From contig RDXM01000086.1 in the NCBI GenBank assembly GCA_004292595.1, positions 1 through 64,000 on the forward strand: DNA of 64,000 nucleotides, written 5' to 3'. This DNA comes from Candidatus Kapaibacterium sp. GTDB lineage: Bacteria; Bacteroidota; Ignavibacteria; Kapaibacteriales; UBA4661. Position 1 is the first letter of the stretch. Each line of letters opens with the position of its first letter. Made by a program: the position numbers and the translations under genes. The notes under the pieces were generated by a model. The model worked only from the letters and a program-made list of their open reading frames with translations. It made no database searches and had not been told where the DNA came from. This document shows positions 1 to 64,000 of this stretch, in pieces.

Positions 1-2523
1 ATGATTATTCTCAAGCCCAAAAGCGAGTGGACAAGCGCGTCCACGAGGGATGAGCTTGCTGAAAAAATGCAACAAACCGTCGAAACAATTCCGGGCGTGG
101 AGTTTGGATTTCAACAGCCAATTCAAATGCGCTTCAACGAGCTGATGACGGGCGCGCGGCAAGATGTGGTGCTGAAAATTTATGGCGAAAATTTGGACGT
201 TCTTGCCGAGCAAGCAAGCAAGGTTGGGAAAATCGTGGCGACGTGCAAGGGCGCGGAAGATGTCTATGTGGAGCGGGTTACGGGGCTGCCGCAAATCGTG
301 GTGCAGTTTCAGCGCGATGCTCTGGCGCGGTACGGCGTGGCGGTGGACGACGTAAACAAGGCTATTCGTACAGCGTTTGCGGGCGAAACTGCGGGTTTGG
401 TCTTTGAAAATGAACGCCGTTACGACCTCGTTGTGCGCTTGGACACCGCCCATAGAAAATCGCTGGACGACGTGCAAAACCTCATCATTTCTACGCCGAG
501 CGGCAATCATATTCCCTTGCGCGAAGTGGCTTCGGTGCAGATTGAGCTTGGACCAAACCAAATTCAGCACGAAGACGCGAAACGCCGCATCACGATTGGC
601 TTCAACGTCCGCAACCGTGATGTAGAGAGCATTGTGGAGGAATTGCAAGCGGAAATTAAAACCGAAGCAAAGCTGCCAACAGGTTATTTTATCACCTACG
701 GCGGCAGTTTTGAAAATCTTATCCAAGCGAAAAAACGGCTTTCCGTTGCGGTGCCAATCGCACTATTGCTCATTTTCACGCTGCTTTATTTTACCTTTGG
801 CTCAGTCAAATTTGGTCTTCTCATTTTCACTGCCATTCCACTTTCCGCGATTGGCGGCGTTGTCGCACTGTGGCTGCGTGGAATGCCCTTTTCCATTTCT
901 GCGGGCATAGGTTTTATCGCACTTTTCGGCGTGTCGGTGCTGAACGGCATTGTGCTAATTGCGTATTTCAATCGCCTCAAAACCGAAGGCATGACGGACG
1001 TGCGCGAAATCGTGCTGCACGGAACGCGAGTGCGCTTGCGCCCAGTACTGATGACCGCTGCAGTTGCTTCGCTCGGTTTTTTGCCAATGGCAATTTCCAA
1101 TTCAAGCGGCGCGGAAGTCCAGAAGCCGCTTGCAACAGTCGTTATCGGCGGTTTGGTGTCGGCGACGTTGCTCACGCTCCTGGTCTTGCCCGTGCTGTAT
1201 TTGCTGGTGGAATCGTGGTCGCAGAAGCGTTCAAGCAAAGCACCACCGCTCCAAGCTAGTTCTGGTGCGGCATTGCTCATGTTTACAATATTGTTTTTTG
1301 GAGCAAATTCTCGTCTTCCAGCACAACAAATAATCCCCCAAACACCGCAAGGAATCTCGCTTGCGCAGGCAATCGACATTGCGCTAAAACGCAATCCTAC
1401 GCTGCAATCAGCAAGCACGGAAATTGAGCTACAACGCGCTCTGCAGCGCACGGCGACTGACATTGGCAAAACAACAGTGTCGCTCCAACTTGGGCAATAC
1501 AACAGTTTCATGCAGGACAACAATCTCAGCATTGCGCAAACAATTCCCTTCCCGACTGTGTTCACAAGCCAAGTGGCGTTTGGCGATGCGCAGGTTCGCG
1601 GAGCGGAATTGAAACTTGCCACCACGCGCAATGAACTCGTTTTTGCGGTGAAATCTGCGTTTTACGGGTGTGCAGTGCTGCTGGAGCGCGAACGCCTTTT
1701 GCAAGAGCAAGACAGCATTCTCGTCGCCTTTGCAAAAGCGGCTGCAAAGCGCACCACAACTGGCGAAACAACCCAACTCGAAGCAGCAACCGCCGCGCTG
1801 CAAGCCTCCGAAACGTCTCTCGCACTTGCGCAAACAAGGGCAAATTTGCAAACGGCATACATACAGCTTCAAACCTTGCTTGCAGCCGATTCGCCCGTGC
1901 GCATTTCCGCACCAGAATCGCTCAAACGTGCGTTGAAAATGCCGTCCGATACCACAAAAGCAGGAACAGCATTTACCCGAAACCCGCTCTACGCCTTTGT
2001 TCAGCAACAAATCGCTATTGCGCAATCGGCTCAAAGCGTCGAAGCTGCGCGGGTACTGCCCGACCTCAGTGTTGGTTATTTTTCGCAAACGCTCATCGGC
2101 GCACAAGACGGAAGCCGCATTGCTGGCGCGAATGACCGTTTTTCGGGTGTGCAGCTTGGCGTTGCTTTGCCGCTTTGGGTTGTGCCGCAGCTTGCGAAAG
2201 TAGAAGCCGCATCGCTTGCAGCCGACATTGCTCGCACAAATGCCGAAGCCTTTCGCGTCCAGCTTTCTGGCGAATATGCCAAAGCCGTGCAGCAATTTTT
2301 GAAGTTCAAAACCAGCGTGGATTATTACGAACAAAACGCTTTGCCACAAGCCGCGCAGGTGCAGAAAACCGCCCGCCAGCTTTACGAACGCGGTGCAATC
2401 GGTTATCTGGAATACTCGCAAAGTCTCGCCCGTGCGCTGGTGGTGAAAACGAACTACGTGGAATCGCTTGCAGCGTACAATAATGCGGTTTTGACGTTGG
2501 AATTGCTTGCAGGAATTGAATAG
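1..2523 (+). CDS. CusA/CzcA-type heavy-metal RND pump fused to a TolC-like outer-membrane channel (5' end outside window)
   Basis: The first ~410 residues are the C-terminal part of an RND metal/proton antiporter: periplasmic porter domain, then hydrophobic segments around residues 245-325 and 350-405, with the usual polar motif near residues 330-347. CusA proteins are about 1040 aa, so roughly 600 residues lie upstream of base 1; the ATG at base 1 is an internal codon. From about residue 455 to 840 the same frame reads as a TolC/CusC outer-membrane efflux protein (two alpha-hairpin repeats starting with a 'SLAQAIDIALKRNP' segment). Pump-channel fusions of this kind are known in Bacteroidota. 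The join (residues 421-442) is a hydrophobic stretch ending in L-P-A-Q, resembling a leftover signal peptide. The periplasmic adaptor follows at 2718, so this is one tripartite metal-efflux locus. The metal is not identifiable. Confidence 0.92.
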   Translation: MIILKPKSEWTSASTRDELAEKMQQTVETIPGVEFGFQQPIQMRFNELMTGARQDVVLKIYGENLDVLAEQASKVGKIVATCKGAEDVYVERVTGLPQIVVQFQRDALARYGVAVDDVNKAIRTAFAGETAGLVFENERRYDLVVRLDTAHRKSLDDVQNLIISTPSGNHIPLREVASVQIELGPNQIQHEDAKRRITIGFNVRNRDVESIVEELQAEIKTEAKLPTGYFITYGGSFENLIQAKKRLSVAVPIALLLIFTLLYFTFGSVKFGLLIFTAIPLSAIGGVVALWLRGMPFSISAGIGFIALFGVSVLNGIVLIAYFNRLKTEGMTDVREIVLHGTRVRLRPVLMTAAVASLGFLPMAISNSSGAEVQKPLATVVIGGLVSATLLTLLVLPVLYLLVESWSQKRSSKAPPLQASSGAALLMFTILFFGANSRLPAQQIIPQTPQGISLAQAIDIALKRNPTLQSASTEIELQRALQRTATDIGKTTVSLQLGQYNSFMQDNNLSIAQTIPFPTVFTSQVAFGDAQVRGAELKLATTRNELVFAVKSAFYGCAVLLERERLLQEQDSILVAFAKAAAKRTTTGETTQLEAATAALQASETSLALAQTRANLQTAYIQLQTLLAADSPVRISAPESLKRALKMPSDTTKAGTAFTRNPLYAFVQQQIAIAQSAQSVEAARVLPDLSVGYFSQTLIGAQDGSRIAGANDRFSGVQLGVALPLWVVPQLAKVEAASLAADIARTNAEAFRVQLSGEYAKAVQQFLKFKTSVDYYEQNALPQAAQVQKTARQLYERGAIGYLEYSQSLARALVVKTNYVESLAAYNNAVLTLELLAGIE

Positions 2524-2580
2524 CGCATTTCCAACGAGCAAAACTTTTCCTTTTGCAATACAATCAGGCTTCAGTGGCTT

Positions 2581-2650
2581 GAGACTTCTTGTCTCTGTTT
2601 CCCACCTGAATCTCTCACCAACACTCACAGACAAGAATGTCTGTGCCACT
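2581..2650. repeat. Palindromic dispersed repeat between pump and adaptor genes
   Basis: The hairpin CACAGACAAGAATGTCTGTG (2626-2645, 8-bp arms, AGAA loop) is followed by CCAC. The same 20-mer occurs at 24369-24388, and an 18-base core at 24326-24343. A degenerate inverted version (GAGAC-TTCTT-GTCTC, followed by TG then TTTCCCACC) lies at 2581-2608. It is a REP- or MITE-like intergenic repeat; no T-run follows, so it is not a standard terminator. Confidence 0.7.
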
Positions 2651-2717
2651 AATTGATGTTGTTTGAATCGCAGAAAAAACTGGAGACAACTCAAGCCTCA
2701 TTTTCATTTTTGACTTT

Positions 2718-3968
2718 ATGAATTCATTTCTCAAACTCACACTTTCATGCCTCATTGCCGCAATATTGCTTGTTTCTTGCGGTAAAAAGGACGCGCCTGC
2801 AGAGCAGCAAGAATCGGAAAAACACGAGCATACCGAACAAAAAGCTACCGTTGAATTAACCCACGACCAATACCGTATGGCGGGCATTGAGCTTGGTACG
2901 GTGGAAATGAAAAATCTGGGTAGCGTCATCAAAGTAAACGGGATACTGGATGTGCCTCCGCAGAACCTTGTTTCTGTCTCGCCGCGCATTGGTGGGTATA
3001 TTCGCTCAACGCCGCTTTTGCAGGGGCTTCGGGTGCGCAAAGGACAGACGCTGGCTGTCGTGGAGCATCAGGATGTGGCAACACTTCATCAGGAGTTTTT
3101 GGAAACGCGCAGTCGCTTGGAGTTTGCCGCAGCAGAGTTTAAGCGGCAGGAGGAATTGCAAAAGGAAAATATCAACGCCGTGAAAACCTTTCAGCAAACC
3201 ACTGCCGACTACAAAAGTCTGCAATCCCGCTTTGCTGCTCTCACGCAACGCCTCGCGCTTATCGGCGTGAATGGTGAAAAACTCCGCGATAACGACGTGA
3301 GCGCGAAATATACAATCACCTCGCCCATTGACGGCTATGTTGGCGCAGTAAATGTTACGCTTGGTCAATTTGTTTCGCCAAGCGATGTTGTGTGCCGCAT
3401 CATCAATACCTCGCATATCCACGCTGAACTGACCGTCTTTGAGCGCGACGCACCGAAACTCCGCGTCGGACAGCGCGTCCGCTTTACGCTTGCAAACGAA
3501 ACCGAAGAACGCACGGCAAAGGTGTACTTGATTGGGCGTGAAATCACGCAAGAGCGCACCGTAAGGGTGCATGCGCATTTGGACAATGAAGACAGACAGC
3601 TGTTGCCAAACACCGCTCTCAAAGCTCTTCTCGAACTTGGCGAGCAGTCTGTCCCTGCCGTTCCGGAGGCTGCACTGGTCAGCGCGGATGGCAAAGAGTA
3701 TATTTTCATCGCTGCAGAAGATGAACATGAGCATCATCACGACAATGGCGAAAAACATGAGGAGTCAAAGGAGAAAGGCGAAAAAGAAGAGAAACACTTG
3801 ACGTTTCAAATGGTCGAAGTGAAGCGTGGTGCGGCGGCTGGCGGTTTTATGGAAATAATGTTACCAGAGAATTTCAATCGTACTGCGACAAAAATTGTCG
3901 TGAAGGGTGCGTATTCACTGCTTGCGAAGATAAAATCAAGCGAGGGTGGCGATGAGCATGGACATTAA
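2718..3968 (+). CDS. RND efflux periplasmic adaptor lipoprotein (CusB/CzcB/HlyD family), His-rich
   Basis: This 416-aa protein links an inner-membrane RND pump to the outer-membrane channel. It opens with a lipoprotein signal peptide with lipobox L-L-V-S-C (cysteine about residue 21), then a lysine/acid linker with His-Glu-His. The order is that of membrane-fusion proteins: barrel-sandwich/lipoyl half ('SPRIGGYI', 'GLRVRKGQTL'), alpha-helical hairpin (~115-190), second lipoyl half ('ITSPIDGYVG'), beta-barrel. A charged insert near residues 333-355 holds many His and Glu (including H-E-H-H-H), and the protein ends G-D-E-H-G-H; such clusters are typical metal-binding segments in CusB/CzcB relatives. 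It lies 195 bases after the pump-channel fusion and probably belongs to the same transcription unit. The order pump-then-adaptor is the reverse of the common one. Confidence 0.92.
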   Translation: MNSFLKLTLSCLIAAILLVSCGKKDAPAEQQESEKHEHTEQKATVELTHDQYRMAGIELGTVEMKNLGSVIKVNGILDVPPQNLVSVSPRIGGYIRSTPLLQGLRVRKGQTLAVVEHQDVATLHQEFLETRSRLEFAAAEFKRQEELQKENINAVKTFQQTTADYKSLQSRFAALTQRLALIGVNGEKLRDNDVSAKYTITSPIDGYVGAVNVTLGQFVSPSDVVCRIINTSHIHAELTVFERDAPKLRVGQRVRFTLANETEERTAKVYLIGREITQERTVRVHAHLDNEDRQLLPNTALKALLELGEQSVPAVPEAALVSADGKEYIFIAAEDEHEHHHDNGEKHEESKEKGEKEEKHLTFQMVEVKRGAAAGGFMEIMLPENFNRTATKIVVKGAYSLLAKIKSSEGGDEHGH

Positions 3969-3985
3969 AATGTAATCAATTGGTA

Positions 3986-4030
3986 AAAAAACGCCGCCAT
4001 GCAGCATGAAATCTGCGTGGCGGCGTTTTT
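3986..4030. terminator. Bidirectional terminator between convergent genes
   Basis: AAAAACGCCGCCA (3987-3999) pairs with TGGCGGCGTTTTT (4018-4030), giving a strong GC stem with A-run and T-run on opposite sides. An inner GCAG/CTGC pair extends it. It sits between the adaptor gene (ends 3968) and the minus-strand di-haem gene (ends 4060) and suits both. Confidence 0.9.
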
Positions 4031-4059
4031 GTATCCAAGAAATTAGCAAGCGAATACCT

Positions 4060-5574
4060 TTACAAGGATTCCAAAAACTTCACCAATGCCGCACGGTCAC
4101 TGCTATTCAAGCCTTTGAAATAGTCTTTTGATTGCCGTGCTTCGCCGTCGTGCCAGAGGATTGCTTCGGTCAAATTACGAGCGCGTCCGTCGTGGAGGAG
4201 CTGCGTATGCTTGTTCACCGTTTGCGTGAGACCAATGCCCCAAAGCGGCGCGGTGCGCCATTCACGACCATTTGCCAAGAAATCTGCGCGATTGTCTGCC
4301 AAGCCTTCGCCCATGTCATGCACGAGCATATCCGTGTAAGCGAATATGGTTTGGTTCGAGATTTCGGGTAGATTCGGTACATTTCCTGTGCGCATAGACG
4401 GAATGTGGCAAGCATTACATTTCGCATCAGCAAAGACGATTTTACCGCGTTGGACGGCGGCATCGGTCGTGTTGCGACGAGCTGGAACGCCGAGTGTGCG
4501 CGTGTAGTGGTCAACGGCGCGGAGCGTTTGATTGCTCACCTCGGGAGCGTGTGCCGCGATTGCTTGCGGCTGTCCAGCGGAATTTTCAGTCGGGAAAAGC
4601 TGACTTGTTACGCCCATGTCGCCGTTGAAGGCAGCCGCATTTTGCTGTTGCAAGTGTGGCTGATTCGCCTTCCAACCGAAGCGTCCAAGCCGTGTTTGCT
4701 GCGCTTGCACATCCCAGACGTAGTTTGCTTTGCCCGAAACGCCATCGCGGTTGTTGTCGTTGGGGTCGGCATTGGCGAGGATAGTTTGCTCGTCCAATGC
4801 TTCGAGCAATCCTAACCCAAAGACGGGCGAGGCTACACGCGGCGAAATAAGCGCGTTTTGGGGAACGGGAGCGTAACTATTTTGCAGCAAATACGTCGGA
4901 ATACGCAGTGAATACGCCGTCCCGTCATTGAACGCGCCGCGCTGCTCGGTGTACTGAATGCGGAATTTTGATTCCACCTGAACGCCAGCAACAGCCTGGT
5001 CTTGAATCTGTCCACCAAAGCCTGTAAGCGGCAAGGGTTCGCCGTGCGCGTCCATTCCAGCAATACCGATTCGGAGCAAGAGCGTATTCATTTCCCCTTG
5101 CGGAACAACAGGTTGCCCGCGTCCATCGGCAATGTGGCAGCCTTCGCAAGAAACGTGGTTAAAGAGCGGTCCCAAGCCGCCTGGATGTCCGGGCATGGGA
5201 CGCGCTGTATATTCCACGGCAAAGGCAGAATCACCTGCATCGTGCAAACGAAGGCTTTGCGCAGAAAGGTTTGGTGCGGCTTGCGCGAATGCCTCTTCGC
5301 TTGTGTCAAACGTTGTTGTTCCACCACCTTGAAGGCGGTCGTCTGCGCCTTGCGGCGGCTGAGGCGGTTGCTGCGGACGACGAGCGGCGGTAACGTCGCT
5401 GTCGTTATTCAGCGCGGAAAAATCTGCGGTGTCGCTGCATCCAACGACGAACATTGACGAGGAGACCAGTATTGATGCGGTCAGGAGGCTGGCGCAATAT
5501 TGCACAAGAGCGAGCGAGGAGAACCGTTGCGGCTTGCTACGCAGAGCGATTCTCGAAATTATCCGTGTGTCCAT
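4060..5574 (-). CDS. Di-haem oxidoreductase-like lipoprotein (DUF1111 / COG3488 family)
   Basis: 504 aa. Two c-type haem sites are visible: C143-E-G-C-H147 in a 'FNHVSCEGCHIADGRG' context and C386-N-A-C-H390. That pair in a ~450-500 aa protein matches the DUF1111 family (putative thiol oxidoreductases with two cytochrome c sites, distantly related to MauG/di-haem peroxidases). The substrate is not known from sequence. Residues 22-46 form a hydrophobic export signal ending V-V-G-C46, a lipobox, followed by a low-complexity Pro/Gln linker (65-76), so it is probably membrane-anchored in the periplasm. The start at 5574 keeps the full signal; M41 would remove it. An AAGGGA stretch lies about 10 bases upstream. 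No imelysin or other partner adjoins. Confidence 0.88.
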   Translation of the reverse strand: MDTRIISRIALRSKPQRFSSLALVQYCASLLTASILVSSSMFVVGCSDTADFSALNNDSDVTAARRPQQPPQPPQGADDRLQGGGTTTFDTSEEAFAQAAPNLSAQSLRLHDAGDSAFAVEYTARPMPGHPGGLGPLFNHVSCEGCHIADGRGQPVVPQGEMNTLLLRIGIAGMDAHGEPLPLTGFGGQIQDQAVAGVQVESKFRIQYTEQRGAFNDGTAYSLRIPTYLLQNSYAPVPQNALISPRVASPVFGLGLLEALDEQTILANADPNDNNRDGVSGKANYVWDVQAQQTRLGRFGWKANQPHLQQQNAAAFNGDMGVTSQLFPTENSAGQPQAIAAHAPEVSNQTLRAVDHYTRTLGVPARRNTTDAAVQRGKIVFADAKCNACHIPSMRTGNVPNLPEISNQTIFAYTDMLVHDMGEGLADNRADFLANGREWRTAPLWGIGLTQTVNKHTQLLHDGRARNLTEAILWHDGEARQSKDYFKGLNSSDRAALVKFLESL

Positions 5575-5890
5575 GGGAGTTCCCTTGAAAAAACAATAAA
5601 GATTACGATGAATTACACCGCAAATTTCGTCTTTTTTTTCACACCAAACATCTACCGAAAAGACATGAGTTTATGCACCAAAGAGTCATCATCATCTCTA
5701 CCAAAAAGTCATAGTCAGAACCGCGTAAAAGTAGTAATTTGTATTTTTATTTCATTCGCCTTTGTCCATTAGACTTTATTCCGAACAGACTTTTTTACGA
5801 AACAAGGCAGCATGCTGCCTTGCTCCAAAACCCTAAAAACCTTATTCGAGATAAACTCTATTGTATGTTTCATTTCATTCGCCTGAAACC
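5575..5890. other. Divergent intergenic region with a perfect 20-bp palindrome
   Basis: An AT-rich 316-base stretch between the minus-strand di-haem gene and the VanX gene; promoters for both must lie here, but I cannot place them. CAAGGCAGCATGCTGCCTTG at 5803-5822 is a perfect palindrome about 70 bases before the VanX start. It could be an operator or a dispersed repeat. Small open frames here show no coding character. Confidence 0.6.
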
Positions 5891-6613
5891 ATGATACAAT
5901 CTCGTTTTTCCGCACTTGTCCTTGCTGGGGTTGTGTGCTTTTCGACACAAAGTTTTTGCTCAATTTTTTCTGATACTCAACAGAAAGACATCACGAAAAA
6001 AGACAGCACAGAAGCCATTCCCACCAGCCCGCCAAAAGAAGAAGGAAACTTCCGCAAAGCAGATTTGGTCGAGCTTGTGAAGCTGGATAACACTATCAAG
6101 CTGGATGTGCGGTATGCAAAAAAGAATAACTTCGTCGGGCGACCGCTCTACAAACAAGAGCGAGCATTTATGCAGCGTCCAGCCGCAGAAGCGTTGGTGC
6201 GGGCGCATCAGGAATTGAAAAAGCAGGGCTACGGCTTGCTCATTTTCGACGGCTATCGACCTTGGCGCGTAACTAGGCTCTTTTGGGAGGTTACGCCCGC
6301 CGCATTACGAAAATTCGTAGCAAATCCAAACAAAGGTTCGCGGCATAATCGCGGCTGCGCGGTAGATTTATCCTTGTACGACCTCAAAACCGGTAAAGAA
6401 ATCCCCATGCCAAGCGAATACGACGAAATGACCGACCGCGCCTATCCCGCCTACACGGGCGGAACACCAGAGCAAACGCGCCTCCGCGACCTTTTGAAAG
6501 AGAAAATGGAAGAACAAGGATTTAAGGTATTTTCTATTGAATGGTGGCACTTCGATTACAATGATTGGCGGGAATATCCGATTTTGGATATTGATTTTTC
6601 GCAGATAAAGTGA
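5891..6613 (+). CDS. vanX: D-alanyl-D-alanine dipeptidase (VanX/DdpX family), exported
   Basis: A zinc metallopeptidase of the peptidase M15D family that cleaves D-Ala-D-Ala. Numbered from the ATG at 5891 (240 aa), H152 and D159 sit in the S-x-H-x-x-G-x-A-x-D motif and E217-W-W-H220 gives the catalytic Glu and third zinc ligand; 'IFDGYRP' is also typical. An in-frame ATG at 5861 exists, but starting at 5891 puts a normal signal peptide (basic start, hydrophobic core, about 23-26 residues) at the N-terminus. An exported enzyme acts on periplasmic peptidoglycan dipeptide, so this is more likely recycling or nutrient use than vancomycin resistance; no vanHA or vanRS neighbours are present. It stands alone and ends at a bidirectional terminator. 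Confidence 0.93.
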   Translation: MIQSRFSALVLAGVVCFSTQSFCSIFSDTQQKDITKKDSTEAIPTSPPKEEGNFRKADLVELVKLDNTIKLDVRYAKKNNFVGRPLYKQERAFMQRPAAEALVRAHQELKKQGYGLLIFDGYRPWRVTRLFWEVTPAALRKFVANPNKGSRHNRGCAVDLSLYDLKTGKEIPMPSEYDEMTDRAYPAYTGGTPEQTRLRDLLKEKMEEQGFKVFSIEWWHFDYNDWREYPILDIDFSQIK

Positions 6614-6654
6614 TGGGAAATTCCTTTGAAATCAAGTAGAACACTTTCAAATAC

Positions 6655-6697
6655 AAAACGCCACGACCCTTGAACATACAAGACTCGTGGCGTTTTT
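6655..6697. terminator. Bidirectional terminator between VanX gene and giant 1
   Basis: AAAACGCCACGA (6655-6666) pairs with TCGTGGCGTTTT (6685-6696), with a T-run on the plus side and an A-run giving a T-run on the minus side. It serves both convergent genes. Confidence 0.9.
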
Positions 6698-6716
6698 ATT
6701 CCAAAGTAATCAGGTT

Positions 6717-9700
6717 TTACTTCACAACCTCCACACGCCGCCGCACAACGCCGCTTTGCGTTTGCAAGACAAGAAAATACGTGCCAGACGGAATCGCCTT
6801 CACATCCAACATCATGCTGTACTCGCCTACTTCGGCATAGCCCTCAGCCAGCACCGTTACTTGCTTGCCAGACATATCCACCATTGCAAAAGCGATATTG
6901 CCGTCCTCGCGCAAGGCATAGTGAATTTCTGCTACATCTTTCACAGGGTTTGGTCGCGCAATGGCGACACTATTCGGCTTTGCCGTCGTTGTAAGCCGCA
7001 CTCCGCCTGCCACGCAGGGCTTTGCCGTAAACGTGCCGTTGATAGGTGCTTCCACAAACAAATTCGGCGCACTTGCCGACCACTCCGCCTGCTCTACTTC
7101 CAGCATGGTTGTTGCCGTCGAGCCGCTCACAGAGCGACTTTTCATGGAAGTCATCACAAATTCACGCTTTGTCTCGGAAATATTTCGCAGCGTCGTGATA
7201 TCGAAGGTTGCGGCAGGAATATTCACAAAAACGCGATTCGGTACGCCAATGTACCGCCGTTGCTGGGCGCGGCGCTCGGTAGTATCAAGCATCAGTACAT
7301 TTGGGTCCATATTAAATTGCGCTCGGTATTGCAGTAAATTATCGAAGGCGCGAATGAGGTCGCTTGTTCTGCCCATATCAATTTTTCCAAAGAGTTCCAC
7401 ATCCACCAAGCCGCCCGGAGCAACAGAATCTTGCTGCTCCTTCGGACGCACACCAAAACGCATCACCACGTCGCCCTCCTTAAAAGCACGTGCTTCGGCG
7501 CGAATTTCTGCACGAACCGAATCATTATCGCCCAGCACCAGCATTCCGTTGAATTTCCGTCCCGCATTCGGCGGCGAACAGCGCACCAAAAGCAAAAGCG
7601 TGTCGAGTGCTTGGATGATAAATTCACGATTGCTCAAATAGCCTTGTACGCTGAAAATACGGTCACTGTCGCGGGTGCGGGCTTTCTGCACCGTTACCGG
7701 ACGAGGGCTGGTATTTATCAGTAATGCGCTTTTGAGCGTTGTTCCACCTGCTCGCACAATACCAAAATCTACATTGCTCAATTTCAGCGCAACGCCCGTT
7801 CCTTGCAAAATATTGACGACCGAATCAATCCGCTCAGGGCGCAAGGATTCATTGTAGCGCAAGACCGTTGTTGCCAATTTTACCCCCGTCGAGCGAGGTG
7901 CGAAGCGGACACGGACGGTCAAATACTTTTCGGCGGGAATAATTACTTGCCGAACATCGTCGAGTATCGTAAAACTCAAATTGCTATCTTCAAGCCCAAT
8001 TTCTTGCAGTGTTTGCGCCACGTTGGAGAAGTTCACCACCAATGCCTCGCCATCAACCGAATCCGCCAGCGACACACGCCCGAAATCAATCGAAGTCATT
8101 TGCATCGGTTTGTCGCCGACGCCCGTTGTGAAAAAGTCCGACGACCACTGGCTGCGCTGCCCCTCTGCGCCAATGCCGCGCACACGCCAGTAGTAGCGCG
8201 TTCCCGGACGCAGACCGCTCACCGAAAGCGTTGTCGAGGAAATTGTTGCATTGCTCGCAAGTACCGAAAAATCTGGCAAAAGCGAGAACTGCGCTTCATG
8301 CACCACCGCGCCAATGGCAGCCCGCCACGTGAGCGGCAGCGCGTAGGGCATATTGCGTCCAGCAGGATACGGAAAGACGAGACGCGGCGCAGCCACTTGA
8401 TTCGCCAACACCGCTTCATTCGTAGGTTCGGCAGTATCCACGCGAATCATGAGTGCGCGGGCAAAAAGCGTCAAATCCCGCGCCAAGCTATTGGTGATGC
8501 GGCATTCGTACACGCCAGAATTGCTTGCCAGTGCTGCCCTTGTGAGCGTAAACTCTGGTGATTCCTGCGCATCGGTAATAGCCATGCCGTTTCTGAACCA
8601 TTGATAACGATTGAATGCACCGCCAACGCTAAAATTGAGATTGATAGGGCTGCCCACCAACACAAATCGGCTGGAAGCCTCACCAACACTGTCTTGTGGG
8701 GAATAGGTAACGTTGCGCACCTGCACACTTGTTTCGATGCTTTCAAAGGTGAGCATATTCCGCTCAAGGCGCGTAGAATCAAGTGTTTGGCGGAGCGCGT
8801 TCAAACTCGGCATCGTGCGCAAACGATTTTGCGACAAGCCCAGCACACGCAAACTCGCCATTCGTGCAAGTTCGGTGGGTACATTGCCCACAAAGCTGTT
8901 GTTGTCTAATTCCAAACGCTCAAGCGAAGGAATCTGCACAAACGAGCTAGGAATAATGCCGCCGAGACGGTTGTTCCGCACCGAGAATGCACGCAACGAG
9001 CGCATTGCGCCAACATTATCCCAGAGTTCGCCCGAAAGCTGATTTTGTGCGGCATTGAAGGTTTCGAGCGTGGCGAGCGCGGGAAGCGTTTGTGGCAAGC
9101 GACCAGAGAATTGATTGTTATTCAGCAAGAGCGTTTTCATGCTGCGCGATTGCGCAATGCCATTCGGGATTGTGCCAGAAAGCTGATTGCTGCTTACGTC
9201 GAAGAGTTCTAGCTGCGTGAGTGCATTTGTTTCACTCGTTTGTTTTCCTGCAAAAACGACAAAAGTAGTAGAATCCAAACTGCGCGGAAGCTCGCCCGAT
9301 AAGCCGTTTCGCGCAACAACAAACTCGCGCAGATTCGCCAAACGGTTGATTCCTTCAGGGATTCTGCCCGTAAATTGGTTATCTTCCAAACGCAAAACTT
9401 GCAAGCGCGTAAACTGGACAATACACGGCGGAATATCACCCGTCAGCCTGTTTGACGCAACACGCAGTTCACGAAGCCCGTAATTGCGCATACTTTGCCC
9501 AAACACGGTACAGAAAACATCTGAAAGCGAGCCATCCAAGCGGTTCGAGTCCAGTTTCACAATTTCCAAACTATCCAATGTGCCAAGTTCGACGGGGATT
9601 CTGCCCGACAAGCCCGTATTTGCGAGGTTCAGCGAGCGAACGCTGCGCAAGCCCGCAACCACGCTGCCGAGCGTTCCTTGCAGCGTATTGTTCGATAAAT

Positions 9701-12700
9701 TCACCGTTTGCAGCGCGGTCATTTGCGAGAGCGCAACAATCGCATTTGTTACCGAAATTGCCGAAAAAGCACCATTTTGTGGGACGGTTGAAACATTATT
9801 GCCCGATAAATTTATGCCAATAATCCGCCCAGCATTCGCGCCGCTTTGCGCAACGGTCAAGCCGAACCAGCGAGAAAGTGCTTGCTGTGGCACGAGCCAG
9901 TTCGCGCTTGTTGTCCATGTTGCACCGTTTGTGGCGCGGTAGAAAGCAACGGCTGCCAAAGAATCTAGCTGCTGCTGCGTAAGATACGCAAAAACCCGCA
10001 TAGATTCGCCCGTTCCCGTCGTCGAGCGCACACGCACGATACCCGAAGCACCCGCCCCAACAATAGCAACGATGCGGCTTGGCGACTCAACGCGGAAACT
10101 TTGCGCGGGAGTACCGCCAAAACTTACCTCCGTTATTCCGACAAAGCCACGCCCTGTGATAGTAACCGTTGAGCCGAGTGCGCCTGTGTCGGGCGTAAAA
10201 TCTATGTTTGCAGGAATAATGGTTGTGGGAAGCAAGCGAATAAGCGTGTTTTGGAGCGTTGCCGTTCCAAAGGGCGTGGTTGCTTGCAGAGCTGCACCTG
10301 TCGCGGCAACAACGAGCGCATTGGTACTAAAGCTCAGGCGCACCTCCGTTGGCGAAATGACATCAACGCTTGCTGCGCTTACGCCGCCCAAACTCACCGT
10401 CATTCCTTGAACAAAATTTGTTCCTGTCAAGAGCAGTGTTTGTCCTACTTCGAGGCTCGTGATATTGACGGCAGTAAGTGTTGGCGGTGCAGCAATGGAA
10501 ATGGCTTGCGTGGAAAGCACAAAACAGCCACTGCCAGATTCCAAACGCAACGGTGCGGAAATGACTTGTGCTTGCGTGGAAACCCTGAGCGTGAGTGTTG
10601 TTGCGCTTTGCGAGAGAATGTGCAAGGTATTAGGGGAAATCTGCGCTGCTTGAACAACGTTCAGATTTCGTCCCGTTACGGTCAATGTGCCACCTGTACC
10701 GAGAATATCTGGCGAAATGCCATTAATGGCGGGCGTTTGCACGAGCATAACGTTCAGCACAGCCGTTCCTGCGCGGTTTTGCAGCGTTACAACGCCGTTA
10801 TCTGCATTTTGCGGAACGACGGCTTCCACCTGCCCACGCTCGTTCACGCGGAAGGATGCGGCTGGCGCATTGCCGACAAAGACTTGCTGCACGTCGGCAA
10901 TGTTATCGCCCGTGATAGTCAGCACTTGCCCCGCACACGCCGAGAGTGGCTGAATGCCGAGCAGATTCGGATATTGCACAAAATTGAACACGCCAAGCGA
11001 TTCCCCACTGCCGAAATTATTGGTCAGCACAATCGTTCCCGACGTTCCAGCAGCAACAACAAGCGAAACTTGATTCGTAGAATTTACCGTGAAGCTCTGC
11101 ACAGGAACACCCGCAATGGCAGCCGCCGTTAAACTCGTCAAGCCTGTACCCCGCACCGTTACTACTGTTCCCGTCGCACCTGTGCTGGGCGAAAAGGAAA
11201 TAATTTGCGCCTCAAGCGGCTCGCGCAGCAAGGTCAGCGTTACGTTTGTTGCCGAAAGTGCCGCCGAACTTTCGCTCACAAGGCGCAGCGTTACTTGCGT
11301 GGAAACGGCTGTTTCTGGCGCATTCAGCCATGCAACACGGAGATTCGTGAATACGCCTGTTGCCGTATTCGCAAGACCAGAGAGCAACGTTGGAGTGCCA
11401 CTCAGCGTGAAATTTCCTTCTTGCCCTTGTGTGTTGAAAGCGCGAAGGCGCACGATTGCATTCGTGGCGGCAAGCTCGTTCCAGCCGTTCCACGCACCAA
11501 AAGCAAGGTTGAATGGTCGTCCGCTTGCCGAGAGGAGCTGCCCTTGATTGAACGCACCAAAATTCACACCTTGCGTTCCCGTGCTGGAGCTTTGCGAAAA
11601 CGCCAACGCAAGCGGGAATGCGGGGTCGGCAATCACCGTTACCGTAATTTGCGTTGCATTCAACAGCCCGACAAAGGTTGGCGAAACCACAATCACTGCC
11701 GTTGTTACGCCACCGCGCACGGGCGCGTTTCGCCAGACAAACGTCGCCACCGTACTGATACTGCTTGCATTGTTGATAGTGCCTTGCGAAGAGCCAATGA
11801 TACTGAATTGCGCGTTGCCGCCAGCAGCCGCTTGAATGCTGTATTGCAGCGTGGCAGAGGTATTGGAAAGATTTGTTTTTCCCAAAAACGAGCCAATGGT
11901 GAAGGGCGTTTGTGCGCGGCTGACGACGACGGGAGTGTTGGTATTGAAAAGATTGATAAATCCTGAGTTAGTGAGGCTGAATGCTAAACCAGCATTGCCT
12001 TGATTCATCATCACGGAGGTTGTATTGGACGCAGAATTTGCACTCACAAAATCAAGGTCACCATCGCCATCAAGGTCGGCAAGTGCTACGCCCAAGGGCT
12101 GCATTCCCAAGCCGTAGGGCGAGCCGCTTGCGGTTTGGTTCAAGACTCCTGTTCCGTCATTTTTCCATATCGTTGCTGTATTTGCGCCATTGTTGATAGA
12201 AACAAGGTCGAGGTCGCCGTCACCGTCCACATCGCCCAACCCAACATCACTGGGGCTTGTTCCAACGGCGTAGGTGCCAGAAAGCGTGAATCCGCCCATG
12301 AGATTGCTGTAGATAAGCGCGTTGTCGGGCGTTGTGGTAACAAGAGCAATATCGTTATCGCCGTCGTTGTCAATGTCGCCCGCAGCAATGCCTTCGGGCG
12401 TGGAAGGCGTAGCAATGGGCGTTCCGAGCATGAGGCTGAGATTGCCGTTGCCGTCGTTGAGCGCGATTGCCAAGCCGCTTGTGCCGCCGTTGTTGGCGGC
12501 TGCTACGTCGAGGTCGCCGTCGTTATCGAAGTCGCTCAAAGCAAGCGCAGACGGCGTTCCTGCAATGCCCGTCGCTGCGCCAATGCTGAAGGCATTTGCA
12601 TCAATGTTGTTGTTCACAAGGCGAATTTGGCTTGCGGCGCGGTCGGCAAGCACGAGGTCGAGGTCGCCGTCGGCGTTCATATCGCCCCAAGCAATATCCA

Positions 12701-15700
12701 CCATATTCCCACCAACAGCGAGCGGAAAGCCCATCATCGTGGTAAATGCGCCCATGCCGTTATTGAGCAAGACGCTTACGTTTCCTCCGCCCGCGACGGC
12801 AATATCGAGGTCGCCGTCGTTATCGGCATCGCCGAGTGCTATTGCGACAGGGCTTCCAATCGTTGGAATGGTAGTGCTATTTGCATTAAAATTACCCGTG
12901 CCGTCGTTCAAACGCCGCACAATTCCTATTCCGGTAGCCGCAAGCATATCCACACGCCCGTCGCCGTTTACGTCGCCCAGCGCGACATCCTGCGGGTTCG
13001 TGCCGCTTGCGTAGGGCGAAAATTCTTGATTACCAAAAATAGCAGGTCCAACGCCCGCCCGTGTGCGGTAGCTATACACGAAGGGGCGCACATTCACGCG
13101 AGCGAGCGATGCTTGCGCAGAGGTCATCGTTACCATGACTTCTTCGCCATTCAAGAAGCGGCGAGCGGGATTGAAGGTGGCTGTTGTGGCTGCCATTGCG
13201 TAGGTCCACGCGCCGCCGCTTGCGATATTGCGCTGCCCCGTCATCATGCCAAAAATGCGGATGGGACCTTGCGCCGAGCCGATAGCGGTGTAGGTTGCGG
13301 CGGTAATCTGCTCGGTAAATTGCCAGGTCATTGCCGTTTGGTTTGGTGCAGCGTTGAGATTGCGCTGCGGTGAAATTGCGCGGGTGTAGCTTGGCGCTCC
13401 GCAATCGGTGGCACCGTTGCAGACAAGGCGCGGCTGCGTGGCATTCAGGAGAATCTGCACGGTGCTGGTCACGCCTTGATGAGCGACGGCAACGTCCAAA
13501 TCACCATCGCCATCAACATCAGCCAAGGCAAAGCCGCGTGGGTCTGCGAGCGTTCCAAAGGGAGCGTTGGCGGCATTGCCAAAAGCACCAGCACCATTGC
13601 CAAGCATCACCGTCAGTGCGCCGGCTTGCCCAGCCACAGGTGCGCTTGTGGCAACAATATCAAGGTTCGTGTCACCATTCACATCCGTAAACACAGCGTG
13701 TTGCGGGCTTACGCTGATAGGAAACATTGCGGCAATGGTGGAAAAATTCCCAGAAGCAATGCCGTTGTTTGTGCGCAGAACGAGCGAACCAGTGGCAAGC
13801 GTAACAATCATATCAAGGTCGGTGTCGTTGTCAATATCGCCCATATCCACCGAAATCGCACCTGCTCCTGCGTAGGGAGAGCCAACTGCCGTTCCATTGA
13901 AATTGCCCAAGCCGTCGTTGAGGCGCACCGTTACGCCGCCAACGCTTTGTGCAATCACCATATCAAGGTCGCCATCGTTATCAACGTCGGCAAGGCGCAG
14001 AAAACCTTGCCCTGTGCCAGTGGGAAAGGTTGCGGAGTTCGTCGCAAACACGCCAGAACCATTATTGTAGCGAATCACAGCACCGCCGCTATTTTCGATA
14101 GAGACAATATCAAGGTCGGCATCGGCATCCACGTCGCCAAGTGCGATAGATTGTGGGTTCGCGCCCGTTGCGTACGTTACGGGCGTGTTTAATTGACCCG
14201 TTCCGAGCGTATTCAAAAAGACAGCAATACCATTTGCGCCACCACCAGAATTGAGGGCAACAGCATCTAGTCGCCCATCGTTATTCACATCAGCCGTAAG
14301 AACCTGCACGGGAAATGTGCCAACCGTTGCACGGGTAGAATTGGCAACGAGCGGCGTGAACGCGCCGGTGTTGTCGCCGAGTGCCGTTACTATCGTATTA
14401 TTGAACTGATTCACCGCAACCCAATCAATGACATTATCGGCATTAAAATCACCAAAGGCGATACTGCGCGGTCCGGCTCCGGCAGTATAAAGAAAGTTTA
14501 GCGAACCAGAGCGCGGATAAAACTGCGCTGGACCGCTTGTGGGGCGGGCGCGGAAGCTATACACGTAGGGGCGCACAGCAATGCCGCTTGGGGATTGGGC
14601 TTGCGTTACACTCACCATGATCTGCTCTCCAGCAAATAAGGCTCTTCCAGAGGTAAGCGTAGCGGTGGTGATAGCAGCATTGAACGCCCACGAACCGAGC
14701 GCGGAATTCAGCGGGGTTCGGCTGGCAGCCATATTCCCAAAAACGCGGATAGAGCCGCCAGCACCGCTTGGCGCAGGCGGGTTTTGCGGGAAGGATGCTG
14801 TTGCTGTTACTGAGGCGGTGGTCATTGGCTCGGTGAATTGCCATGTAAAAAGTGAGCCTGCGACGGCAGTATTGACATTGCGTTGCGGAAAGATATTGGG
14901 CGTAAAGGTTGGCGGACCACAATCTACCGCGCTATTACAGACAAAACGCGGCTGCGTGGCATTCAGCCAGATTTGGAGAGTGTTGTCGGCGGCTATCAAA
15001 ATATCCAAATCGCCGTCGTTGTCCACGTCGGCAATGGCTTGGTTCAGATTTGCCGTGCCAACTTGATTCGGCGCGGAAAGCGCGGGAAATGTTCCCGAAT
15101 TATTGCCCAACCCCACCACAAAACTACCTGGAGTGCGCTGAAGAACCGTAATATCTTGCCGAGCATCGCCATCGAAATCACCAAGCAAAGGGCGGTTTGA
15201 AGTGGTCGGGATAGTGAGCGTTGCTGCGGCTGGAAAAATGGTGGGCATTCCCGTATTCACAAAGATATTCACATTCGCATTTGGACCGCCGACAACCGCA
15301 TCAATGCGACTATCGTTGTTAATATCCATAAGCTGGATATTGGTTGGATTGGTGATAGTTGTCGGATATGGCGAACCAGCAGCTTGGACATCAAAATTCC
15401 CTGTGCCGCTATTCAAACGCAGGGAAACGGAATTTGCAGAACCGTTGGTAATGACCCAATCCAAATCGCCATCGTTATCCATGTCCGCAAGGGCAGATTC
15501 TTCGCGCCCGCCACCACCTGGCTGCGTATAACGCTGTTCGCTTCCCGATATATTGCCATTGCCAGGATTGAAAAAGACACCGACTTGATTGGTTGCGTTG
15601 TAGGTTACAGCAAGGTCTAAAGCACCGTTACCGTCGGCATCGCCGACTGCCAAGCCGCGCACACCAGCAAATGAGGCGGTTATGGGCGAACCAGTCATTT

Positions 15701-18700
15701 GCGTAGGAAACGTACCTGTCCCGCTATTTTGGAAAATGCGAATTTGGGCAGAACCTATCGCATCGGTATTGATAATATCCGTAAAGCCGTCGTTATTCAT
15801 ATCTGCCAGCACCACGCGCCCGTTGGCGGGAGTGCCGAAGGCACCCGTCACCGTCGCACCCGCCGTAAAGGTGCCGTTACCATTCCCCAAATATATCCGT
15901 AGTGTGGTATTATCTTCGGAGGTTACGAAGTCTATGCGCCCGTCGTTGTTGAAGTCTGCCGATTGTACAAAGGAGGCAGCATTTGGGCGCGGAATGGGCG
16001 ATTGGAAATGTTGGAAAAACGTCGCTGGTCCCGTGCCGGCTTTTGTCCAGAACTGGCGCACCGTTCCTGTGGTCATCGGGATGGTATTCGCCACGCCTGG
16101 CGTACCTTGTATGTATGTGCTGGTCGAGGCGATAAACTCTACTTTCTCGCCTGGATAATAGCGAATAGCGGAAGATCCAAGAGGATTTGCGGTAAACGTG
16201 GCAGAATTGATAGGTGGTGCGGGAGACGACCACGAGCCGCCGCCAGCACGCGAGCGTCCGCCCGTCATATTGCCAAAAACGCGGAGCGGTCCGGTTGGTG
16301 GAAGTGAAGCAGTGCTGGTGGTGACATTTTGGTTAAAGATGGTCGTAATTGCCACAGGAAGCGCGACGCTACTTGCATTGACGAGCGGCGAGGTAGCTTG
16401 TACTTTGAGTTCGGGCTCGTGGTTGAAGAGAATGGCGGTACGTCTGCCAGTACCGAGAGGAATTCCCAAATCAAGGTCGCCATCGCCATCAAGGTCTGCC
16501 ATAGCAGGAAATAGGCGAGTTGCTGCAACGATATTTGTGCTTTCTACCAATGGGCTTGAGTTTGTCAACGTGAAGACAGCAGCATTATTTCCCTTAAAAT
16601 GCAGAACCTTGGCATCAATGGCATTCGACTTAAAGGAAACAATATCTAAGGCGCCATCACCATCAAAATCACCGACCAATGGTGCATTTCCACTGCTACC
16701 AGTAGCATATGTTCCCAAAACAGTAAACTGTCCATTGCCGATACCTGAATTACGAAGAACAGTCAAATCTGCGGTATTATCTGAGGCAGCAACGAGGTCA
16801 AGATACCCATCGTTATTAAAATCACCCGCAGCAAGTTCTGTGACATTGGCAATCGCATATTGATATGCGGGTGTGGGTGCTGCAAGCAGAGAGTTGAGTC
16901 CGCCTACTGCTCCCTGCCCTAACCAAATTTCTACATTCGTATTATTTGCTGTTACTACATCCATGTCTCCATCATTATCAACATCGGCAGCAAGAATACT
17001 TTTGGCAGTTACTAAACCAGCATTAAAGACTTGGGTAAAAGCAGTACCATTGCCATTATTCAAATATACTCTCAACACGCCACCTGCATCTGCTATCGTA
17101 GCAATATCCAAATCTCCATCGCCATCAAAATCTGCTGGAGCAAGTCGAATAAGACCTACCAAGCCAGGATTAAAAGAAACCAACGTAGTGCCAAAGGCAG
17201 CAGAGATATTCCGACGAACTTGGATATTACCTGCATTATCTATGAATGCAATATCAACAGCACCATCGCTATCAAAATCACCCGTTATACAATGCGCAAT
17301 AAATCCTCCAGCATAAATATTTGTTGCGGGATCGGTAAACTGCGTCGGTGCAGTACCAGTTTGCAAGCGCATATTTAAGCCATTGCTACTGGATTGTATC
17401 ATATCAATTCTACCATTATTATCAAAATCCCCAAAGACAACACCGCCTGCAAACGCAGCATCGTCCCATCTGCGCGAGTCCACAAACCGCCCCGTTCCGC
17501 CGCTCGGTGCGACCGTGAAAGCGTACACCGTCGGCGAAGTAGAAAATACCTGCCCTCCAGGCGTACTTGCTTGCGCATTCGTTACCGTTACCATCACCGT
17601 TTCGCCAGCGCGGAAGGGGTTTCCAGTGGGTGGAATATATTCGGCGGTGTTTGCGGCAGCAAGGTAATTCCATGTTCCTTGCGCAGCAGGCGTAGAGCGG
17701 TGTCCCGTCATACTTCCGTGAATGCGGATTGCGCCTGGCGTTACTGCTAAGGGCGAAGGTGGCAGCACGTTAGGAAAGGAGGCAGTTGCTGAGGTTACGG
17801 CTTGGTCGAAGCGCACACGAAGCGGAAATGCACCGAATACTTGGGTGTGGCTATTGCGCTGGGGAACAAGATCGCGTTGATACGAAGCGGCATTACCGGG
17901 CGGAACAAGAGGATTGATGCGGGGCGGACGGGCATTTATCAAGATGGAAATGGAATTTGCACCCCAATTTGTGGTAACAAAATCTATATCGCCGTCGTTA
18001 TCAAAATCTCCTGCTGCGCTCCAAGAGCGAGGTGCAGCACCAGTGGCAGCATTTGAGAAGGGTACAAACACACCCGTGCCATTACCCGTAAACACAGAAA
18101 TATTATTGGAGCCTTCGTTTGTCGTGATAAGGTCTGAGAACATATCGCCGTTGTAATTACCAAATACGACGGATGAAGGATTTGTGCCTGTTGCAAGGGA
18201 TGAACTTGGTGCGGTGGGATAAAAATTTACAGGACCCGTTGCATTATTGATAAAGATAGAAACCTGATTTGCGCTATACTGCGTAACAGCAAAGTCAGGG
18301 AAAGCATCTCCGCTCAAATCACCTATTTCTACATCGTAGGGATCGGTCAGCGTGATGGTTTGTGCAATGGAAAAATTTCCCAAACCATCATTGCGAAGAA
18401 TGGTTATCAGGTTTCCTGCAGGGTGAACGAGAATTGCATCAAGGTCGCTGTCGCGGTCAATGTCACCACACTTAATAGACAAAGCAGCACCTGCGGTTGG
18501 CACGGCGGCAAGTGGGGTAAAAACAGCACTGCCATTATTGAGAAATACTCGCACCGAGCCGCCATTATTCGAGGCAAGCACATCCAACGCTCCGTCGCCG
18601 TTGAAATCACCGACGCAGAGGCTGTAATTCAGTCCGCCTGTATTGAGCGAAATTGCACTACCAAATGCGCCAGTACCCATTCCTAAAAAAACTCGCACAT

Positions 18701-21700
18701 CGGGACTGCAGCCGATAGCTATGTCCACATTGCCATCGTTATTGAAATCACCCGTCGCAACATTCCCTTGAAGAGCAGGAACGCCTACGGGCGCAAGTGG
18801 GGTAAAAACGCCTCCTGCTCCGCCCAAGAACACGGCATAACCCCTTGTGCCGCCTTCGTTAGTAACAACAATATCAAGTCGTCCATCATTATTAAAATCT
18901 GCTGTTGCCGCCGCACGAGGACTTGTCCCAACCGTAAAACGTTGCTGTTCCACAAAAAATGCCTGTCCGCCCGTTACATTCGTCCGAAATTGCCGCACGT
19001 ATCCGCCGAGATTGGTCAGCCCTGCACTTGTAACAGGCACAAAACGGTCATTCTTGACGGCATTGGTCTGAAAGTTAGGAATGCTAACACTCACAAGCTC
19101 GTTTGGATGAAACCGATTTGCCGACGATGCTCCTGTAAGATTATTCGGCGTAAATTCTGGCATATTTGTTCCCACACCCATCCACATTCCGCCCGCACCA
19201 ATGCGGCTGCGCCCGCCCGTCATGTTGCCGAAAATGCGTATTGGTCCGCTTCCACCAGAAAGTGCATCTACAAGCGTTGCCGTTCCAGTGGTCATTGCGC
19301 TTGAAAACGTCTGGCTAATAAGGACACTTGAACGATCGACATTCTGAGCATGGATGGTCGGTGCAAGGGCGGTTGTTACTGGTGGCTGTTCATTGCGCAG
19401 GACTGCCACGTAGGGAAAGGCTGCACCGATGTTGTAGCCAGCAAGCGCGTCCAAATCGCCGTCTTGGTCAATGTCGCAGAGCGCAAGCACGTGTGCGCTG
19501 GGGTTCACCAGACTTGTGCTACCGCTATTGCTTGCGCCTGGGGCAAACGCCCCGCCACCAATATTGCGAAACCACGTCAGGTGCGATGCGCTGCCTGCTG
19601 CCTGCGGATTTGTAGCGATAATATCAAGGCTTCCATTTCCATCAATATCACCAAAATCTAGCCCGCCTGTTGTTGCGGCAAATCCATTTGGCAATGAAAA
19701 AGACACTGGCGCGATAAATGCCGTTCCAGCATTATTCAGTGCAAGATGCACGGACGTAGCACCAGCATTTTGAACAAGAGCAGCCACATCAGTAAAGCCA
19801 TCATTATTCAAGTCGCCGACAGCAATATGAGAATATGCACCGATGGGATTGAAGGGCGCAAGACCTTGATTAAACCTGCCTCCGCCGTCGTTGATGTAAA
19901 TAAATGCCGAATTAGGAGTCCCCAGTGCAAGGTCTAATGCGCCATCGCGGTTAAAATCGCCTGTGGCGATTGCGCTCGGCACTCCGGGCAGTGCTGTGGT
20001 CGAATGCAGGGACAAACTAAAAGTGGGAAAGTTATTCCGATATATTTGCAATTCATCGGGAGCAGTGCGAATAAGCGCAACATCTATATCGCCGTCGCCA
20101 TCGAAATCGCCCGTCGAAATTTTTTGCCCACCCGTTACGCCAATACCTGTGGCGAAAGGAATTGCACTCAAGTTTCCAGGCGTACTGGTGTTGCGGTGGA
20201 TATAAACCTGTCCTGCGTCAATGTACACCCAATCTGGCAAGCCGTCATTGCTCATATCGGCAGCTTTCAGGTCGAGAATTGCGGTCGAACCTACATTCAG
20301 CCCCTCATTCATGGTTGCGGTTTGGGCAATATTACCACGCCCGTAGTTGCGGCGCACTATTACGGCATTTGCACCAACATTGGACGAAGCAGCAATATCA
20401 ATATACCCGTCGCCATCGTAATCTGCTGGAGCGATTGCTGTTACGTTGCCCAGCATAGCACCATTGTTTATTGTTGCGTAGGTGGACAGCACAAAGTTTA
20501 CGCCGCCCGCAGGCGCAGTTGTGGCTGTTCGGAAACTGCCGACAAAGGGAATTGCTCGCCCTTGAGGTGCGCCAGTGATGTTATTCAGAAATGGCTTATT
20601 TTCTGGATTCGTACTCACGCCATCGCCCAGCGTTGCGCCTGTCGTTATCGTATATTCAATGCGCTCGCCGCGCTGGTAGGGCACCGTCGGCGTGAAACTC
20701 GGCATCGTCCCGCCCGCGTACGTTCCCACCACTCTCAGCCCCGTCATTCCGCCAAAAGAACGGAAGTTGGTGGCGGTGGGAAGGTTCACTGCTTGGCTGA
20801 AGGTTGGTACGATTGCTTGCGTGGGTGTACCGTTATTTGCATCAAGTGGTGGAGCGACGGCGGTAAGTGTGGGGAGATTCTGATTAAAAATGAGAACACG
20901 ATTTCCAGATTGCGAAACGATAAGTCTCCCTGCATGAAAAGCGAGTGCGCTTGGTGTCTGTCCAATAGCACGAGAGGTAATGCCAGCATTTGTCTGAAAA
21001 TCATACTGCCCTAAAACAAAATTGGCAGGTTGATTACCCGTAATTATGCTTGCAGCATTACTAAATACCAGAACGCGGAAGTTATTTCTGTCCGCAACGT
21101 ATAAATCTTGTGTTGCAGGGTCAATGGTAATCCCAAGCGGTAGATTCATGCGGTTTTGAAGGAGACCAGTTCCACTACCCAAAAAATTAACTTGACCAAT
21201 CACAACATTCGCATTATTAACCGTAGGGGGTGGCATCAACACCATATGAGCAGCATTAAACCGCACTACTCTATTATTGGTGCGGTCAGCAACGTATAAC
21301 GCTCCACCTGTACCGATGGCAAGTCCAGCAGGGTTATTGAATGTATTGGGTGTTGTTCCGCTAACGGCAGTAGTGTATGACGTTTGCCCCAAAACTCTTT
21401 CTGCCATTGCTCCCACAACAGGCAGCACAGCAAAATCGTATCGAAGGACACGATTATTACCGAAATCGCTGATGTATAATTTACTATTGGCAGCATCAAA
21501 GGCAATTCCGTGTGGTGCTGAAAGACCATCTTGGGTTGTCGCAGCAGCATTGGAAGTAAAATTCACTTGACCAATAACATAATCGGCGGTAGGATTGGCT
21601 GTAGCAGTATGAGCAGCTGGATACCGTACAACACGATGATTTTGGGAATCGACAATCCACAGGTTGCTATTTTCTACTATGATATTGAGTGGCTCATTCA

Positions 21701-22055
21701 ACGTTTGTGATGTGACTGTACCGCCACGATTCGGTAGGAATCCCATTAAATCCATCTGCCCAAATGCAACCTCTGGTGTTGGTTGATTCGAGGTAATTGG
21801 TAGATAAGCATACCGCAGTACTCGATGGTTGCTGCGGTCGGCGACATAGATTTTGTTGTTCGGAACGTCAATTGCAACGCCATCAGCAAAGTTTAGTCCT
21901 AACGTTATGTTTGGATTATTGGCACCATTGCTAATGAAATCTGGTTGCCCGATAACCCACGTCGCAGGCTGCCCATTCACCCACGTTTGCGCAGACAGCA
22001 CCGTAGGCGCAAGGACGCAGACACAGCATAACAGAAGTGTAGAAAAGCGTTTCAT
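6717..22055 (-). CDS. Giant 1: 5112-aa secreted multi-propeller protein with T9SS sorting domain
   Basis: The signal peptide is residues 1-23 (ends L-S-A-Q). Domains in order: six NHL repeats (~23-392); six tandem units, each a Big_5-like Ig domain with a V/I-F-G-N/M-M-T-G-x-R motif (~125-150 aa) plus a block of exactly seven FG-GAP/VCBS repeats (~350-370 aa), ~393-3357; two unrecognised beta domains (~3358-3612); five IPT/TIG domains (~3613-4020); a leucine-rich repeat block with 'NLSNNxLxGxIP' units (~4024-4440); an Ig-like domain (~4455-4540, Y-Q-W ... Y-E-C-R-I); an FN3-like domain (~4552-4650); ASH/HYDIN-like domains (~4650-4860); a possible cohesin-like domain (~4860-5000); and a C-terminal sorting domain (~5028-5112, 'RPNPVKDVAEI ... 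GTYFLVL'). The FG-GAP repeats carry DxDxDG calcium loops. Probably a surface or secreted adhesin-like protein; ligand unknown. The frame is intact throughout. Confidence 0.93.
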   Translation of the reverse strand: MKRFSTLLLCCVCVLAPTVLSAQTWVNGQPATWVIGQPDFISNGANNPNITLGLNFADGVAIDVPNNKIYVADRSNHRVLRYAYLPITSNQPTPEVAFGQMDLMGFLPNRGGTVTSQTLNEPLNIIVENSNLWIVDSQNHRVVRYPAAHTATANPTADYVIGQVNFTSNAAATTQDGLSAPHGIAFDAANSKLYISDFGNNRVLRYDFAVLPVVGAMAERVLGQTSYTTAVSGTTPNTFNNPAGLAIGTGGALYVADRTNNRVVRFNAAHMVLMPPPTVNNANVVIGQVNFLGSGTGLLQNRMNLPLGITIDPATQDLYVADRNNFRVLVFSNAASIITGNQPANFVLGQYDFQTNAGITSRAIGQTPSALAFHAGRLIVSQSGNRVLIFNQNLPTLTAVAPPLDANNGTPTQAIVPTFSQAVNLPTATNFRSFGGMTGLRVVGTYAGGTMPSFTPTVPYQRGERIEYTITTGATLGDGVSTNPENKPFLNNITGAPQGRAIPFVGSFRTATTAPAGGVNFVLSTYATINNGAMLGNVTAIAPADYDGDGYIDIAASSNVGANAVIVRRNYGRGNIAQTATMNEGLNVGSTAILDLKAADMSNDGLPDWVYIDAGQVYIHRNTSTPGNLSAIPFATGIGVTGGQKISTGDFDGDGDIDVALIRTAPDELQIYRNNFPTFSLSLHSTTALPGVPSAIATGDFNRDGALDLALGTPNSAFIYINDGGGRFNQGLAPFNPIGAYSHIAVGDLNNDGFTDVAALVQNAGATSVHLALNNAGTAFIAPVSFSLPNGFAATTGGLDFGDIDGNGSLDIIATNPQAAGSASHLTWFRNIGGGAFAPGASNSGSTSLVNPSAHVLALCDIDQDGDLDALAGYNIGAAFPYVAVLRNEQPPVTTALAPTIHAQNVDRSSVLISQTFSSAMTTGTATLVDALSGGSGPIRIFGNMTGGRSRIGAGGMWMGVGTNMPEFTPNNLTGASSANRFHPNELVSVSIPNFQTNAVKNDRFVPVTSAGLTNLGGYVRQFRTNVTGGQAFFVEQQRFTVGTSPRAAATADFNNDGRLDIVVTNEGGTRGYAVFLGGAGGVFTPLAPVGVPALQGNVATGDFNNDGNVDIAIGCSPDVRVFLGMGTGAFGSAISLNTGGLNYSLCVGDFNGDGALDVLASNNGGSVRVFLNNGSAVFTPLAAVPTAGAALSIKCGDIDRDSDLDAILVHPAGNLITILRNDGLGNFSIAQTITLTDPYDVEIGDLSGDAFPDFAVTQYSANQVSIFINNATGPVNFYPTAPSSSLATGTNPSSVVFGNYNGDMFSDLITTNEGSNNISVFTGNGTGVFVPFSNAATGAAPRSWSAAGDFDNDGDIDFVTTNWGANSISILINARPPRINPLVPPGNAASYQRDLVPQRNSHTQVFGAFPLRVRFDQAVTSATASFPNVLPPSPLAVTPGAIRIHGSMTGHRSTPAAQGTWNYLAAANTAEYIPPTGNPFRAGETVMVTVTNAQASTPGGQVFSTSPTVYAFTVAPSGGTGRFVDSRRWDDAAFAGGVVFGDFDNNGRIDMIQSSSNGLNMRLQTGTAPTQFTDPATNIYAGGFIAHCITGDFDSDGAVDIAFIDNAGNIQVRRNISAAFGTTLVSFNPGLVGLIRLAPADFDGDGDLDIATIADAGGVLRVYLNNGNGTAFTQVFNAGLVTAKSILAADVDNDGDMDVVTANNTNVEIWLGQGAVGGLNSLLAAPTPAYQYAIANVTELAAGDFNNDGYLDLVAASDNTADLTVLRNSGIGNGQFTVLGTYATGSSGNAPLVGDFDGDGALDIVSFKSNAIDAKVLHFKGNNAAVFTLTNSSPLVESTNIVAATRLFPAMADLDGDGDLDLGIPLGTGRRTAILFNHEPELKVQATSPLVNASSVALPVAITTIFNQNVTTSTASLPPTGPLRVFGNMTGGRSRAGGGSWSSPAPPINSATFTANPLGSSAIRYYPGEKVEFIASTSTYIQGTPGVANTIPMTTGTVRQFWTKAGTGPATFFQHFQSPIPRPNAASFVQSADFNNDGRIDFVTSEDNTTLRIYLGNGNGTFTAGATVTGAFGTPANGRVVLADMNNDGFTDIINTDAIGSAQIRIFQNSGTGTFPTQMTGSPITASFAGVRGLAVGDADGNGALDLAVTYNATNQVGVFFNPGNGNISGSEQRYTQPGGGGREESALADMDNDGDLDWVITNGSANSVSLRLNSGTGNFDVQAAGSPYPTTITNPTNIQLMDINNDSRIDAVVGGPNANVNIFVNTGMPTIFPAAATLTIPTTSNRPLLGDFDGDARQDITVLQRTPGSFVVGLGNNSGTFPALSAPNQVGTANLNQAIADVDNDGDLDILIAADNTLQIWLNATQPRFVCNSAVDCGPPTFTPNIFPQRNVNTAVAGSLFTWQFTEPMTTASVTATASFPQNPPAPSGAGGSIRVFGNMAASRTPLNSALGSWAFNAAITTATLTSGRALFAGEQIMVSVTQAQSPSGIAVRPYVYSFRARPTSGPAQFYPRSGSLNFLYTAGAGPRSIAFGDFNADNVIDWVAVNQFNNTIVTALGDNTGAFTPLVANSTRATVGTFPVQVLTADVNNDGRLDAVALNSGGGANGIAVFLNTLGTGQLNTPVTYATGANPQSIALGDVDADADLDIVSIENSGGAVIRYNNGSGVFATNSATFPTGTGQGFLRLADVDNDGDLDMVIAQSVGGVTVRLNDGLGNFNGTAVGSPYAGAGAISVDMGDIDNDTDLDMIVTLATGSLVLRTNNGIASGNFSTIAAMFPISVSPQHAVFTDVNGDTNLDIVATSAPVAGQAGALTVMLGNGAGAFGNAANAPFGTLADPRGFALADVDGDGDLDVAVAHQGVTSTVQILLNATQPRLVCNGATDCGAPSYTRAISPQRNLNAAPNQTAMTWQFTEQITAATYTAIGSAQGPIRIFGMMTGQRNIASGGAWTYAMAATTATFNPARRFLNGEEVMVTMTSAQASLARVNVRPFVYSYRTRAGVGPAIFGNQEFSPYASGTNPQDVALGDVNGDGRVDMLAATGIGIVRRLNDGTGNFNANSTTIPTIGSPVAIALGDADNDGDLDIAVAGGGNVSVLLNNGMGAFTTMMGFPLAVGGNMVDIAWGDMNADGDLDLVLADRAASQIRLVNNNIDANAFSIGAATGIAGTPSALALSDFDNDGDLDVAAANNGGTSGLAIALNDGNGNLSLMLGTPIATPSTPEGIAAGDIDNDGDNDIALVTTTPDNALIYSNLMGGFTLSGTYAVGTSPSDVGLGDVDGDGDLDLVSINNGANTATIWKNDGTGVLNQTASGSPYGLGMQPLGVALADLDGDGDLDFVSANSASNTTSVMMNQGNAGLAFSLTNSGFINLFNTNTPVVVSRAQTPFTIGSFLGKTNLSNTSATLQYSIQAAAGGNAQFSIIGSSQGTINNASSISTVATFVWRNAPVRGGVTTAVIVVSPTFVGLLNATQITVTVIADPAFPLALAFSQSSSTGTQGVNFGAFNQGQLLSASGRPFNLAFGAWNGWNELAATNAIVRLRAFNTQGQEGNFTLSGTPTLLSGLANTATGVFTNLRVAWLNAPETAVSTQVTLRLVSESSAALSATNVTLTLLREPLEAQIISFSPSTGATGTVVTVRGTGLTSLTAAAIAGVPVQSFTVNSTNQVSLVVAAGTSGTIVLTNNFGSGESLGVFNFVQYPNLLGIQPLSACAGQVLTITGDNIADVQQVFVGNAPAASFRVNERGQVEAVVPQNADNGVVTLQNRAGTAVLNVMLVQTPAINGISPDILGTGGTLTVTGRNLNVVQAAQISPNTLHILSQSATTLTLRVSTQAQVISAPLRLESGSGCFVLSTQAISIAAPPTLTAVNITSLEVGQTLLLTGTNFVQGMTVSLGGVSAASVDVISPTEVRLSFSTNALVVAATGAALQATTPFGTATLQNTLIRLLPTTIIPANIDFTPDTGALGSTVTITGRGFVGITEVSFGGTPAQSFRVESPSRIVAIVGAGASGIVRVRSTTGTGESMRVFAYLTQQQLDSLAAVAFYRATNGATWTTSANWLVPQQALSRWFGLTVAQSGANAGRIIGINLSGNNVSTVPQNGAFSAISVTNAIVALSQMTALQTVNLSNNTLQGTLGSVVAGLRSVRSLNLANTGLSGRIPVELGTLDSLEIVKLDSNRLDGSLSDVFCTVFGQSMRNYGLRELRVASNRLTGDIPPCIVQFTRLQVLRLEDNQFTGRIPEGINRLANLREFVVARNGLSGELPRSLDSTTFVVFAGKQTSETNALTQLELFDVSSNQLSGTIPNGIAQSRSMKTLLLNNNQFSGRLPQTLPALATLETFNAAQNQLSGELWDNVGAMRSLRAFSVRNNRLGGIIPSSFVQIPSLERLELDNNSFVGNVPTELARMASLRVLGLSQNRLRTMPSLNALRQTLDSTRLERNMLTFESIETSVQVRNVTYSPQDSVGEASSRFVLVGSPINLNFSVGGAFNRYQWFRNGMAITDAQESPEFTLTRAALASNSGVYECRITNSLARDLTLFARALMIRVDTAEPTNEAVLANQVAAPRLVFPYPAGRNMPYALPLTWRAAIGAVVHEAQFSLLPDFSVLASNATISSTTLSVSGLRPGTRYYWRVRGIGAEGQRSQWSSDFFTTGVGDKPMQMTSIDFGRVSLADSVDGEALVVNFSNVAQTLQEIGLEDSNLSFTILDDVRQVIIPAEKYLTVRVRFAPRSTGVKLATTVLRYNESLRPERIDSVVNILQGTGVALKLSNVDFGIVRAGGTTLKSALLINTSPRPVTVQKARTRDSDRIFSVQGYLSNREFIIQALDTLLLLVRCSPPNAGRKFNGMLVLGDNDSVRAEIRAEARAFKEGDVVMRFGVRPKEQQDSVAPGGLVDVELFGKIDMGRTSDLIRAFDNLLQYRAQFNMDPNVLMLDTTERRAQQRRYIGVPNRVFVNIPAATFDITTLRNISETKREFVMTSMKSRSVSGSTATTMLEVEQAEWSASAPNLFVEAPINGTFTAKPCVAGGVRLTTTAKPNSVAIARPNPVKDVAEIHYALREDGNIAFAMVDMSGKQVTVLAEGYAEVGEYSMMLDVKAIPSGTYFLVLQTQSGVVRRRVEVVK
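11985..20880 (-). repeat. Six tandem [Big_5-like + seven FG-GAP repeat] units in giant 1
   Basis: The propeller blocks lie at about 19395-20500, 17935-18975, 16415-17500, 14955-16045, 13445-14537 and 11985-13053. Each holds seven loops of the form D-x-D/N-x-D/N-G-x-x-D, such as 'DFDGDGDIDVA' and 'DLDGDGDLDFV', 42 in all. The intervening Big_5-like domains each contain a 'FGNMTGGRS'-like motif. Seven FG-GAP repeats are what the integrin-alpha type propeller needs. Confidence 0.88.
20880..21990 (-). repeat. Six NHL repeats (one six-bladed propeller) at the head of giant 1
   Basis: Six copies of a pattern like G-x-A-x-D ... L-Y-V-A-D-x-x-N-x-R-V-L/V-R/V-x, separated by about 55-65 residues. Examples are 'KIYVADRSNHRVLRY', 'ALYVADRTNNRVVRF' and 'DLYVADRNNFRVLVF'. 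Six NHL units make one closed propeller in the known family. Confidence 0.85.
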
Positions 22056-22113
22056 TTGAGTATCGTAAAAGTGGAGACGGTAAAATTCGTTAGTTGGTGG
22101 AGAAGTTTTGGGC

Positions 22114-23001
22114 TTAGAGCATAATAATACTGCTTTCGCTCAAGCCCGTTAGTTTGGCAATCTCCGTCGGCGGCATTCCTGATTGTTTCATATTTTTTGC
22201 AACGAGAAGAATGCCTTTTTCCATGCCTTTTTCCATGCCTTTTTCCATGCCTTTTTCCATGCCTCTCGCTTCCCCCAGTATGGTTGCTTGCTCAATCGCA
22301 TAATCCATGGTGTTCTTCAAATCGCGGTAGATTTTGAGCGATTGCTCGTAGGAATCACGCTGCGCATCATTAAACTGCGCTAACTCTGCTGTGTGAAAAG
22401 CGTGTTCAAACAGCGAAGATTGCAAGGGCGCGGGAATCTCCTGAAAGTCAGGTAAATGCTTGAGAAAATACAGCCATTTATCAGTATTTGTCCAAAGCTC
22501 TGCTTCGGTTTTCGTAAAATTTGGCATCTCAAGATAGACAAATGTTAGCTTGTCGTAGAAGACCCGATTTTGCTGGTTCTTGAGCTGAACGGTATGCAGA
22601 TATTCCGTACTTCCCTTATCTTCATCAAAAACAAAATCCAATACGCCAACGCAATAGACCGCCGCCAACTCAAAGTTCCAATTCCCACGCTCGCCCTGCT
22701 CTCGAATGGGAAAGGTGGAATAATACACACTGCGTTCTTTGAAATAATTCTGCTTTGCTTTTTGCAATTCCACGATGAAGCGTTCGCCCGTATCGCTCGT
22801 ACAGGTAATATCCATGATAGCGCGGCGTTCTGTAGCACTGCTGCTCATGTACTCATTACGCGTATATTGCAAATCTCTTATACGATGCTTCTCGGGTAAG
22901 AGGGCATTCAAAAAGTCTATAAGCAAGGATTTCTGCGACTCTTCACCAAAGAGCTTTTTGAAACCGAAATCGGTAAAGGGATTGAGATAACGATCTTTCA
23001 T
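22114..23001 (-). CDS. Rpn-family recombination-promoting nuclease / putative transposase (PD-(D/E)XK)
   Basis: 295 aa. The N-terminus ('DRYLNPFTDFGFKKLFGEE') and the core D64 ... E78-L-Q80 fit the Rpn/PDDEXK_2 family, with the variant E-x-Q in place of E-x-K. RpnA of E. coli is a DNA endonuclease that promotes RecA-independent recombination; activity here is inferred from family only. Near the C-terminus, residues ~246-263 are four copies of G-M-E-K encoded by a near-perfect 12-bp tandem repeat (22211-22264), followed by a short HTH-like tail ('PPTEIAKLTGLSESSI'). The gene lies 58 bases upstream of giant 1 on the same strand, so read-through into giant 1 is possible. Confidence 0.88.
   Translation of the reverse strand: MKDRYLNPFTDFGFKKLFGEESQKSLLIDFLNALLPEKHRIRDLQYTRNEYMSSSATERRAIMDITCTSDTGERFIVELQKAKQNYFKERSVYYSTFPIREQGERGNWNFELAAVYCVGVLDFVFDEDKGSTEYLHTVQLKNQQNRVFYDKLTFVYLEMPNFTKTEAELWTNTDKWLYFLKHLPDFQEIPAPLQSSLFEHAFHTAELAQFNDAQRDSYEQSLKIYRDLKNTMDYAIEQATILGEARGMEKGMEKGMEKGMEKGILLVAKNMKQSGMPPTEIAKLTGLSESSIIML
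22211..22264 (-). repeat. 12-bp tandem repeat (x4.5) within the Rpn gene
   Basis: On the plus strand ATGCCTTTTTCC is repeated four times plus a half copy, encoding G-M-E-K units. The period is a multiple of three, so copy-number change alters only the linker length and keeps the frame. Confidence 0.95.
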
Positions 23002-23311
23002 AACAAAGTGTTCCTGATTAGGAGTGCATAGCTTTTCTACAAAGCTCTCTCGCCAAAAAAGTGGTCAAGGAAGTGGTTAAGAAAATACGCAGCAAGGTGC
23101 AACGCATTTGAACGCATTTGAGACACAAATACAGACAATCACAGTAAGTTACGAAAATCCTTGCACAAAAGCCAGTTACCAAAAGTCATAATTTTTTGCA
23201 CTCATCATGCAAACCTCTGTACCATACAAAACTTATGAAGGGATGAAAATAAAAACCATAGTGTAGCGACCTTAAGTGTAGAACATTTTATCACTTAACC
23301 CCACTAGAACT
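23002..23311. other. Intergenic region and left flank of dead IS element
   Basis: No gene seen. It holds a short direct repeat (AACGCATTTG twice, about 23101-23120) and, from about 23206, the probable left end of the IS4-type element (GTACCATACAAAA at 23219-23231, inverted at 24023-24035). Confidence 0.6.
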
Positions 23312-24045
23312 ATGGTACATCCTTACGAACATCTTGTGGCGTGGCTTCGTGTGCCACTTTCTCATTGGCAACTGGAGCGGATTGTCTGCTGTTCTCAGTG
23401 CGTTCTGGCACTGATAGCCTGCCAGACAGTAAACCTCGAAAGCCTCGCAAGAGCATTTATTGGCTCTGCTGAGCCAGAGAGCGTTTCCCAACGTCTGCGT
23501 CGCTGTATGAACCAATGCAGTTACGCCACAGTGGACATCGCATTGCTCTTGATTGGCTTGCTTCCAGGAGAGCCGTGGATATTCACGCTTGACCGCACCG
23601 AATAGAAATTTGGCAAAATACCGCTCAATATCTTGGTTCTCGGCGTTATCGTCGGTGATATTTCTGTTCCTTTGCTCTGGCATATTTTGCCCAAAGCCGG
23701 ATGCAGCGATACCGAAGAACGCGCAGCAATTTTTGATTGCTTCTTTGCGTTAGCTCCGCTGGAGCGGATTGCCTATCTCCTTGCTGACCGAGAGTGTATC
23801 GGGCAAGAATGGTTTACGTTTTTACAGCGAACATGGCTTTGCTCGCACTGGCTTTTTTCTGGGCGTATCGTACTGGGCAATGGAAACACGAAAACAAGCC
23901 CTTGACCGTGAAAAAACATGGCAGAAAAAGAAAAAGCATCTTTCGCTACGGTTTAGACGAACTCCAACATACTATCAAGAACTTTACCGTGGAAAAGAAC
24001 GATTTTATCAAGTCTTTAGAGCTTTTGTATGGTACTTAGGGTATG
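23206..24045 (+). mobile_element. Degenerate IS4-family insertion sequence
   Basis: The transposase remnant is flanked by inverted copies of a 13-mer, GTACCATACAAAA at 23219-23231 and its complement at 24023-24035. The sequences outside it both begin CAT-x-C, so the ends are probably near 23206 and 24045. At ~840 bp it is shorter than the usual ~1.2 kb because the centre of the transposase gene is deleted. The right end cuts a helix-turn-helix transposase frame on the minus strand. No clear target duplication was seen. Confidence 0.65.
23312..24039 (+). pseudogene. IS4-family transposase, disrupted by a nonsense codon and internal deletion
   Basis: The frame from 23312 reads a standard N-terminus and reaches 'FTLDRTE', where D94 would be the first catalytic Asp. 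A TAG at 23603-23605 then replaces the Trp expected in the family's D-R-T-x-W-x-F-G motif. The same frame continues through 'LADRECIGQEW', the second Asp region, to about 23830. Homology then resumes in another frame (~23829-24039): 'LALAFFWAYRTGQW ... KSIFRYGLDEL ... LLYGT', the usual C-terminus. The segment with the Y-R-E-K signature and catalytic Glu is missing. The copy cannot encode an active enzyme. Confidence 0.85.
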
Positions 24046-24237
24046 GATATACAAACGGCAGCTTTGCGGGTGAATACCCAAGCTCTTGGCAAGAGCTGGG
24101 TATTCTTGCCCTGAGGCAAAATCTTCAATGCACCGAAGTTTGATGCGCGTCGCCTCGTCTTGGTGGCGATGAACAAAGCGGGCATACTCGGTCGCATCAA
24201 AACCCCGAGTGTGAAAGTGGGTGCGAATTTTATTCAT
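24046..24237 (-). pseudogene. Truncated helix-turn-helix transposase N-terminus
   Basis: About 64 codons from the ATG at 24237 read as an N-terminal DNA-binding segment: a polar leader, then 'LRCIEDFASGQEYPALAKSLGIHPQSCRLYI', which fits the HTH of IS630-type or winged-helix transposases. The frame is interrupted at the right end of the IS4 element; beyond it the reading continues only into IS end sequence. The family assignment is tentative. Confidence 0.5.
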
Positions 24238-24297
24238 GCGCCAAATTACAATTTTTTGACGGTTCTATCGCCCGAAAGGGAATAATCTGTATAATAG

Positions 24298-24457
24298 ACT
24301 TTATCCAAGTTACTTCTTCAGTAGTACAGACAAGAATGTCTGTGAGTCTTTATCAGAGTTTGAAGAATCACAGACAAGAATGTCTGTGCCACGAAAGGCA
24401 GATTTTATGAGCCTTCAGCGTAATCTTGCTCGCTATACTGACTAACTTGGATAAAGT
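24298..24457. mobile_element. 160-bp MITE-like element with 15-bp terminal inverted repeats
   Basis: ACTTTATCCAAGTTA (24298-24312) is perfectly inverted at 24443-24457. Inside are two palindromes of the dispersed repeat, an 18-base ACAGACAAGAATGTCTGT (24326-24343) and the full 20-mer at 24369-24388 followed by CCAC, as at 2626. No coding frame. It lies upstream of giant 2 and may carry part of its promoter region. Confidence 0.7.
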
Positions 24458-24720
24458 TTAATGTCTATTCATACTACTTCAGAGCATGATGCGCTTCCAA
24501 CGAATAAGTAGTATATTGCTCTTTGAAAGGACAGTACTATTTATGCTGCTTATGCGTCTTTTTGAATGTTTATCCGTATAATCTTTATTTTCTCCTTTTT
24601 GCGTGTTTTATGAAAATTTTACCACCCACTCTTCACTTGCAGACCCCACGAATACTTGCTGCATTCTGTTCTGGCGTTATCAAAGCCTTTCGTATTTATA
24701 CCTTTTCTGTAAATCCTCAT
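24458..24720. other. Leader region of giant 2
   Basis: The giant 2 frame is open from 24523, but the first 66 codons lack a plausible signal peptide in the right place and are AT-rich. I treat this as 5' leader. ATGs at 24523 and 24610 are alternative starts. No Shine-Dalgarno sequence is seen before any of them. Confidence 0.5.
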
Positions 24721-27700
24721 ATGACTATCATTTCCCACATTACTATTCTTCGCCGTAACAGTGCTTCTACTCATCTCTTTCGGCTGATTGTATCGGTATT
24801 ATTTCTTGTTTCTTCAGCCAGTTTGTATGCTCAACCACCCACCGTTACAGGCTTCGCCACAACAAGTGCCTACGCGCTGCAAGCCGTAACGGTGAACGGC
24901 ACAAACTTCACGGGCGCGACGCAAGTACAGTTCGGTGGCGTTACCTCGCCGTGGTTCGAGGTTGTCTCGGCAACGCAAATACGCGCTGTTGTGCCAATTG
25001 GCGGCGCAAGTGGGAACGTCAGTGTTACCACTGGCGCGGGAACGGGTTCGCTTGCGGGCTTTACCTTCACCGCAACACCGCCAGTGTCCACGCTTGCGGG
25101 CGATGGTACTCTGGGTTTTCGTGATGCTGCGGGCGCAGGGGCGCAGTTTAATGCCCCGGTTGGTGTTGCGTTCTACGCGGGCAATATGTTTGTTGCCGAT
25201 GGCGATAATAATCGTGTTCGTAGAATTACGCCGACGGGCGTGGTTACGACCTTTGCCGGTAGTGGCGCTTTTGTATCAGTAGATGGCACAGGTGCAGGCG
25301 CATCGTTTGCAGCACCGCACGGTATTGCCGCAGACGCTTCGGGCAATCTCTTTGTAGCAGATTATGTCACCCATCGCATACGTGTTATCAGCCCCGGCGG
25401 TGCCGTTACAACTCTGGCAGGAGGTACAGCAGGTTGGAATGATGCTACGGGCGCGGCGGCGCAGTTTAACGGTCCTGTCGGAGTGGCTTTTGCTGGCGGC
25501 ATTGTTTATGTGAGTGATTTAATTGGGCATCGTATTCGCAAAATTACCTACCCGGGCGGCGTAGTAACAACGCTGGCAGGAAGTGGCGGTATGGGTTCAG
25601 CTGATGGAACAGGCTTGGCGGCACAGTTCAATAATCCTCGCGGAATCGCGGTGGATGCAGCAGGCAACGTGTACGTGGCAGATCAAAGCAACAACCGCAT
25701 TCGCAAAATTACGCCCGCAGGTGTCGTTACAACCTTGGCAGGAAGCGGCGCGGCGGGCTTTGCTGATGGAACAGGCTTGGCGGCACAATTTAACATCCCG
25801 ACGGGCATCGCGGTGGATGCTTCTGGTAATCTTTACGTCAGCGATGCTGGCAATACGCGTATTCGCTTCGTTACGCCCGCAGGTGTTGTTACCACTCTCG
25901 CCGGAAGCGGTACAGCGGGATTTGTGGATGGTACTCTGGCAGGAGGGAGGTTTAATGGGGCGATGGAAAGTCTTGCTTTTGATGCCTCGAATAACCTTTT
26001 TGTCGTGGATAGGGGCAATAATGCTATACGCCGCGTTGTTATGCCACCGCCGACGGTTACCAGCTTTACCCCAACAAGTGCCTACGCACTGCAAGCCGTG
26101 ACAATAAATGGCACAAACTTTTCAGGCGCAACACAAGTACAGTTCGGTGGCGTTACTTCGTCGTGGTTCGAGGTCGTCTCGGCAACGCAGATACGCGCCG
26201 TTGTGCCGATTGGAGGCGCAAGCGGTAGCGTAACAGTTACCACAGGCGCAGGACCGGGTTCGCTTGCGGGCTTCACCATGACCGCCGCACCTGCGGTTTC
26301 CACAGTTGCGGGTGATGGGACCTTGAGTTTTCGTGATGCTGTGGGTGCAGGAGCGCAGTTCAATTCTCCCTGCCATATCGTACGTGACGGCGCAGGAAAC
26401 GTGTACATTGCCGACCGCTTCAACAACCGTATTCGCAGAATGACTCCGTCAGGAGTGGTTACAACCCTTGCAGGAAGCGGCACGGCAGGCGGTATGAATG
26501 GAACAGGCACGGCGGCGGAGTTTAACCGCCCGTACGGCATTGCTATCAATGCTGCCGGAACAATACTCTACGTTGCGGAGGCTGTCGGGCATCGTATTCG
26601 GCAAATTGTTATTGCTACGGGCGTTGTAACGACGATTGCAGGAAGCGGCACTGCGGGCTATGCCGATGGAACAGGCGTTGCAGCGCAATTTAATGAACCG
26701 ATTGGTTTGTGTACGGAAGGCGCAGGAAACCTCATTGTTGCCGAGCAGTGGAATCATCGTATTCGCCGCGTGGTGATTGCTTCGGGCGTTGTTACAACCG
26801 TTGCTGGAAACGGTACGGCGGGATTTGCTGATGGATTGGCAGCGACGGCACAATTTAATCAGCCGCGCTCACCTGTTATTGATGCCGCAGGGAATATTTT
26901 CATTGCTGATTATGAAGGTCATCGTATTCGCAAAATTACTCCAAGTGGCATTGTTACGACGGTTACGGGCAATGGCACGGCGGGAAATGTGGACGGCGGA
27001 CCTGCCACAGCACAGTTGAATAATCCGAATCATTTGATACTGGATGCTGTTGGGAATCTCTACTTTGCTTCGGGGAATGCCTTGACGGTGCGCATTGCGT
27101 CTCCTGCTGGAGTGGTAACAACCATCACTGGAACGGGTACATCAGGATTTCTTGATGGAGCGGTGAACGTCGCAGAATTGAGGTTTGTTGCCGGAATACT
27201 CCAAGAAGCATCCGGTTCGTTTTTGGTAACGGACGAAGGAAATGCTTGCATCCGCCGCATTGTTCTTCCACCGCCGACGGTTACGAGCTTTGCAGCCACC
27301 ACAGGCTATCCGGGCTTGGGCGTAATTATCAACGGTACAAACCTTGCAACTGTTACACAAGTGCGCTTCGGCGGCGTGGTTTCGCCGTCCTTTACGGTCA
27401 TTTCCAACACGCAAATCGTCGCAGTCGTGCCTGCGGGCGGCGCGTCGGGAAATGTGCAAGTAACCAATCCGGGCGGAAGCGGTTCGCTGGGCGGATTTAC
27501 TTTTACGGCGACCATTCCGCCAGTGTCGCAATTTGCTGGAAATGGCGCAGGTATTGGCTTTGCCGATGGTCAGCAAGGTGCAGCGCGGTTTAATCAGCCG
27601 TGCGGCATTGCATTCAACAGCACAGGAGATATGTTTGTCAGTGATATTTTCAATTTTTGCATTCGCCGCATCACACCTGCTGGCGTGGTAACAACCTTTG

Positions 27701-30700
27701 CAGGAAGCGGCGTTGCGGGTTTTGCCGATGGCACTGGCACAGCGGCGCAGTTTAGTTCACCTCACGGCGTGGTTGTGGATGGTTCAAACAATGTTCTTGT
27801 AGCGGATTATCTCAATCACCGTATTCGCTCCATTACTCCGTTAGGCGTGGTTACGACGTTTGCGGGCAGCGGTACTGCCGGAACAGCCGATGGAACGGGC
27901 GTAGCTGCTCAGTTGAACTCTCCGATAGCAATGGTTTTTTCAGGCGGTTTCCTTTATGTGAGCGACCACTTCAATCATGCCATTCGCCGCATTACCTATC
28001 CAGGTGGTGTGGTTACGACCTTAGCGGGAAATGGAACGATTGGAAACGTTGATGGTACGGGCGCAGCAGCCCGTTTTAATCGTCCTGCGGGCATTGTTGC
28101 GAATGCGACGGGAGATTTGTTTGTTACAGACCAATTCAACCATACCATCCGCCGAATTACCCCTGCGGGCGTGGTAACGACATTTGTAGGAAGCGGTGTG
28201 GCGGGCTTTGCTGATGGAACAGGCGTGGCGGCACAGTTTAATTTCCCACGTGGAATCACGATTGATGCGGCTGGAAATCTCTATGTGAGCGAGCAGACTG
28301 GTAATCGTATTCGCCTCATTACGCCTGCGGGCGTGGTTACGACGCTCGTCGGCACAGGCACGGCGGGACTTGTAGATGGCACTCAGCTTTCCGCGCAAAT
28401 AAGTGGACCCGAAATGCTTCAGTTTAATTCAGCAGGCGTGTTGTTCCTTGCCGACAGGGGCAACAATGCTATTCGCCGCATTCTCCCTGCATCGCCCGTC
28501 GTTACGAGCTTTAACGCCACAACGGGTTATCCAGGCTTGGGAATTATTATCAATGGTGCGAATTTTTCTGCCGCTACTCAGGTGCAGTTTGGCGGAGTAA
28601 ATTCGCCGTCGTTTACGATTATTTCTCCGTCGCAAATCGTTGCTGCCGTACCTATGGGCGGTGCATCGGGCAGTGTAAGCGTTACTGCGCCGAGCGGGAC
28701 GGGTTCGCTGCCGGGATTTACCTTTACTGCGGTTATTCCGCCCGTTTCGACGTTTGCGGGAAACGGTGCTGGAGCAGGCTTTGCCGATGCAGAGCAAGGT
28801 GCGGCGCGGTTTAATTCTCCATGCCACATCGTGCGCGATGGAGCGGGGAATGTGTACATTGCTGACCGAGTGAATCATCGTATTCGCAGGATGACACTGG
28901 GCGGAGTTGTTACAACACTTGCCGGAAGTGGTGTTTCTGGTGGTTTGGATGGCACAGGCACGGCGGCGCAGTTCAACGGTCCCTACGGTATTGCTATCAA
29001 CGCTGCGGGAACTGTCCTCTATGTTGTGGAATTGCATCGTATTCGTCAGATTGTCATAGCGACGGGAGTTGTAACAACCCTCGCAGGAAGCGGTACGGCG
29101 GGTTTTGCCGATGGCACGGGAGCTGCGGCTCAATTTAGCAATCCTGTCGGGGTGTGTCTTGACGGCGCAGGAAATCTTTTTGTCAGCGATGTCAATAATC
29201 ATCGTATTCGTCAGATTGTGATTGCTACGGGAGTCGTTTCAACCATTGCAGGAAGCGGGGCTGTCGGATTTGCTGATGGATTGAATGCTACTGCTCAATT
29301 TAACCGCCCCGTTGGTCTTGCTCGTGATGCCGCAGGCAATATCTATGTTGGAGATTATGACAATCACCGTATTCGTAAAATCACTCCGGGCGGCGTTGTT
29401 ACGACGCTGTGCGGCAACGGCACGGCGGGAAATGTGGATGGCGGACCCGCAACCGCACAGTTGAATAATCCTAATCAGTTGTGGATGGATGCCGTTGGAA
29501 ACCTCTACGTTGCTTCAGGAAACGGCTATACGGTGCGCATTGTTTCACCGACGGGCGTTGCATCAACAATCACTGGAACGGGAGCGAACGGTTTCCTTGA
29601 TGGTGCGGTGAATGCAGCACAATTTGCGTTTCTTGCGGGAATACTTCAAGAAGCATCTGGTTCGCTCTTGGTAACGGACGAAGGAAATAATCGCATTCGC
29701 CGCATCGTTCTTCCCGCGCCGACGGTTACGAGTTTCAACGCCACAACGGGTTATCCGGGCTTGGGCGTGATTATCAACGGCACAAACCTTGCCACGGTTA
29801 CGCAAGTTACGTTTGGTGGCGTGGTTTCGCCGTCGTTTACGGTCATTTCCAACACGCAAATCGTCGCAGCCGTGCCTACGGGCGGTGCATCGGGGAATGT
29901 GCAAGTAACCAACCCGGGCGGAAGCGGCTCGCTGGGCGGATTTACCTTTACGGCAGTCATTCCGCCGATTTCTACCTTTGTGGGAAATGCCGCACCTGCG
30001 GGCTTTGCCGACGGTACGCAAGGCGCAGCTAGGTTTAACGCACCTATTGGCATTGCGTTCGATGGCAGTGGCAATATGTTCGTTGGCGACCAGACCAATC
30101 ACCGCATTCGCAAAATCACCTCGACTGGCGTGGTTACGACGCTGGCGGGTAGTGGTATCAGCGGTTGGGCGGATGGCACGGGTGCGGCGGCACAGTTTTC
30201 CAATCCAAGTGGTGTTGCGACGGATGCCGTCGGGAATGTGTATGTTGCTGATTATCTCAACCACCGCATTCGTGTTGTTACTCCTCTAGGTGCCGTTACG
30301 ACGCTGGCGGGAAGCGGCGTTCCGGGTTCTGCGGACGGAACGGGCTTGGCGGCACAGTTCAATGGTCCAGTTGGTATAGCTCGCAGTGGTGGCAATTTGT
30401 ATGTAAGCGATAATCTTGGTCATCGGATTCGCCAAATTACTATCGCGGGCGGCGTGGTTACGACGCTTGCCGGAAGCGGTACGGCGGGTTTTGCGGACGC
30501 AACGGGCACGCTGGCGCAGTTTTCCTCACCCCAAGGTCTTGCTACTGATGCTTTGGGTAATGTCTATGTTGCTGACCACATCAATCAACGCATTCGCAAA
30601 ATCACTTCCGGGGGTGTGGTAACGACGCTGGCGGGAAGCGGTGCTGGTGGCTTTGCTGATGGCACGGGCGCGGCGGCGCAATTTCAAGCACCGCTCGGCG

Positions 30701-33700
30701 TGAGCGTAGATGCGGCGGGCAATGTGTATGTTTCCGATGCCTTTAATGCGCGTGTGCGCCTGATTTCGCCGTTAGGCGCGGTAACAACGCTTGCTGCTTC
30801 TGGTACGATTGGCTTTGTTGATGGTACGCTTGCTGCGGGGCAGTTTGGTAATGGTCTTATGGGCATTGCACTGAATGCAACAAATAGTCTTTTTATTGCC
30901 GATAGAACCAACAACGCCATTCGCAGCGTCGCGCCAAGTATCGCAGTTACGGCGTTCACGCCAACCAGTGCCGGACCGAGTGATCTCGTAACGATTACAG
31001 GTATCAATTTCACAGGAGCAACCCAAGTGCAGTTCGGCGGCATAAATGCTGCTTCTTTCACTGTCGTCAATAACAATACCATCACCGCAACTCCTGCGGC
31101 GGGAGGTGCGACGGGTAGCGTGAGTGTTACTGCGCCCTTGGGAACGGCTTCGCTTGCGGGCTTTACGTTTTTACCGAATACGTTTTACTTCCAATCTGGC
31201 GACGTTGGTGTGCGCACAAATTGGAACTCGCTTGCGGGCGGCGGCGGTGTCGTTCCTACGCCAGCGCAGTGGATGAACAAATCGGGCGACACCTACATTT
31301 TGCAAGTATCAGGCGGATTGATTTCGCCACTCACCGTTGGAAACGGCGTAACCTTCACGCATTCGGGCAGTTCGTCGCTGAGTATGAACGCCGCCATGAC
31401 CATTGCTGCGGGCGGAATCTGCACCATTCCTGCGGGTTCCTCATTTTCCATCAATGGACCAAACACCTTCACCAACAACGGAACCGTGAACGTCAGTGGT
31501 GTTCTGGGCTTGGTCAATACGCCGAGCTATGTCGGAACTGCACCCGTCTATGCGGCTGGTTCGACGCTGGGCTATAACGGCATAGGCAATCAAACCGTCG
31601 GCGTGGAATGGCTTCCCACCATGCCTGCGGGCGCGGCGGTTGTCCTTGCCAAAGCACCTGGAAACACGCTCACACTGCCCGCAAACCGTACCGTGAATGG
31701 CTCGTTTGGTATTGCATCAAGTACGCTCGTACTTGGTGCGAATACGCTCACCTTGAACGGACAAATCCAATTTGGGGCGGGAACGGCACTGCAAGGCGGC
31801 GCAACATCGGGCTTGACTATCGGCGGCACGGGAACAATCACTGGCGCACTCTCGATGACCGCTCCGCAAACTCTTGGTGCAGGGCTGACGCTGAATCGCC
31901 CTGCAACGCTCACACTTGCTTCGGCTCTCACCGCTACGCCGCTCACACTCGGAAGCAGCGGCGGCGTGAACACAGGCGCACTCGCACACACTTTCTTGGT
32001 AACAAGTATTGGTGCGGTTTCTACGCTGAATGTTACGGCGGGCGGCTCGGTTACCCAAGCGGCAAATTATACTGTCAATGGCACAATAGCAGTTGATGGC
32101 GTGTTCGATGCTGGAACAAGCGTCGCAAGCGGCACAGGCGGAATTACGGTTAATGCGGCGGGAATGTTCTCCACCGCGCATCCTGCGGGCTTGGTGGGCG
32201 CACTTACGAACACAGGTGCGAACACGTACAACGGCACGGTGCGCATTCAAGGCGCGACAGTGGGCAATACGGCGGGCTTGAACCTTGTGAATCTCACCAT
32301 AGACCGCGCCACTGCTGTTACGCTACCGCAAAATATCACGATTAACGGCATTTTGAATATTGCCAACACAGGCAATTTCGACCTCGCAGGGCGGCAACTC
32401 TGGCTCAACACTGCCGCCAGCACCAGCACGAGCGCGACAGGCACAATAGACGCAAGCGGCGCGGGTTCGAGTGTGTTGCTCAATGCCGCAACGCTGGACG
32501 GGTCGCACTTCACTGGCGGCGCAATCAGGCGGCTCGACGTGGGTAGCGTTCCGACGCTTTCCAACAGCCTCGCCATTACGGGGCAGTTGAATATGGGGAA
32601 CAACCTCACGCTCGGCGCACCGCACGGACGCTTGTGGCTGCGCTCTGCCGCCACGATAACCGCCGCTGGAACGACCTTTCAAGGCACAAATACCACAAGC
32701 GAAGTGATGATTGACGGCGGCTTCAACGGCGGCACGATGCCGAGCGCGTTTGCAAATCCCTACAATGGCGCAATCACGTTCTTAGGCGCGGAAAACCTGA
32801 CGGGAAATCTCACCATGAGCGCGGCGGCAGGCGCACTCTCGCTTGGTGGAAACGTGAACCTACAAGCCGCATCCACACTGACCTTGAACCAAACCGCCGC
32901 AAATTCGCTCATTGGCACAGCAACGTTGCAAGGCGCGGGTGCAAGTTCGGTGCTTGTGTTTGGCAATGGCTTTAATGCTAGTGTTTTGCCCGCAAACCGT
33001 TTTGCAAATCCACTGAATGCCAATCTCACCACGCCCGGCGGCGCGTCCACGCTCACCGGCGGCAATCTCGCTTTGGGAAGCGCACAAACACTCACGTTGG
33101 GCGGACGCTTGACCACAAGTGCGGCAAATCTGCTCACGGTAACAAACACGGCAACGACTTCGATTGCGGGTGCGAGCGCGACGAATTTTATTGACGGACC
33201 GATTGAACGCCAGCTTTTAGGCGGCATTGCGGCAAATGGCACGACGTACCTCATGCCCATCGGCGAAGGCGCGAATTACCGCCATATGACGCTGCGCGAC
33301 ATCCGCACGGGCGCATCACCACTTGTGCGAGCGACGGTCGTTGCGGGCGGAGCGACTACGCCCGACAATCTCACTATTCTCACACTTCTTTCAGGCAGAA
33401 ACTGGCATTTGGAGCAGGTTTCGGGCGTGTTTACTTCTTCCACGCTGGACTTGACCGAAGGCGGACTTACGCCAACAGATTTGATTGGTATTTCCACCAC
33501 GCAAGCAGGACCGTACGCCAGCATTGGCGGCACTCCGGGCGGCAGTTTTGTGCGCTCGAATGCGCAAGCAGGTCTCGCGGATAGATTTTACGCCATTGCC
33601 GGAACGCCGCCGGGCGCGTTTTTCTACAACGAAACGCTCTTGGGCGATGCCGCCTTGCCAACCTCGTGGAACTCCGTTCCCAACGGAAGCGGTGTACCCG

Positions 33701-36700
33701 CGACCTTGGGTCTGATGACGAGCGGTACGACCTCCTTCACCGTACGAAGCGGCATCACAGCGACGGCGTTGGGCGGTTTTGCGTTTGGTCCAAACGTTAC
33801 GCTCACCCTGCAACCCGCATCAAACCTCACGGTGAATACGGGAACGCTGACCGTGAACGGTACGGCAACTGTCTCTGGTACGCTCGGCATCGGCGATGGC
33901 GCGACGCTGCTCAATAACGGCACAACCACAATTACGGCGACAGGCGCACTGCGGCTTATCGGCAACGGGGCTGTAAGCGGCACGGTGCCTGTCTTTGCGG
34001 CAACAAGCTCTGCACTCGAATACACAGGCACAACACCAAAAACGGCGGGCAGCGAATGGCAAAACCCGCTTCCGTACACGGTTCGCGTGGCAAACGCAGG
34101 TGGGGTGCGGCTTCCAAGCACACGGACTCTTGCAAATACCGCGAATGTGAACATTCAAGCAAATGGCGTTTTGATGATTGGCGACGGGGTGAATGTGGTG
34201 AACGATGGAAATATGTTGGTCGGCGGACTAGGAACGATGCGCCTTGACGGAAACGGTCAGCTTTCGGGCGCGAGCGGCATCACGTACCTTTCCACGTCCA
34301 CGCTGGAATTTAGCAACGCCAGCGCAACACCGAATGTGACGGCGGGCAACAAAGCATTTCCTGCCTCAATGAACGCAAACGTGGTGGTGAACAACGCCGT
34401 AACGCTCACCGAAAGCAAGCAAATAAGCGGCTCCTGGACGGGCTTGGGCGGCAGCGTGAATCTGAATGGCAATACGCTCACGCTGAACAACACAACGTCC
34501 TTCGGCGGAACAAGTTTTGTCAGCAATGCAGCAAGCGGTTTGGTGATTCAGGGAGGCGGCACGGTTACTGGGCTGACGAGCATCACGGGCGGAGCAATCG
34601 GAACGCTGACGATGGCTCGCGCTGGAGAGACGCTCACGAATGCCGCACCAGTGCAGGTTTCCAATACATTGACCTTGCAAAATGGCTTTATTTCCACAAC
34701 ATTGGGAATGATAACGCTCACAAACCCAGCATTGGCGGGGCTTGTGGGCGGTACGGCAACGTCGCACATTATTGGCGGTTTGGAGCGAGCTTTGCCAGCG
34801 AATTTGGCTGCAAGCCCGCTTCAATACCTGTTTCCTGTTGCAAAAAATGGTGCGTATTTGCCCATCGTTTTGACGAATCTCACAACGGGCATGACCGCGC
34901 CCATTCTTCGTGCAGAGCCGTTCACAACAAGCGTTGCGGGTGGAACGCTTGCGGGAGCAGGAAGTCTCAGCCTGAGCGAACATTGGCAAACAACGCTCGT
35001 AAGCGGCTCGTACACAAGCGGCGCAGCAATTCTGACACGCTCGACGCTCAATGCTGGCAACAGCACTGCTTTTGCCTCTGGCATGGGAACAGTGTTCAAT
35101 CCATCGGGCGGAACGCTGGCAGGAATGAACCCGACGGCAACGCTCACAAGCAGCGTGATTACTGGCGCGGGGCGGTTTTCAATTACTTTCCCGTCGTCGG
35201 TCTTGATTGGTGATTTCACTCCGAAGCAAGGGCTTGCTGGCGCGGTCGTAAGCATAACAGGAAGCGGCTTCACAGGCGCGACGGCAGTGCGTTTTGGTGG
35301 CACAAATGCGGCAAGTTTTGTGGTCAATTCTGCCACAAACATTACGGCGACAGTTGGTGCAGGCGCGACGGGCGTGGTGGAAGTTGTAACGCCAACAGGG
35401 ACGGGCATTTCTGATTCGACTTATACTTTTGTCGGAATACCTACGATTGCAGGTTTTACGCCCTCTGGCGGCACAGGCAGAACCACCATCACCCTGAACG
35501 GCTCAAACTTTTTCGGCGTTACCAATGTGCGCATCGGCGGACAGCCCGTGCTGAGTTACACAGTCATTTCTCCCACACAAATCAGCATTCTTGCGGCAAC
35601 GGGCGCAAGCGGCTCGGTGCAAGTAACGGCTACGGGCGGCATTGCTACGTCATCGGCAGCGTTTCAGGCATTGCCTTCTATCACATCCTTCACACCAGCA
35701 AACGGCGGTACTGGGACGATAGTGAGCATTTTTGGGACGAATTTTACGGGCGCGTCGGCAGTACGTTTTGGCGGAGAAAACGCGCTCACCTTCAGCATTA
35801 TTTCGCCCACAAGAATAGACGCAATCACCACATCTTTTGCGCTTTCTGGTTCGATAACTGTTGTTACAACCACTGGCACTGCGGTTTCTTCGCAAGCATT
35901 TATTGTTGGTGCAGCACCTGTAACGACGGCAAGTGTGATTACACCAAATGTGGCTGTCGCAACGACGAATATTCGCGTAACAGGAAGCGGTTTTGTGAAA
36001 TTGGGCAATCGCCTGAATCTGTATAATGGTTCAATGCTTGTTGCGAATGACATTTTGTTTGAAGTCTCAGACGCGACGCACCTTACCTTTACCGTGCCTC
36101 AGCTTACCTTGACGGGCGATAATATCCCGCTCAGTGTGAAGCTCGAAGGCGTAACAACAAACACGCTCGGCACGCTTATTTTTCTTCAAACACCCGTCAT
36201 TACTGGCTTTTTTGATAGTACAAATACGAAGGCAATCACTCAAGGAATGCGCGGCGATAGCATCACGATTCGCGGTCAGTATTTTACGAATGTTACGGAT
36301 GTGAGCTTTGGTGGTACTTCTGCGACGTTTGGCGTACCGAATGTGCCGACCGAACTCCGCGTTCGTGTGCCACAGACCGCGCAATATGGTTTTGATATTG
36401 TTGCGGTGAATGCTCGTGGTGTGCGGGTTTCGGCACCAGAGCGGTGGTTTACGATTCCGCCGCGTCCTGTCATCACGGCGCAATCGCTGGATAGCGGCGA
36501 AGTTGGCGAAACGGTGCGCCTCGTGGGCAAGAACTTTTTCCCCGATAGCAAAGTCTTTTTCAATGGCGTATCAGCCGCATCAGTACAGGTGATTTCGACG
36601 ACAAACGTGGTGGCGATTGTTCCCGCCGGCGCAAGAGATGGGTTTATTACCCTGAATAATGTGTACGATGTTACTACTGGAACACAAATTTTCCGCATCA

Positions 36701-39700
36701 TTCAGCCCGCAACCCGCATTACGGCGTTCTCGCCACAGCGCGGTGGCGTGGGAACGGCTGTGCGCCTCACGGGTATTCTCTTCGATACAACGGGCAGTAC
36801 AGTCGTCTCCTTCAACGGTTTGCCCGCACAAACACGAGTTTCTTCAACCACCGATGCCATTGCGATTGTGCCTGCGGGCGTGAATGTTGGCGCGGCAAGC
36901 GTCAGTATCACCGGTAGAGGCGGCACATTTACTTCAACGCAAGCATTTATCGTGCTTCCCGTGCCTGTCATTACCACCATTGACCCCATTTCCGCAGGTG
37001 CGGACGAAATGATAACGCTCACAGGGCGCAATTTTACGGATGTTACAACGGTAACTATCAATGGTCGCGTTTTGCAAAATATGGTCGTGGTTTCGGATGG
37101 AAATATTACCGCGAGTTTGGCGAATGTTCCCGTCGGACTCGGCACGGTAACAGCCTTCAGCCCAGGTGGGCAGGGAAGTTACAATGTGCAGTTTGAGCTT
37201 TTGCCGCCAAGCGTTGCCAATGCGCCGCGCATTGAATCGTTCTCGCCCGCTTTTGGTCCAGCGGGAACGCGCATTGTTGTTCGCGGGCGCAACTTCTTCA
37301 CGATAGCATCGGCGCGGGTTGGTGGCGTATTTGGGACAGTCCAGCAGATTTCTACAACGGAAGTTATCGTGATTGTCGGGCGCGGCGCGACGGGCGCAAT
37401 TACGCTCACAAATGAATTTGGTTCGCGCGGAAGCCGCACACCGTTCCGTTTCCAAACGCCGTTGGAATTGGATTCGATTGCGCTTGTGGCATTTTACAAT
37501 GCCCACCGAGCCAGTAATACTGCGCTTCCGGGCGCGAATTGGCTCACGCTGAACCCAGTGCAAACTTGGCAGGGAATCACTGTCGGACGTGCTGGCGAGG
37601 ACGACCGTATTTTGGGCATAACACTCACCAACGCAAGTATTCGTGCGGCTTCTGGGCTTGTAACCCAAGAATTGGTGAAAATTTCCGAACTACGCAGCTT
37701 GAACCTCAGCAATAACGCGCTCTCTGGCGATTTCCCTGTGCAGCTTTTCCAACGGAGCAAGCTCACGGAACTCCGCCTTGCAAACAATAATTTCACAGGT
37801 GCACTTCCCGCCGAACTTACGCAACTCACTGCGCTGGAAGTCCTCGACCTTCGGCAGAATCAGCTTTCGGGGAATATTTCCACAAGACTCGTTTCTCTGC
37901 CGCGTTTGCGTGTGCTACTTTTGTCGAGCAATCGTTTGACGGGAAGCCTTCCAACGCCGATAAATACTGCGCTTGCAGGTAAAACTGCCGCGCAAGCACA
38001 CTCTGTATCGGTCTTGGAAACGCTGGACGCAAGCAATAATCAGCTTTCTGGCGCGATTCCCAGCGCGATAAACACCTATTTCCAGCTTCGCTTTTTGGGT
38101 GTGGCGAATAACAATTTGACGGGCGAAATCCCGCGCAGCATTGGTGAATGCTTGATTTTGGAGAATCTTGCTCTGAATAATAATCGTTTGAGCGGCGCAG
38201 TGCCAAGCGAGATTCTGCGTTGTACGCGCTTGGAGCGCGTGAATCTTGCCAACAACGCATTGACGCTTGTTCCAAATCTTACACCGCTCAATCGCCGCTT
38301 GAAAGCGGTGTTTGTGGAAAATAATCGGTTAGATTTTGGTTCGCTTGAGCCAAATATCGCGCTGGACACGCTTCGCTACGTGCCGCAAGACACGCTGGAG
38401 GTTGCAGAGCGCAGTGTTATTGGCGTTGTGGGTGCGCCACTTCACATATCGCTCAGGGTAGGCGGTGCGAGCAATCGTTTTGCGTGGGAACGTGATGGAA
38501 TGAGCATTGACGAGCTTCCGACGGTATTCGCGCTGTCGGACACGGGGCGGTATGTGTGCCGCATCACGAATACTCGTGTGCCGAATTTGACCTTGCTTAC
38601 GCGCCCAATTACGGTGCTTGGTCGCATTCCGCTTCCGCCAAACACCGCACCACAACTGGTTTCTCCGCCGAATAACGCCAACGGAACACCAACGGATGTA
38701 CGAACCGAATGGACGGGCGTTGCCGATGCAGCCGCATATGATATTGAAATTGCCACAACGCAAGATTTTACGAGCGGCGTAACACGTTTGCGCACGACAA
38801 ATCTCCACACGACTGCCGAAGGTTTACGAAATTTACAACGCTATTTCTGGCGTGTCCGTGCGGTCAATCCCGGTGGTGCAGGTCCGTGGTCGGCGACGAG
38901 TATGTTTGTAACGGTGCGTCCGGGAGCAGTCTTGGCGGCGATTGCGGAAGTCTTTCCCAAAACGCCGATTGCCGATGTGAGCTTCCGCCGCATCGTGCTG
39001 ACCAATCTCCTTTCGCAGGCAATTCGCCTTGATAGTCTGCGTTTTAGCGAGTCGGGAAATGGCACAGAAAATAGCTTTGAAACCCGCTCTAGTTTTAACG
39101 CGCTGACTTTTGAAGGCAAGCAAGAACGCGCGGTGAATCTTGCGTTTTCACCAAAATCTGTTGGAAATAAGCAAGGAACAATCACGGCGTACTGCACCGT
39201 TCTGAACACGCAAACGCAAGAAGTGGAGCGCTTTGAGCAGGTTTTGACGGGACGCGCCACCGCGCTGAAGGCGATTCCTGTGGAGTTTGATACGGTGCTG
39301 GCTGGAAAACCAACGATTTCGTCTGCATTGCTTGTCAATCGTGGTCGCACTCCGATTCAGGTGAATGCGGTACAATTCCTGAACAGCACTAATGGTCTTG
39401 TTTCGGGCGTGTTTTCGTTTCAAGGCGCGGATGGTCGTTCATTGTTTGCTGCTCCCATTCCGAAAGGGCGCGAGATAACGCTTTTGGGCGGCGACACGCT
39501 GAACATGACGTTGCGCTGCGAGCCCAAACTGCTGGGAAATCAAACGGCATTGCTGAATTGGGAAGCCACTGGTGAAGGGGCAGATACGATAGACGTTCCC
39601 GTTACAGCCTTTGTGCGCCCTCCAGAGCCATCGGATGTGGAAGTGCGCTTCGCTCTTCGCCCCGTGAACGAGCGCGGAGAAAAGCAGGATAGCATCGCAC

Positions 39701-40383
39701 CGGGCGGCAGAACATGGCTCGAAATCTATATTGCTGAAGGAAATTTGGATAGTTTGCTGCGTGTTGCCCAGCCAGAAATGCGAGCAACTGTGAGCTTTGA
39801 TAGGAATGTCTTGAGTGTTGCGCCGAATGAGCGCGGTGTGCGCGTTTTGCGGAGCAATAGCGTTGGCGAGCGTTTGGTGCGTGTGCAAGTGCCGCCGACG
39901 CGCTGGGACGGGCGCAATCCCGTTGTTGCTCGTTTCGAGTGCCGTGCTGTTGCGGGCGATACCGTGAAAACGGCAGTAAGTCTTGAAAATGTGCAGTGGG
40001 GCGGTGTTGGAGCAAGCAAGGCTTCGTGGGAGCGCAGAGTTTTTCTCCTCGCGCCCGAAAATAGTACGTTTACAGCTTTGGCGTGCGAGGCAGGTGGGAC
40101 GCGGCTTGTAACGAGTGCGAAAGCGACGCAGCTTGCGGTTGTTGCGCCTAATCCAGCAAAAGAATCGGTTTCCATTTCCTACACTCTGCGCGAGGACGGT
40201 TTTGTAGAAATTGCATTGATTGATGCAAGCGGGAGAACCGCACAAATACTCCTTTCCGAAGAGCAAACAGCAGGAGACTATACGACCACAAAAGCCTTGA
40301 AAAATGTACCGAGCGGCAGCTACACGGTGCGTCTTTCCACGCAGAATGGTGTCGTAACGAAGCGGGTGAATGTGGTACGGTAA
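24721..40383 (+). CDS. Giant 2: ~5220-aa secreted TIG/NHL-propeller and beta-helix protein with T9SS sorting domain
   Basis: Start chosen at 24721 because it gives a signal peptide ('LIVSVLFLVSSASLYAQ'); the frame is open back to 24523. Domains by position: five TIG + six-blade NHL units (24841-30942); a sixth TIG; a ~4-kb region of short beta-strand repeats rich in 'L-T-L-N-x-x' resembling a right-handed beta-helix (~31181-35200); several TIG domains (35201-37450); a leucine-rich repeat block with an N-W-L ... W-Q-G-I cap (~37451-38350); an Ig-like domain (~38390-38620); an FN3-like domain (~38630-38920); ASH/HYDIN-like domains (~38930-39610); a possible cohesin-like domain (~39610-40060); and the sorting domain (~40120-40383, 'APNPAKESVSISY ... 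GSYTVRL'). Likely a secreted or surface adhesin-like protein. Its last ~90 residues are nearly identical to those of giant 3. Confidence 0.92.
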   Translation: MTIISHITILRRNSASTHLFRLIVSVLFLVSSASLYAQPPTVTGFATTSAYALQAVTVNGTNFTGATQVQFGGVTSPWFEVVSATQIRAVVPIGGASGNVSVTTGAGTGSLAGFTFTATPPVSTLAGDGTLGFRDAAGAGAQFNAPVGVAFYAGNMFVADGDNNRVRRITPTGVVTTFAGSGAFVSVDGTGAGASFAAPHGIAADASGNLFVADYVTHRIRVISPGGAVTTLAGGTAGWNDATGAAAQFNGPVGVAFAGGIVYVSDLIGHRIRKITYPGGVVTTLAGSGGMGSADGTGLAAQFNNPRGIAVDAAGNVYVADQSNNRIRKITPAGVVTTLAGSGAAGFADGTGLAAQFNIPTGIAVDASGNLYVSDAGNTRIRFVTPAGVVTTLAGSGTAGFVDGTLAGGRFNGAMESLAFDASNNLFVVDRGNNAIRRVVMPPPTVTSFTPTSAYALQAVTINGTNFSGATQVQFGGVTSSWFEVVSATQIRAVVPIGGASGSVTVTTGAGPGSLAGFTMTAAPAVSTVAGDGTLSFRDAVGAGAQFNSPCHIVRDGAGNVYIADRFNNRIRRMTPSGVVTTLAGSGTAGGMNGTGTAAEFNRPYGIAINAAGTILYVAEAVGHRIRQIVIATGVVTTIAGSGTAGYADGTGVAAQFNEPIGLCTEGAGNLIVAEQWNHRIRRVVIASGVVTTVAGNGTAGFADGLAATAQFNQPRSPVIDAAGNIFIADYEGHRIRKITPSGIVTTVTGNGTAGNVDGGPATAQLNNPNHLILDAVGNLYFASGNALTVRIASPAGVVTTITGTGTSGFLDGAVNVAELRFVAGILQEASGSFLVTDEGNACIRRIVLPPPTVTSFAATTGYPGLGVIINGTNLATVTQVRFGGVVSPSFTVISNTQIVAVVPAGGASGNVQVTNPGGSGSLGGFTFTATIPPVSQFAGNGAGIGFADGQQGAARFNQPCGIAFNSTGDMFVSDIFNFCIRRITPAGVVTTFAGSGVAGFADGTGTAAQFSSPHGVVVDGSNNVLVADYLNHRIRSITPLGVVTTFAGSGTAGTADGTGVAAQLNSPIAMVFSGGFLYVSDHFNHAIRRITYPGGVVTTLAGNGTIGNVDGTGAAARFNRPAGIVANATGDLFVTDQFNHTIRRITPAGVVTTFVGSGVAGFADGTGVAAQFNFPRGITIDAAGNLYVSEQTGNRIRLITPAGVVTTLVGTGTAGLVDGTQLSAQISGPEMLQFNSAGVLFLADRGNNAIRRILPASPVVTSFNATTGYPGLGIIINGANFSAATQVQFGGVNSPSFTIISPSQIVAAVPMGGASGSVSVTAPSGTGSLPGFTFTAVIPPVSTFAGNGAGAGFADAEQGAARFNSPCHIVRDGAGNVYIADRVNHRIRRMTLGGVVTTLAGSGVSGGLDGTGTAAQFNGPYGIAINAAGTVLYVVELHRIRQIVIATGVVTTLAGSGTAGFADGTGAAAQFSNPVGVCLDGAGNLFVSDVNNHRIRQIVIATGVVSTIAGSGAVGFADGLNATAQFNRPVGLARDAAGNIYVGDYDNHRIRKITPGGVVTTLCGNGTAGNVDGGPATAQLNNPNQLWMDAVGNLYVASGNGYTVRIVSPTGVASTITGTGANGFLDGAVNAAQFAFLAGILQEASGSLLVTDEGNNRIRRIVLPAPTVTSFNATTGYPGLGVIINGTNLATVTQVTFGGVVSPSFTVISNTQIVAAVPTGGASGNVQVTNPGGSGSLGGFTFTAVIPPISTFVGNAAPAGFADGTQGAARFNAPIGIAFDGSGNMFVGDQTNHRIRKITSTGVVTTLAGSGISGWADGTGAAAQFSNPSGVATDAVGNVYVADYLNHRIRVVTPLGAVTTLAGSGVPGSADGTGLAAQFNGPVGIARSGGNLYVSDNLGHRIRQITIAGGVVTTLAGSGTAGFADATGTLAQFSSPQGLATDALGNVYVADHINQRIRKITSGGVVTTLAGSGAGGFADGTGAAAQFQAPLGVSVDAAGNVYVSDAFNARVRLISPLGAVTTLAASGTIGFVDGTLAAGQFGNGLMGIALNATNSLFIADRTNNAIRSVAPSIAVTAFTPTSAGPSDLVTITGINFTGATQVQFGGINAASFTVVNNNTITATPAAGGATGSVSVTAPLGTASLAGFTFLPNTFYFQSGDVGVRTNWNSLAGGGGVVPTPAQWMNKSGDTYILQVSGGLISPLTVGNGVTFTHSGSSSLSMNAAMTIAAGGICTIPAGSSFSINGPNTFTNNGTVNVSGVLGLVNTPSYVGTAPVYAAGSTLGYNGIGNQTVGVEWLPTMPAGAAVVLAKAPGNTLTLPANRTVNGSFGIASSTLVLGANTLTLNGQIQFGAGTALQGGATSGLTIGGTGTITGALSMTAPQTLGAGLTLNRPATLTLASALTATPLTLGSSGGVNTGALAHTFLVTSIGAVSTLNVTAGGSVTQAANYTVNGTIAVDGVFDAGTSVASGTGGITVNAAGMFSTAHPAGLVGALTNTGANTYNGTVRIQGATVGNTAGLNLVNLTIDRATAVTLPQNITINGILNIANTGNFDLAGRQLWLNTAASTSTSATGTIDASGAGSSVLLNAATLDGSHFTGGAIRRLDVGSVPTLSNSLAITGQLNMGNNLTLGAPHGRLWLRSAATITAAGTTFQGTNTTSEVMIDGGFNGGTMPSAFANPYNGAITFLGAENLTGNLTMSAAAGALSLGGNVNLQAASTLTLNQTAANSLIGTATLQGAGASSVLVFGNGFNASVLPANRFANPLNANLTTPGGASTLTGGNLALGSAQTLTLGGRLTTSAANLLTVTNTATTSIAGASATNFIDGPIERQLLGGIAANGTTYLMPIGEGANYRHMTLRDIRTGASPLVRATVVAGGATTPDNLTILTLLSGRNWHLEQVSGVFTSSTLDLTEGGLTPTDLIGISTTQAGPYASIGGTPGGSFVRSNAQAGLADRFYAIAGTPPGAFFYNETLLGDAALPTSWNSVPNGSGVPATLGLMTSGTTSFTVRSGITATALGGFAFGPNVTLTLQPASNLTVNTGTLTVNGTATVSGTLGIGDGATLLNNGTTTITATGALRLIGNGAVSGTVPVFAATSSALEYTGTTPKTAGSEWQNPLPYTVRVANAGGVRLPSTRTLANTANVNIQANGVLMIGDGVNVVNDGNMLVGGLGTMRLDGNGQLSGASGITYLSTSTLEFSNASATPNVTAGNKAFPASMNANVVVNNAVTLTESKQISGSWTGLGGSVNLNGNTLTLNNTTSFGGTSFVSNAASGLVIQGGGTVTGLTSITGGAIGTLTMARAGETLTNAAPVQVSNTLTLQNGFISTTLGMITLTNPALAGLVGGTATSHIIGGLERALPANLAASPLQYLFPVAKNGAYLPIVLTNLTTGMTAPILRAEPFTTSVAGGTLAGAGSLSLSEHWQTTLVSGSYTSGAAILTRSTLNAGNSTAFASGMGTVFNPSGGTLAGMNPTATLTSSVITGAGRFSITFPSSVLIGDFTPKQGLAGAVVSITGSGFTGATAVRFGGTNAASFVVNSATNITATVGAGATGVVEVVTPTGTGISDSTYTFVGIPTIAGFTPSGGTGRTTITLNGSNFFGVTNVRIGGQPVLSYTVISPTQISILAATGASGSVQVTATGGIATSSAAFQALPSITSFTPANGGTGTIVSIFGTNFTGASAVRFGGENALTFSIISPTRIDAITTSFALSGSITVVTTTGTAVSSQAFIVGAAPVTTASVITPNVAVATTNIRVTGSGFVKLGNRLNLYNGSMLVANDILFEVSDATHLTFTVPQLTLTGDNIPLSVKLEGVTTNTLGTLIFLQTPVITGFFDSTNTKAITQGMRGDSITIRGQYFTNVTDVSFGGTSATFGVPNVPTELRVRVPQTAQYGFDIVAVNARGVRVSAPERWFTIPPRPVITAQSLDSGEVGETVRLVGKNFFPDSKVFFNGVSAASVQVISTTNVVAIVPAGARDGFITLNNVYDVTTGTQIFRIIQPATRITAFSPQRGGVGTAVRLTGILFDTTGSTVVSFNGLPAQTRVSSTTDAIAIVPAGVNVGAASVSITGRGGTFTSTQAFIVLPVPVITTIDPISAGADEMITLTGRNFTDVTTVTINGRVLQNMVVVSDGNITASLANVPVGLGTVTAFSPGGQGSYNVQFELLPPSVANAPRIESFSPAFGPAGTRIVVRGRNFFTIASARVGGVFGTVQQISTTEVIVIVGRGATGAITLTNEFGSRGSRTPFRFQTPLELDSIALVAFYNAHRASNTALPGANWLTLNPVQTWQGITVGRAGEDDRILGITLTNASIRAASGLVTQELVKISELRSLNLSNNALSGDFPVQLFQRSKLTELRLANNNFTGALPAELTQLTALEVLDLRQNQLSGNISTRLVSLPRLRVLLLSSNRLTGSLPTPINTALAGKTAAQAHSVSVLETLDASNNQLSGAIPSAINTYFQLRFLGVANNNLTGEIPRSIGECLILENLALNNNRLSGAVPSEILRCTRLERVNLANNALTLVPNLTPLNRRLKAVFVENNRLDFGSLEPNIALDTLRYVPQDTLEVAERSVIGVVGAPLHISLRVGGASNRFAWERDGMSIDELPTVFALSDTGRYVCRITNTRVPNLTLLTRPITVLGRIPLPPNTAPQLVSPPNNANGTPTDVRTEWTGVADAAAYDIEIATTQDFTSGVTRLRTTNLHTTAEGLRNLQRYFWRVRAVNPGGAGPWSATSMFVTVRPGAVLAAIAEVFPKTPIADVSFRRIVLTNLLSQAIRLDSLRFSESGNGTENSFETRSSFNALTFEGKQERAVNLAFSPKSVGNKQGTITAYCTVLNTQTQEVERFEQVLTGRATALKAIPVEFDTVLAGKPTISSALLVNRGRTPIQVNAVQFLNSTNGLVSGVFSFQGADGRSLFAAPIPKGREITLLGGDTLNMTLRCEPKLLGNQTALLNWEATGEGADTIDVPVTAFVRPPEPSDVEVRFALRPVNERGEKQDSIAPGGRTWLEIYIAEGNLDSLLRVAQPEMRATVSFDRNVLSVAPNERGVRVLRSNSVGERLVRVQVPPTRWDGRNPVVARFECRAVAGDTVKTAVSLENVQWGGVGASKASWERRVFLLAPENSTFTALACEAGGTRLVTSAKATQLAVVAPNPAKESVSISYTLREDGFVEIALIDASGRTAQILLSEEQTAGDYTTTKALKNVPSGSYTVRLSTQNGVVTKRVNVVR
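24841..30942 (+). repeat. Five tandem TIG + six-bladed NHL units (about 1.22 kb each)
   Basis: TIG domains begin at 24841, 26053, 27277, 28498, 29722 and 30943 (the last opens the next region), so the unit lengths are 404, 408, 407, 408 and 407 codons. Each unit has six NHL blades with motifs such as V-A-D-x-x-N-H-R-I-R-K-I-T-P, with inter-blade segments like 'VVTTLAGSGTAGFADGTG'. Units 1, 3 and 5 resemble each other in blade detail; units 2 and 4 form a second type. Confidence 0.92.
31181..35200 (+). repeat. Beta-helix-like repetitive region of giant 2
   Basis: About 1340 residues of short, poorly conserved repeats of hydrophobic/Asn/Thr/Gly strands ('TLTLNG', 'GNLALGSAQTLTLGG', 'NNGTTTITATGALRLIGNG'). 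Two similar halves each begin with an aromatic 'F-Y' segment near 31185 and 33622. Comparable stretches occur in giants 3 and 4. The fold is inferred from composition. Confidence 0.6.
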
Positions 40384-40437
40384 GATTGATGAGAATATGT
40401 CTGGACACAGAGAACAGACATTGATATAGGGGGAAAC

Positions 40438-40472
40438 AGCCCGTTCTTAGCAGGAAAGAACGGGCTTTTTTT
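40438..40472 (+). terminator. Rho-independent terminator of giant 2
   Basis: AGCCCGTTCTT (40438-40448) pairs with AAGAACGGGCT (40456-40466), followed by a run of seven T. The same hairpin is present inverted at 41048-41076. Confidence 0.95.
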
Positions 40473-40496
40473 ATGTTCGGGTTTTATACCAATAGA

Positions 40497-40612
40497 ACTT
40501 TCGCAAAAGTACGTTGTAGATTATAAACCCTTCGATAAGCTCAGGGTGAAGACCGCTTTAATCCTCATGCTGAGCCTGTCGAAGCACCTCAGCGATAGCT
40601 TTTTGCGAAAGT
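40497..40612. mobile_element. 116-bp MITE-like element with 12-bp terminal inverted repeats
   Basis: ACTTTCGCAAAA (40497-40508) is inverted as TTTTGCGAAAGT (40601-40612). Inside are two inverted, diverged copies of a TTCGAYARGCTCAGSRTGA-type sequence (about 40531-40549 and 40565-40583), a repeat type widely dispersed in bacterial intergenic regions. No coding capacity. Confidence 0.7.
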
Positions 40613-40633
40613 CCTAACCAATTTAAGTTACTG

Positions 40634-40994
40634 ACTGAAGTTACGCAAAGAGGCTAGGGTTAAGATTCCACGCCATTTTCAGAGGAATAGTTGGTTAAAC
40701 AACACGGAGCGTATGTGGTAAGGTGTTGATATTTTGTGTTTTATACGGAACAGCTCCAGAGTATTAAAACTCATCAAACAGATGTAGGCATGGGCGCAAA
40801 TCGTTGGAATGGTGCGAGCTTGGCAGGTTTCAAAGCCAAACTCCGATTTGAGCAGTTTGATACACTCCTCAATAATCCAGCGTTTGCGATAGGCTTTTTT
40901 GACCTCCTTTGGCTTCCACTGAAGCAATGAGGTCGCAAAAAACTCTTTGCCGTCCCATACCGCCTTTTATTGCAGACTTCTGCGTAACTTCAGT
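40634..40994 (-). mobile_element. Internally deleted IS4-superfamily element
   Basis: ACTGAAGTTACGCA (40634-40647) is perfectly inverted at 40981-40994. The 361-bp element keeps both ends and only the 3' part of a transposase gene on the minus strand. Confidence 0.75.
40679..40966 (-). pseudogene. C-terminal fragment of an IS4-superfamily transposase
   Basis: The frame, open from just after a TAA at 40967-40969, reads 'VWDGKEFFATSLLQWKP' and then YRKRWIIEECIKLLK, a perfect Y-(2)-R-(3)-E-(6)-K signature with the third catalytic residue of the DDE site. It then runs through the usual C-terminal helical region. The two catalytic Asp segments are deleted, so no active enzyme is possible. Confidence 0.8.
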
Positions 40995-41042
40995 ATACTA
41001 CAGAAAATTGCGGACTTGCTCGGGGTTGCTGCTCCCAAATAC

Positions 41043-41076
41043 AAAAAAGCCCGTTCTTTCCTGCTAAGAACGGGCT
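41043..41076 (-). terminator. Rho-independent terminator of giant 3
   Basis: An inverted copy of the giant 2 terminator: stem arms at 41048-41058 and 41066-41076, with the T-run on the minus strand (A-run 41043-41048). Confidence 0.95.
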
Positions 41077-41158
41077 GCTTCCCCTTGTATCACTGTCTGT
41101 TCTGTGTCCAGACATATTCTCGTCAATTTTCTTCGTCAATACTTTTCTCGTCAATCTT

Positions 41159-44100
41159 CTACCGCACCACATTCACCCGCTTCGTCACTACGCCATTCTG
41201 CGTGGAGAGCCGCACCGTGTAGCTGCCACTCGGTATATTTTTCAAGGCTTTTGTGGTCGTATAGTCTCCTGCCGCTTGCTCTTCGGAAAGAAGTATTTGT
41301 GCGGTTTTGCCGTTCATATCAACAAGCAAAATTTCTACAAAGCCGTCCTCGCGCAGCGTGTACGAAATACTCACCTCGTCTTTTGCGGGATTGGGCGCAA
41401 TCACCGCAAGCTGCGTCGCTTTCGCACTCGTTACAAGCCGCTTCCCGCCTGCTGCGCAGGGCTTTGCGGTGAACTGACTTTGCTCGACGCTTTCCACATT
41501 TACCGAGCCTGTGGCATCCCATTGGAAATTTTCCAAGAGAATCGGTGAAACATCCGTGTTTCCTGCCACTGAGACAGCTTTAATATTCAACAATCGTGCC
41601 GTTTTTCCGTCCCATGCCGTTCTTGGAATCACAAAACTTTCGAGCGAAACACTCTGGTTTGTCGCGCTTGCTGGAGCATTTGTCGAAGTACTTATCCCGC
41701 TCCGAATGCGGCGAACTCCTCTTTCGGTTGGGTCGAGTGCCAACACTTGCGGATTCCAACGCACAACGCCTGTAAAGGTATTATTGGAATTGCGCACAAC
41801 ATCAAGAAACCCTGCCTGACCAAGCGGCGTAAGCAAGACTTCCAGCGTTACTGCGCCGCCCGGAGCAATGCTATCGGCTAATGGCTTTACGGCAACACGG
41901 ATAAACACATCTTCGCGGCGGAGCGCACGGGCAAAGGCGCGGAAACTCGTCCGCACGGTGTCCCAGTTTTCTCGCCCGACGCTGCCAGCATCACCGCGAA
42001 TAGTTTCTATGCGGAGTGTTTCTTCTGGAAGCAAACCAGGCGTTGCGGCATTCGTTCTCAACTCCAGCGCGAGCGATTCTCGTGCTGGAATGACGCGGTC
42101 GCGTTCTAATGCTGTTAGCGAGAACGCGCTTACGTTATTCAAAAGGCTTGAGGAGCGCACCGTTACTGGTTCGTCGCTGAGATTGACCAACTCAATGGAT
42201 TTCAACTGTCGCCGTCCTGCGATAACGGTGTCGAGCTTCGGCGCAATGATTTTCACCGCTTGAACGCGCACTGCCAAACGGTTCGGCATGGTTCGCGTCA
42301 GAGGAACACTACTCATGCCCGTCTTAAAGCCCACCGTAATTGCTGAACGCTGATTGCCAACGGTTGCGGCGGTGGTAAAGACGTTGAGGCGAAGCTCGCC
42401 ACCTGAGATAATCACCGTTCCTGCACGAATGTCATCTATAACAAACGCTGGATTATCAATGCGGACGCTGTCCAACGTAATCGCGCTTGCGCTAAAATTC
42501 CGAATGGCAAGCGTACCACCGACGGAATCAAAGCGAGCTGTGCGCCCCATGTCTAGCGTTCCAATCGTCAGCACAGCATCGGCAGGAGCGGTGGTAAACG
42601 TGCCAGCAGCCCACGCGCTTACGCCAAAGGTGTTTTCCGCTCGAACCCGCCAGAAATGGCGACGGTCGTTTTGAAGCGGGAAGCCTCGCTCAAAGAGCGC
42701 AGCAGCATTAGAGCGCGTTGCCAGAACCTCTTCCGCCGTAAGAATTTCTCTGCTCTGCAAAATTTGTGCCGAACTGACCAGCGTTGCAAAGCTGCTATCG
42801 GTAGCAAGTTCCATGCGATAGACATCCGCCGCACGGCTACTTGTCCAACGGAAACGCGGCTCAGTCTGCAAATCTTCCTCATTTGCTCGCGGCGCGAGAA
42901 GCTGCACCGCCGTTGGAATAATCATCGGTATTATCCCGCGAATCTGTATTTGTGCGGTTGTCAGAACAATTCCCGCCAAACGGTCGTTCGAGACAACGCA
43001 ATCATACACGCCTGTATCGGCGATTGCGAAGGCGAGTATGCGCAATTCCGCATGGCTATTGGTGTCGAGCGGGGTTCGGAGCGCAATACCGTTTTTCCGC
43101 CATTGTGTGCGGCTGAAGTTTTCTGTGCGTGGAACGCTCAAGGTGAGCGGCTCATTGATAGTCATTGTAAAGCTATTCGTTGTGAACGAAACTGCTCCAC
43201 TGCGAGCCGTGATGCTTGGTGCAACAAATTCCTGGGGCAAATACTGATACACCCGCACTCCTTGAAAACGCTCCAACGACACAACCGAAAAACGATTGTT
43301 CTGCACAAACAAAGTATCAAGGCGCGTCGTGTTCAAGTCTGGTCCGCCCGTGAACTGATTGTTGCTCACATCCAAGGTTCTGAGGCGGTTTAGGGACAAC
43401 AAACCTTTGGGCAATGTTCCTGAAAAATTGTTACGGTCAAGACGAATCGTGCGAAGATTGAGCAAGTTTCCGATGTCCTCTGGCACTTCGCCCGTCAAGC
43501 CGTTTTCGCCTAAGTCCAGCACTTCCAAGCCTAATGCTTCATTTGCCTCGGAAACTGCTTGGCGTTTTTGCGCCGAAGGATTGGTGAATACCTGCGCCAA
43601 TGCTCGTGGGAACGCGCCCGTAAAGCGATTGCCACGCAAATTCACCTGCGTTAAACCGCGTAATTGCCCAAGTGCTTCTGGGAGCGGTCCCGACGCATTA
43701 TTGCCCGCAAGATTCAGCACCGACAACGCACGTAAATTTTGGACACAGGGCGGCATCGCACCCGTGAATTTATTGCCCTGCAAATTTAACATGGTTGCAT
43801 TTGCCAAGCAACATAATTTTGCAACACTATCCTCAATGCTGTTGCCTGACAAATTTAACTCGCGCATTTTTCCCATTGAGCAAAAGCCCGACGGCAGCGC
43901 ACCAATAAAGCGATTTCCCTGCAAATTCAGCACTTCGAGGTTTTGTGCATTGGCAATCATGGACGGAATCGCGCCAGAAAGCCGATTATTGCTAAGGTCG
44001 AGAACCTCTAATTTATCAAGCACTTGCAAGACTTCGGGCGGAATTGAACCGCTCAAGCCCGAACTTGGCAAGCGAATCTCTACAACGCGCTCGTTACGGA

Positions 44101-47100
44101 TTTTCACGCCATAGCGCAGCGTGACAGGCGCACCATTTGACCAATTACTGTTCGTCGCCCATTGCATTCCCTGCGTGGCAGCAAATAAGCGGTTCAGCGC
44201 GATAGAATCTTGCGGCGCAACACGCGGAATAGCTATCGGCATGACCACGGGCTGCATCGTAGCGGTCGTACTGCCGCCACCGCCCATTCCTCCTGTCCCA
44301 CCGCCACCTGTCTGCCCCATATTGCCAAGCTGCACTTTTGTTGTATCCAGCGTAAAACGACCATCGGCGGTTAATATCTGCCCCGAAAGCGTCCGAACTT
44401 GAACGAGTCCCGAACGCACCGCGCCAACCCTCACTTGAATCTGCTGGGGCGTAAGCACCGAAAATTCTTGCACCGGAACGCCGCCAATGCTCACTCCCAC
44501 CACCGAACCGCGCACCTGCGCACTCAAGGGAGCGAGATGCTCGCCTAAAATTGAAATAACATCGCGCGTCGTGCCAGTGCTTGGGAACGTAATCGAAATA
44601 AATGGCATATTCCGCGCTGTTACGGCGATAGCCGAAAACACATTTATCCGCACCGTTGGTGATGTTACGACCAAACGCGCATTTGTCGAGAGCATCATCG
44701 CTGGTACGATGTTGTTTGGAATTTTCACCACAATCGCTGTCGTGCTTTGTTCAATAATTTCCAGTGGTAATGCGCCAATGGAAACCGTTGCCTCCGTGCT
44801 AATGTTTTCGCCAGAGAGCGTGATATTCTCGCCTTCGATAAGCCTTCTCGGGAATATATCAATAATCTTCATCACAGCTTCAGCCGTTGCGTTGGTCATC
44901 GTTACCGTGCCGCTCGTCATGGTCATTGAGTTCCTCGTTGATGGCGCGAATGCTAGTGTTCCAGGCACAACGCGCCGAATGCGGTTGTTGTCGGTATCAA
45001 AAACGATAAGCGAGGCACTTTCATTGTCCCACAAAAGCGAATGCGGCGCGTCGAACTTTGCACCTTGTTGCGTACCATCGGCAAAGCCTTGCGTACTCCC
45101 TGCAACAGTCACCACCTCGCCTGTTTGCGTGTTCACAGCACGGATACGGTGATTAGAACCATCCGCAACAAACAGCGTTGTGCCGTTGATGGCAAGTCCA
45201 ATCGGGCTGTTAAACTTCGCAACATCGCTTGCACCATCAGCAAAGCCCGCTTCGCCTGTTCCCGAAAGGGTTGTAACGATTTCGGTTTCTAACGAAATTT
45301 TCCGAATCCTGTTCCCGCCTCTGTCGGCGATGTAGGCATTGTTTGCATTGTCGAACACAATACCGCTCGGATTAATAAAGGTAGCGTCCTCCCTGAAACC
45401 ATTGGTAGAACCTGCAACATCAGGATTTCCCGCTGCCGTATTCACGATATTATCCTGCAAAAATCGAACTGCACGAGCTTCATGGTCTGTGACAAAAATA
45501 CGCCCCGCTCCGTCGCGTGCAAGCCCTTGTGGGGTGAAAAAGCTGGCGTTTAATAACGGTCCATCGGCGTACTCTCTTGTTCCCGTCCCTGCAAACGTGC
45601 GCACTGCGCCGCTTGCGATGTCCACAAGACGCAATCGGCTGTTTAAGTAATCCGCTACCAGCAAGTGCGAAGAGCCGCTACCACCAGTTTGGTCGGATGC
45701 CATCACACCAAAAGGATGGAGGAACTGCGCTCCAGCACCCGTCCCATCGCTACTACCTCCGTCTGTACCTCCAGCAATAATTGAAATTTCACCTGTTTGA
45801 AGGTTCAGTTTCTGAATAGCGTGAACGGTTGAGAAATAGACATTGTTCCCAATTTTGGCACCGAAGCGAGGTGCGAAGAGGCGAGCAGATTGTCCCGCAC
45901 TATCATTAAATCCCCGTGGCCCATCGCCCGCAAGCGTGGAAACAAGCGGCGTTGCGCCAACCACAAAACCCGGACGGCTCGCCGCGTCCAGTGCCGTGCT
46001 GACGGTGATACTCAGTTCGCCCACAGCCACACCCGACGGCACAACCGTGCGAATGGCAGTTGGCGACAAGACTTTGAACCATGCTTCTTTCTCGCCAAAT
46101 TCTACTTTTGTTGTTCCTGTGAAGTTTGTTCCCGTGAGCGTTATTGCTTGCATTGGTGCGGCTGTTGCGGGAGAAAAATCGGTGATGGTTGGCGGGTTTG
46201 CGCTGCCAGTCATCGTCCCAGCACCAGTCGAAATTCCATCCGTGTTAAATGCCGCAAAGCCGCTTCTGGACTGCCCGCCGACAGTTGTGAATCCCCCGCC
46301 GACGTAGAGTGTTGTGCCGCTGATTGCAAGAGAATTCACTACTCCGCCCGTCAAATTTGGGTTAAACGCCCGTGCCGTCGCTGCGGCGGGCGGTTTTGGG
46401 AATGCGGCAAGACCATTGCGGGAAACGCTGCCATTGACCGCCGTAAACACCCCTCCAGCATAGACGTTTGCTCCGTCCACCGCGATTGCCCATACGTTTT
46501 CATTCATGTTCGGATTCCAGTCGATGACAGGATTTCCGTTTGCCGAAGGAAGCGCACACAACCTGTTGCGTGACGTACCACCGACAGCCGAGAAGTTACC
46601 CCCAACGTAGGTCGTTCCGCCATCCACAGCCAGTGAAAGACCGACGCCGTCTTGAATCATGGCATTCCACGAGGGAATATCCTGCGCACCCGTTGTTAAA
46701 CTTGCCAAACGATTTTGACGAACAATGCCGTTGGTCTGCGCAAAATGCCCCGCAATTTTAATCGAACTACCATCCACCACAACCGCCTGAGCAACATTGG
46801 CAATATTCGGCGCAAACCCTGAAAGTGTGCCGTCCGCAGTACTAAAGCCACAACCATTGTTCAAGCCCGGATTATTTGCCACGCCTGTAAAGCCGCCCAC
46901 CGCATACAGTACCGTGTTGGTGGCATTCAAACTGAGTCCATTCACCACCTGATTGAGCGGGAACTGCGTTTGCCAGCTATCAAGCGCACCGCTCGTTGCA
47001 TTGAAGCGAAGGAGATGCCCGCGTGCTGTTCCTGCGTTCACTGCGGTAAAGAGACCGCCAACATAGACTGCATTATTCGTATTATCAACAACAATAGCCA

Positions 47101-50100
47101 GCACATCACCGCCGTCAATGGATGGAATCGCGGTTGTTACGAGTGCGCCCGTTCTGGCATCAATCGCCGCCAAGCGGTTTCGTGGGACGGTATTGCCTCC
47201 GTTGTCAGGTGAATTAGTCGCTTCAGTGAAATCGCCACCGACGTAGATAATCGTCCCCGCAGCATTGACCGCAATGGCGAAAATAGAGCGATTAAACGTC
47301 GGAAATTTACTAAGAGGCACATTCGGGTTTGCCTGCGGCGCAAGCACCGTAAAGCCCATACGCGAAGCCGTTCCCGCCGCATTCACCACCGTAATACTTC
47401 CACTCGACGCGCCCACTGGCACGGTCGCCGTGATGAGCGTTCCCGACTCGACCGTAAACTGCGGGGCAAGCGTCCCGCCGAAGCGTACTTGCGTTGTTCC
47501 TGTAAAATTCAAGCCCGAAATTCTGACCGTCTGCATCTGAGACGCGCTAAACGGTGAAAAACTCGTGATAACGGGCGCAGGAACAAGCAGCGTAAAGCCA
47601 TTCAGTGTGCCTGTGCCAGCAGCACCCGTTACGAACACGCTCGTTGTCCCGCCCGTAACGCCGAGCGGCACACGCACACTCAGTTGCGTGGGCGAAATGA
47701 TGCTAAACTGCGAGGCAGTAACGGGACCAAAGCGCACCTGCGTTATGCCCGTGAAGCGTGTTCCCGTCAGCGTTACGTCCGTTGCCGGTAGTGCGCTCAT
47801 GGGCTGTGCGCCAGTAACCGTCAGGGGTTGGAAGGTAATACCCGCCGTCGTTGAGCCAGCAAGCGTGGCAACGGCAATCGGTCCGCTTGTTGTGTTCGGC
47901 ATAACAAAGGTTAAGCTGTTGTCGGATTGCCGAGCGAGATTTTGCACCATCATCCCGTTTACTTGCACCGCAAGTTGATTTGCAACAAAGTTCGCACCCG
48001 TCACCGTTACAAGGTCGCCCGGCAATGGACTTAGGGGCGCGAAACTCGTAACGATTGGTGGTCCGACAACGCGAATGAGCGACGGCGCGGCAACTGTTCC
48101 GCCGCTCGCAAAAATGGTCAAATTACCGATAGTTGCTTGTGCGAAGGTGACGCGCATTTCCGTGAGGCTCGTCCAGTCCAGCGTTGCTGCCGTTACCGTG
48201 CCGATTTGCACAACAGGGAATGGGTGAAATTCTGTCCCGTTCAGGATGATTGTTTGCCCAATGCCGACAATCGCTGGCGGCTGCACGGAAGAAAGCGTTG
48301 GCTGCTTGACAGCAATCATCGGTCCAAGCGAATCCTGTCCAACAGGATTTTCCATGCGAAGAAGCCCCGTCGTTGCGTCGCTGGGCATGAGAATGCGGAT
48401 TTGACCGTTTGTAACGAGCTGAAAGACTTGCTTCAAGGGACTCAAGCCAAACTGCACACCCGAAACTCGTTGGAAATTTCCACCGAAAATATTCACCGTA
48501 TCGCCCGCTTTCGCCCATTTTGGGAAAAAGTTTACGATGGATGGTTTTAGAATAAAATCAAATATCCCGCCAGAAACCCCGATACCACCTGCGTTCTGCA
48601 CCGAAATCATACCCGAACTTCCATTGCCAATAACTGCCGTTATCGAACTAAAATTCGACGATACAACCGAAAGTGCATTTGTGCCGCCAAAGCTGACGTT
48701 GCTTGGGCTGGCAAGGCGTTGTCCCGTTATTTGAACGGTGCTGCTTGTTGTGCCGAAACTTGGCGTAAACCCCGTGATGAGCGGCGCGTTATTGAAGGTA
48801 ATGCTCACCATAGACGTTGCCGAGCCGCCCGTATGAATCATGCCAATCGGACCGTTCGAGCCACTGCCAACCACAATCTGCATGGATGTTGGCGAAAGCA
48901 CCGTGAAACTTTGCACCGCCGCACCGCCAATAGACACCGCCAACACACCACTCAACTGCGTTCCCGTTACCATGAGCGTATCGCCCGGAGAGACCGTCGT
49001 CGCCGAAACACCCGTAATCGTTGGTATGACGGTGCCGACAGCAAAAAAGTGATTCGCGCCCGTCGGCACCGCGCCAGCATTGGAAGTAACAGTGGTTGTG
49101 ATGGCATTTCCGCCAAAGCCCTGATACATTCCCGCTTGCACGGCAGAGCGAGCAACCACGCTCGACTGCGAAATGCCCGCTTCAAAGAGTGTGAGAGCAG
49201 AGCCGTTGAAATTGCCCGACATCGTTTGAACGCGCCAGTTGCGCGGCGAAAGCAGCGTCGTAAGACTGGCATCGAAGGTGGTCGCGCCAGCATCGAAATT
49301 TTCTACTTCCACAACAGGCGACATTGCACCCGTGAGCGCATTGAAGAGCGTTGCAGGGCGATAGCCTGTGCCGAGTGTGCCAACAGGAAAATCGTAGTTT
49401 GTTCCTGCTGCTGCAATGTTTGGCGTGAAACGGCGTTGGAGCTTGCCTTGCACGTAGCTGCCTGTGTTGCCGCCAGTGATGATGCCGGGCGTTGTGCCGC
49501 TTGGGTCACCAGAGAAAATGCGGGTTGTAGGCTGAAGAATGCCGTTTTGCAAGTCGAGCGTACCGCGCACGTTCAGGTCGCCTGTTACGGAATAGCTGCC
49601 GGTGCGGTTCATGGTGAAATTATTCAACGTGTTGTTCACAGCATCCATGCGGAGTGCGTTGATAGAGCCAGAGCCGCCGATAGTCAGCGACGAAGCACCT
49701 GCGGCGTTCACGCTATTGAACTTGCCCGTTGCGTACATATTGATTGCGCCGTTCAGCGTGAGCGTATTGCTCGCGGTGCTGCTCAAATTCATCGTTGAAC
49801 CATCGTTCACAATAAAACTGCCTTGCACAAGAGCATTCGCGCCGAGCGTAACGGGCTGTGAGTTGGAAATCGTTATGTTTTGCACACCCGCCGCCGCGCC
49901 GATTTCGCGTGGATTCATCGTTTTTACCGCCGCGCCAGAATACTCCAGCGTCGAAACAGCAGCGTAGTTCACATCGGACGCGCCTGTTACAAGACCGTTG
50001 CCTTGTATTTCCAGCGTTCCTGTGTTCTGTACGGTGAAACTTGTGCCAGAGGAATTATTATTCACAACAGCCCCTAACGGACTAATCACCAAGCGTGCGC

Positions 50101-53100
50101 TAGAAGCGACCGTAAGCGTGGCGGAGGCATTTTGCGTAAGCGTGTGTACGCCCGTCTGAAATGCGCCTGCGCCGTTGATATTTGTCGCAACATTGACCGT
50201 TGCGGGAGTATTCAGCGTAACAGGATTCATGCCGCTTGTAGTCAATGTGCCGATGGGCATGGTAACGGCTGGCTTGCCGCCTGCCGCTCCAAAGTTTGTG
50301 GTAATGGCATTTGATGCAGAATTAAACGTATAACTCGCTCCCGCCGTGTAGGTAACAGTCCCCGAACACTGCACCGCACCTTGCGCCAAAGCTGCTCCGT
50401 TGATACCGTCGGCGCGTGATGTAGCGAGTATTCCGCTTGCACCAAGCGTGAAATTTCCTGCGCCATTGACGTAGCTCGTGCCTGTGTTGAGCGTTCCGCC
50501 GACTTGCAAGGTTGCTCCTGCTGCTTGGGTTAGCACCATGTTATTGCCGAGAGTGAGGAAGTTTCCGCCCGGAATGGAAACGCCTCCGCTTCCTACCGTG
50601 AGTGTTTGTGCGGCTGCAGGACTCAAGGTAACATCCCCACCAACAATAAATTCTTGTATGGTTTGTGTAGGAATATTTATTGGCGCAAACGTCCCAGCAT
50701 TGAAGCGCAGTCTGTCCGTCGCAGCAGGTGTGGTGCGGGGAAGCGAGGTTACTGGATCAACCCAGTTTGCGGCTACTGTCCAATCGCCACCTGCTCCACC
50801 TACCCAATCGTACAGATTTGGTCCAATTCCCCCAAGGAAATACCCTGCGCCCACAATGGCAGCATTGGTCGTTAAACTACCTGCCGCCCACGTTGAAAGG
50901 CTGTTGTTATACGTTCCGTTGGCTGTGGCTGGATTACCGCCGATGCTATTGATGGCAGTGAAGGGCGTAGGAACGGTGCGTTCCAAAGAAACCCGCCCGC
51001 TTGTGTAGTTACCGCTTACTTGCTGGAGTTGCCAGTATTCGCTTGTAGAAAGAGCCGAAATATCTGTTCCTGCCACGCCCATCGCATTTCCGACAAAGGC
51101 TTGTACTTGCATACGAGGTCCCGTAACGCCTGTTGTTGGGTCGAGTACCTTGAAGGGATATTTGTCCGCACCAACGCCCACAGGAAACAAATACGTCCCT
51201 GCCGTTCCCGTAAGATTTGCCGCCATATCACGCTGAAGCGGTCCATCCACATAGCCCGTCATTGCCGAAACGGCTGTTGGCGAGGTGTTGGAGACCGTGA
51301 GCATATTCAAGCCTGTGGTAATCACACGCCCACCGTTGAGCGAAAGCGTTGCCGACGCGCCCAGTACTTTTGCGGCATTGATTGTTATCGTGTTGGTATT
51401 GGTCAAAAGAAGATTTCCACCCATTGCGGCGGGAAACTCTGCCGTTGTGGTCATTTTTGCCACCGCGCCAGAATACTGAAGCGTCGAACCAGCCACGTAG
51501 TTCAGTAGTGATGCGGCGACCGAGATTTGCCCCGTGCCTTGAATTTCCACAAAGCCGCCGCTATTCACTGTAAACGATGATAATGTCGCGTTGTTATGCG
51601 TGAGGGTGTTACCGTTTGGAATTATCAAACGTCCGCCAGAATTGACCGTTACTGTTCCCGTCACTGCACCGATACTTTGCGCATTGGGCGGGGTCGTACC
51701 GACGGTGTTGGAAATGACGAGTTTCGCAAGCATGGGCGAAGGAAGCTCTGAAACAGCAAGCGTTTTTGCTGCCGCTCCGCCTGATTCTAGCGTGGCATTG
51801 TTGGGAACAACGGCATCGCCATAGACGGGGGTGGTGCTTGCGACCGCGCCTGTTCCTGTCAGAAGCAGTCTGCCGCCTGTCGCGCCGTTATCAATCACCA
51901 GTTGCCCGCTATTGGTCAAGGTTACGCCATTGCTCACTTCCAGCGTTCCACCGTTTTCGGCAATCATTGCTCCGCTATTGGTTGTTGCAGCGTTCAGTAT
52001 CAGCCTCGCACCGTTTTTGACGGTCATCACGCAGTTTGCGCCGAGCGTAAAACCTGATGTCGCCGTAGCCGTGCCAGAAGCAAGAATAAATTGAAAACCT
52101 GGTCCAGTGAAGTTCGGCGCAGGAGTAACCAAGCCCGGCAGCAATCGCCAGTTCGACGCAACACCCGCATCACCGCTTACATACTGGTATTTTGCAATGT
52201 GAATGCGGCGAAGGCTGTGATTGGGGATTCTGTCGGTAACAAAGAGCGTATCTCCTTTAACAAGCATACCGCCGAGTTCTGCGGTGAATTGAGCCGTATT
52301 ATAGGGACCATCAGCGTTGCCAGCCACGCCTGTTCCTGCAAATGTGGTAACCACTCCGTTCGGTTGTATCATACGCACAAGCCGAGGATCGCCGACGTAC
52401 AAAACTCCACCTGCATCAGCAGCAATCCCTATCGGAAAGTTAAATTGTGCCGCCGTACCGATTCCATCAACGGAAGCCGCCGTACCATTCCCTGCCACGG
52501 TTGTAACATTACCACCAGGAGTAATTTTCCGTATGCGATGATTGCTGCAGTCGGTTACAATAAAATTACCACCTGCATCTCGTACCATACACGTTGGGAC
52601 GGAAAATCGCGCTGCACCGCCCATTGCATCAACATATCCCGACGCCCCCCCCGAACCCGCAAAGAGCGTAGATACGCCGCCTAAAGTTACTTGGTAAATA
52701 GAATGATTTGTTTGACTACAGACGTAGAGATTCGTGCCGTCAAAGACTATTCCGCGTGGACCTTGAACGGTTGTCAGGGTCGTAACATCACCACTGGGAG
52801 TAATTTTCCGAATAAGATTATTGAAATAATCACTGACGTAAAGGTTGCCAGCACCGTCAAGAACCAGTGCCGTTGGGTCCCAAAACGTTGCGGCAAGCCC
52901 CAAAGCATTATTTGACCCAACCAGTCCACTTCCAGCAAAAACAGTCGCAACACCCCTCTGCGTAACGCGGCGAATACGCTGCCCGGACGCTTCCGCAATA
53001 AACATATCACCACTCGTTGCATCGAGCGCAAGACCAAGAGGCTGGTTGAGATTCGCCATGTTCCCTGCGGAATTAGCGGGCGCAAATACACTACTGCTAG

Positions 53101-54589
53101 CACCGCCGATAAACGTTGCCACAGGCGGAATGGTATTCGGCGTAAAGCTGCCCCCAGTCATCGCCGAACTCGTACCAGTGTTCACCGTTATTGGTCCCGC
53201 AGTCGCACCAAAGGGAACAACGGCTTCAATGCTTGTTCCGCTTACCAAGCGCACACTTGGCGAAGGAACGCCACCGCCAAAGAGTACCTGCCCGATGGGT
53301 TGGTTAAGATTTGTTCCTGTAATAGTAACGACCTGCATCGGATAGGCATTCGCAGGAGCAGCACCGAGCGTAATGGTGGAAAGAGGTGCGAATGCCGCAA
53401 AACCAGCACGCGACTGACCGCCGACATCGGTAAAATCACCACCCACATACACTCTGCCGCCAGAGGCGGCAATAGCACGAACTCCCTCCGAACCGCCCGT
53501 AATGTTTGGGTTAAATGCTGTGGCAACTCCAGTATTCGCACCATTGGGCATTGGGAAGGCGGCAACTCTGTTGCGAGTTGTCGAACCATTAACCTGAGTA
53601 AAATCGCCACCTGCATACACAAACCCGCCATCTACGGCAATCGCTTTCACCGTACCGCCAGGGATATTGGGATTCCACATCGGGTCGAGAGCACCTGTAA
53701 CAACGTCGCGGGAAGTTAGTCGATTTGGTGGACCGTTAAAATTCCCCCCAATCAAAAGATAAGGATTTGAAACGGTAAGCGCAGTTACGGGGTTTCCAGG
53801 TGGGTATAAGCCATTGGGCCATGAATGCACTTGAGAATTTGCTTTCAGAAGCTCCGCAAAGTGAGACCGGAAGACGTTTCCATTGACTTGCAAAAAATTA
53901 CCGCCAACGTACACTAAACCGATGGCATCGTGAGCAATCGCCAGAACTGGGGCAGCAACATTCGGAACAAAGCTGCCAATTCCGCCATTGATGTCAAAGG
54001 AACAGGCACTAATGCGCCCTACACCATCAACGACCGTAAAATTGCCTCCCACATACAGCGTTGTACCATCAAGTGCAAGTGTTAAGAAAGAACCATTTGT
54101 CGCGCCGGGAGTAGGATTCCACGCCTCTAAGGTGTTCGTGGCTGCAACAAAAGAGAAAATACTTTGACGAGTATTTGCACTGCCGTTATTGACATTGTTA
54201 AATGCTCCACCAACGAAAATACGCGTTCCGTTAGAAACCATCGCGTCAACGTTGCCGTTTGGTCTGAGATTGAACTCCGGGCGAACCGCACCCGTGTTCG
54301 CATCTATCGCAACAAGATACGGCTGTGCAATCGTATTGCCACCATTGATTTGCGAATTGATAACCTGTGTAAAACTGCCACCGACATACACCGTTGAGCC
54401 TTGAACAACAATAGCGTAAATTGTACCACCACTGAAGGTCGGAAAGGCTGTGAGCGGAGCACTATTTTGAGCCTGAAGCCGAGAGAAACCTACACCAAGC
54501 AGCACCAGCACGAGGACAAGCTGCACACCCCGACGCAGAGCGGCACTCAGCCCACCACGCCAGAGAAGAGAAAGGAGAGATGCGAACAT
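41159..54589 (-). CDS. Giant 3: 4476-aa secreted multi-propeller and beta-helix protein with T9SS sorting domain
   Basis: The start is supported by AAGGTG about 10 bases upstream and a signal peptide (hydrophobic 'LVLVLVLLGVGF' core, ending L-Q-A-Q41). By position: seven 'Y-V-G-G-x-F' repeats (53385-54427); TIG; six NHL repeats (~52195-53125); a beta-helix-like region (~49045-52190); seven TIG domains (~47310-49040); a second set of seven 'Y-V-G-G-x-F' repeats (~46225-47310); TIG; six more NHL repeats (~44955-45945); TIG domains; a Gly-rich hinge ('GGGGTGGMGGGG'); a leucine-rich repeat block (~43270-44200); Ig-like (~42940-43200); FN3-like (~42590-42890); ASH/HYDIN-like (~41930-42580); cohesin-like (~41520-41910); sorting domain (41159-41420). 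It shares its C-terminal cassette with giants 1, 2 and 4. Probably surface-exposed or secreted; ligand unknown. Confidence 0.92.
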   Translation of the reverse strand: MFASLLSLLWRGGLSAALRRGVQLVLVLVLLGVGFSRLQAQNSAPLTAFPTFSGGTIYAIVVQGSTVYVGGSFTQVINSQINGGNTIAQPYLVAIDANTGAVRPEFNLRPNGNVDAMVSNGTRIFVGGAFNNVNNGSANTRQSIFSFVAATNTLEAWNPTPGATNGSFLTLALDGTTLYVGGNFTVVDGVGRISACSFDINGGIGSFVPNVAAPVLAIAHDAIGLVYVGGNFLQVNGNVFRSHFAELLKANSQVHSWPNGLYPPGNPVTALTVSNPYLLIGGNFNGPPNRLTSRDVVTGALDPMWNPNIPGGTVKAIAVDGGFVYAGGDFTQVNGSTTRNRVAAFPMPNGANTGVATAFNPNITGGSEGVRAIAASGGRVYVGGDFTDVGGQSRAGFAAFAPLSTITLGAAPANAYPMQVVTITGTNLNQPIGQVLFGGGVPSPSVRLVSGTSIEAVVPFGATAGPITVNTGTSSAMTGGSFTPNTIPPVATFIGGASSSVFAPANSAGNMANLNQPLGLALDATSGDMFIAEASGQRIRRVTQRGVATVFAGSGLVGSNNALGLAATFWDPTALVLDGAGNLYVSDYFNNLIRKITPSGDVTTLTTVQGPRGIVFDGTNLYVCSQTNHSIYQVTLGGVSTLFAGSGGASGYVDAMGGAARFSVPTCMVRDAGGNFIVTDCSNHRIRKITPGGNVTTVAGNGTAASVDGIGTAAQFNFPIGIAADAGGVLYVGDPRLVRMIQPNGVVTTFAGTGVAGNADGPYNTAQFTAELGGMLVKGDTLFVTDRIPNHSLRRIHIAKYQYVSGDAGVASNWRLLPGLVTPAPNFTGPGFQFILASGTATATSGFTLGANCVMTVKNGARLILNAATTNSGAMIAENGGTLEVSNGVTLTNSGQLVIDNGATGGRLLLTGTGAVASTTPVYGDAVVPNNATLESGGAAAKTLAVSELPSPMLAKLVISNTVGTTPPNAQSIGAVTGTVTVNSGGRLIIPNGNTLTHNNATLSSFTVNSGGFVEIQGTGQISVAASLLNYVAGSTLQYSGAVAKMTTTAEFPAAMGGNLLLTNTNTITINAAKVLGASATLSLNGGRVITTGLNMLTVSNTSPTAVSAMTGYVDGPLQRDMAANLTGTAGTYLFPVGVGADKYPFKVLDPTTGVTGPRMQVQAFVGNAMGVAGTDISALSTSEYWQLQQVSGNYTSGRVSLERTVPTPFTAINSIGGNPATANGTYNNSLSTWAAGSLTTNAAIVGAGYFLGGIGPNLYDWVGGAGGDWTVAANWVDPVTSLPRTTPAATDRLRFNAGTFAPINIPTQTIQEFIVGGDVTLSPAAAQTLTVGSGGVSIPGGNFLTLGNNMVLTQAAGATLQVGGTLNTGTSYVNGAGNFTLGASGILATSRADGINGAALAQGAVQCSGTVTYTAGASYTFNSASNAITTNFGAAGGKPAVTMPIGTLTTSGMNPVTLNTPATVNVATNINGAGAFQTGVHTLTQNASATLTVASSARLVISPLGAVVNNNSSGTSFTVQNTGTLEIQGNGLVTGASDVNYAAVSTLEYSGAAVKTMNPREIGAAAGVQNITISNSQPVTLGANALVQGSFIVNDGSTMNLSSTASNTLTLNGAINMYATGKFNSVNAAGASSLTIGGSGSINALRMDAVNNTLNNFTMNRTGSYSVTGDLNVRGTLDLQNGILQPTTRIFSGDPSGTTPGIITGGNTGSYVQGKLQRRFTPNIAAAGTNYDFPVGTLGTGYRPATLFNALTGAMSPVVEVENFDAGATTFDASLTTLLSPRNWRVQTMSGNFNGSALTLFEAGISQSSVVARSAVQAGMYQGFGGNAITTTVTSNAGAVPTGANHFFAVGTVIPTITGVSATTVSPGDTLMVTGTQLSGVLAVSIGGAAVQSFTVLSPTSMQIVVGSGSNGPIGMIHTGGSATSMVSITFNNAPLITGFTPSFGTTSSTVQITGQRLASPSNVSFGGTNALSVVSSNFSSITAVIGNGSSGMISVQNAGGIGVSGGIFDFILKPSIVNFFPKWAKAGDTVNIFGGNFQRVSGVQFGLSPLKQVFQLVTNGQIRILMPSDATTGLLRMENPVGQDSLGPMIAVKQPTLSSVQPPAIVGIGQTIILNGTEFHPFPVVQIGTVTAATLDWTSLTEMRVTFAQATIGNLTIFASGGTVAAPSLIRVVGPPIVTSFAPLSPLPGDLVTVTGANFVANQLAVQVNGMMVQNLARQSDNSLTFVMPNTTSGPIAVATLAGSTTAGITFQPLTVTGAQPMSALPATDVTLTGTRFTGITQVRFGPVTASQFSIISPTQLSVRVPLGVTGGTTSVFVTGAAGTGTLNGFTLLVPAPVITSFSPFSASQMQTVRISGLNFTGTTQVRFGGTLAPQFTVESGTLITATVPVGASSGSITVVNAAGTASRMGFTVLAPQANPNVPLSKFPTFNRSIFAIAVNAAGTIIYVGGDFTEATNSPDNGGNTVPRNRLAAIDARTGALVTTAIPSIDGGDVLAIVVDNTNNAVYVGGLFTAVNAGTARGHLLRFNATSGALDSWQTQFPLNQVVNGLSLNATNTVLYAVGGFTGVANNPGLNNGCGFSTADGTLSGFAPNIANVAQAVVVDGSSIKIAGHFAQTNGIVRQNRLASLTTGAQDIPSWNAMIQDGVGLSLAVDGGTTYVGGNFSAVGGTSRNRLCALPSANGNPVIDWNPNMNENVWAIAVDGANVYAGGVFTAVNGSVSRNGLAAFPKPPAAATARAFNPNLTGGVVNSLAISGTTLYVGGGFTTVGGQSRSGFAAFNTDGISTGAGTMTGSANPPTITDFSPATAAPMQAITLTGTNFTGTTKVEFGEKEAWFKVLSPTAIRTVVPSGVAVGELSITVSTALDAASRPGFVVGATPLVSTLAGDGPRGFNDSAGQSARLFAPRFGAKIGNNVYFSTVHAIQKLNLQTGEISIIAGGTDGGSSDGTGAGAQFLHPFGVMASDQTGGSGSSHLLVADYLNSRLRLVDIASGAVRTFAGTGTREYADGPLLNASFFTPQGLARDGAGRIFVTDHEARAVRFLQDNIVNTAAGNPDVAGSTNGFREDATFINPSGIVFDNANNAYIADRGGNRIRKISLETEIVTTLSGTGEAGFADGASDVAKFNSPIGLAINGTTLFVADGSNHRIRAVNTQTGEVVTVAGSTQGFADGTQQGAKFDAPHSLLWDNESASLIVFDTDNNRIRRVVPGTLAFAPSTRNSMTMTSGTVTMTNATAEAVMKIIDIFPRRLIEGENITLSGENISTEATVSIGALPLEIIEQSTTAIVVKIPNNIVPAMMLSTNARLVVTSPTVRINVFSAIAVTARNMPFISITFPSTGTTRDVISILGEHLAPLSAQVRGSVVGVSIGGVPVQEFSVLTPQQIQVRVGAVRSGLVQVRTLSGQILTADGRFTLDTTKVQLGNMGQTGGGGTGGMGGGGSTTATMQPVVMPIAIPRVAPQDSIALNRLFAATQGMQWATNSNWSNGAPVTLRYGVKIRNERVVEIRLPSSGLSGSIPPEVLQVLDKLEVLDLSNNRLSGAIPSMIANAQNLEVLNLQGNRFIGALPSGFCSMGKMRELNLSGNSIEDSVAKLCCLANATMLNLQGNKFTGAMPPCVQNLRALSVLNLAGNNASGPLPEALGQLRGLTQVNLRGNRFTGAFPRALAQVFTNPSAQKRQAVSEANEALGLEVLDLGENGLTGEVPEDIGNLLNLRTIRLDRNNFSGTLPKGLLSLNRLRTLDVSNNQFTGGPDLNTTRLDTLFVQNNRFSVVSLERFQGVRVYQYLPQEFVAPSITARSGAVSFTTNSFTMTINEPLTLSVPRTENFSRTQWRKNGIALRTPLDTNSHAELRILAFAIADTGVYDCVVSNDRLAGIVLTTAQIQIRGIIPMIIPTAVQLLAPRANEEDLQTEPRFRWTSSRAADVYRMELATDSSFATLVSSAQILQSREILTAEEVLATRSNAAALFERGFPLQNDRRHFWRVRAENTFGVSAWAAGTFTTAPADAVLTIGTLDMGRTARFDSVGGTLAIRNFSASAITLDSVRIDNPAFVIDDIRAGTVIISGGELRLNVFTTAATVGNQRSAITVGFKTGMSSVPLTRTMPNRLAVRVQAVKIIAPKLDTVIAGRRQLKSIELVNLSDEPVTVRSSSLLNNVSAFSLTALERDRVIPARESLALELRTNAATPGLLPEETLRIETIRGDAGSVGRENWDTVRTSFRAFARALRREDVFIRVAVKPLADSIAPGGAVTLEVLLTPLGQAGFLDVVRNSNNTFTGVVRWNPQVLALDPTERGVRRIRSGISTSTNAPASATNQSVSLESFVIPRTAWDGKTARLLNIKAVSVAGNTDVSPILLENFQWDATGSVNVESVEQSQFTAKPCAAGGKRLVTSAKATQLAVIAPNPAKDEVSISYTLREDGFVEILLVDMNGKTAQILLSEEQAAGDYTTTKALKNIPSGSYTVRLSTQNGVVTKRVNVVR
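46225..47310 (-). repeat. Seven-repeat 'YVGGxF' propeller, second copy (giant 3)
   Basis: Seven units again, for example 'IIYVGGDFTEA', 'AVYVGGLFTAV', 'TTYVGGNFSAV' and 'TLYVGGGFTTV'. Both copies end in a similar 'GGQSR(S/A)GFAAF' segment, indicating duplication of the whole propeller. Confidence 0.75.
53385..54427 (-). repeat. Seven-repeat 'YVGGxF' propeller, first copy (giant 3)
   Basis: Seven units of the form A-I/L-x-V-x-x-x-x-V-Y-V-G-G-x-F-x-x-V-N/G, such as 'TVYVGGSFTQV', 'TLYVGGNFTVV' and 'FVYAGGDFTQV'. These resemble delta-60/DUF5122-type beta-propeller repeats. Seven units suggest a closed seven-bladed propeller. Confidence 0.75.
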
Positions 54590-55161
54590 ATTTCACCTTA
54601 GGAGATAAAAAGATTGAAAAGAGACTGATGTACCAGAGGAAAGGGAGAATGTACTTTTGAGAATCCATTGCTGGCAGTGCTGACACCATACGCACTGTTC
54701 CTACACCGTAGGCGAGCGGAGTATTCTCCCGTTGTTGCGAACACAAGTTTATTTCAGAACATAGCACAAGAGAGCAGTTTCCTGCACAATAATTCTACTA
54801 CTGACACCAACGTCTGACCCACTGACCTATTACACGGATGTTCTTAAACAAATCTGTGTCGTAATTTACAAAAAAAAACAAAGCGAAAATAGTGCCAAAG
54901 GTAATGATTTTTTCGTTACAGGTTGATATTTTTGCTTCCTACAAACATTTTTTGCCGTATTTCGCAGAAAAAACGCTTTTTTAGGTTACGATTTGAAGAG
55001 CATTTGAGAATAAAAAAATCAAATATTTTCTGCAATTGCTTCTTAAAGAGCGGGAAACATTGGATTGGAAAAACAGCAGAAAATGTGTAGTTTGAAGGGT
55101 TCATTTTTTCACTCAACCCCTGATAAAACCTTACATCAACAATCATACACCACGGACAGCT
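54590..55161. other. Divergent intergenic region upstream of giant 3
   Basis: 572 AT-rich bases without a convincing gene; an antisense frame overlapping both ends looks like a shadow. The giant 3 ribosome-binding site (AAGGTG on the minus strand) lies at the left edge. Confidence 0.7.
55065..55094 (+). promoter_or_regulatory. Possible Bacteroidota-type promoter
   Basis: TTG (55065-55067) and TAGTTTG (55088-55094) are spaced 20 bases apart. They approach the Bacteroidota -33 TTTG / -7 TAnnTTTG pattern but are one base short in the -7 box. They lie ~70 bases upstream of the gene at 55162. Confidence 0.3.
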
Positions 55162-55842
55162 ATGCCAACACCACAGACAACCGACACACCGTTTATTCCC
55201 TTCAGCCAATGGGATGTGGACGGCATTGAACAAGAACTCGGCTTGCGCTACACACGCCTCCACCCAACACTCGTAGAATGGACAAGTGCTATGCCCGACA
55301 TTAGCACGGGACAGCGCGAAATGCTTCTCGAACTTCGCAGTATTCTCTTTGATAACGTTGATGCGTGGAACGAAGAAGAACTCAAAATGAAATTCATCAG
55401 TCATATTTTGTGGATTGCGCAACTCGACCAAACACGGTACAAAGGCTTTCTGGAACGCCCTTTGCGAGCGCGTTTGGGAAATGTCGAGGTCGGTGGAACG
55501 GTGGATTACATGGTTGCCACAGGAAAGATGAATCCAAAAGAACCGTTTTTTTTCTTACACGAATACAAGCGTTCACGCGGGCGCGACAACGACCCACTGG
55601 GGCAATTACTCGTTGCCATGCTGGCTGCGCGGGAATTGAACAGCATTACCGAGCCGATGTACGGCTGCTACGTTGTCGGGCGGGAATGGTTTTTTATTGT
55701 TATTGACGGCGATGCCTACTCGACGAGCGATGCCTACATCGCCACGCGGGACGATATTTTCCTCATTGTCGGATTTTTCCAAGCGATGAAACGCAGGATT
55801 GATGCACACTTTGAGAAACGGGACGCAGAGAAAATACAGTAA
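55162..55842 (+). CDS. Hypothetical PD-(D/E)XK-like protein
   Basis: 226 aa, no signal peptide, so cytoplasmic. I do not recognise a named family. The centre reads G-G-T-V-D115-Y-M-V-A ... F-F-F-L-H-E134-Y-K136-R, with the spacing and hydrophobic strands of a PD-(D/E)XK nuclease core (Asp, then Glu-x-Lys on the next strand). The preceding 'RARLGNVEVGGTVDY' and following Q-L-L-V-A-M helix are consistent. It may be a solitary restriction-like nuclease or a catalytically silent relative. It is alone on the plus strand between giants 3 and 4, followed by a perfect hairpin and the Uma2-type gene. Confidence 0.75.
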   Translation: MPTPQTTDTPFIPFSQWDVDGIEQELGLRYTRLHPTLVEWTSAMPDISTGQREMLLELRSILFDNVDAWNEEELKMKFISHILWIAQLDQTRYKGFLERPLRARLGNVEVGGTVDYMVATGKMNPKEPFFFLHEYKRSRGRDNDPLGQLLVAMLAARELNSITEPMYGCYVVGREWFFIVIDGDAYSTSDAYIATRDDIFLIVGFFQAMKRRIDAHFEKRDAEKIQ

Positions 55843-55894
55843 ATTTTAACAGAATATTCACGATATTTCTATACGGACAAAGGTTTGTCGTTTC

Positions 55895-55927
55895 AGATGT
55901 AGTCCACCTCGAAGGTGGACTACATCT
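55895..55927. repeat. 15-bp-stem perfect hairpin, left copy
   Basis: AGATGTAGTCCACCT, loop CGA, then its exact complement. The same stem recurs at 56830-56862 with loop TTG. It has no adjacent T-run, so it is not a typical terminator. Confidence 0.9.
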
Positions 55928-56017
55928 CACTCTTTCACTTTTTGCTATGCAATTTTTACCCGTTTTTAGTATAACTCAGATTTTTGTATATTTTCAGCAA
56001 TAGACATTTTCCCCAAC

Positions 56018-56024
56018 TGAGGAG
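56018..56024 (+). promoter_or_regulatory. Ribosome binding site of the Uma2-type gene
   Basis: TGAGGAG ends 8 bases before the ATG at 56033 and supports this start. Confidence 0.6.
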
Positions 56025-56032
56025 CATTTCCC

Positions 56033-56809
56033 ATGCAACAGATAACACACATAAACACACGTCCTCGTTTCTTGAACGAGGAAATTACTTATCCCGATAG
56101 CGACGGTGAACCAATGGCAGAAAACACGAAACAATTTGAAATCATTTCCATGCTGCACGGCGGCATAGATTCGCTCTACAACGACCGCGACGACGTATTT
56201 GTAGCAGGAGATTTATTCTGGTATCCCGTTGAGGGAAACAACAAACTCCGCCTCGCACCAGACGTGATGGTCGTTTTCGGCAGACCGCGCGGGCATCGTG
56301 GCTCGTATATGCAGTGGAAGGAGGAAGATATTGCGCCGCAGGTTGTTATTGAAGTGCTTTCGCCGAGCAATCGTCCCGCCGAAATGATGGATAAACTAGA
56401 CTTTTACGATACCTACGGCGTGGAAGAGTATCTCATGTACGACCCCGAAACACTGGCACTCAAAATCTGGCGACGCACGGGCGGCTATTTGCGCCTTGCC
56501 CATGAGGAAGAGCGTCCGCACAGCGTACATATGAACCTTTCTTTCCATACCGAAGACGGCGAACTCGTCATTACCCGCCACGACGGGCGACGCTTCGAGA
56601 CCTTCCGCCAGCTCTTTTCCCGTGCGGAAATGCAGCACCACGCACTTGTGTTGGAGCAAGAACGCGCAGAACAGGAAAAACAACGCGCAGAGCAGGAAAA
56701 ACAACGTGCGGAGCAGGAAAAACAACGTGCGGAGCGTCTGGCGGCACAGTTGCGAGCGGCTGGTATTGTGCCTGATGATGGGGACGCAGCGCATACTAAA
56801 AATGGGTAA
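56033..56809 (+). CDS. Uma2-family endonuclease-like protein (DUF820, PD-(D/E)XK)
   Basis: 258 aa. The core shows the family pattern: 'LRLAPD77VMVVFGRP', then 'PQVVIE107VLSPSNRPAEMMDKLDFYDTYGVEEYLMYDP'. These are the Asp, Glu and downstream Lys/Tyr features of Uma2 proteins, a restriction-endonuclease-like fold abundant in cyanobacteria and some Bacteroidota; the cellular role is not established. The C-terminus is a coiled coil built of E-Q-E-K-Q-R-A heptads encoded by a ~21-bp tandem repeat (about 56664-56735). It lies in the same direction as, and 190 bases after, the PD-(D/E)XK-like gene at 55162. Identical-stem hairpins flank it on both sides. Confidence 0.9.
   Translation: MQQITHINTRPRFLNEEITYPDSDGEPMAENTKQFEIISMLHGGIDSLYNDRDDVFVAGDLFWYPVEGNNKLRLAPDVMVVFGRPRGHRGSYMQWKEEDIAPQVVIEVLSPSNRPAEMMDKLDFYDTYGVEEYLMYDPETLALKIWRRTGGYLRLAHEEERPHSVHMNLSFHTEDGELVITRHDGRRFETFRQLFSRAEMQHHALVLEQERAEQEKQRAEQEKQRAEQEKQRAERLAAQLRAAGIVPDDGDAAHTKNG
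56664..56735 (+). repeat. 21-bp tandem repeat encoding E-Q-E-K-Q-R-A heptads
   Basis: Just over three copies of a 21-base unit at the 3' end of the Uma2-type gene. Frame-neutral, and likely variable in copy number. Confidence 0.85.
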
Positions 56810-56829
56810 AAATAGAAAGCGCAAGAATG

Positions 56830-56862
56830 AGATGTAGTCCACCTTTGAGGTGGACTACATCT
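56830..56862. repeat. 15-bp-stem perfect hairpin, right copy
   Basis: The same 15-base arms as at 55895-55927, with loop TTG instead of CGA. On the plus strand a T-run follows after 11 bases, so weak termination of the Uma2-type gene is possible. Confidence 0.9.
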
Positions 56863-56949
56863 GAAACAACAAACTTTTTTTAGTCTAGTTTAGGAAACCC
56901 GTTCTACAGTTAGGAAACGGTAGGACGAGAAGAGCGTTTTTGATAAAGT

Positions 56950-59900
56950 CTATCGCACCACGCTCAGGCGCTTCGTCACCACGCCATTCTGCGTCGAAAG
57001 CCGTACCATATAGCTCCCGCTTGGCACATTTTTCAAGGCACTTGTGAGAGTATGCTCTCCTGCCGCTTGTTCCTCAGAGACCAGTATGTGTGCGGTCTTG
57101 CCGCTTGCATCAATGAGCGCGATTTCCACAAAACCGTCCTCGCGCAGCGTGTAGGCAAGAGTAATCTGCTCTTTGGCAGGATTCGGCGCAATCACGGTAA
57201 GCTGCGTACGCTGCGCAGTCGTTACAAGCCGCTTCCCGCCTGCCTTGCAGACGTTCAAGTGCAACACATCTGGCACAAACTCCTCTAATTCCGCACCGTC
57301 CCAAACGATATTTTCTAGTTCAATCACCGTCGTATCAACATCGCCAGCAACGGCGCGGCATCGAATCGTTGCCAAGACCTCGCTGCGACCGTCCCAGCGC
57401 GTTGGCGCGAGTGCGAGGCGTTCAAAACGGTTTTGTGCTGCCGTGTTGCGGATGCGCCAGATGCTGCGCTCTTGCTCGGTCAGCACGAGAACATTGCGGT
57501 CGTAGCGCAGCGTCCCGCTCACAAGCAAACTCGTATTTTTTACCAACTCTGTACGATTGCCACCCGCAAGAAATACCTCCAAGGTAACGATCGCGCCTGG
57601 CGCAATACCGTGCGCTTTTTCGCTCTCTTTCACGCGAACGCCCACCTGCGCTGTCGGTTCGTTGCCCGTGCGCGGACGTGCGAAAACGTTCAATGCTACA
57701 TTGACCACTTCGTTCCGCACAGGCACAGGCGGCGTGGCGTTTGGATTTCCCTCGAACTCCGCTTCATACCGCATCAAACCCGTTGGCAAGCGCCCTGTTT
57801 GCAAGGCACGGACGCGGAGCGGCACGGCAATCGTGTCATTCGCACCAACAGCAAGCCCACTTTTATCGCGGTCAAAAACAAAAGCATATTCCCTGCCACG
57901 CGCATCAATGCTAAGATTTTTCAAGAGTGCCGTGCGGTCGCCGCGATTGATAACCTGCGCCGAAGCCATGCGCGTCTGCCCCGCCAGCACGGTATCGAAG
58001 CGCGGCGGAATCACTTTCAAGCCACTCGCCGAACCCGTCAGACGCGAGGTCAATACCTGCGTTTGAGCATTCGTGCTTGTGCCAATGGCGAAGCTAAGGC
58101 GAACATCAGCTTCTTGTGGAATAAGCGTTTGTGGGAGAAACCGCACTGCTACTCGCACCGAGCCGCCCACTGGCACAACGAGATTTTGCACGGCATCGAA
58201 CACAAAGGCAGGATTCGTGCTGGCGATAGCGATAAGGCGCACGGGCGCAGCCGTGATATTCCGCACCGTAAACACACCAACGCCAGTATCTAAGCGGGCT
58301 ATCGTGCCAAATTCTACTTTATCTCCTCCCAAAACCACATCACGCCCCGCCGTGGTAAACGAGCCACTGGCAAACGCGCCGCTTCCCCGCACATTTTCTG
58401 CTCGAACACGCCAGAAATACTGGGTGAGCGGCGACAGTGGAAATGGCATGACAGATACTCCTGCGCCCGCGAGCATTTGTCCAGAACGAGCAACGCGAAC
58501 AGCAGCAAGTATTTCCGCGCTTTGTTCAACGGCTGTGGTGGCGAGAATATTGGTGAAATCTTGCGCCCCAGCAAGTTCAAAACGGTACACACCCGCGCCA
58601 CGCACACTCGACCATGCAAAATTTGGTACAGGCGAAACATCTATGGCATTCGCACTTGGCTCCAGAAGCCGCACCAGTTCTTGCGGCGCAGCGGCTGGCT
58701 GCACAACAAGCACGGTGAAGGGCTGCGTCGGCAAGATTAGTTCTGGCAAAAGCGTACTCCGAACTTCCACTCCATATTTTCCCGCTATTTCAGCCGTGCA
58801 GCGAGCATTCACAAGGCTTGCAGAGGTCGCGCCTGAAAGAATGTTGGAATCCAAACGCCAGCGATACGTGTTCTGGCTGCCGCGAGCATTGATGGTGAGG
58901 GTGAGTTCTGAATCCAGCACCGCCGTCGTCGCGCCCGTGATAGCGAGAACGGTCTTTTGTGGAGAATAGAGAAACGCCCGTGTTGATGCGGCTTGCGAAG
59001 GAATGAGTTGTTGCTCCAACGTGGCAAAATCAAACAGGTTGTTCTGCATGGCGAGCGTGTCTAAGCGGTTAATCAGAGTAAAGTTCGGTGCTGCCGAAAA
59101 CTGATTGTTACTCACATCCAGAACGCGGAGGCGAATCAAGTCCTGAAACGATGCGGGTATTGCACCAGAAAAACGATTTCCCGCAAGCGAAAGCTCGCGC
59201 AAATTTCGGAGACCGCCCAGTTCTGGCGGTAACGCGCCCGAAAGCTGATTTTGTGCAAGGTCGAGCCGTTGCAAGCCCGTGAGTGCCTGTGCGCTGGCGC
59301 GGACTTTTCCAGCAGGTGCGCCCCAGGACGCAGGAATACTGCCTGTGAGACGATTACCACGCAAATTCAGCACTTGCAGCGTTTCGGGTGCGCCGAGCGT
59401 GGGCGGTAATTCCCCAGAAAGCTGATTATTGCTTGCATCGAAGACCACAAGCGTTGGTTTTTCTCCAAAACACGCGGGAATGGTGCCAGAAAAAAGATTA
59501 TTGCTCACGTTCAGCATTTCCACGCGGTTCAGACAGCAAAGCCCTTCCAGTGTTCCCTCGAAACGGCAATTTGCTAGATTCAGCTCGCGCAAATGTGCCA
59601 ATGAACAGATGTTTGCAAGTGTGCCGAAGAGCGTAGTATTGCTCAGGTTCAGGCTTTCGAGCGCAGTGAGCGCGGGAAAAAGTGCGGAAACGTCGCCCGA
59701 AATGGCATTGCCTGACCAATCCAGCACCCGCAAGCCCGACAACGCTCGCAACGCCTCCACTGCTGCTGGCGAAAGACTGCCCCGCAGACCATTCGTCGGT
59801 AAACGAAGTTCGGAAACGCGACCATTTGCCAGCACCACGCCGAACCACGTCGAAACGTTGTCCGCAAGCCAGTTGGTGTTGTTCGTCCAATTCGCGCCGC

Positions 59901-62900
59901 CAGCAGCGCGGTACAAGGCTGTAAGCGCGGTGGAATCTTGCGCCGAAACGGGAACGTAAAAAACAGAACGCGGGTCGAAAATAAACGTACCACTTGTGGA
60001 AAGCGCACCAGAACTGGTCTGCACGGTTATTGCGCCGCTTGGTACTGTTCCGAGCGTTACTTGAATGAGATTTGGCGAAATGATGCGGAAGCTCTGCACG
60101 GGAACGCCTCCCACCAACACCGCTTGGATGCTACCTCTGGGAGCTATGCCGAAATTCTGTCCCGTGATGGTGAGCGTGGTTGTAGAAGAGCCTGTTTGCG
60201 GCGAAAAGCCCGTGATTGCAGGAATGTTGGCGGCTTGCACGGTGAGTGCGAGCGCAGCAGTGGTGCTGCTTGTGCGACCGTTTTGTGTGGTGGTGAGCGT
60301 TACAAATACGGGCTGTTGTGTGGCGGAGCTAGAAACTACGCCGCTTGGCACAATGAAACGAAGTGAACCGTCTGGTTGAACAATCGCCTCGGCAAGAATG
60401 CCACCGATAGAAACCTCACCAATAATCGTTGTGGCGGTTGTTCCCGCGAGGCGAAGAATTGCTGTGCCGCCTTCCACAATCGGATTTGGCTCAATGCTGG
60501 TTATGGTCGGCTGCGCGGGCGGGAGAATCGTGAGCGATTGCCCAAAAGTCGCTGTGCCGCCGAGCGTTGAAAATCGGATACTTGCTTGGCTGGACTGCAC
60601 ATCGTTGGGCAAGGCTGGCACAAGCGCGGTGAGGACTGTTCCAGAAGTATTCAGCGTGAAAGCAGTCGGGATGCCGCCCACAAGCAACACGCCACTCAAA
60701 GCAAGATTTTGTCCCGTTATCGTGAAGGGCGTTCCCGCAACACCGCTTGTGGTCTGGACTGCGGAGATTGTTGGCGGCTGAACAACGGTGAGTTGTTGAT
60801 TGCTCGTTGTCGTGCCGCCGGGCGTAGTGAAGGTGAGCATTCCCGTTTGCGCGTTGGCGGGAAGCTGCACCGATGCTCGCGTGGGAGAATTGACCGTTGC
60901 GGGCAGCACGAAACCATTCAAGCGGACTTGCGTTTGATTTTGGATAAAATTCGCGCCCGTCACCGTGAGAATGCTGTTTTGTGCGACCACGCTCGGCGAA
61001 AAGCCAATAATGGTCGGCGGTGGAACAACCGAGAGCATCTGCGAGGACGTAACCGTGCCGCCTTGCGCTCGCACGGTGAGCGTACCCGACGTGATTGCTT
61101 GGAAGCGCACCGTAATTTGTGTGGGAGAGTTTACAACAACAGAACTCGCCGTACCATTCCCCAGCGAAACCAGTAACGACGCACCGAGCGAAGCATTTGT
61201 TGTCGTGAAAAAATTTGTTCCTGTTATCACGATGTCTTGATTCAGCCCAACAATCGGCGGCTGGATGCTCGTGATGGTTGGTGCGCCGATGAAGGTGAAT
61301 TGTGTAGCGGTTGTGGCAGAAGAAAAGCTGGAAGTCCTGACAGTTACTGCTCCCGACGCACCATTACCGACAATAGCTCTTATCTGCGAAGCGGAATCTA
61401 CCGTAAAGGACTGCACGGGAACGCCGCCAAAGAACACGCCTGTAACGGTGTTAAAATTTGCTCCGTTGATAATAACCGTTGTGCCAGATGTGCCTGACAA
61501 TGGGCTGAAACTGGTGATAGCAACGGTGGGCGGCGGCGGAACAAACGGCGTGCCAAGCGTGAAGGTGCTGAAGCCAGTGAAGGGCGCACTCACAATGCGC
61601 GTAGCTGACACGGAATCCCGACCAATGCTGGTGTACGCGCCCGTGAGCGTTGGGGACTTTGCCACCACTGCATTCAGAGGAATCGTTGGTGCGTCGCTCT
61701 CAAGGCGGATGCGGGTGGAAAGGATATCGCCCGAAACAAGATTCACATTCCAGTACGTGCCAGAAAGAAGGCTATTCAGCGTGGAATCTGCCCTGCCGCC
61801 GGTCGCGCCGGTGAAGGCTTCAGCTTGCACAAGCGGCGCGTTACCGCCTGTTTTGGGCGAAACAATACTCACGGGCAGATACCGCCCGTTTTTGCCAACA
61901 GGAAACAGCCACGTATCAGGAATGGTCTGGTTTCTGGGGAGATTCCGTGCAAGCATTCCATCAACGTAGGAATGTGCGTTACCGCCCAGAATGCCTATAA
62001 CAGAGACATCCGTGAGCGTGAGCAGATTCGGTGGATTGACAACAAGTACGCCTTGCGTAAACGTGATACCCCCGAAGTTGAGCGACGAACCAAGCACGAG
62101 GCGCATTCCTGGGCGGTTGAGGAAAATTCGTCCGTTATACGTATTGCCAATAAACCCAAGTGTACCAGTAACAGAGCCGCTTCCAATAAACTGCATCTGC
62201 ACAGAAGGAGAAACCCCCGTCGCATCAATTGAGCCATTGAGAAGAAGCGGACCGCCAAAGAGTAGATTATTGCTTGCTACGGGGATTTTGATTATGCCAT
62301 TGAGCGTCAACGGACCCGAAAAAAATGTTGGACCAACAAGCCGCATTACGCTGGCAGTGCCAATCGTGCTTGTGCCTTCGAGCGTTAATGCTGACGAACA
62401 CGTCAGAGTACCAGCATTATTCACATTCAGATTAGAGATAATAGGGGCTGGGAACAATGGTAATTCTGTACCAGTGGTAATATTTCCTGTGCCAGAATAG
62501 AGCAGCGTAGAGCCTACGTCGTACACAAGCGTTGGATTTGGGGAGCCAACTGTCCCAGCACCAGCAACACGCTCAAGCGTTCCGCCATTGCGCACAACAA
62601 CGCGGTTTATTGGCATTGAAGCCGTGAGACTTGCTGCAGCACCGGCAAACCGAAGCGTTCCGCCGCTCTGAATCTCCACTTGCCCGCCTGCGCCGAGTGC
62701 GACGGAATTAACTGGAAAAACTAGTCTTGACGCAACAACAACGCTATCGTTAAATGTTTGTGGAGGTCCAGTAATGGCGAGGTCGCCAGAGGATTTTTGG
62801 ACGTACAATTTGCCGTTCATAGTTGTGGGAACGATAGAAGTCATCACATCGCCCGCACCTGTGTAGCGGAGGCTTGTATTTGCGTTGAACGTCGGCACTG

Positions 62901-64000
62901 GTCCCGACCATCCTGCTGTACCTATCATTTCAATTTCCCCGCCGCCGCTCACTGTTACTCCCATGCCGTTAATGAATTGTCCAGCAATGCGCACTTTTAT
63001 CGTACCTGTCCACGTGTCTGGTAAGGTGGTCGTTACCGTAACACCTAAGGGAATAAAACAAGACCTATTCGGAAACGACCCCCAATTGAAGCCTTGAATG
63101 GTTATGTTGCTGTTGATGGTTACTTCTGCAGTCGCGGCAGCCGTCCCGCCGGGCTTGTCTATTTGAATATCACCTGCAATACTGCTGATAGCGGGTTTAC
63201 CCGCAACCGCCGCAACATTTGCCGTTTGATTCCCATAACCAACAAAGCTACACGTACCAACCGCCCCATATGTCAATGTGCCACCACCCGTACCAAGTTG
63301 GAATGCGCCCGCGAGTGCGCTTGTGCCATTGATGCCATCGGCACGGGAAGTACGCATAACGCCGTTTATGGTCAATGCTGCGCCGTTTTCCAAGCGAAGG
63401 CTGGCTTGTTTCCCAAGAGTTATTGCGCCAGTAATCGGCTGTGTATTCGTTGCGCCGCGCAGAACAATCGTTATCGCAGAAAGTTCGCTCAGTTGCGTAA
63501 CATCGCCCATTTCTATTCTGCCAGAATTATTGAACGAGCCATTGACGGTCAGGGTGCGCGAAGGAGAGCTTTGAAAGCGAACAATATTGCCTGGAGCACC
63601 CGTATTATTGATGGTTAGGTTATTGACAGTTTGCGAGGGAATATTGGTAACAACGTGTACTGTGCTGGTGGGCGGGTCGAAGATAATATCATCCGTCGGC
63701 AGAGGTGTGGTGCGGGCGGGAGTCCAGTTGTTAGGGTTTTGGTAATCGGTGTTTATCAAGCCGTTCCACGTGTAGGTAGGGCTTGGTGCGCCTCCAGTAA
63801 GGCGAGCAACATAATTCCGCGCAGTTACATCGTAATTGGTGAAACTGCCTCCCACGACGATATTCCCGTCCGCCTGTAGAGCAAGCGTATTCACATTGTT
63901 ATCCAGCCCCGTCCCCGTTTGAGTGAAGGTCATATCGAGCGTTCCGTCGGCATTCAAGCGGGTAATACGATTTCGTGTCATGCTGTTGTAGGTAGTGAAT
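56950..64000 (-). CDS. Giant 4 (5' end outside window): secreted beta-helix/TIG/LRR protein with T9SS sorting domain
   Basis: At least 2349 residues. The frame is open to the window edge and the ATG at 63981 is internal: the preceding codons (F-T-T-Y-N-S) complete a delta-60/DUF5122 blade, 'SMTRNRITRLNADGTLDMTF'. Order by position: delta-60 repeats (>63780); beta-helix-like region (~61560-63780); six TIG domains (~59960-61540); leucine-rich repeats with N-W-L ... W-F-G-V cap and an 'L-C-C-L' unit (~59040-59950); Ig-like (~58720-58950); FN3-like (~58360-58690); ASH/HYDIN-like (~57680-58330); cohesin-like (~57270-57670); sorting domain (56950-57220, 'APNPAKEQITLAY ... GSYMVRL'). Same family as giants 1-3 and same direction as giant 3. 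Signal peptide and most of the propeller head are not in the window. Confidence 0.9.
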   Translation of the reverse strand, partial: FTTYNSMTRNRITRLNADGTLDMTFTQTGTGLDNNVNTLALQADGNIVVGGSFTNYDVTARNYVARLTGGAPSPTYTWNGLINTDYQNPNNWTPARTTPLPTDDIIFDPPTSTVHVVTNIPSQTVNNLTINNTGAPGNIVRFQSSPSRTLTVNGSFNNSGRIEMGDVTQLSELSAITIVLRGATNTQPITGAITLGKQASLRLENGAALTINGVMRTSRADGINGTSALAGAFQLGTGGGTLTYGAVGTCSFVGYGNQTANVAAVAGKPAISSIAGDIQIDKPGGTAAATAEVTINSNITIQGFNWGSFPNRSCFIPLGVTVTTTLPDTWTGTIKVRIAGQFINGMGVTVSGGGEIEMIGTAGWSGPVPTFNANTSLRYTGAGDVMTSIVPTTMNGKLYVQKSSGDLAITGPPQTFNDSVVVASRLVFPVNSVALGAGGQVEIQSGGTLRFAGAAASLTASMPINRVVVRNGGTLERVAGAGTVGSPNPTLVYDVGSTLLYSGTGNITTGTELPLFPAPIISNLNVNNAGTLTCSSALTLEGTSTIGTASVMRLVGPTFFSGPLTLNGIIKIPVASNNLLFGGPLLLNGSIDATGVSPSVQMQFIGSGSVTGTLGFIGNTYNGRIFLNRPGMRLVLGSSLNFGGITFTQGVLVVNPPNLLTLTDVSVIGILGGNAHSYVDGMLARNLPRNQTIPDTWLFPVGKNGRYLPVSIVSPKTGGNAPLVQAEAFTGATGGRADSTLNSLLSGTYWNVNLVSGDILSTRIRLESDAPTIPLNAVVAKSPTLTGAYTSIGRDSVSATRIVSAPFTGFSTFTLGTPFVPPPPTVAITSFSPLSGTSGTTVIINGANFNTVTGVFFGGVPVQSFTVDSASQIRAIVGNGASGAVTVRTSSFSSATTATQFTFIGAPTITSIQPPIVGLNQDIVITGTNFFTTTNASLGASLLVSLGNGTASSVVVNSPTQITVRFQAITSGTLTVRAQGGTVTSSQMLSVVPPPTIIGFSPSVVAQNSILTVTGANFIQNQTQVRLNGFVLPATVNSPTRASVQLPANAQTGMLTFTTPGGTTTSNQQLTVVQPPTISAVQTTSGVAGTPFTITGQNLALSGVLLVGGIPTAFTLNTSGTVLTALVPALPNDVQSSQASIRFSTLGGTATFGQSLTILPPAQPTITSIEPNPIVEGGTAILRLAGTTATTIIGEVSIGGILAEAIVQPDGSLRFIVPSGVVSSSATQQPVFVTLTTTQNGRTSSTTAALALTVQAANIPAITGFSPQTGSSTTTLTITGQNFGIAPRGSIQAVLVGGVPVQSFRIISPNLIQVTLGTVPSGAITVQTSSGALSTSGTFIFDPRSVFYVPVSAQDSTALTALYRAAGGANWTNNTNWLADNVSTWFGVVLANGRVSELRLPTNGLRGSLSPAAVEALRALSGLRVLDWSGNAISGDVSALFPALTALESLNLSNTTLFGTLANICSLAHLRELNLANCRFEGTLEGLCCLNRVEMLNVSNNLFSGTIPACFGEKPTLVVFDASNNQLSGELPPTLGAPETLQVLNLRGNRLTGSIPASWGAPAGKVRASAQALTGLQRLDLAQNQLSGALPPELGGLRNLRELSLAGNRFSGAIPASFQDLIRLRVLDVSNNQFSAAPNFTLINRLDTLAMQNNLFDFATLEQQLIPSQAASTRAFLYSPQKTVLAITGATTAVLDSELTLTINARGSQNTYRWRLDSNILSGATSASLVNARCTAEIAGKYGVEVRSTLLPELILPTQPFTVLVVQPAAAPQELVRLLEPSANAIDVSPVPNFAWSSVRGAGVYRFELAGAQDFTNILATTAVEQSAEILAAVRVARSGQMLAGAGVSVMPFPLSPLTQYFWRVRAENVRGSGAFASGSFTTAGRDVVLGGDKVEFGTIARLDTGVGVFTVRNITAAPVRLIAIASTNPAFVFDAVQNLVVPVGGSVRVAVRFLPQTLIPQEADVRLSFAIGTSTNAQTQVLTSRLTGSASGLKVIPPRFDTVLAGQTRMASAQVINRGDRTALLKNLSIDARGREYAFVFDRDKSGLAVGANDTIAVPLRVRALQTGRLPTGLMRYEAEFEGNPNATPPVPVRNEVVNVALNVFARPRTGNEPTAQVGVRVKESEKAHGIAPGAIVTLEVFLAGGNRTELVKNTSLLVSGTLRYDRNVLVLTEQERSIWRIRNTAAQNRFERLALAPTRWDGRSEVLATIRCRAVAGDVDTTVIELENIVWDGAELEEFVPDVLHLNVCKAGGKRLVTTAQRTQLTVIAPNPAKEQITLAYTLREDGFVEIALIDASGKTAHILVSEEQAAGEHTLTSALKNVPSGSYMVRLSTQNGVVTKRLSVVR

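Follow-up and report, generated by a model that had tools for sequence, protein, structure and literature searches.

A giant protein of Candidatus Kapaibacterium carrying a string of seven-bladed propellers that appear to be exchanged as whole cassettes between conserved linkers

Giant 1 is one of four giant genes in the window analysed here, i.e. the whole stretch of 64,000 nucleotides from Candidatus Kapaibacterium sp., and the best reading of the sequence comparisons presented below is that whole propellers, rings resembling those of human integrins, are exchanged between such genes, and between species, while the blade count stays at seven, probably altering what the cell adheres to or recognises. 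With a probability of about 0.6, giant 1 is itself taken to be a T9SS-exported, calcium-stabilised and multivalent protein with a presumed ligand-recognising or adhesive function, the heads of which have been diversified by recombination between the linkers.

Architecture of giant 1

Giant 1 encodes, in order, a Sec signal, six NHL repeats, six blocks of seven FG-GAP/VCBS repeats, TIG, LRR and Ig/FN3/ASH domains and a T9SS C-terminal signal. Its size is matched by a full-length syntenic orthologue in genome G005, and the span 11985–21990, singled out in an earlier sequence-only reading of the window, corresponds to residues 22–3357. The features are as follows, "orthologue" being that in G005:

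6717..22055 (-): whole giant 1 gene, 5,112 aa; one uninterrupted ORF with an ATG start
21990..22055 (-): Sec signal peptide, residues 1–22, predicted cleavage between A and Q; read from the translation
20877..21989 (-): six NHL repeats, residues 23–393, expected six-bladed propeller; Pfam NHL E = 3e-28, repeats by eye
20463..20876 (-): linker 1, Big_5-like; Pfam Big_5 20.9 bits, under the cut-off; homologous to the other linkers
19395..20462 (-): FG-GAP propeller 1, seven repeats; loop and HMM counts, AF2 of moderate confidence in a combined model
18939..19394 (-): linker 2; 67% identity to linker 2 of the orthologue
17928..18938 (-): FG-GAP propeller 2, seven repeats, apparently replaced relative to the orthologue; AF2 at ~pLDDT 90, 37% identity, equal to background
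17469..17927 (-): linker 3; 84% identity to the orthologue
16416..17468 (-): FG-GAP propeller 3, seven repeats; loop and HMM counts
15996..16415 (-): linker 4; 89% identity to the orthologue
14949..15995 (-): FG-GAP propeller 4, seven repeats; blades 1–3 diverged, blades 4–7 83–93% identical to the orthologue
14490..14948 (-): linker 5; 64% identity to the orthologue
13440..14489 (-): FG-GAP propeller 5, seven repeats, apparently replaced relative to the orthologue; 36% identity, equal to background
13014..13439 (-): linker 6; 87% identity to the orthologue
11997..13013 (-): FG-GAP propeller 6, seven repeats, conserved; 87% identity to the orthologue
8766..11996 (-): stalk part 1, an uncharacterised stretch, IPT/TIG and LRR; Pfam TIG 2e-19, LRR_8 2e-22
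6966..8765 (-): stalk part 2, Ig, FN3 and HYDIN/ASH-like domains; Pfam
6720..6965 (-): T9SS type A C-terminal sorting domain; PF18962 31.9 bits, TIGR04183 30.5 bits

The Q following the predicted cleavage site agrees with the Bacteroidetes 'Q-rule', as described in the available part of PMC5837995. Both cut-offs for the T9SS sorting domain (27 bits for PF18962 and 23 bits for TIGR04183) are exceeded by giant 1, and the T9SS translocon SprA is encoded in the same genome (811.7 bits); judged by the sorting domain together with SprA, giant 1 would be a T9SS cargo, presumably located on the cell surface. A Pfam scan of giant 1 gave E-values of 1e-99 and 5e-107 for FG-GAP_3/FG-GAP and detected no integrin alpha leg domains, the C-terminus being the T9SS signal. 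At the level of predicted domains the resemblance to integrin alpha is confined to the propellers, and on this basis giant 1 does not qualify as an integrin alpha subunit.

The six NHL repeats counted in the sequence-only reading can be recognised by eye, but a regular expression finds five and only four are over the Pfam domain threshold. Membership in the NHL family is certain and the repeat count leads one to expect a six-bladed ring; AF2 modelling of this part gave pLDDT values of mostly 25–55, the NHL rows of giant 2, misaligned to the FG-GAP part, having been dropped from the alignment. The six linkers, of 120–150 residues with one before each propeller, are clearly homologous to each other. 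They had been described as Big_5-like domains preceding every block, a description that holds weakly for linker 1, which matches Big_5 below threshold (20.9 versus 23.6 bits), and not for the others, since none of the six is over the Pfam cut-off and linkers 2–6 lack any Big_5 match.

Propellers apparently replaced in comparison with the orthologue

The syntenic orthologue, G005.C3, has the same Rpn gene upstream (78% identity) and short matching DNA downstream, and sits inside a 141-kb contig. When comparing the two proteins, propeller 6, the region following it and the stalk were found to be 87–88% identical. The identities of propellers 1–6 were 53, 37, 54, 73, 36 and 87% and those of linkers 1–6 were 63, 67, 84, 89, 64 and 87%, the background, taken from random propellers within the family, being 37% (5–95%: 32–46%). 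In propellers 2 and 5, then, the two proteins resemble each other no more than unrelated propellers do. Of the 4-fold sites, 86 of 135 (0.64) differ in the low-identity propellers as compared with 570 of 1442 (0.40) in the conserved segments (Fisher p = 8e-8), and diverged 4-fold sites point to inserted DNA of older ancestry, not to amino-acid selection alone.

A search for the relatives of the replaced propellers placed propeller 2 of giant 1 nearest to propeller 1 of G001.C446 (52%). Its best relatives belong to other genes, in G001, G007, G004 and G006, and the orthologue is not among them, while propeller 2 of the orthologue is closest to propeller 1 of G009.C158 (56%) and propeller 3 of G006.C118 (63%). 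In propeller 4 the identity to the orthologue shifts from 50–67% to 83–93% near residue 2221, i.e. within the ring, and exchange can thus apparently also occur between blades in register. The swapping of propeller cassettes had been missed in the sequence-only reading.

Apparent cassette exchange elsewhere in the family

Comparisons of other genes in the family gave several further mosaics. Between G006.C118 and G004.C55, linker 1 and propellers 1 and 4 are 95–98% identical with a 4-fold divergence of 0.03–0.12, the values for the two propellers being 95–96% and 0.11–0.12, whereas propellers 2, 3 and 5 show 35–45% identity and a 4-fold divergence of 0.63–0.75. The linkers of G004.C3 and G007.C34 are 72–81% identical and their propellers 2 and 3 34–38%, and G001.C446 differs from G006.C81 by one whole module of linker plus propeller. 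Of all linker pairs with at least 80% identity, 46 out of 61 flank propellers that are less than 45% identical. The tracts of DNA identity in the linkers mostly end 3–21 residues ahead of blade 1; G000.C167 and G004.C55 share 94.5% identity over a 1,520-bp stretch that spans the N-terminal head and the linker and ends 9 residues before two unrelated propellers. Five gene pairs were tested for raised 4-fold divergence in the diverged propellers, which was significant in four (p from 1e-5 to 2e-25) and not in the fifth, G004.C8/G007.C69 (p = 0.30).

If propellers were not exchanged at all but evolved unusually quickly, by positive or relaxed selection, next to a constrained stalk and constrained linkers, a gradient of identities could result, and many orthologous propellers do lie at intermediate values (53–78%). 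This explanation is nevertheless held to be improbable: amino-acid selection does not cause the raised 4-fold divergence found in four of the five pairs, the nearest relatives of propellers lie in other genes and some propellers are 95–96% identical within diverged genes. More improbable still is an origin of the mosaic in misassembly, with chimeric repeats arising in metagenome bins. The family assemblies are fragmented, with up to 680 contigs, repeats of this kind assemble badly and several giants stop at contig edges; however, the replaced propellers are in frame, complete and seven-bladed and are not copies of propellers in the same genome, the orthologue lies within its long contig next to the same upstream gene, and the mosaic pattern is repeated in independent genome pairs.

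Blade count and calcium loops

The spacing of the repeats in giant 1, ~47–58 residues within blocks and ~180–193 between blocks, makes six blocks of seven unmistakable. The sequence-only reading had based this count on the calcium loop, but the literal motif D-x-[DN]-x-[DN]-G-x-x-D is present in only 32 of the 42 repeats (6, 4, 7, 5, 3 and 7 per block), so that it is the seven repeats in each of the six blocks and not the seven literal loops that stand. With a relaxed motif (G relaxed, S allowed at position 3) 41 of the 42 repeats match, and the remaining loop, at residue 1300, is N-first (NYNGDMFSD). The figure of up to 42 calcium sites should be seen as an upper bound, ten loops being off consensus, and for the loops of giant 1 calcium occupancy is putative. 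No other part of the blade is as conserved as this loop, which is also the only slow-evolving region between vertically related propellers.

A repeat HMM built from giant 1 counted 7, 7, 7, 7, 7 and 7 repeats in its blocks and, when run on 22 giants of this bacterial family, encoded by the genome to which the window belongs and by related ones, exactly seven in 101 out of 101 intact and clearly countable blocks, which upholds the earlier count for all six blocks and extends it to the family. In the raw output 98 blocks had seven repeats and three had eight, each of the latter due to one extra linker hit with a score of at most 1 and without a loop. Singletons (score <2) and blocks of two or three repeats at contig ends were set aside, and one block of the orthologue that reads 4+2 around a degenerate fifth blade falls outside the 101.

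Blades at equal positions in different blocks of giant 1 are more alike than others (0 of 2,000 permutations), as would be expected from duplication of complete rings, and structural context may contribute. The median identity between the blades of one propeller is 0.34 overall and 0.27–0.35 in giant 1 but 0.84 in G006.C118.3 and G006.C43b.2, and on this likeness propeller 3 of G006.C118 (L050) and propeller 2 of G006.C43b (L055) are identified as the products of very recent single-blade amplification, halted at seven. Freshly amplified propellers, with blades 60–84% identical to each other, still hold seven blades, and since the same is true for all of the 101 blocks the blade number is taken to be selected. 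Random repeat growth, already argued against in the sequence-only reading, was ruled out as the origin of the count by the strict sevens and the position-specific blade similarity; growth by single-blade amplification does occur in relatives, ending at seven.

Predicted structure

AlphaFold2 (AF2) was run with 14 aligned sequences on module 2, the loops of which are the most degenerate after those of block 5. The seven repeats of the model close into a ring of four-stranded blades, with ~pLDDT 90 for the seven blades and <50 for most of the linker, and the N-terminal strand 144–151 completes blade 7 in a 3+1 'velcro' closure. Foldseek searches with this model, for which TMq is limited by the unmodelled linker, gave full seven-bladed rings, with LGI1 EPTP (TMt 0.82), BBS1 (0.80) and CRTAC1 among the top matches. 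When sequence profiles were compared, the proteins of solved structure that came nearest were CRTAC1, secreted esterases, PVL lectin, Tc-toxin B subunits (a match confined to their propeller part) and integrin alpha-V. A second AF2 model, covering the NHL part and module 1, was of moderate confidence for propeller 1.

Ring closure is thereby supported as a prediction for propeller 2, with moderate confidence for propeller 1 and by homology for propellers 3–6. The rule of seven, the blade-position similarity and, for module 2, the AF2 closure and the full-ring PDB matches together favour six closed seven-bladed propellers of the integrin-alpha/VCBS type, as the sequence-only reading had proposed. 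Long arrays of one repeat family can form solenoids, but an open solenoid has no support here and is extremely unlikely, as the repeats come strictly in sevens between linkers and the AF2 ring is closed by a velcro strand.

Neighbouring genes and distribution

Three more giants are found in the window, at 24523..40383 (+), 41159..54589 (-) and 56950..63981 (-), encoding 5,286, 4,476 and at least 2,343 aa, respectively. Their C-terminal 900–1,700 residues are common with giant 1 (26–30% identity, E down to 1e-108) while their N-terminal heads differ, consisting of NHL/TIG arrays, DUF5122/Rax2-like and other propeller-like repeats; from these alignments the four giants are classified as a cluster of head-swapped paralogues. 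In the whole genome at least nine loci carry a stalk of the giant 1 type.

A gene for an Rpn family recombination-promoting nuclease/putative transposase (TIGR01784, PF12784) is located at 22114..23001 (-), ~60 bp upstream of giant 1. It is one of three Rpn genes in the genome and, as mentioned, is conserved at 78% upstream of the orthologue. No Rpn gene was found in the (short) flanks of the other giants, only at the giant 1 locus and at that of its orthologue, and a role for Rpn in propeller exchange is to be regarded as a lead only.

The linker profile was found in all ten genomes of the family. Outside it, in an even sample of the class, the profile matched mostly open frames of ~180–2,900 aa, one to seven per genome, and tandem blocks of seven blades were also present in L034, L035 and L036, which come from different families within the order. 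Looking for the same arrangement in other genomes, as the sequence-only reading had suggested, gave a full-length orthologue in G005; a scan of genome contigs did not find the architecture and gave distant relatives only, mostly single-propeller or CRTAC1/ASPIC-like.

Some of the proteins encountered differ in layout. L055 (G006:C43) is an open frame of 7,595 aa, of which the part examined contains ten or more seven-bladed FG-GAP propellers. In L053 (G004:C6), a frame of 5,276 aa, the NHL part of giant 1 was matched by three tandem segments, so that NHL propellers appear to take the place of FG-GAP ones in its string. L004, L006, L011, L017, L019 and L020 are distant proteins of ~1,100–1,250 aa from Bacteroidota/Rhodothermales. 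They often lie in tandem, and their repeat pattern is interrupted (~5+1+1 then 5–6), probably representing CRTAC1/ASPIC-like rings with insertions.

Discussion

In the mechanism proposed here the conserved C-terminal stalk (TIG-LRR-Ig/FN3/ASH plus sorting signal) would present one NHL and six closed FG-GAP/VCBS propellers, each an independent head for ligand binding; the ligands would probably be glycans or proteins, present on surfaces or carried by other cells. Near-identical, Ig-like linkers would serve as homology arms between which a donor propeller from another giant gene or species takes the place of the resident one, at times over just a stretch of blades, leaving the stalk, the reading frame and the seven-blade count undisturbed; a crossover or conversion spanning two linkers could swap the ring cleanly and in frame. 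Candidate arms of ~300–540 bp at 80–94% identity occur several times per gene and in several genes per genome, an anatomy that points to exchange by homologous recombination within the linkers. Gene conversion homogenising the linkers probably acts as well, and could contribute to the contrast between linkers and propellers without any movement of propellers. Silent donor cassettes of the vlsE/pilS type were not found, all FG-GAP_3 matches in the (incomplete) assembly being located in four long open frames.

VCBS-like propellers are typically tied to carbohydrate or protein recognition (PMC9218822), and the most economical reading is that of a multivalent surface protein for recognition or adhesion, in which the heads would be renewed while the anchor and the export signal are kept fixed. 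The main functional rival, considered unlikely, is that the propellers form an inert calcium-stiffened spacer or surface coat, e.g. against grazers or phage, and that their variation is a means of escape. Such a coat would agree with a C-terminal stalk that is common to four consecutive giants with different N-terminal heads, and with the lack of a variable ligand face, since the substitutions between vertically related propellers are not concentrated on one face and consequently give no site-level sign of ligand-driven selection. Against it are the usual tie of VCBS-like propellers to recognition and the retention of closed seven-blade rings throughout, since in a spacer blade numbers other than seven could be tolerated. 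Recognition or adhesion with exchanged heads is preferred; its extension to a dedicated combinatorial recognition system, in which the conserved linkers have evolved as arms for recombination, paralogues and species trade propellers as interchangeable binding heads and the adjacent Rpn aids the exchange, is put forward as a speculative proposal.

Several components of this picture are already known. Bacterial integrin-type propellers of seven repeats, including proteins with 14 repeats (two propellers), were described by Chouhan et al. 2011 (PMC3192720), and giant 1 resembles these in its seven FG-GAP repeats and one calcium loop per blade but differs by six FG-GAP propellers (at least ten in G006.C43), homologous linkers, a T9SS giant as carrier and the evidence for cassette exchange. 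With the propellers of the VCBS superfamily (Pereira and Lupas 2021, PMC8023676), where new propellers arise from amplification of single blades (PMC9218822), the family shares the DxDxDG AB-loop and ongoing blade amplification, although the repetitive VCBS propellers in those studies vary in blade number within a lineage while here seven is found in 101 of 101 blocks. CRTAC1/ASPIC, PVL lectin and integrin alpha-V (PDB) have the same fold and metal loop as the propellers of giant 1, but as a single propeller, in other domain contexts and with a remote sequence relation.

Diversification of T9SS surface proteins by domain exchange is described, in the available part of PMC5266723, for Porphyromonas gingivalis, in which adhesin domains are rearranged and alleles exchanged between strains; there Cleaved-adhesin domains are involved, within one species, and here propellers. 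The Giant1-5 of Apilactobacillus kunkeei (PMC12863079) are, like the giants in the window, consecutive giant genes with signs of recombination, encoding extracellular proteins of 3,000–8,000 aa with uneven dS and recombination tracts. They consist of helical repeats and beta-solenoids, the word 'propeller' is absent from the main text of that paper and, in the passages available, the tracts are not tied to domain cassettes. A propeller string with a fixed blade number and cassette exchange between conserved linkers was not found in the open-licence literature searched.

If the combinatorial proposal were true, a bacterial population would gain a library of surface specificities. Already on the main reading a toroidal repeat domain is the unit of exchange, and its repeat number does not change whether blades are amplified or cassettes swapped, which makes the question of what sets blade number testable in one bacterial family. 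Should the heads bind different ligands, the giants would provide a naturally occurring set of integrin-like binding modules, mounted on linkers that can be interchanged.

Follow-up and report, generated by a model that had tools for sequence, protein, structure and literature searches.

Mosaic bacterial surface proteins evolve concertedly, their repeat domains recombining within the gene and between strains. The described systems closest to the present locus are the IPT/TIG-NHL proteins of Bacteroides (PDB 3hrp, 3tc9 = BT_3476, 4hw6, and 3kya), single-unit chains of ∼400–500 residues whose depositors' names include "auxiliary nutrient binding protein", and the bacterial teneurin-like protein (PDB 9ifo and 9pt5) with its TEN_NHL propeller, for which an NHL propeller plus a YD-repeat shell is diagnostic. 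Cases described in PMC9218822 and PMC6805158 include β-propellers newly amplified from single blades within one propeller. A tandem array of TIG-NHL units at the head of a giant protein from Candidatus Kapaibacterium sp., on which literature searches found nothing, is reported here. One unit of this array matches the Bacteroides proteins in fold (Foldseek E 1e-17 to 3e-20), with a weak match in sequence, and the top sequence match of its NHL part is the teneurin-like protein/TEN_NHL propeller (E 1e-65).

Results

The window, that is, the whole stretch of DNA analysed, comprises 64,000 nucleotides (contig RDXM01000086.1, positions 1 to 64,000). On its plus strand, a frame of 5286 open codons (24523–40383) opens at TTG 24523; the start of the giant gene is likely ATG 24610 ("MKIL"), which is common to its ortholog in the closest species. 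The gene (24610–40383, +) encodes a signal peptide, the TIG-NHL array, a repeat-rich body, further TIG domains, LRR, and a T9SS sorting domain. Its head consists of five TIG-NHL units (24835–30936; first nucleotides 24835, 26047, 27271, 28492, and 29716), followed by a sixth TIG (30937–31185, +), which is distinct and position-conserved (W_6, G5_6, G7_6, and G4_7, where W denotes the window and G the ortholog genomes). The unit lengths of 404, 408, 407, 408, and 407 codons given in a first-pass annotation were reproduced exactly, and all motifs quoted there were found in the array. Pfam matched both TIG and NHL, and also TEN_NHL, in the array units, and the order of IPT/TIG followed by an NHL propeller was recovered by Pfam, structure model, and Foldseek. 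Each unit is predicted to fold as one TIG plus one six-bladed NHL propeller. The C-terminus carries a type A sorting domain (TIGR04183, 32.4 bits, cut-off 23; also PF18962), and SprA, the T9SS component searched, is encoded in the source genome with a score over the cut-off. By this combination, the giant is, judged from sequence, a type-IX-secreted (T9SS) protein. Its score against ScyF (NF035926) was 324.4 bits, under the curated cut-off of 350.

Four giants neighbour one another in the window. The others are a 5112-aa giant with many FG-GAP repeats, NHL, and LRR (6717–22055, −), a 4476-aa giant with NHL, TIG, LRR, and a T9SS sorting domain (41159–54589, −), and a T9SS giant with LRR and a DUF5122 propeller (56950–63981, −). 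In G5 and G7, giants similar to the second of these share a contig with the ortholog. A PD-(D/E)XK family transposase-like gene (22114–23001, −) sits between two giants, and one ORF (1–2523, +) links the C-terminal portion of an RND permease (ACR_tran) with outer-membrane efflux (OEP) domains and is followed by an HlyD-type gene.

Whole-gene orthologs were found in three genomes of the same genus, G5 (L076), G7 (L077), and G4 (L078), and a more distant one in G1 (L079); the ortholog genomes are MAGs of Ignavibacteria/Candidatus Kapaibacterium, one per species, and G5 is the closest species to the source (rpoB 97.7% identical). An additional N-terminal propeller precedes five units in G5 and G7 and six units in G4, and the window has five units without this propeller, which gives propeller numbers of 6 (G5), 6 (G7), 7 (G4), and 5 (window). 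In the window, the first TIG directly follows the signal peptide (24610–24835), where L076, L077, and L078 have a whole extra NHL propeller. In G1, the slot between two TIGs (L079:1696–3126) is taken by a 477-residue segment of other repeats (WAKxxGG/DFDPG), not NHL and without a Pfam match. Further TIG-NHL proteins are encoded in the source genome on contigs C34, C63, C102, and C117; on the last of these, L023 (∼3750 aa) has a single NHL propeller and then a very long TIG run.

The different grouping of TIGs and propellers that the first-pass annotation had noticed was matched by DNA identities and five-taxon AU tests. Among TIGs 1–5, identity was 82.7% for 1-2, 86.9% for 3-5, 70.6% for 3-4, and 73.8% for 4-5, with the remaining pairs at 60–62%. 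Among the propellers, which alternate in type (ABABA), it was 74.6% for 2-4, 61–64% for 1-3, 1-5, and 3-5, and 56–60% for A-B pairs. When all 15 topologies were compared by AU, separately for each set, the best trees were 12|35|4 for TIG and 13|24|5 for NHL. The TIG data accepted only 1+2 trees (p-AU 0.06–0.83) and rejected every 2+4 grouping (≤2e-6), and the NHL data kept only 2+4 trees and rejected every 1+2 grouping (p ≤2e-5). The separate phylogenies for which the annotation had called thus conflict, each set rejecting the key split of the other. Recombination might be mimicked here by rate differences or by convergence between short, similar repeats, as the TIG segments in the trees comprise only 252 columns and NHL blades resemble one another. 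However, the conflict runs in both directions (TIG 1-2 83% but NHL 1-2 57%; NHL 2-4 75% but TIG 2-4 60%) and so cannot be explained by a rate difference; AU rejection is likewise bidirectional, the breaks are sharp, and the cross-species excess described below extends to synonymous sites. An origin of the conflict in rates or convergence is, hence, barely credible.

With the orthologs included, the TIG tree contained supported position groups for TIG4, TIG6, and (without the window) TIG2; TIG1 of the four species came together with weak support, and in both the window and G5, TIG3 and TIG5 were intermixed. The window TIG2 sat with TIG1, and its placement in the TIG2 group was rejected (p 0.0097). 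As read from this tree, most TIGs keep their position across species, and the window TIG2 became TIG1-like. Within the window, TIG2 and TIG1 and, in part, TIG3/TIG5 resembled each other more than they did their positional orthologs; this was not so for TIG4, TIG6, and propellers 2 and 3. The first-pass annotation had placed TIGs 3, 4, and 5 in one group. TIG3 and TIG5 are indeed alike, but TIG4 is of a distinct position-specific type common to the orthologs, and a W_3+W_4+W_5 clade was rejected (p 7e-50).

The NHL tree joined W_2 with G5_2, W_3 with G5_3, W_1 with G4_1 and G4_3, and W_5 with G7_5 and G4_6 (each 100/100). Unit 1 (24835–26046, +) accordingly pairs a TIG1-type TIG with an A-type propeller related to G4_1/G4_3, switching at codon columns 82–85, and unit 2 (26047–27270, +) pairs a TIG converted to the TIG1 type (columns 1–74) with a propeller orthologous to G5_2 (90% DNA). 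Both unit 3 (27271–28491, +) and unit 5 (29716–30936, +) have a "c"-type TIG, the former with a propeller orthologous to G5_3 at ordinary (vertical) divergence, the latter with one related to G7_5/G4_6. The unit 4 propeller lies in the B group, outside W_2+G5_2. From the ABABA order, the first-pass annotation had concluded that a two-propeller pair was duplicated; on one such reading, the tandem duplication would be recent and only the TIGs homogenised later. Window propellers 2 and 4 are mutually nearest (75%), propellers 1, 3, and 5 have common indel patterns, and positions 2 and 4 of G7 are likewise occupied by B-type propellers, all of which would suit a pair duplication. With the orthologs included, however, sisterhood of W_2 and W_4 was rejected (p-AU 8e-6), as was a W_1+W_3+W_5 clade (p-AU 4e-43): propeller 2 is nearer to G5_2 than to propeller 4, and for each of 1, 3, and 5 the relative elsewhere is a different one. 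Moreover, G5, despite being the closest species, does not read ABABA, and unit 4 has the TIG and closing strand of the position-4 orthologs. A recent pair duplication is therefore rejected as very improbable, and ABABA is a mosaic state of the source species, the order having arisen, according to these trees, via separate replacements. A pair duplication dating back to the base of the genus could still underlie the B-type propellers found at these two positions in G7. For W_1, the order of events may have included a deletion or a replacement. The homogenisation proposed earlier holds for the conversion of TIG2 and the likeness of TIG3 and TIG5, but the propellers were mainly replaced from other positions or species.

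MaxChi-type breaks were located at codon columns 108–110 in W_4, 74–77 in W_2, 82–85 in W_1, 110 in G4_3, and 105–107 in G4_1; for each, 0 of 2000 permutations was as large, compared with 62–67 of 2000 for two controls. Their clustering results in part from the choice of units by TIG/NHL conflict, and only the unguided copying HMM is free of that choice. The HMM was noisy over units without close relatives (G5_4, G5_5, G7_4, and G4_5) and was rerun with stricter penalties and a window statistic. Its switches peaked at codons 105–113 under all three switch penalties, with the densest 9-codon window starting at column 105 in each case; this window held 8, 6, and 5 units versus permutation maxima of 8, 5, and 4 (60 permutations), which were, hence, exceeded in two of the three settings. 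Overall, breaks recur at two places, codon columns ∼70–85 and 105–112, with junctions at the TIG/propeller border, often directly past the propeller closing strand. Such recurrence would also be expected from dedicated cassette switching, in which silent copies and site-specific recombination shuffle the propellers. Yet all 41 propeller matches in the source's own (incomplete) MAG lie in long open frames with 0 silent fragments, so that silent partial copies, as in silent-cassette antigenic variation, were not found among them, and the window ORFs that were scanned with Pfam included no recognisable recombinase or reverse transcriptase. A dedicated switching system is thus very improbable.

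The junction is best resolved in unit 4 (28492–29715, +), which comprises a TIG4 ("d"-type) domain and the position-4 closing (velcro) strand, then a position-2-type B propeller. Here, the ancestry of the TIG side reaches through the first 24 propeller codons, that is, residues 85–108 (28744–28815, +), which cover closing strand D (85–89) and a loop N-terminal to strand A of blade 1. The model of unit 4 (pLDDT 95.8, pTM 0.92) contains the TIG strands, the strand at 85–89, and blades from residue 110. Since blade 6 by itself contributes only three strands, strand 85–89 is read as its closing strand; that it completes blade 6 is suggested by strand order, not by coordinates. The unit 4 break would, consequently, fall between the closing strand and blade 1.

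Behind the array, the backbone of the window and G5 was 74.5% identical in DNA, and the other pairs among the four were at 62–66%. At fourfold sites, backbone identity was 42–57% and that of rpoB 51–55%, except for the window and G5 (76%). Several propellers surpassed the backbone values: G4_0/G5_0 reached 91% and G4_6/G7_5 84% (remainder of the gene in the same pairs, 42–43%; rpoB, 53–54%), W_1/G4_1 reached 68%, and W_5/G4_6 reached 66%, in each case more than any backbone window of equal size. The similarity of W_3 and G5_3 was at backbone level, and that of W_2 and G5_2 (81%) was barely over rpoB (76%) and, hence, needs no transfer. The cross-species tracts are sharp (92–100% identity within ∼60% surroundings). 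The tract shared by G4 and G5 starts near the signal peptide and ends at the next TIG, with 86–100% (mostly 92–100%) identity, flanked by 35–54% before and 58–68% after, and that shared by G4 and G7 is a TIG-propeller-TIG segment with 52–66% outside. Both are best read, from these identities, as transfer between species. Collapsed or chimeric repeats from assembly or binning have to be considered, as every genome is a short-read MAG and the arrays are repetitive. However, the longest exact repeat of the array is 34 bp, which makes repeat collapse unlikely, the same architecture with diverged sequence occurs on contigs of separate records, and the shared tracts are 92–99% identical, not 100%, within intact reading frames. 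Such an artefact is, thus, highly improbable.

Over 21 units, mean entropy peaked in strand A (1.79), followed by the BC loops (1.72), and the smallest means were those of strand D (0.49) and the TIGs (0.75). Replacements were concentrated at loop positions in some close pairs (odds ratio 8.6 for W_2/G5_2 and 7.4 for G4_1/G4_3) and not in others; positive selection at these positions is not claimed, as pooled dN/dS was 0.25 there versus 0.16 elsewhere.

Discussion

In the comparison of one MAG per species, trees conflict, breakpoints lie at the TIG/propeller border, propeller number varies, and tracts are shared across species. Very probably, the head is a row of TIGs and six-bladed NHL propellers that evolves by homologous recombination among its units and with the arrays of related species, ABABA being a mosaic and not the product of one pair duplication. 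The separate TIG and propeller histories attributed to recombination in the first-pass annotation are, thereby, supported by trees, breakpoints, and AU tests; the duplicated pair, as a recent event, is not. Recent pair duplication, rate artefact, repeat collapse, and silent cassettes were considered and rejected.

As to mechanism, most TIGs would hold their position over species time, and propellers would be replaced as whole cassettes, with or without their own closing strand. Ordinary homologous recombination probably performs the exchange, and selection for foldable products may keep the junctions at domain borders. As amino acid variability peaks in propeller strand A and the BC loops and is least in strand D and the TIGs, the benefit could be that a surface rod gains new ligand specificities. 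The giant is most likely such a rod, bearing binding heads that can be exchanged, its ligand and function being inferred, and the names that depositors gave to the relatives hint at possible nutrient or glycan binding. More tentatively, and with no great confidence, position-fixed TIGs might serve as homology docks, so that whole propellers, split from or together with their closing strand, are exchanged as modular cassettes within the gene and across species, re-arming the rod, the favoured junction lying next to the closing strand.

The array is a clear natural example of a giant bacterial surface protein whose spacers and heads have had separate histories and meet at junctions compatible with the fold. 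Were this general, arrays of this kind would amount to a natural collection of exchangeable propellers, and the "cut beside the closing strand" rule would be directly testable. It is also a warning that whole-gene comparison cannot call orthology for such genes.

Compared with the single-unit Bacteroides proteins, the giant T9SS substrate bears five units in a tandem row, and propellers are exchanged among them. Unlike the teneurin-like protein, the giant has several propellers with TIG spacers, and the YD/Rhs family was not found in Pfam scans of its gene. Propeller repeats are also amplified in the single-blade cases included in PMC9218822 and PMC6805158, but the piece exchanged here is the whole propeller, the blades being well diverged.

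What sets the array apart from other mosaic surface proteins is that the histories of spacer and head can be separated, with breaks beside the closing strand of the propeller.
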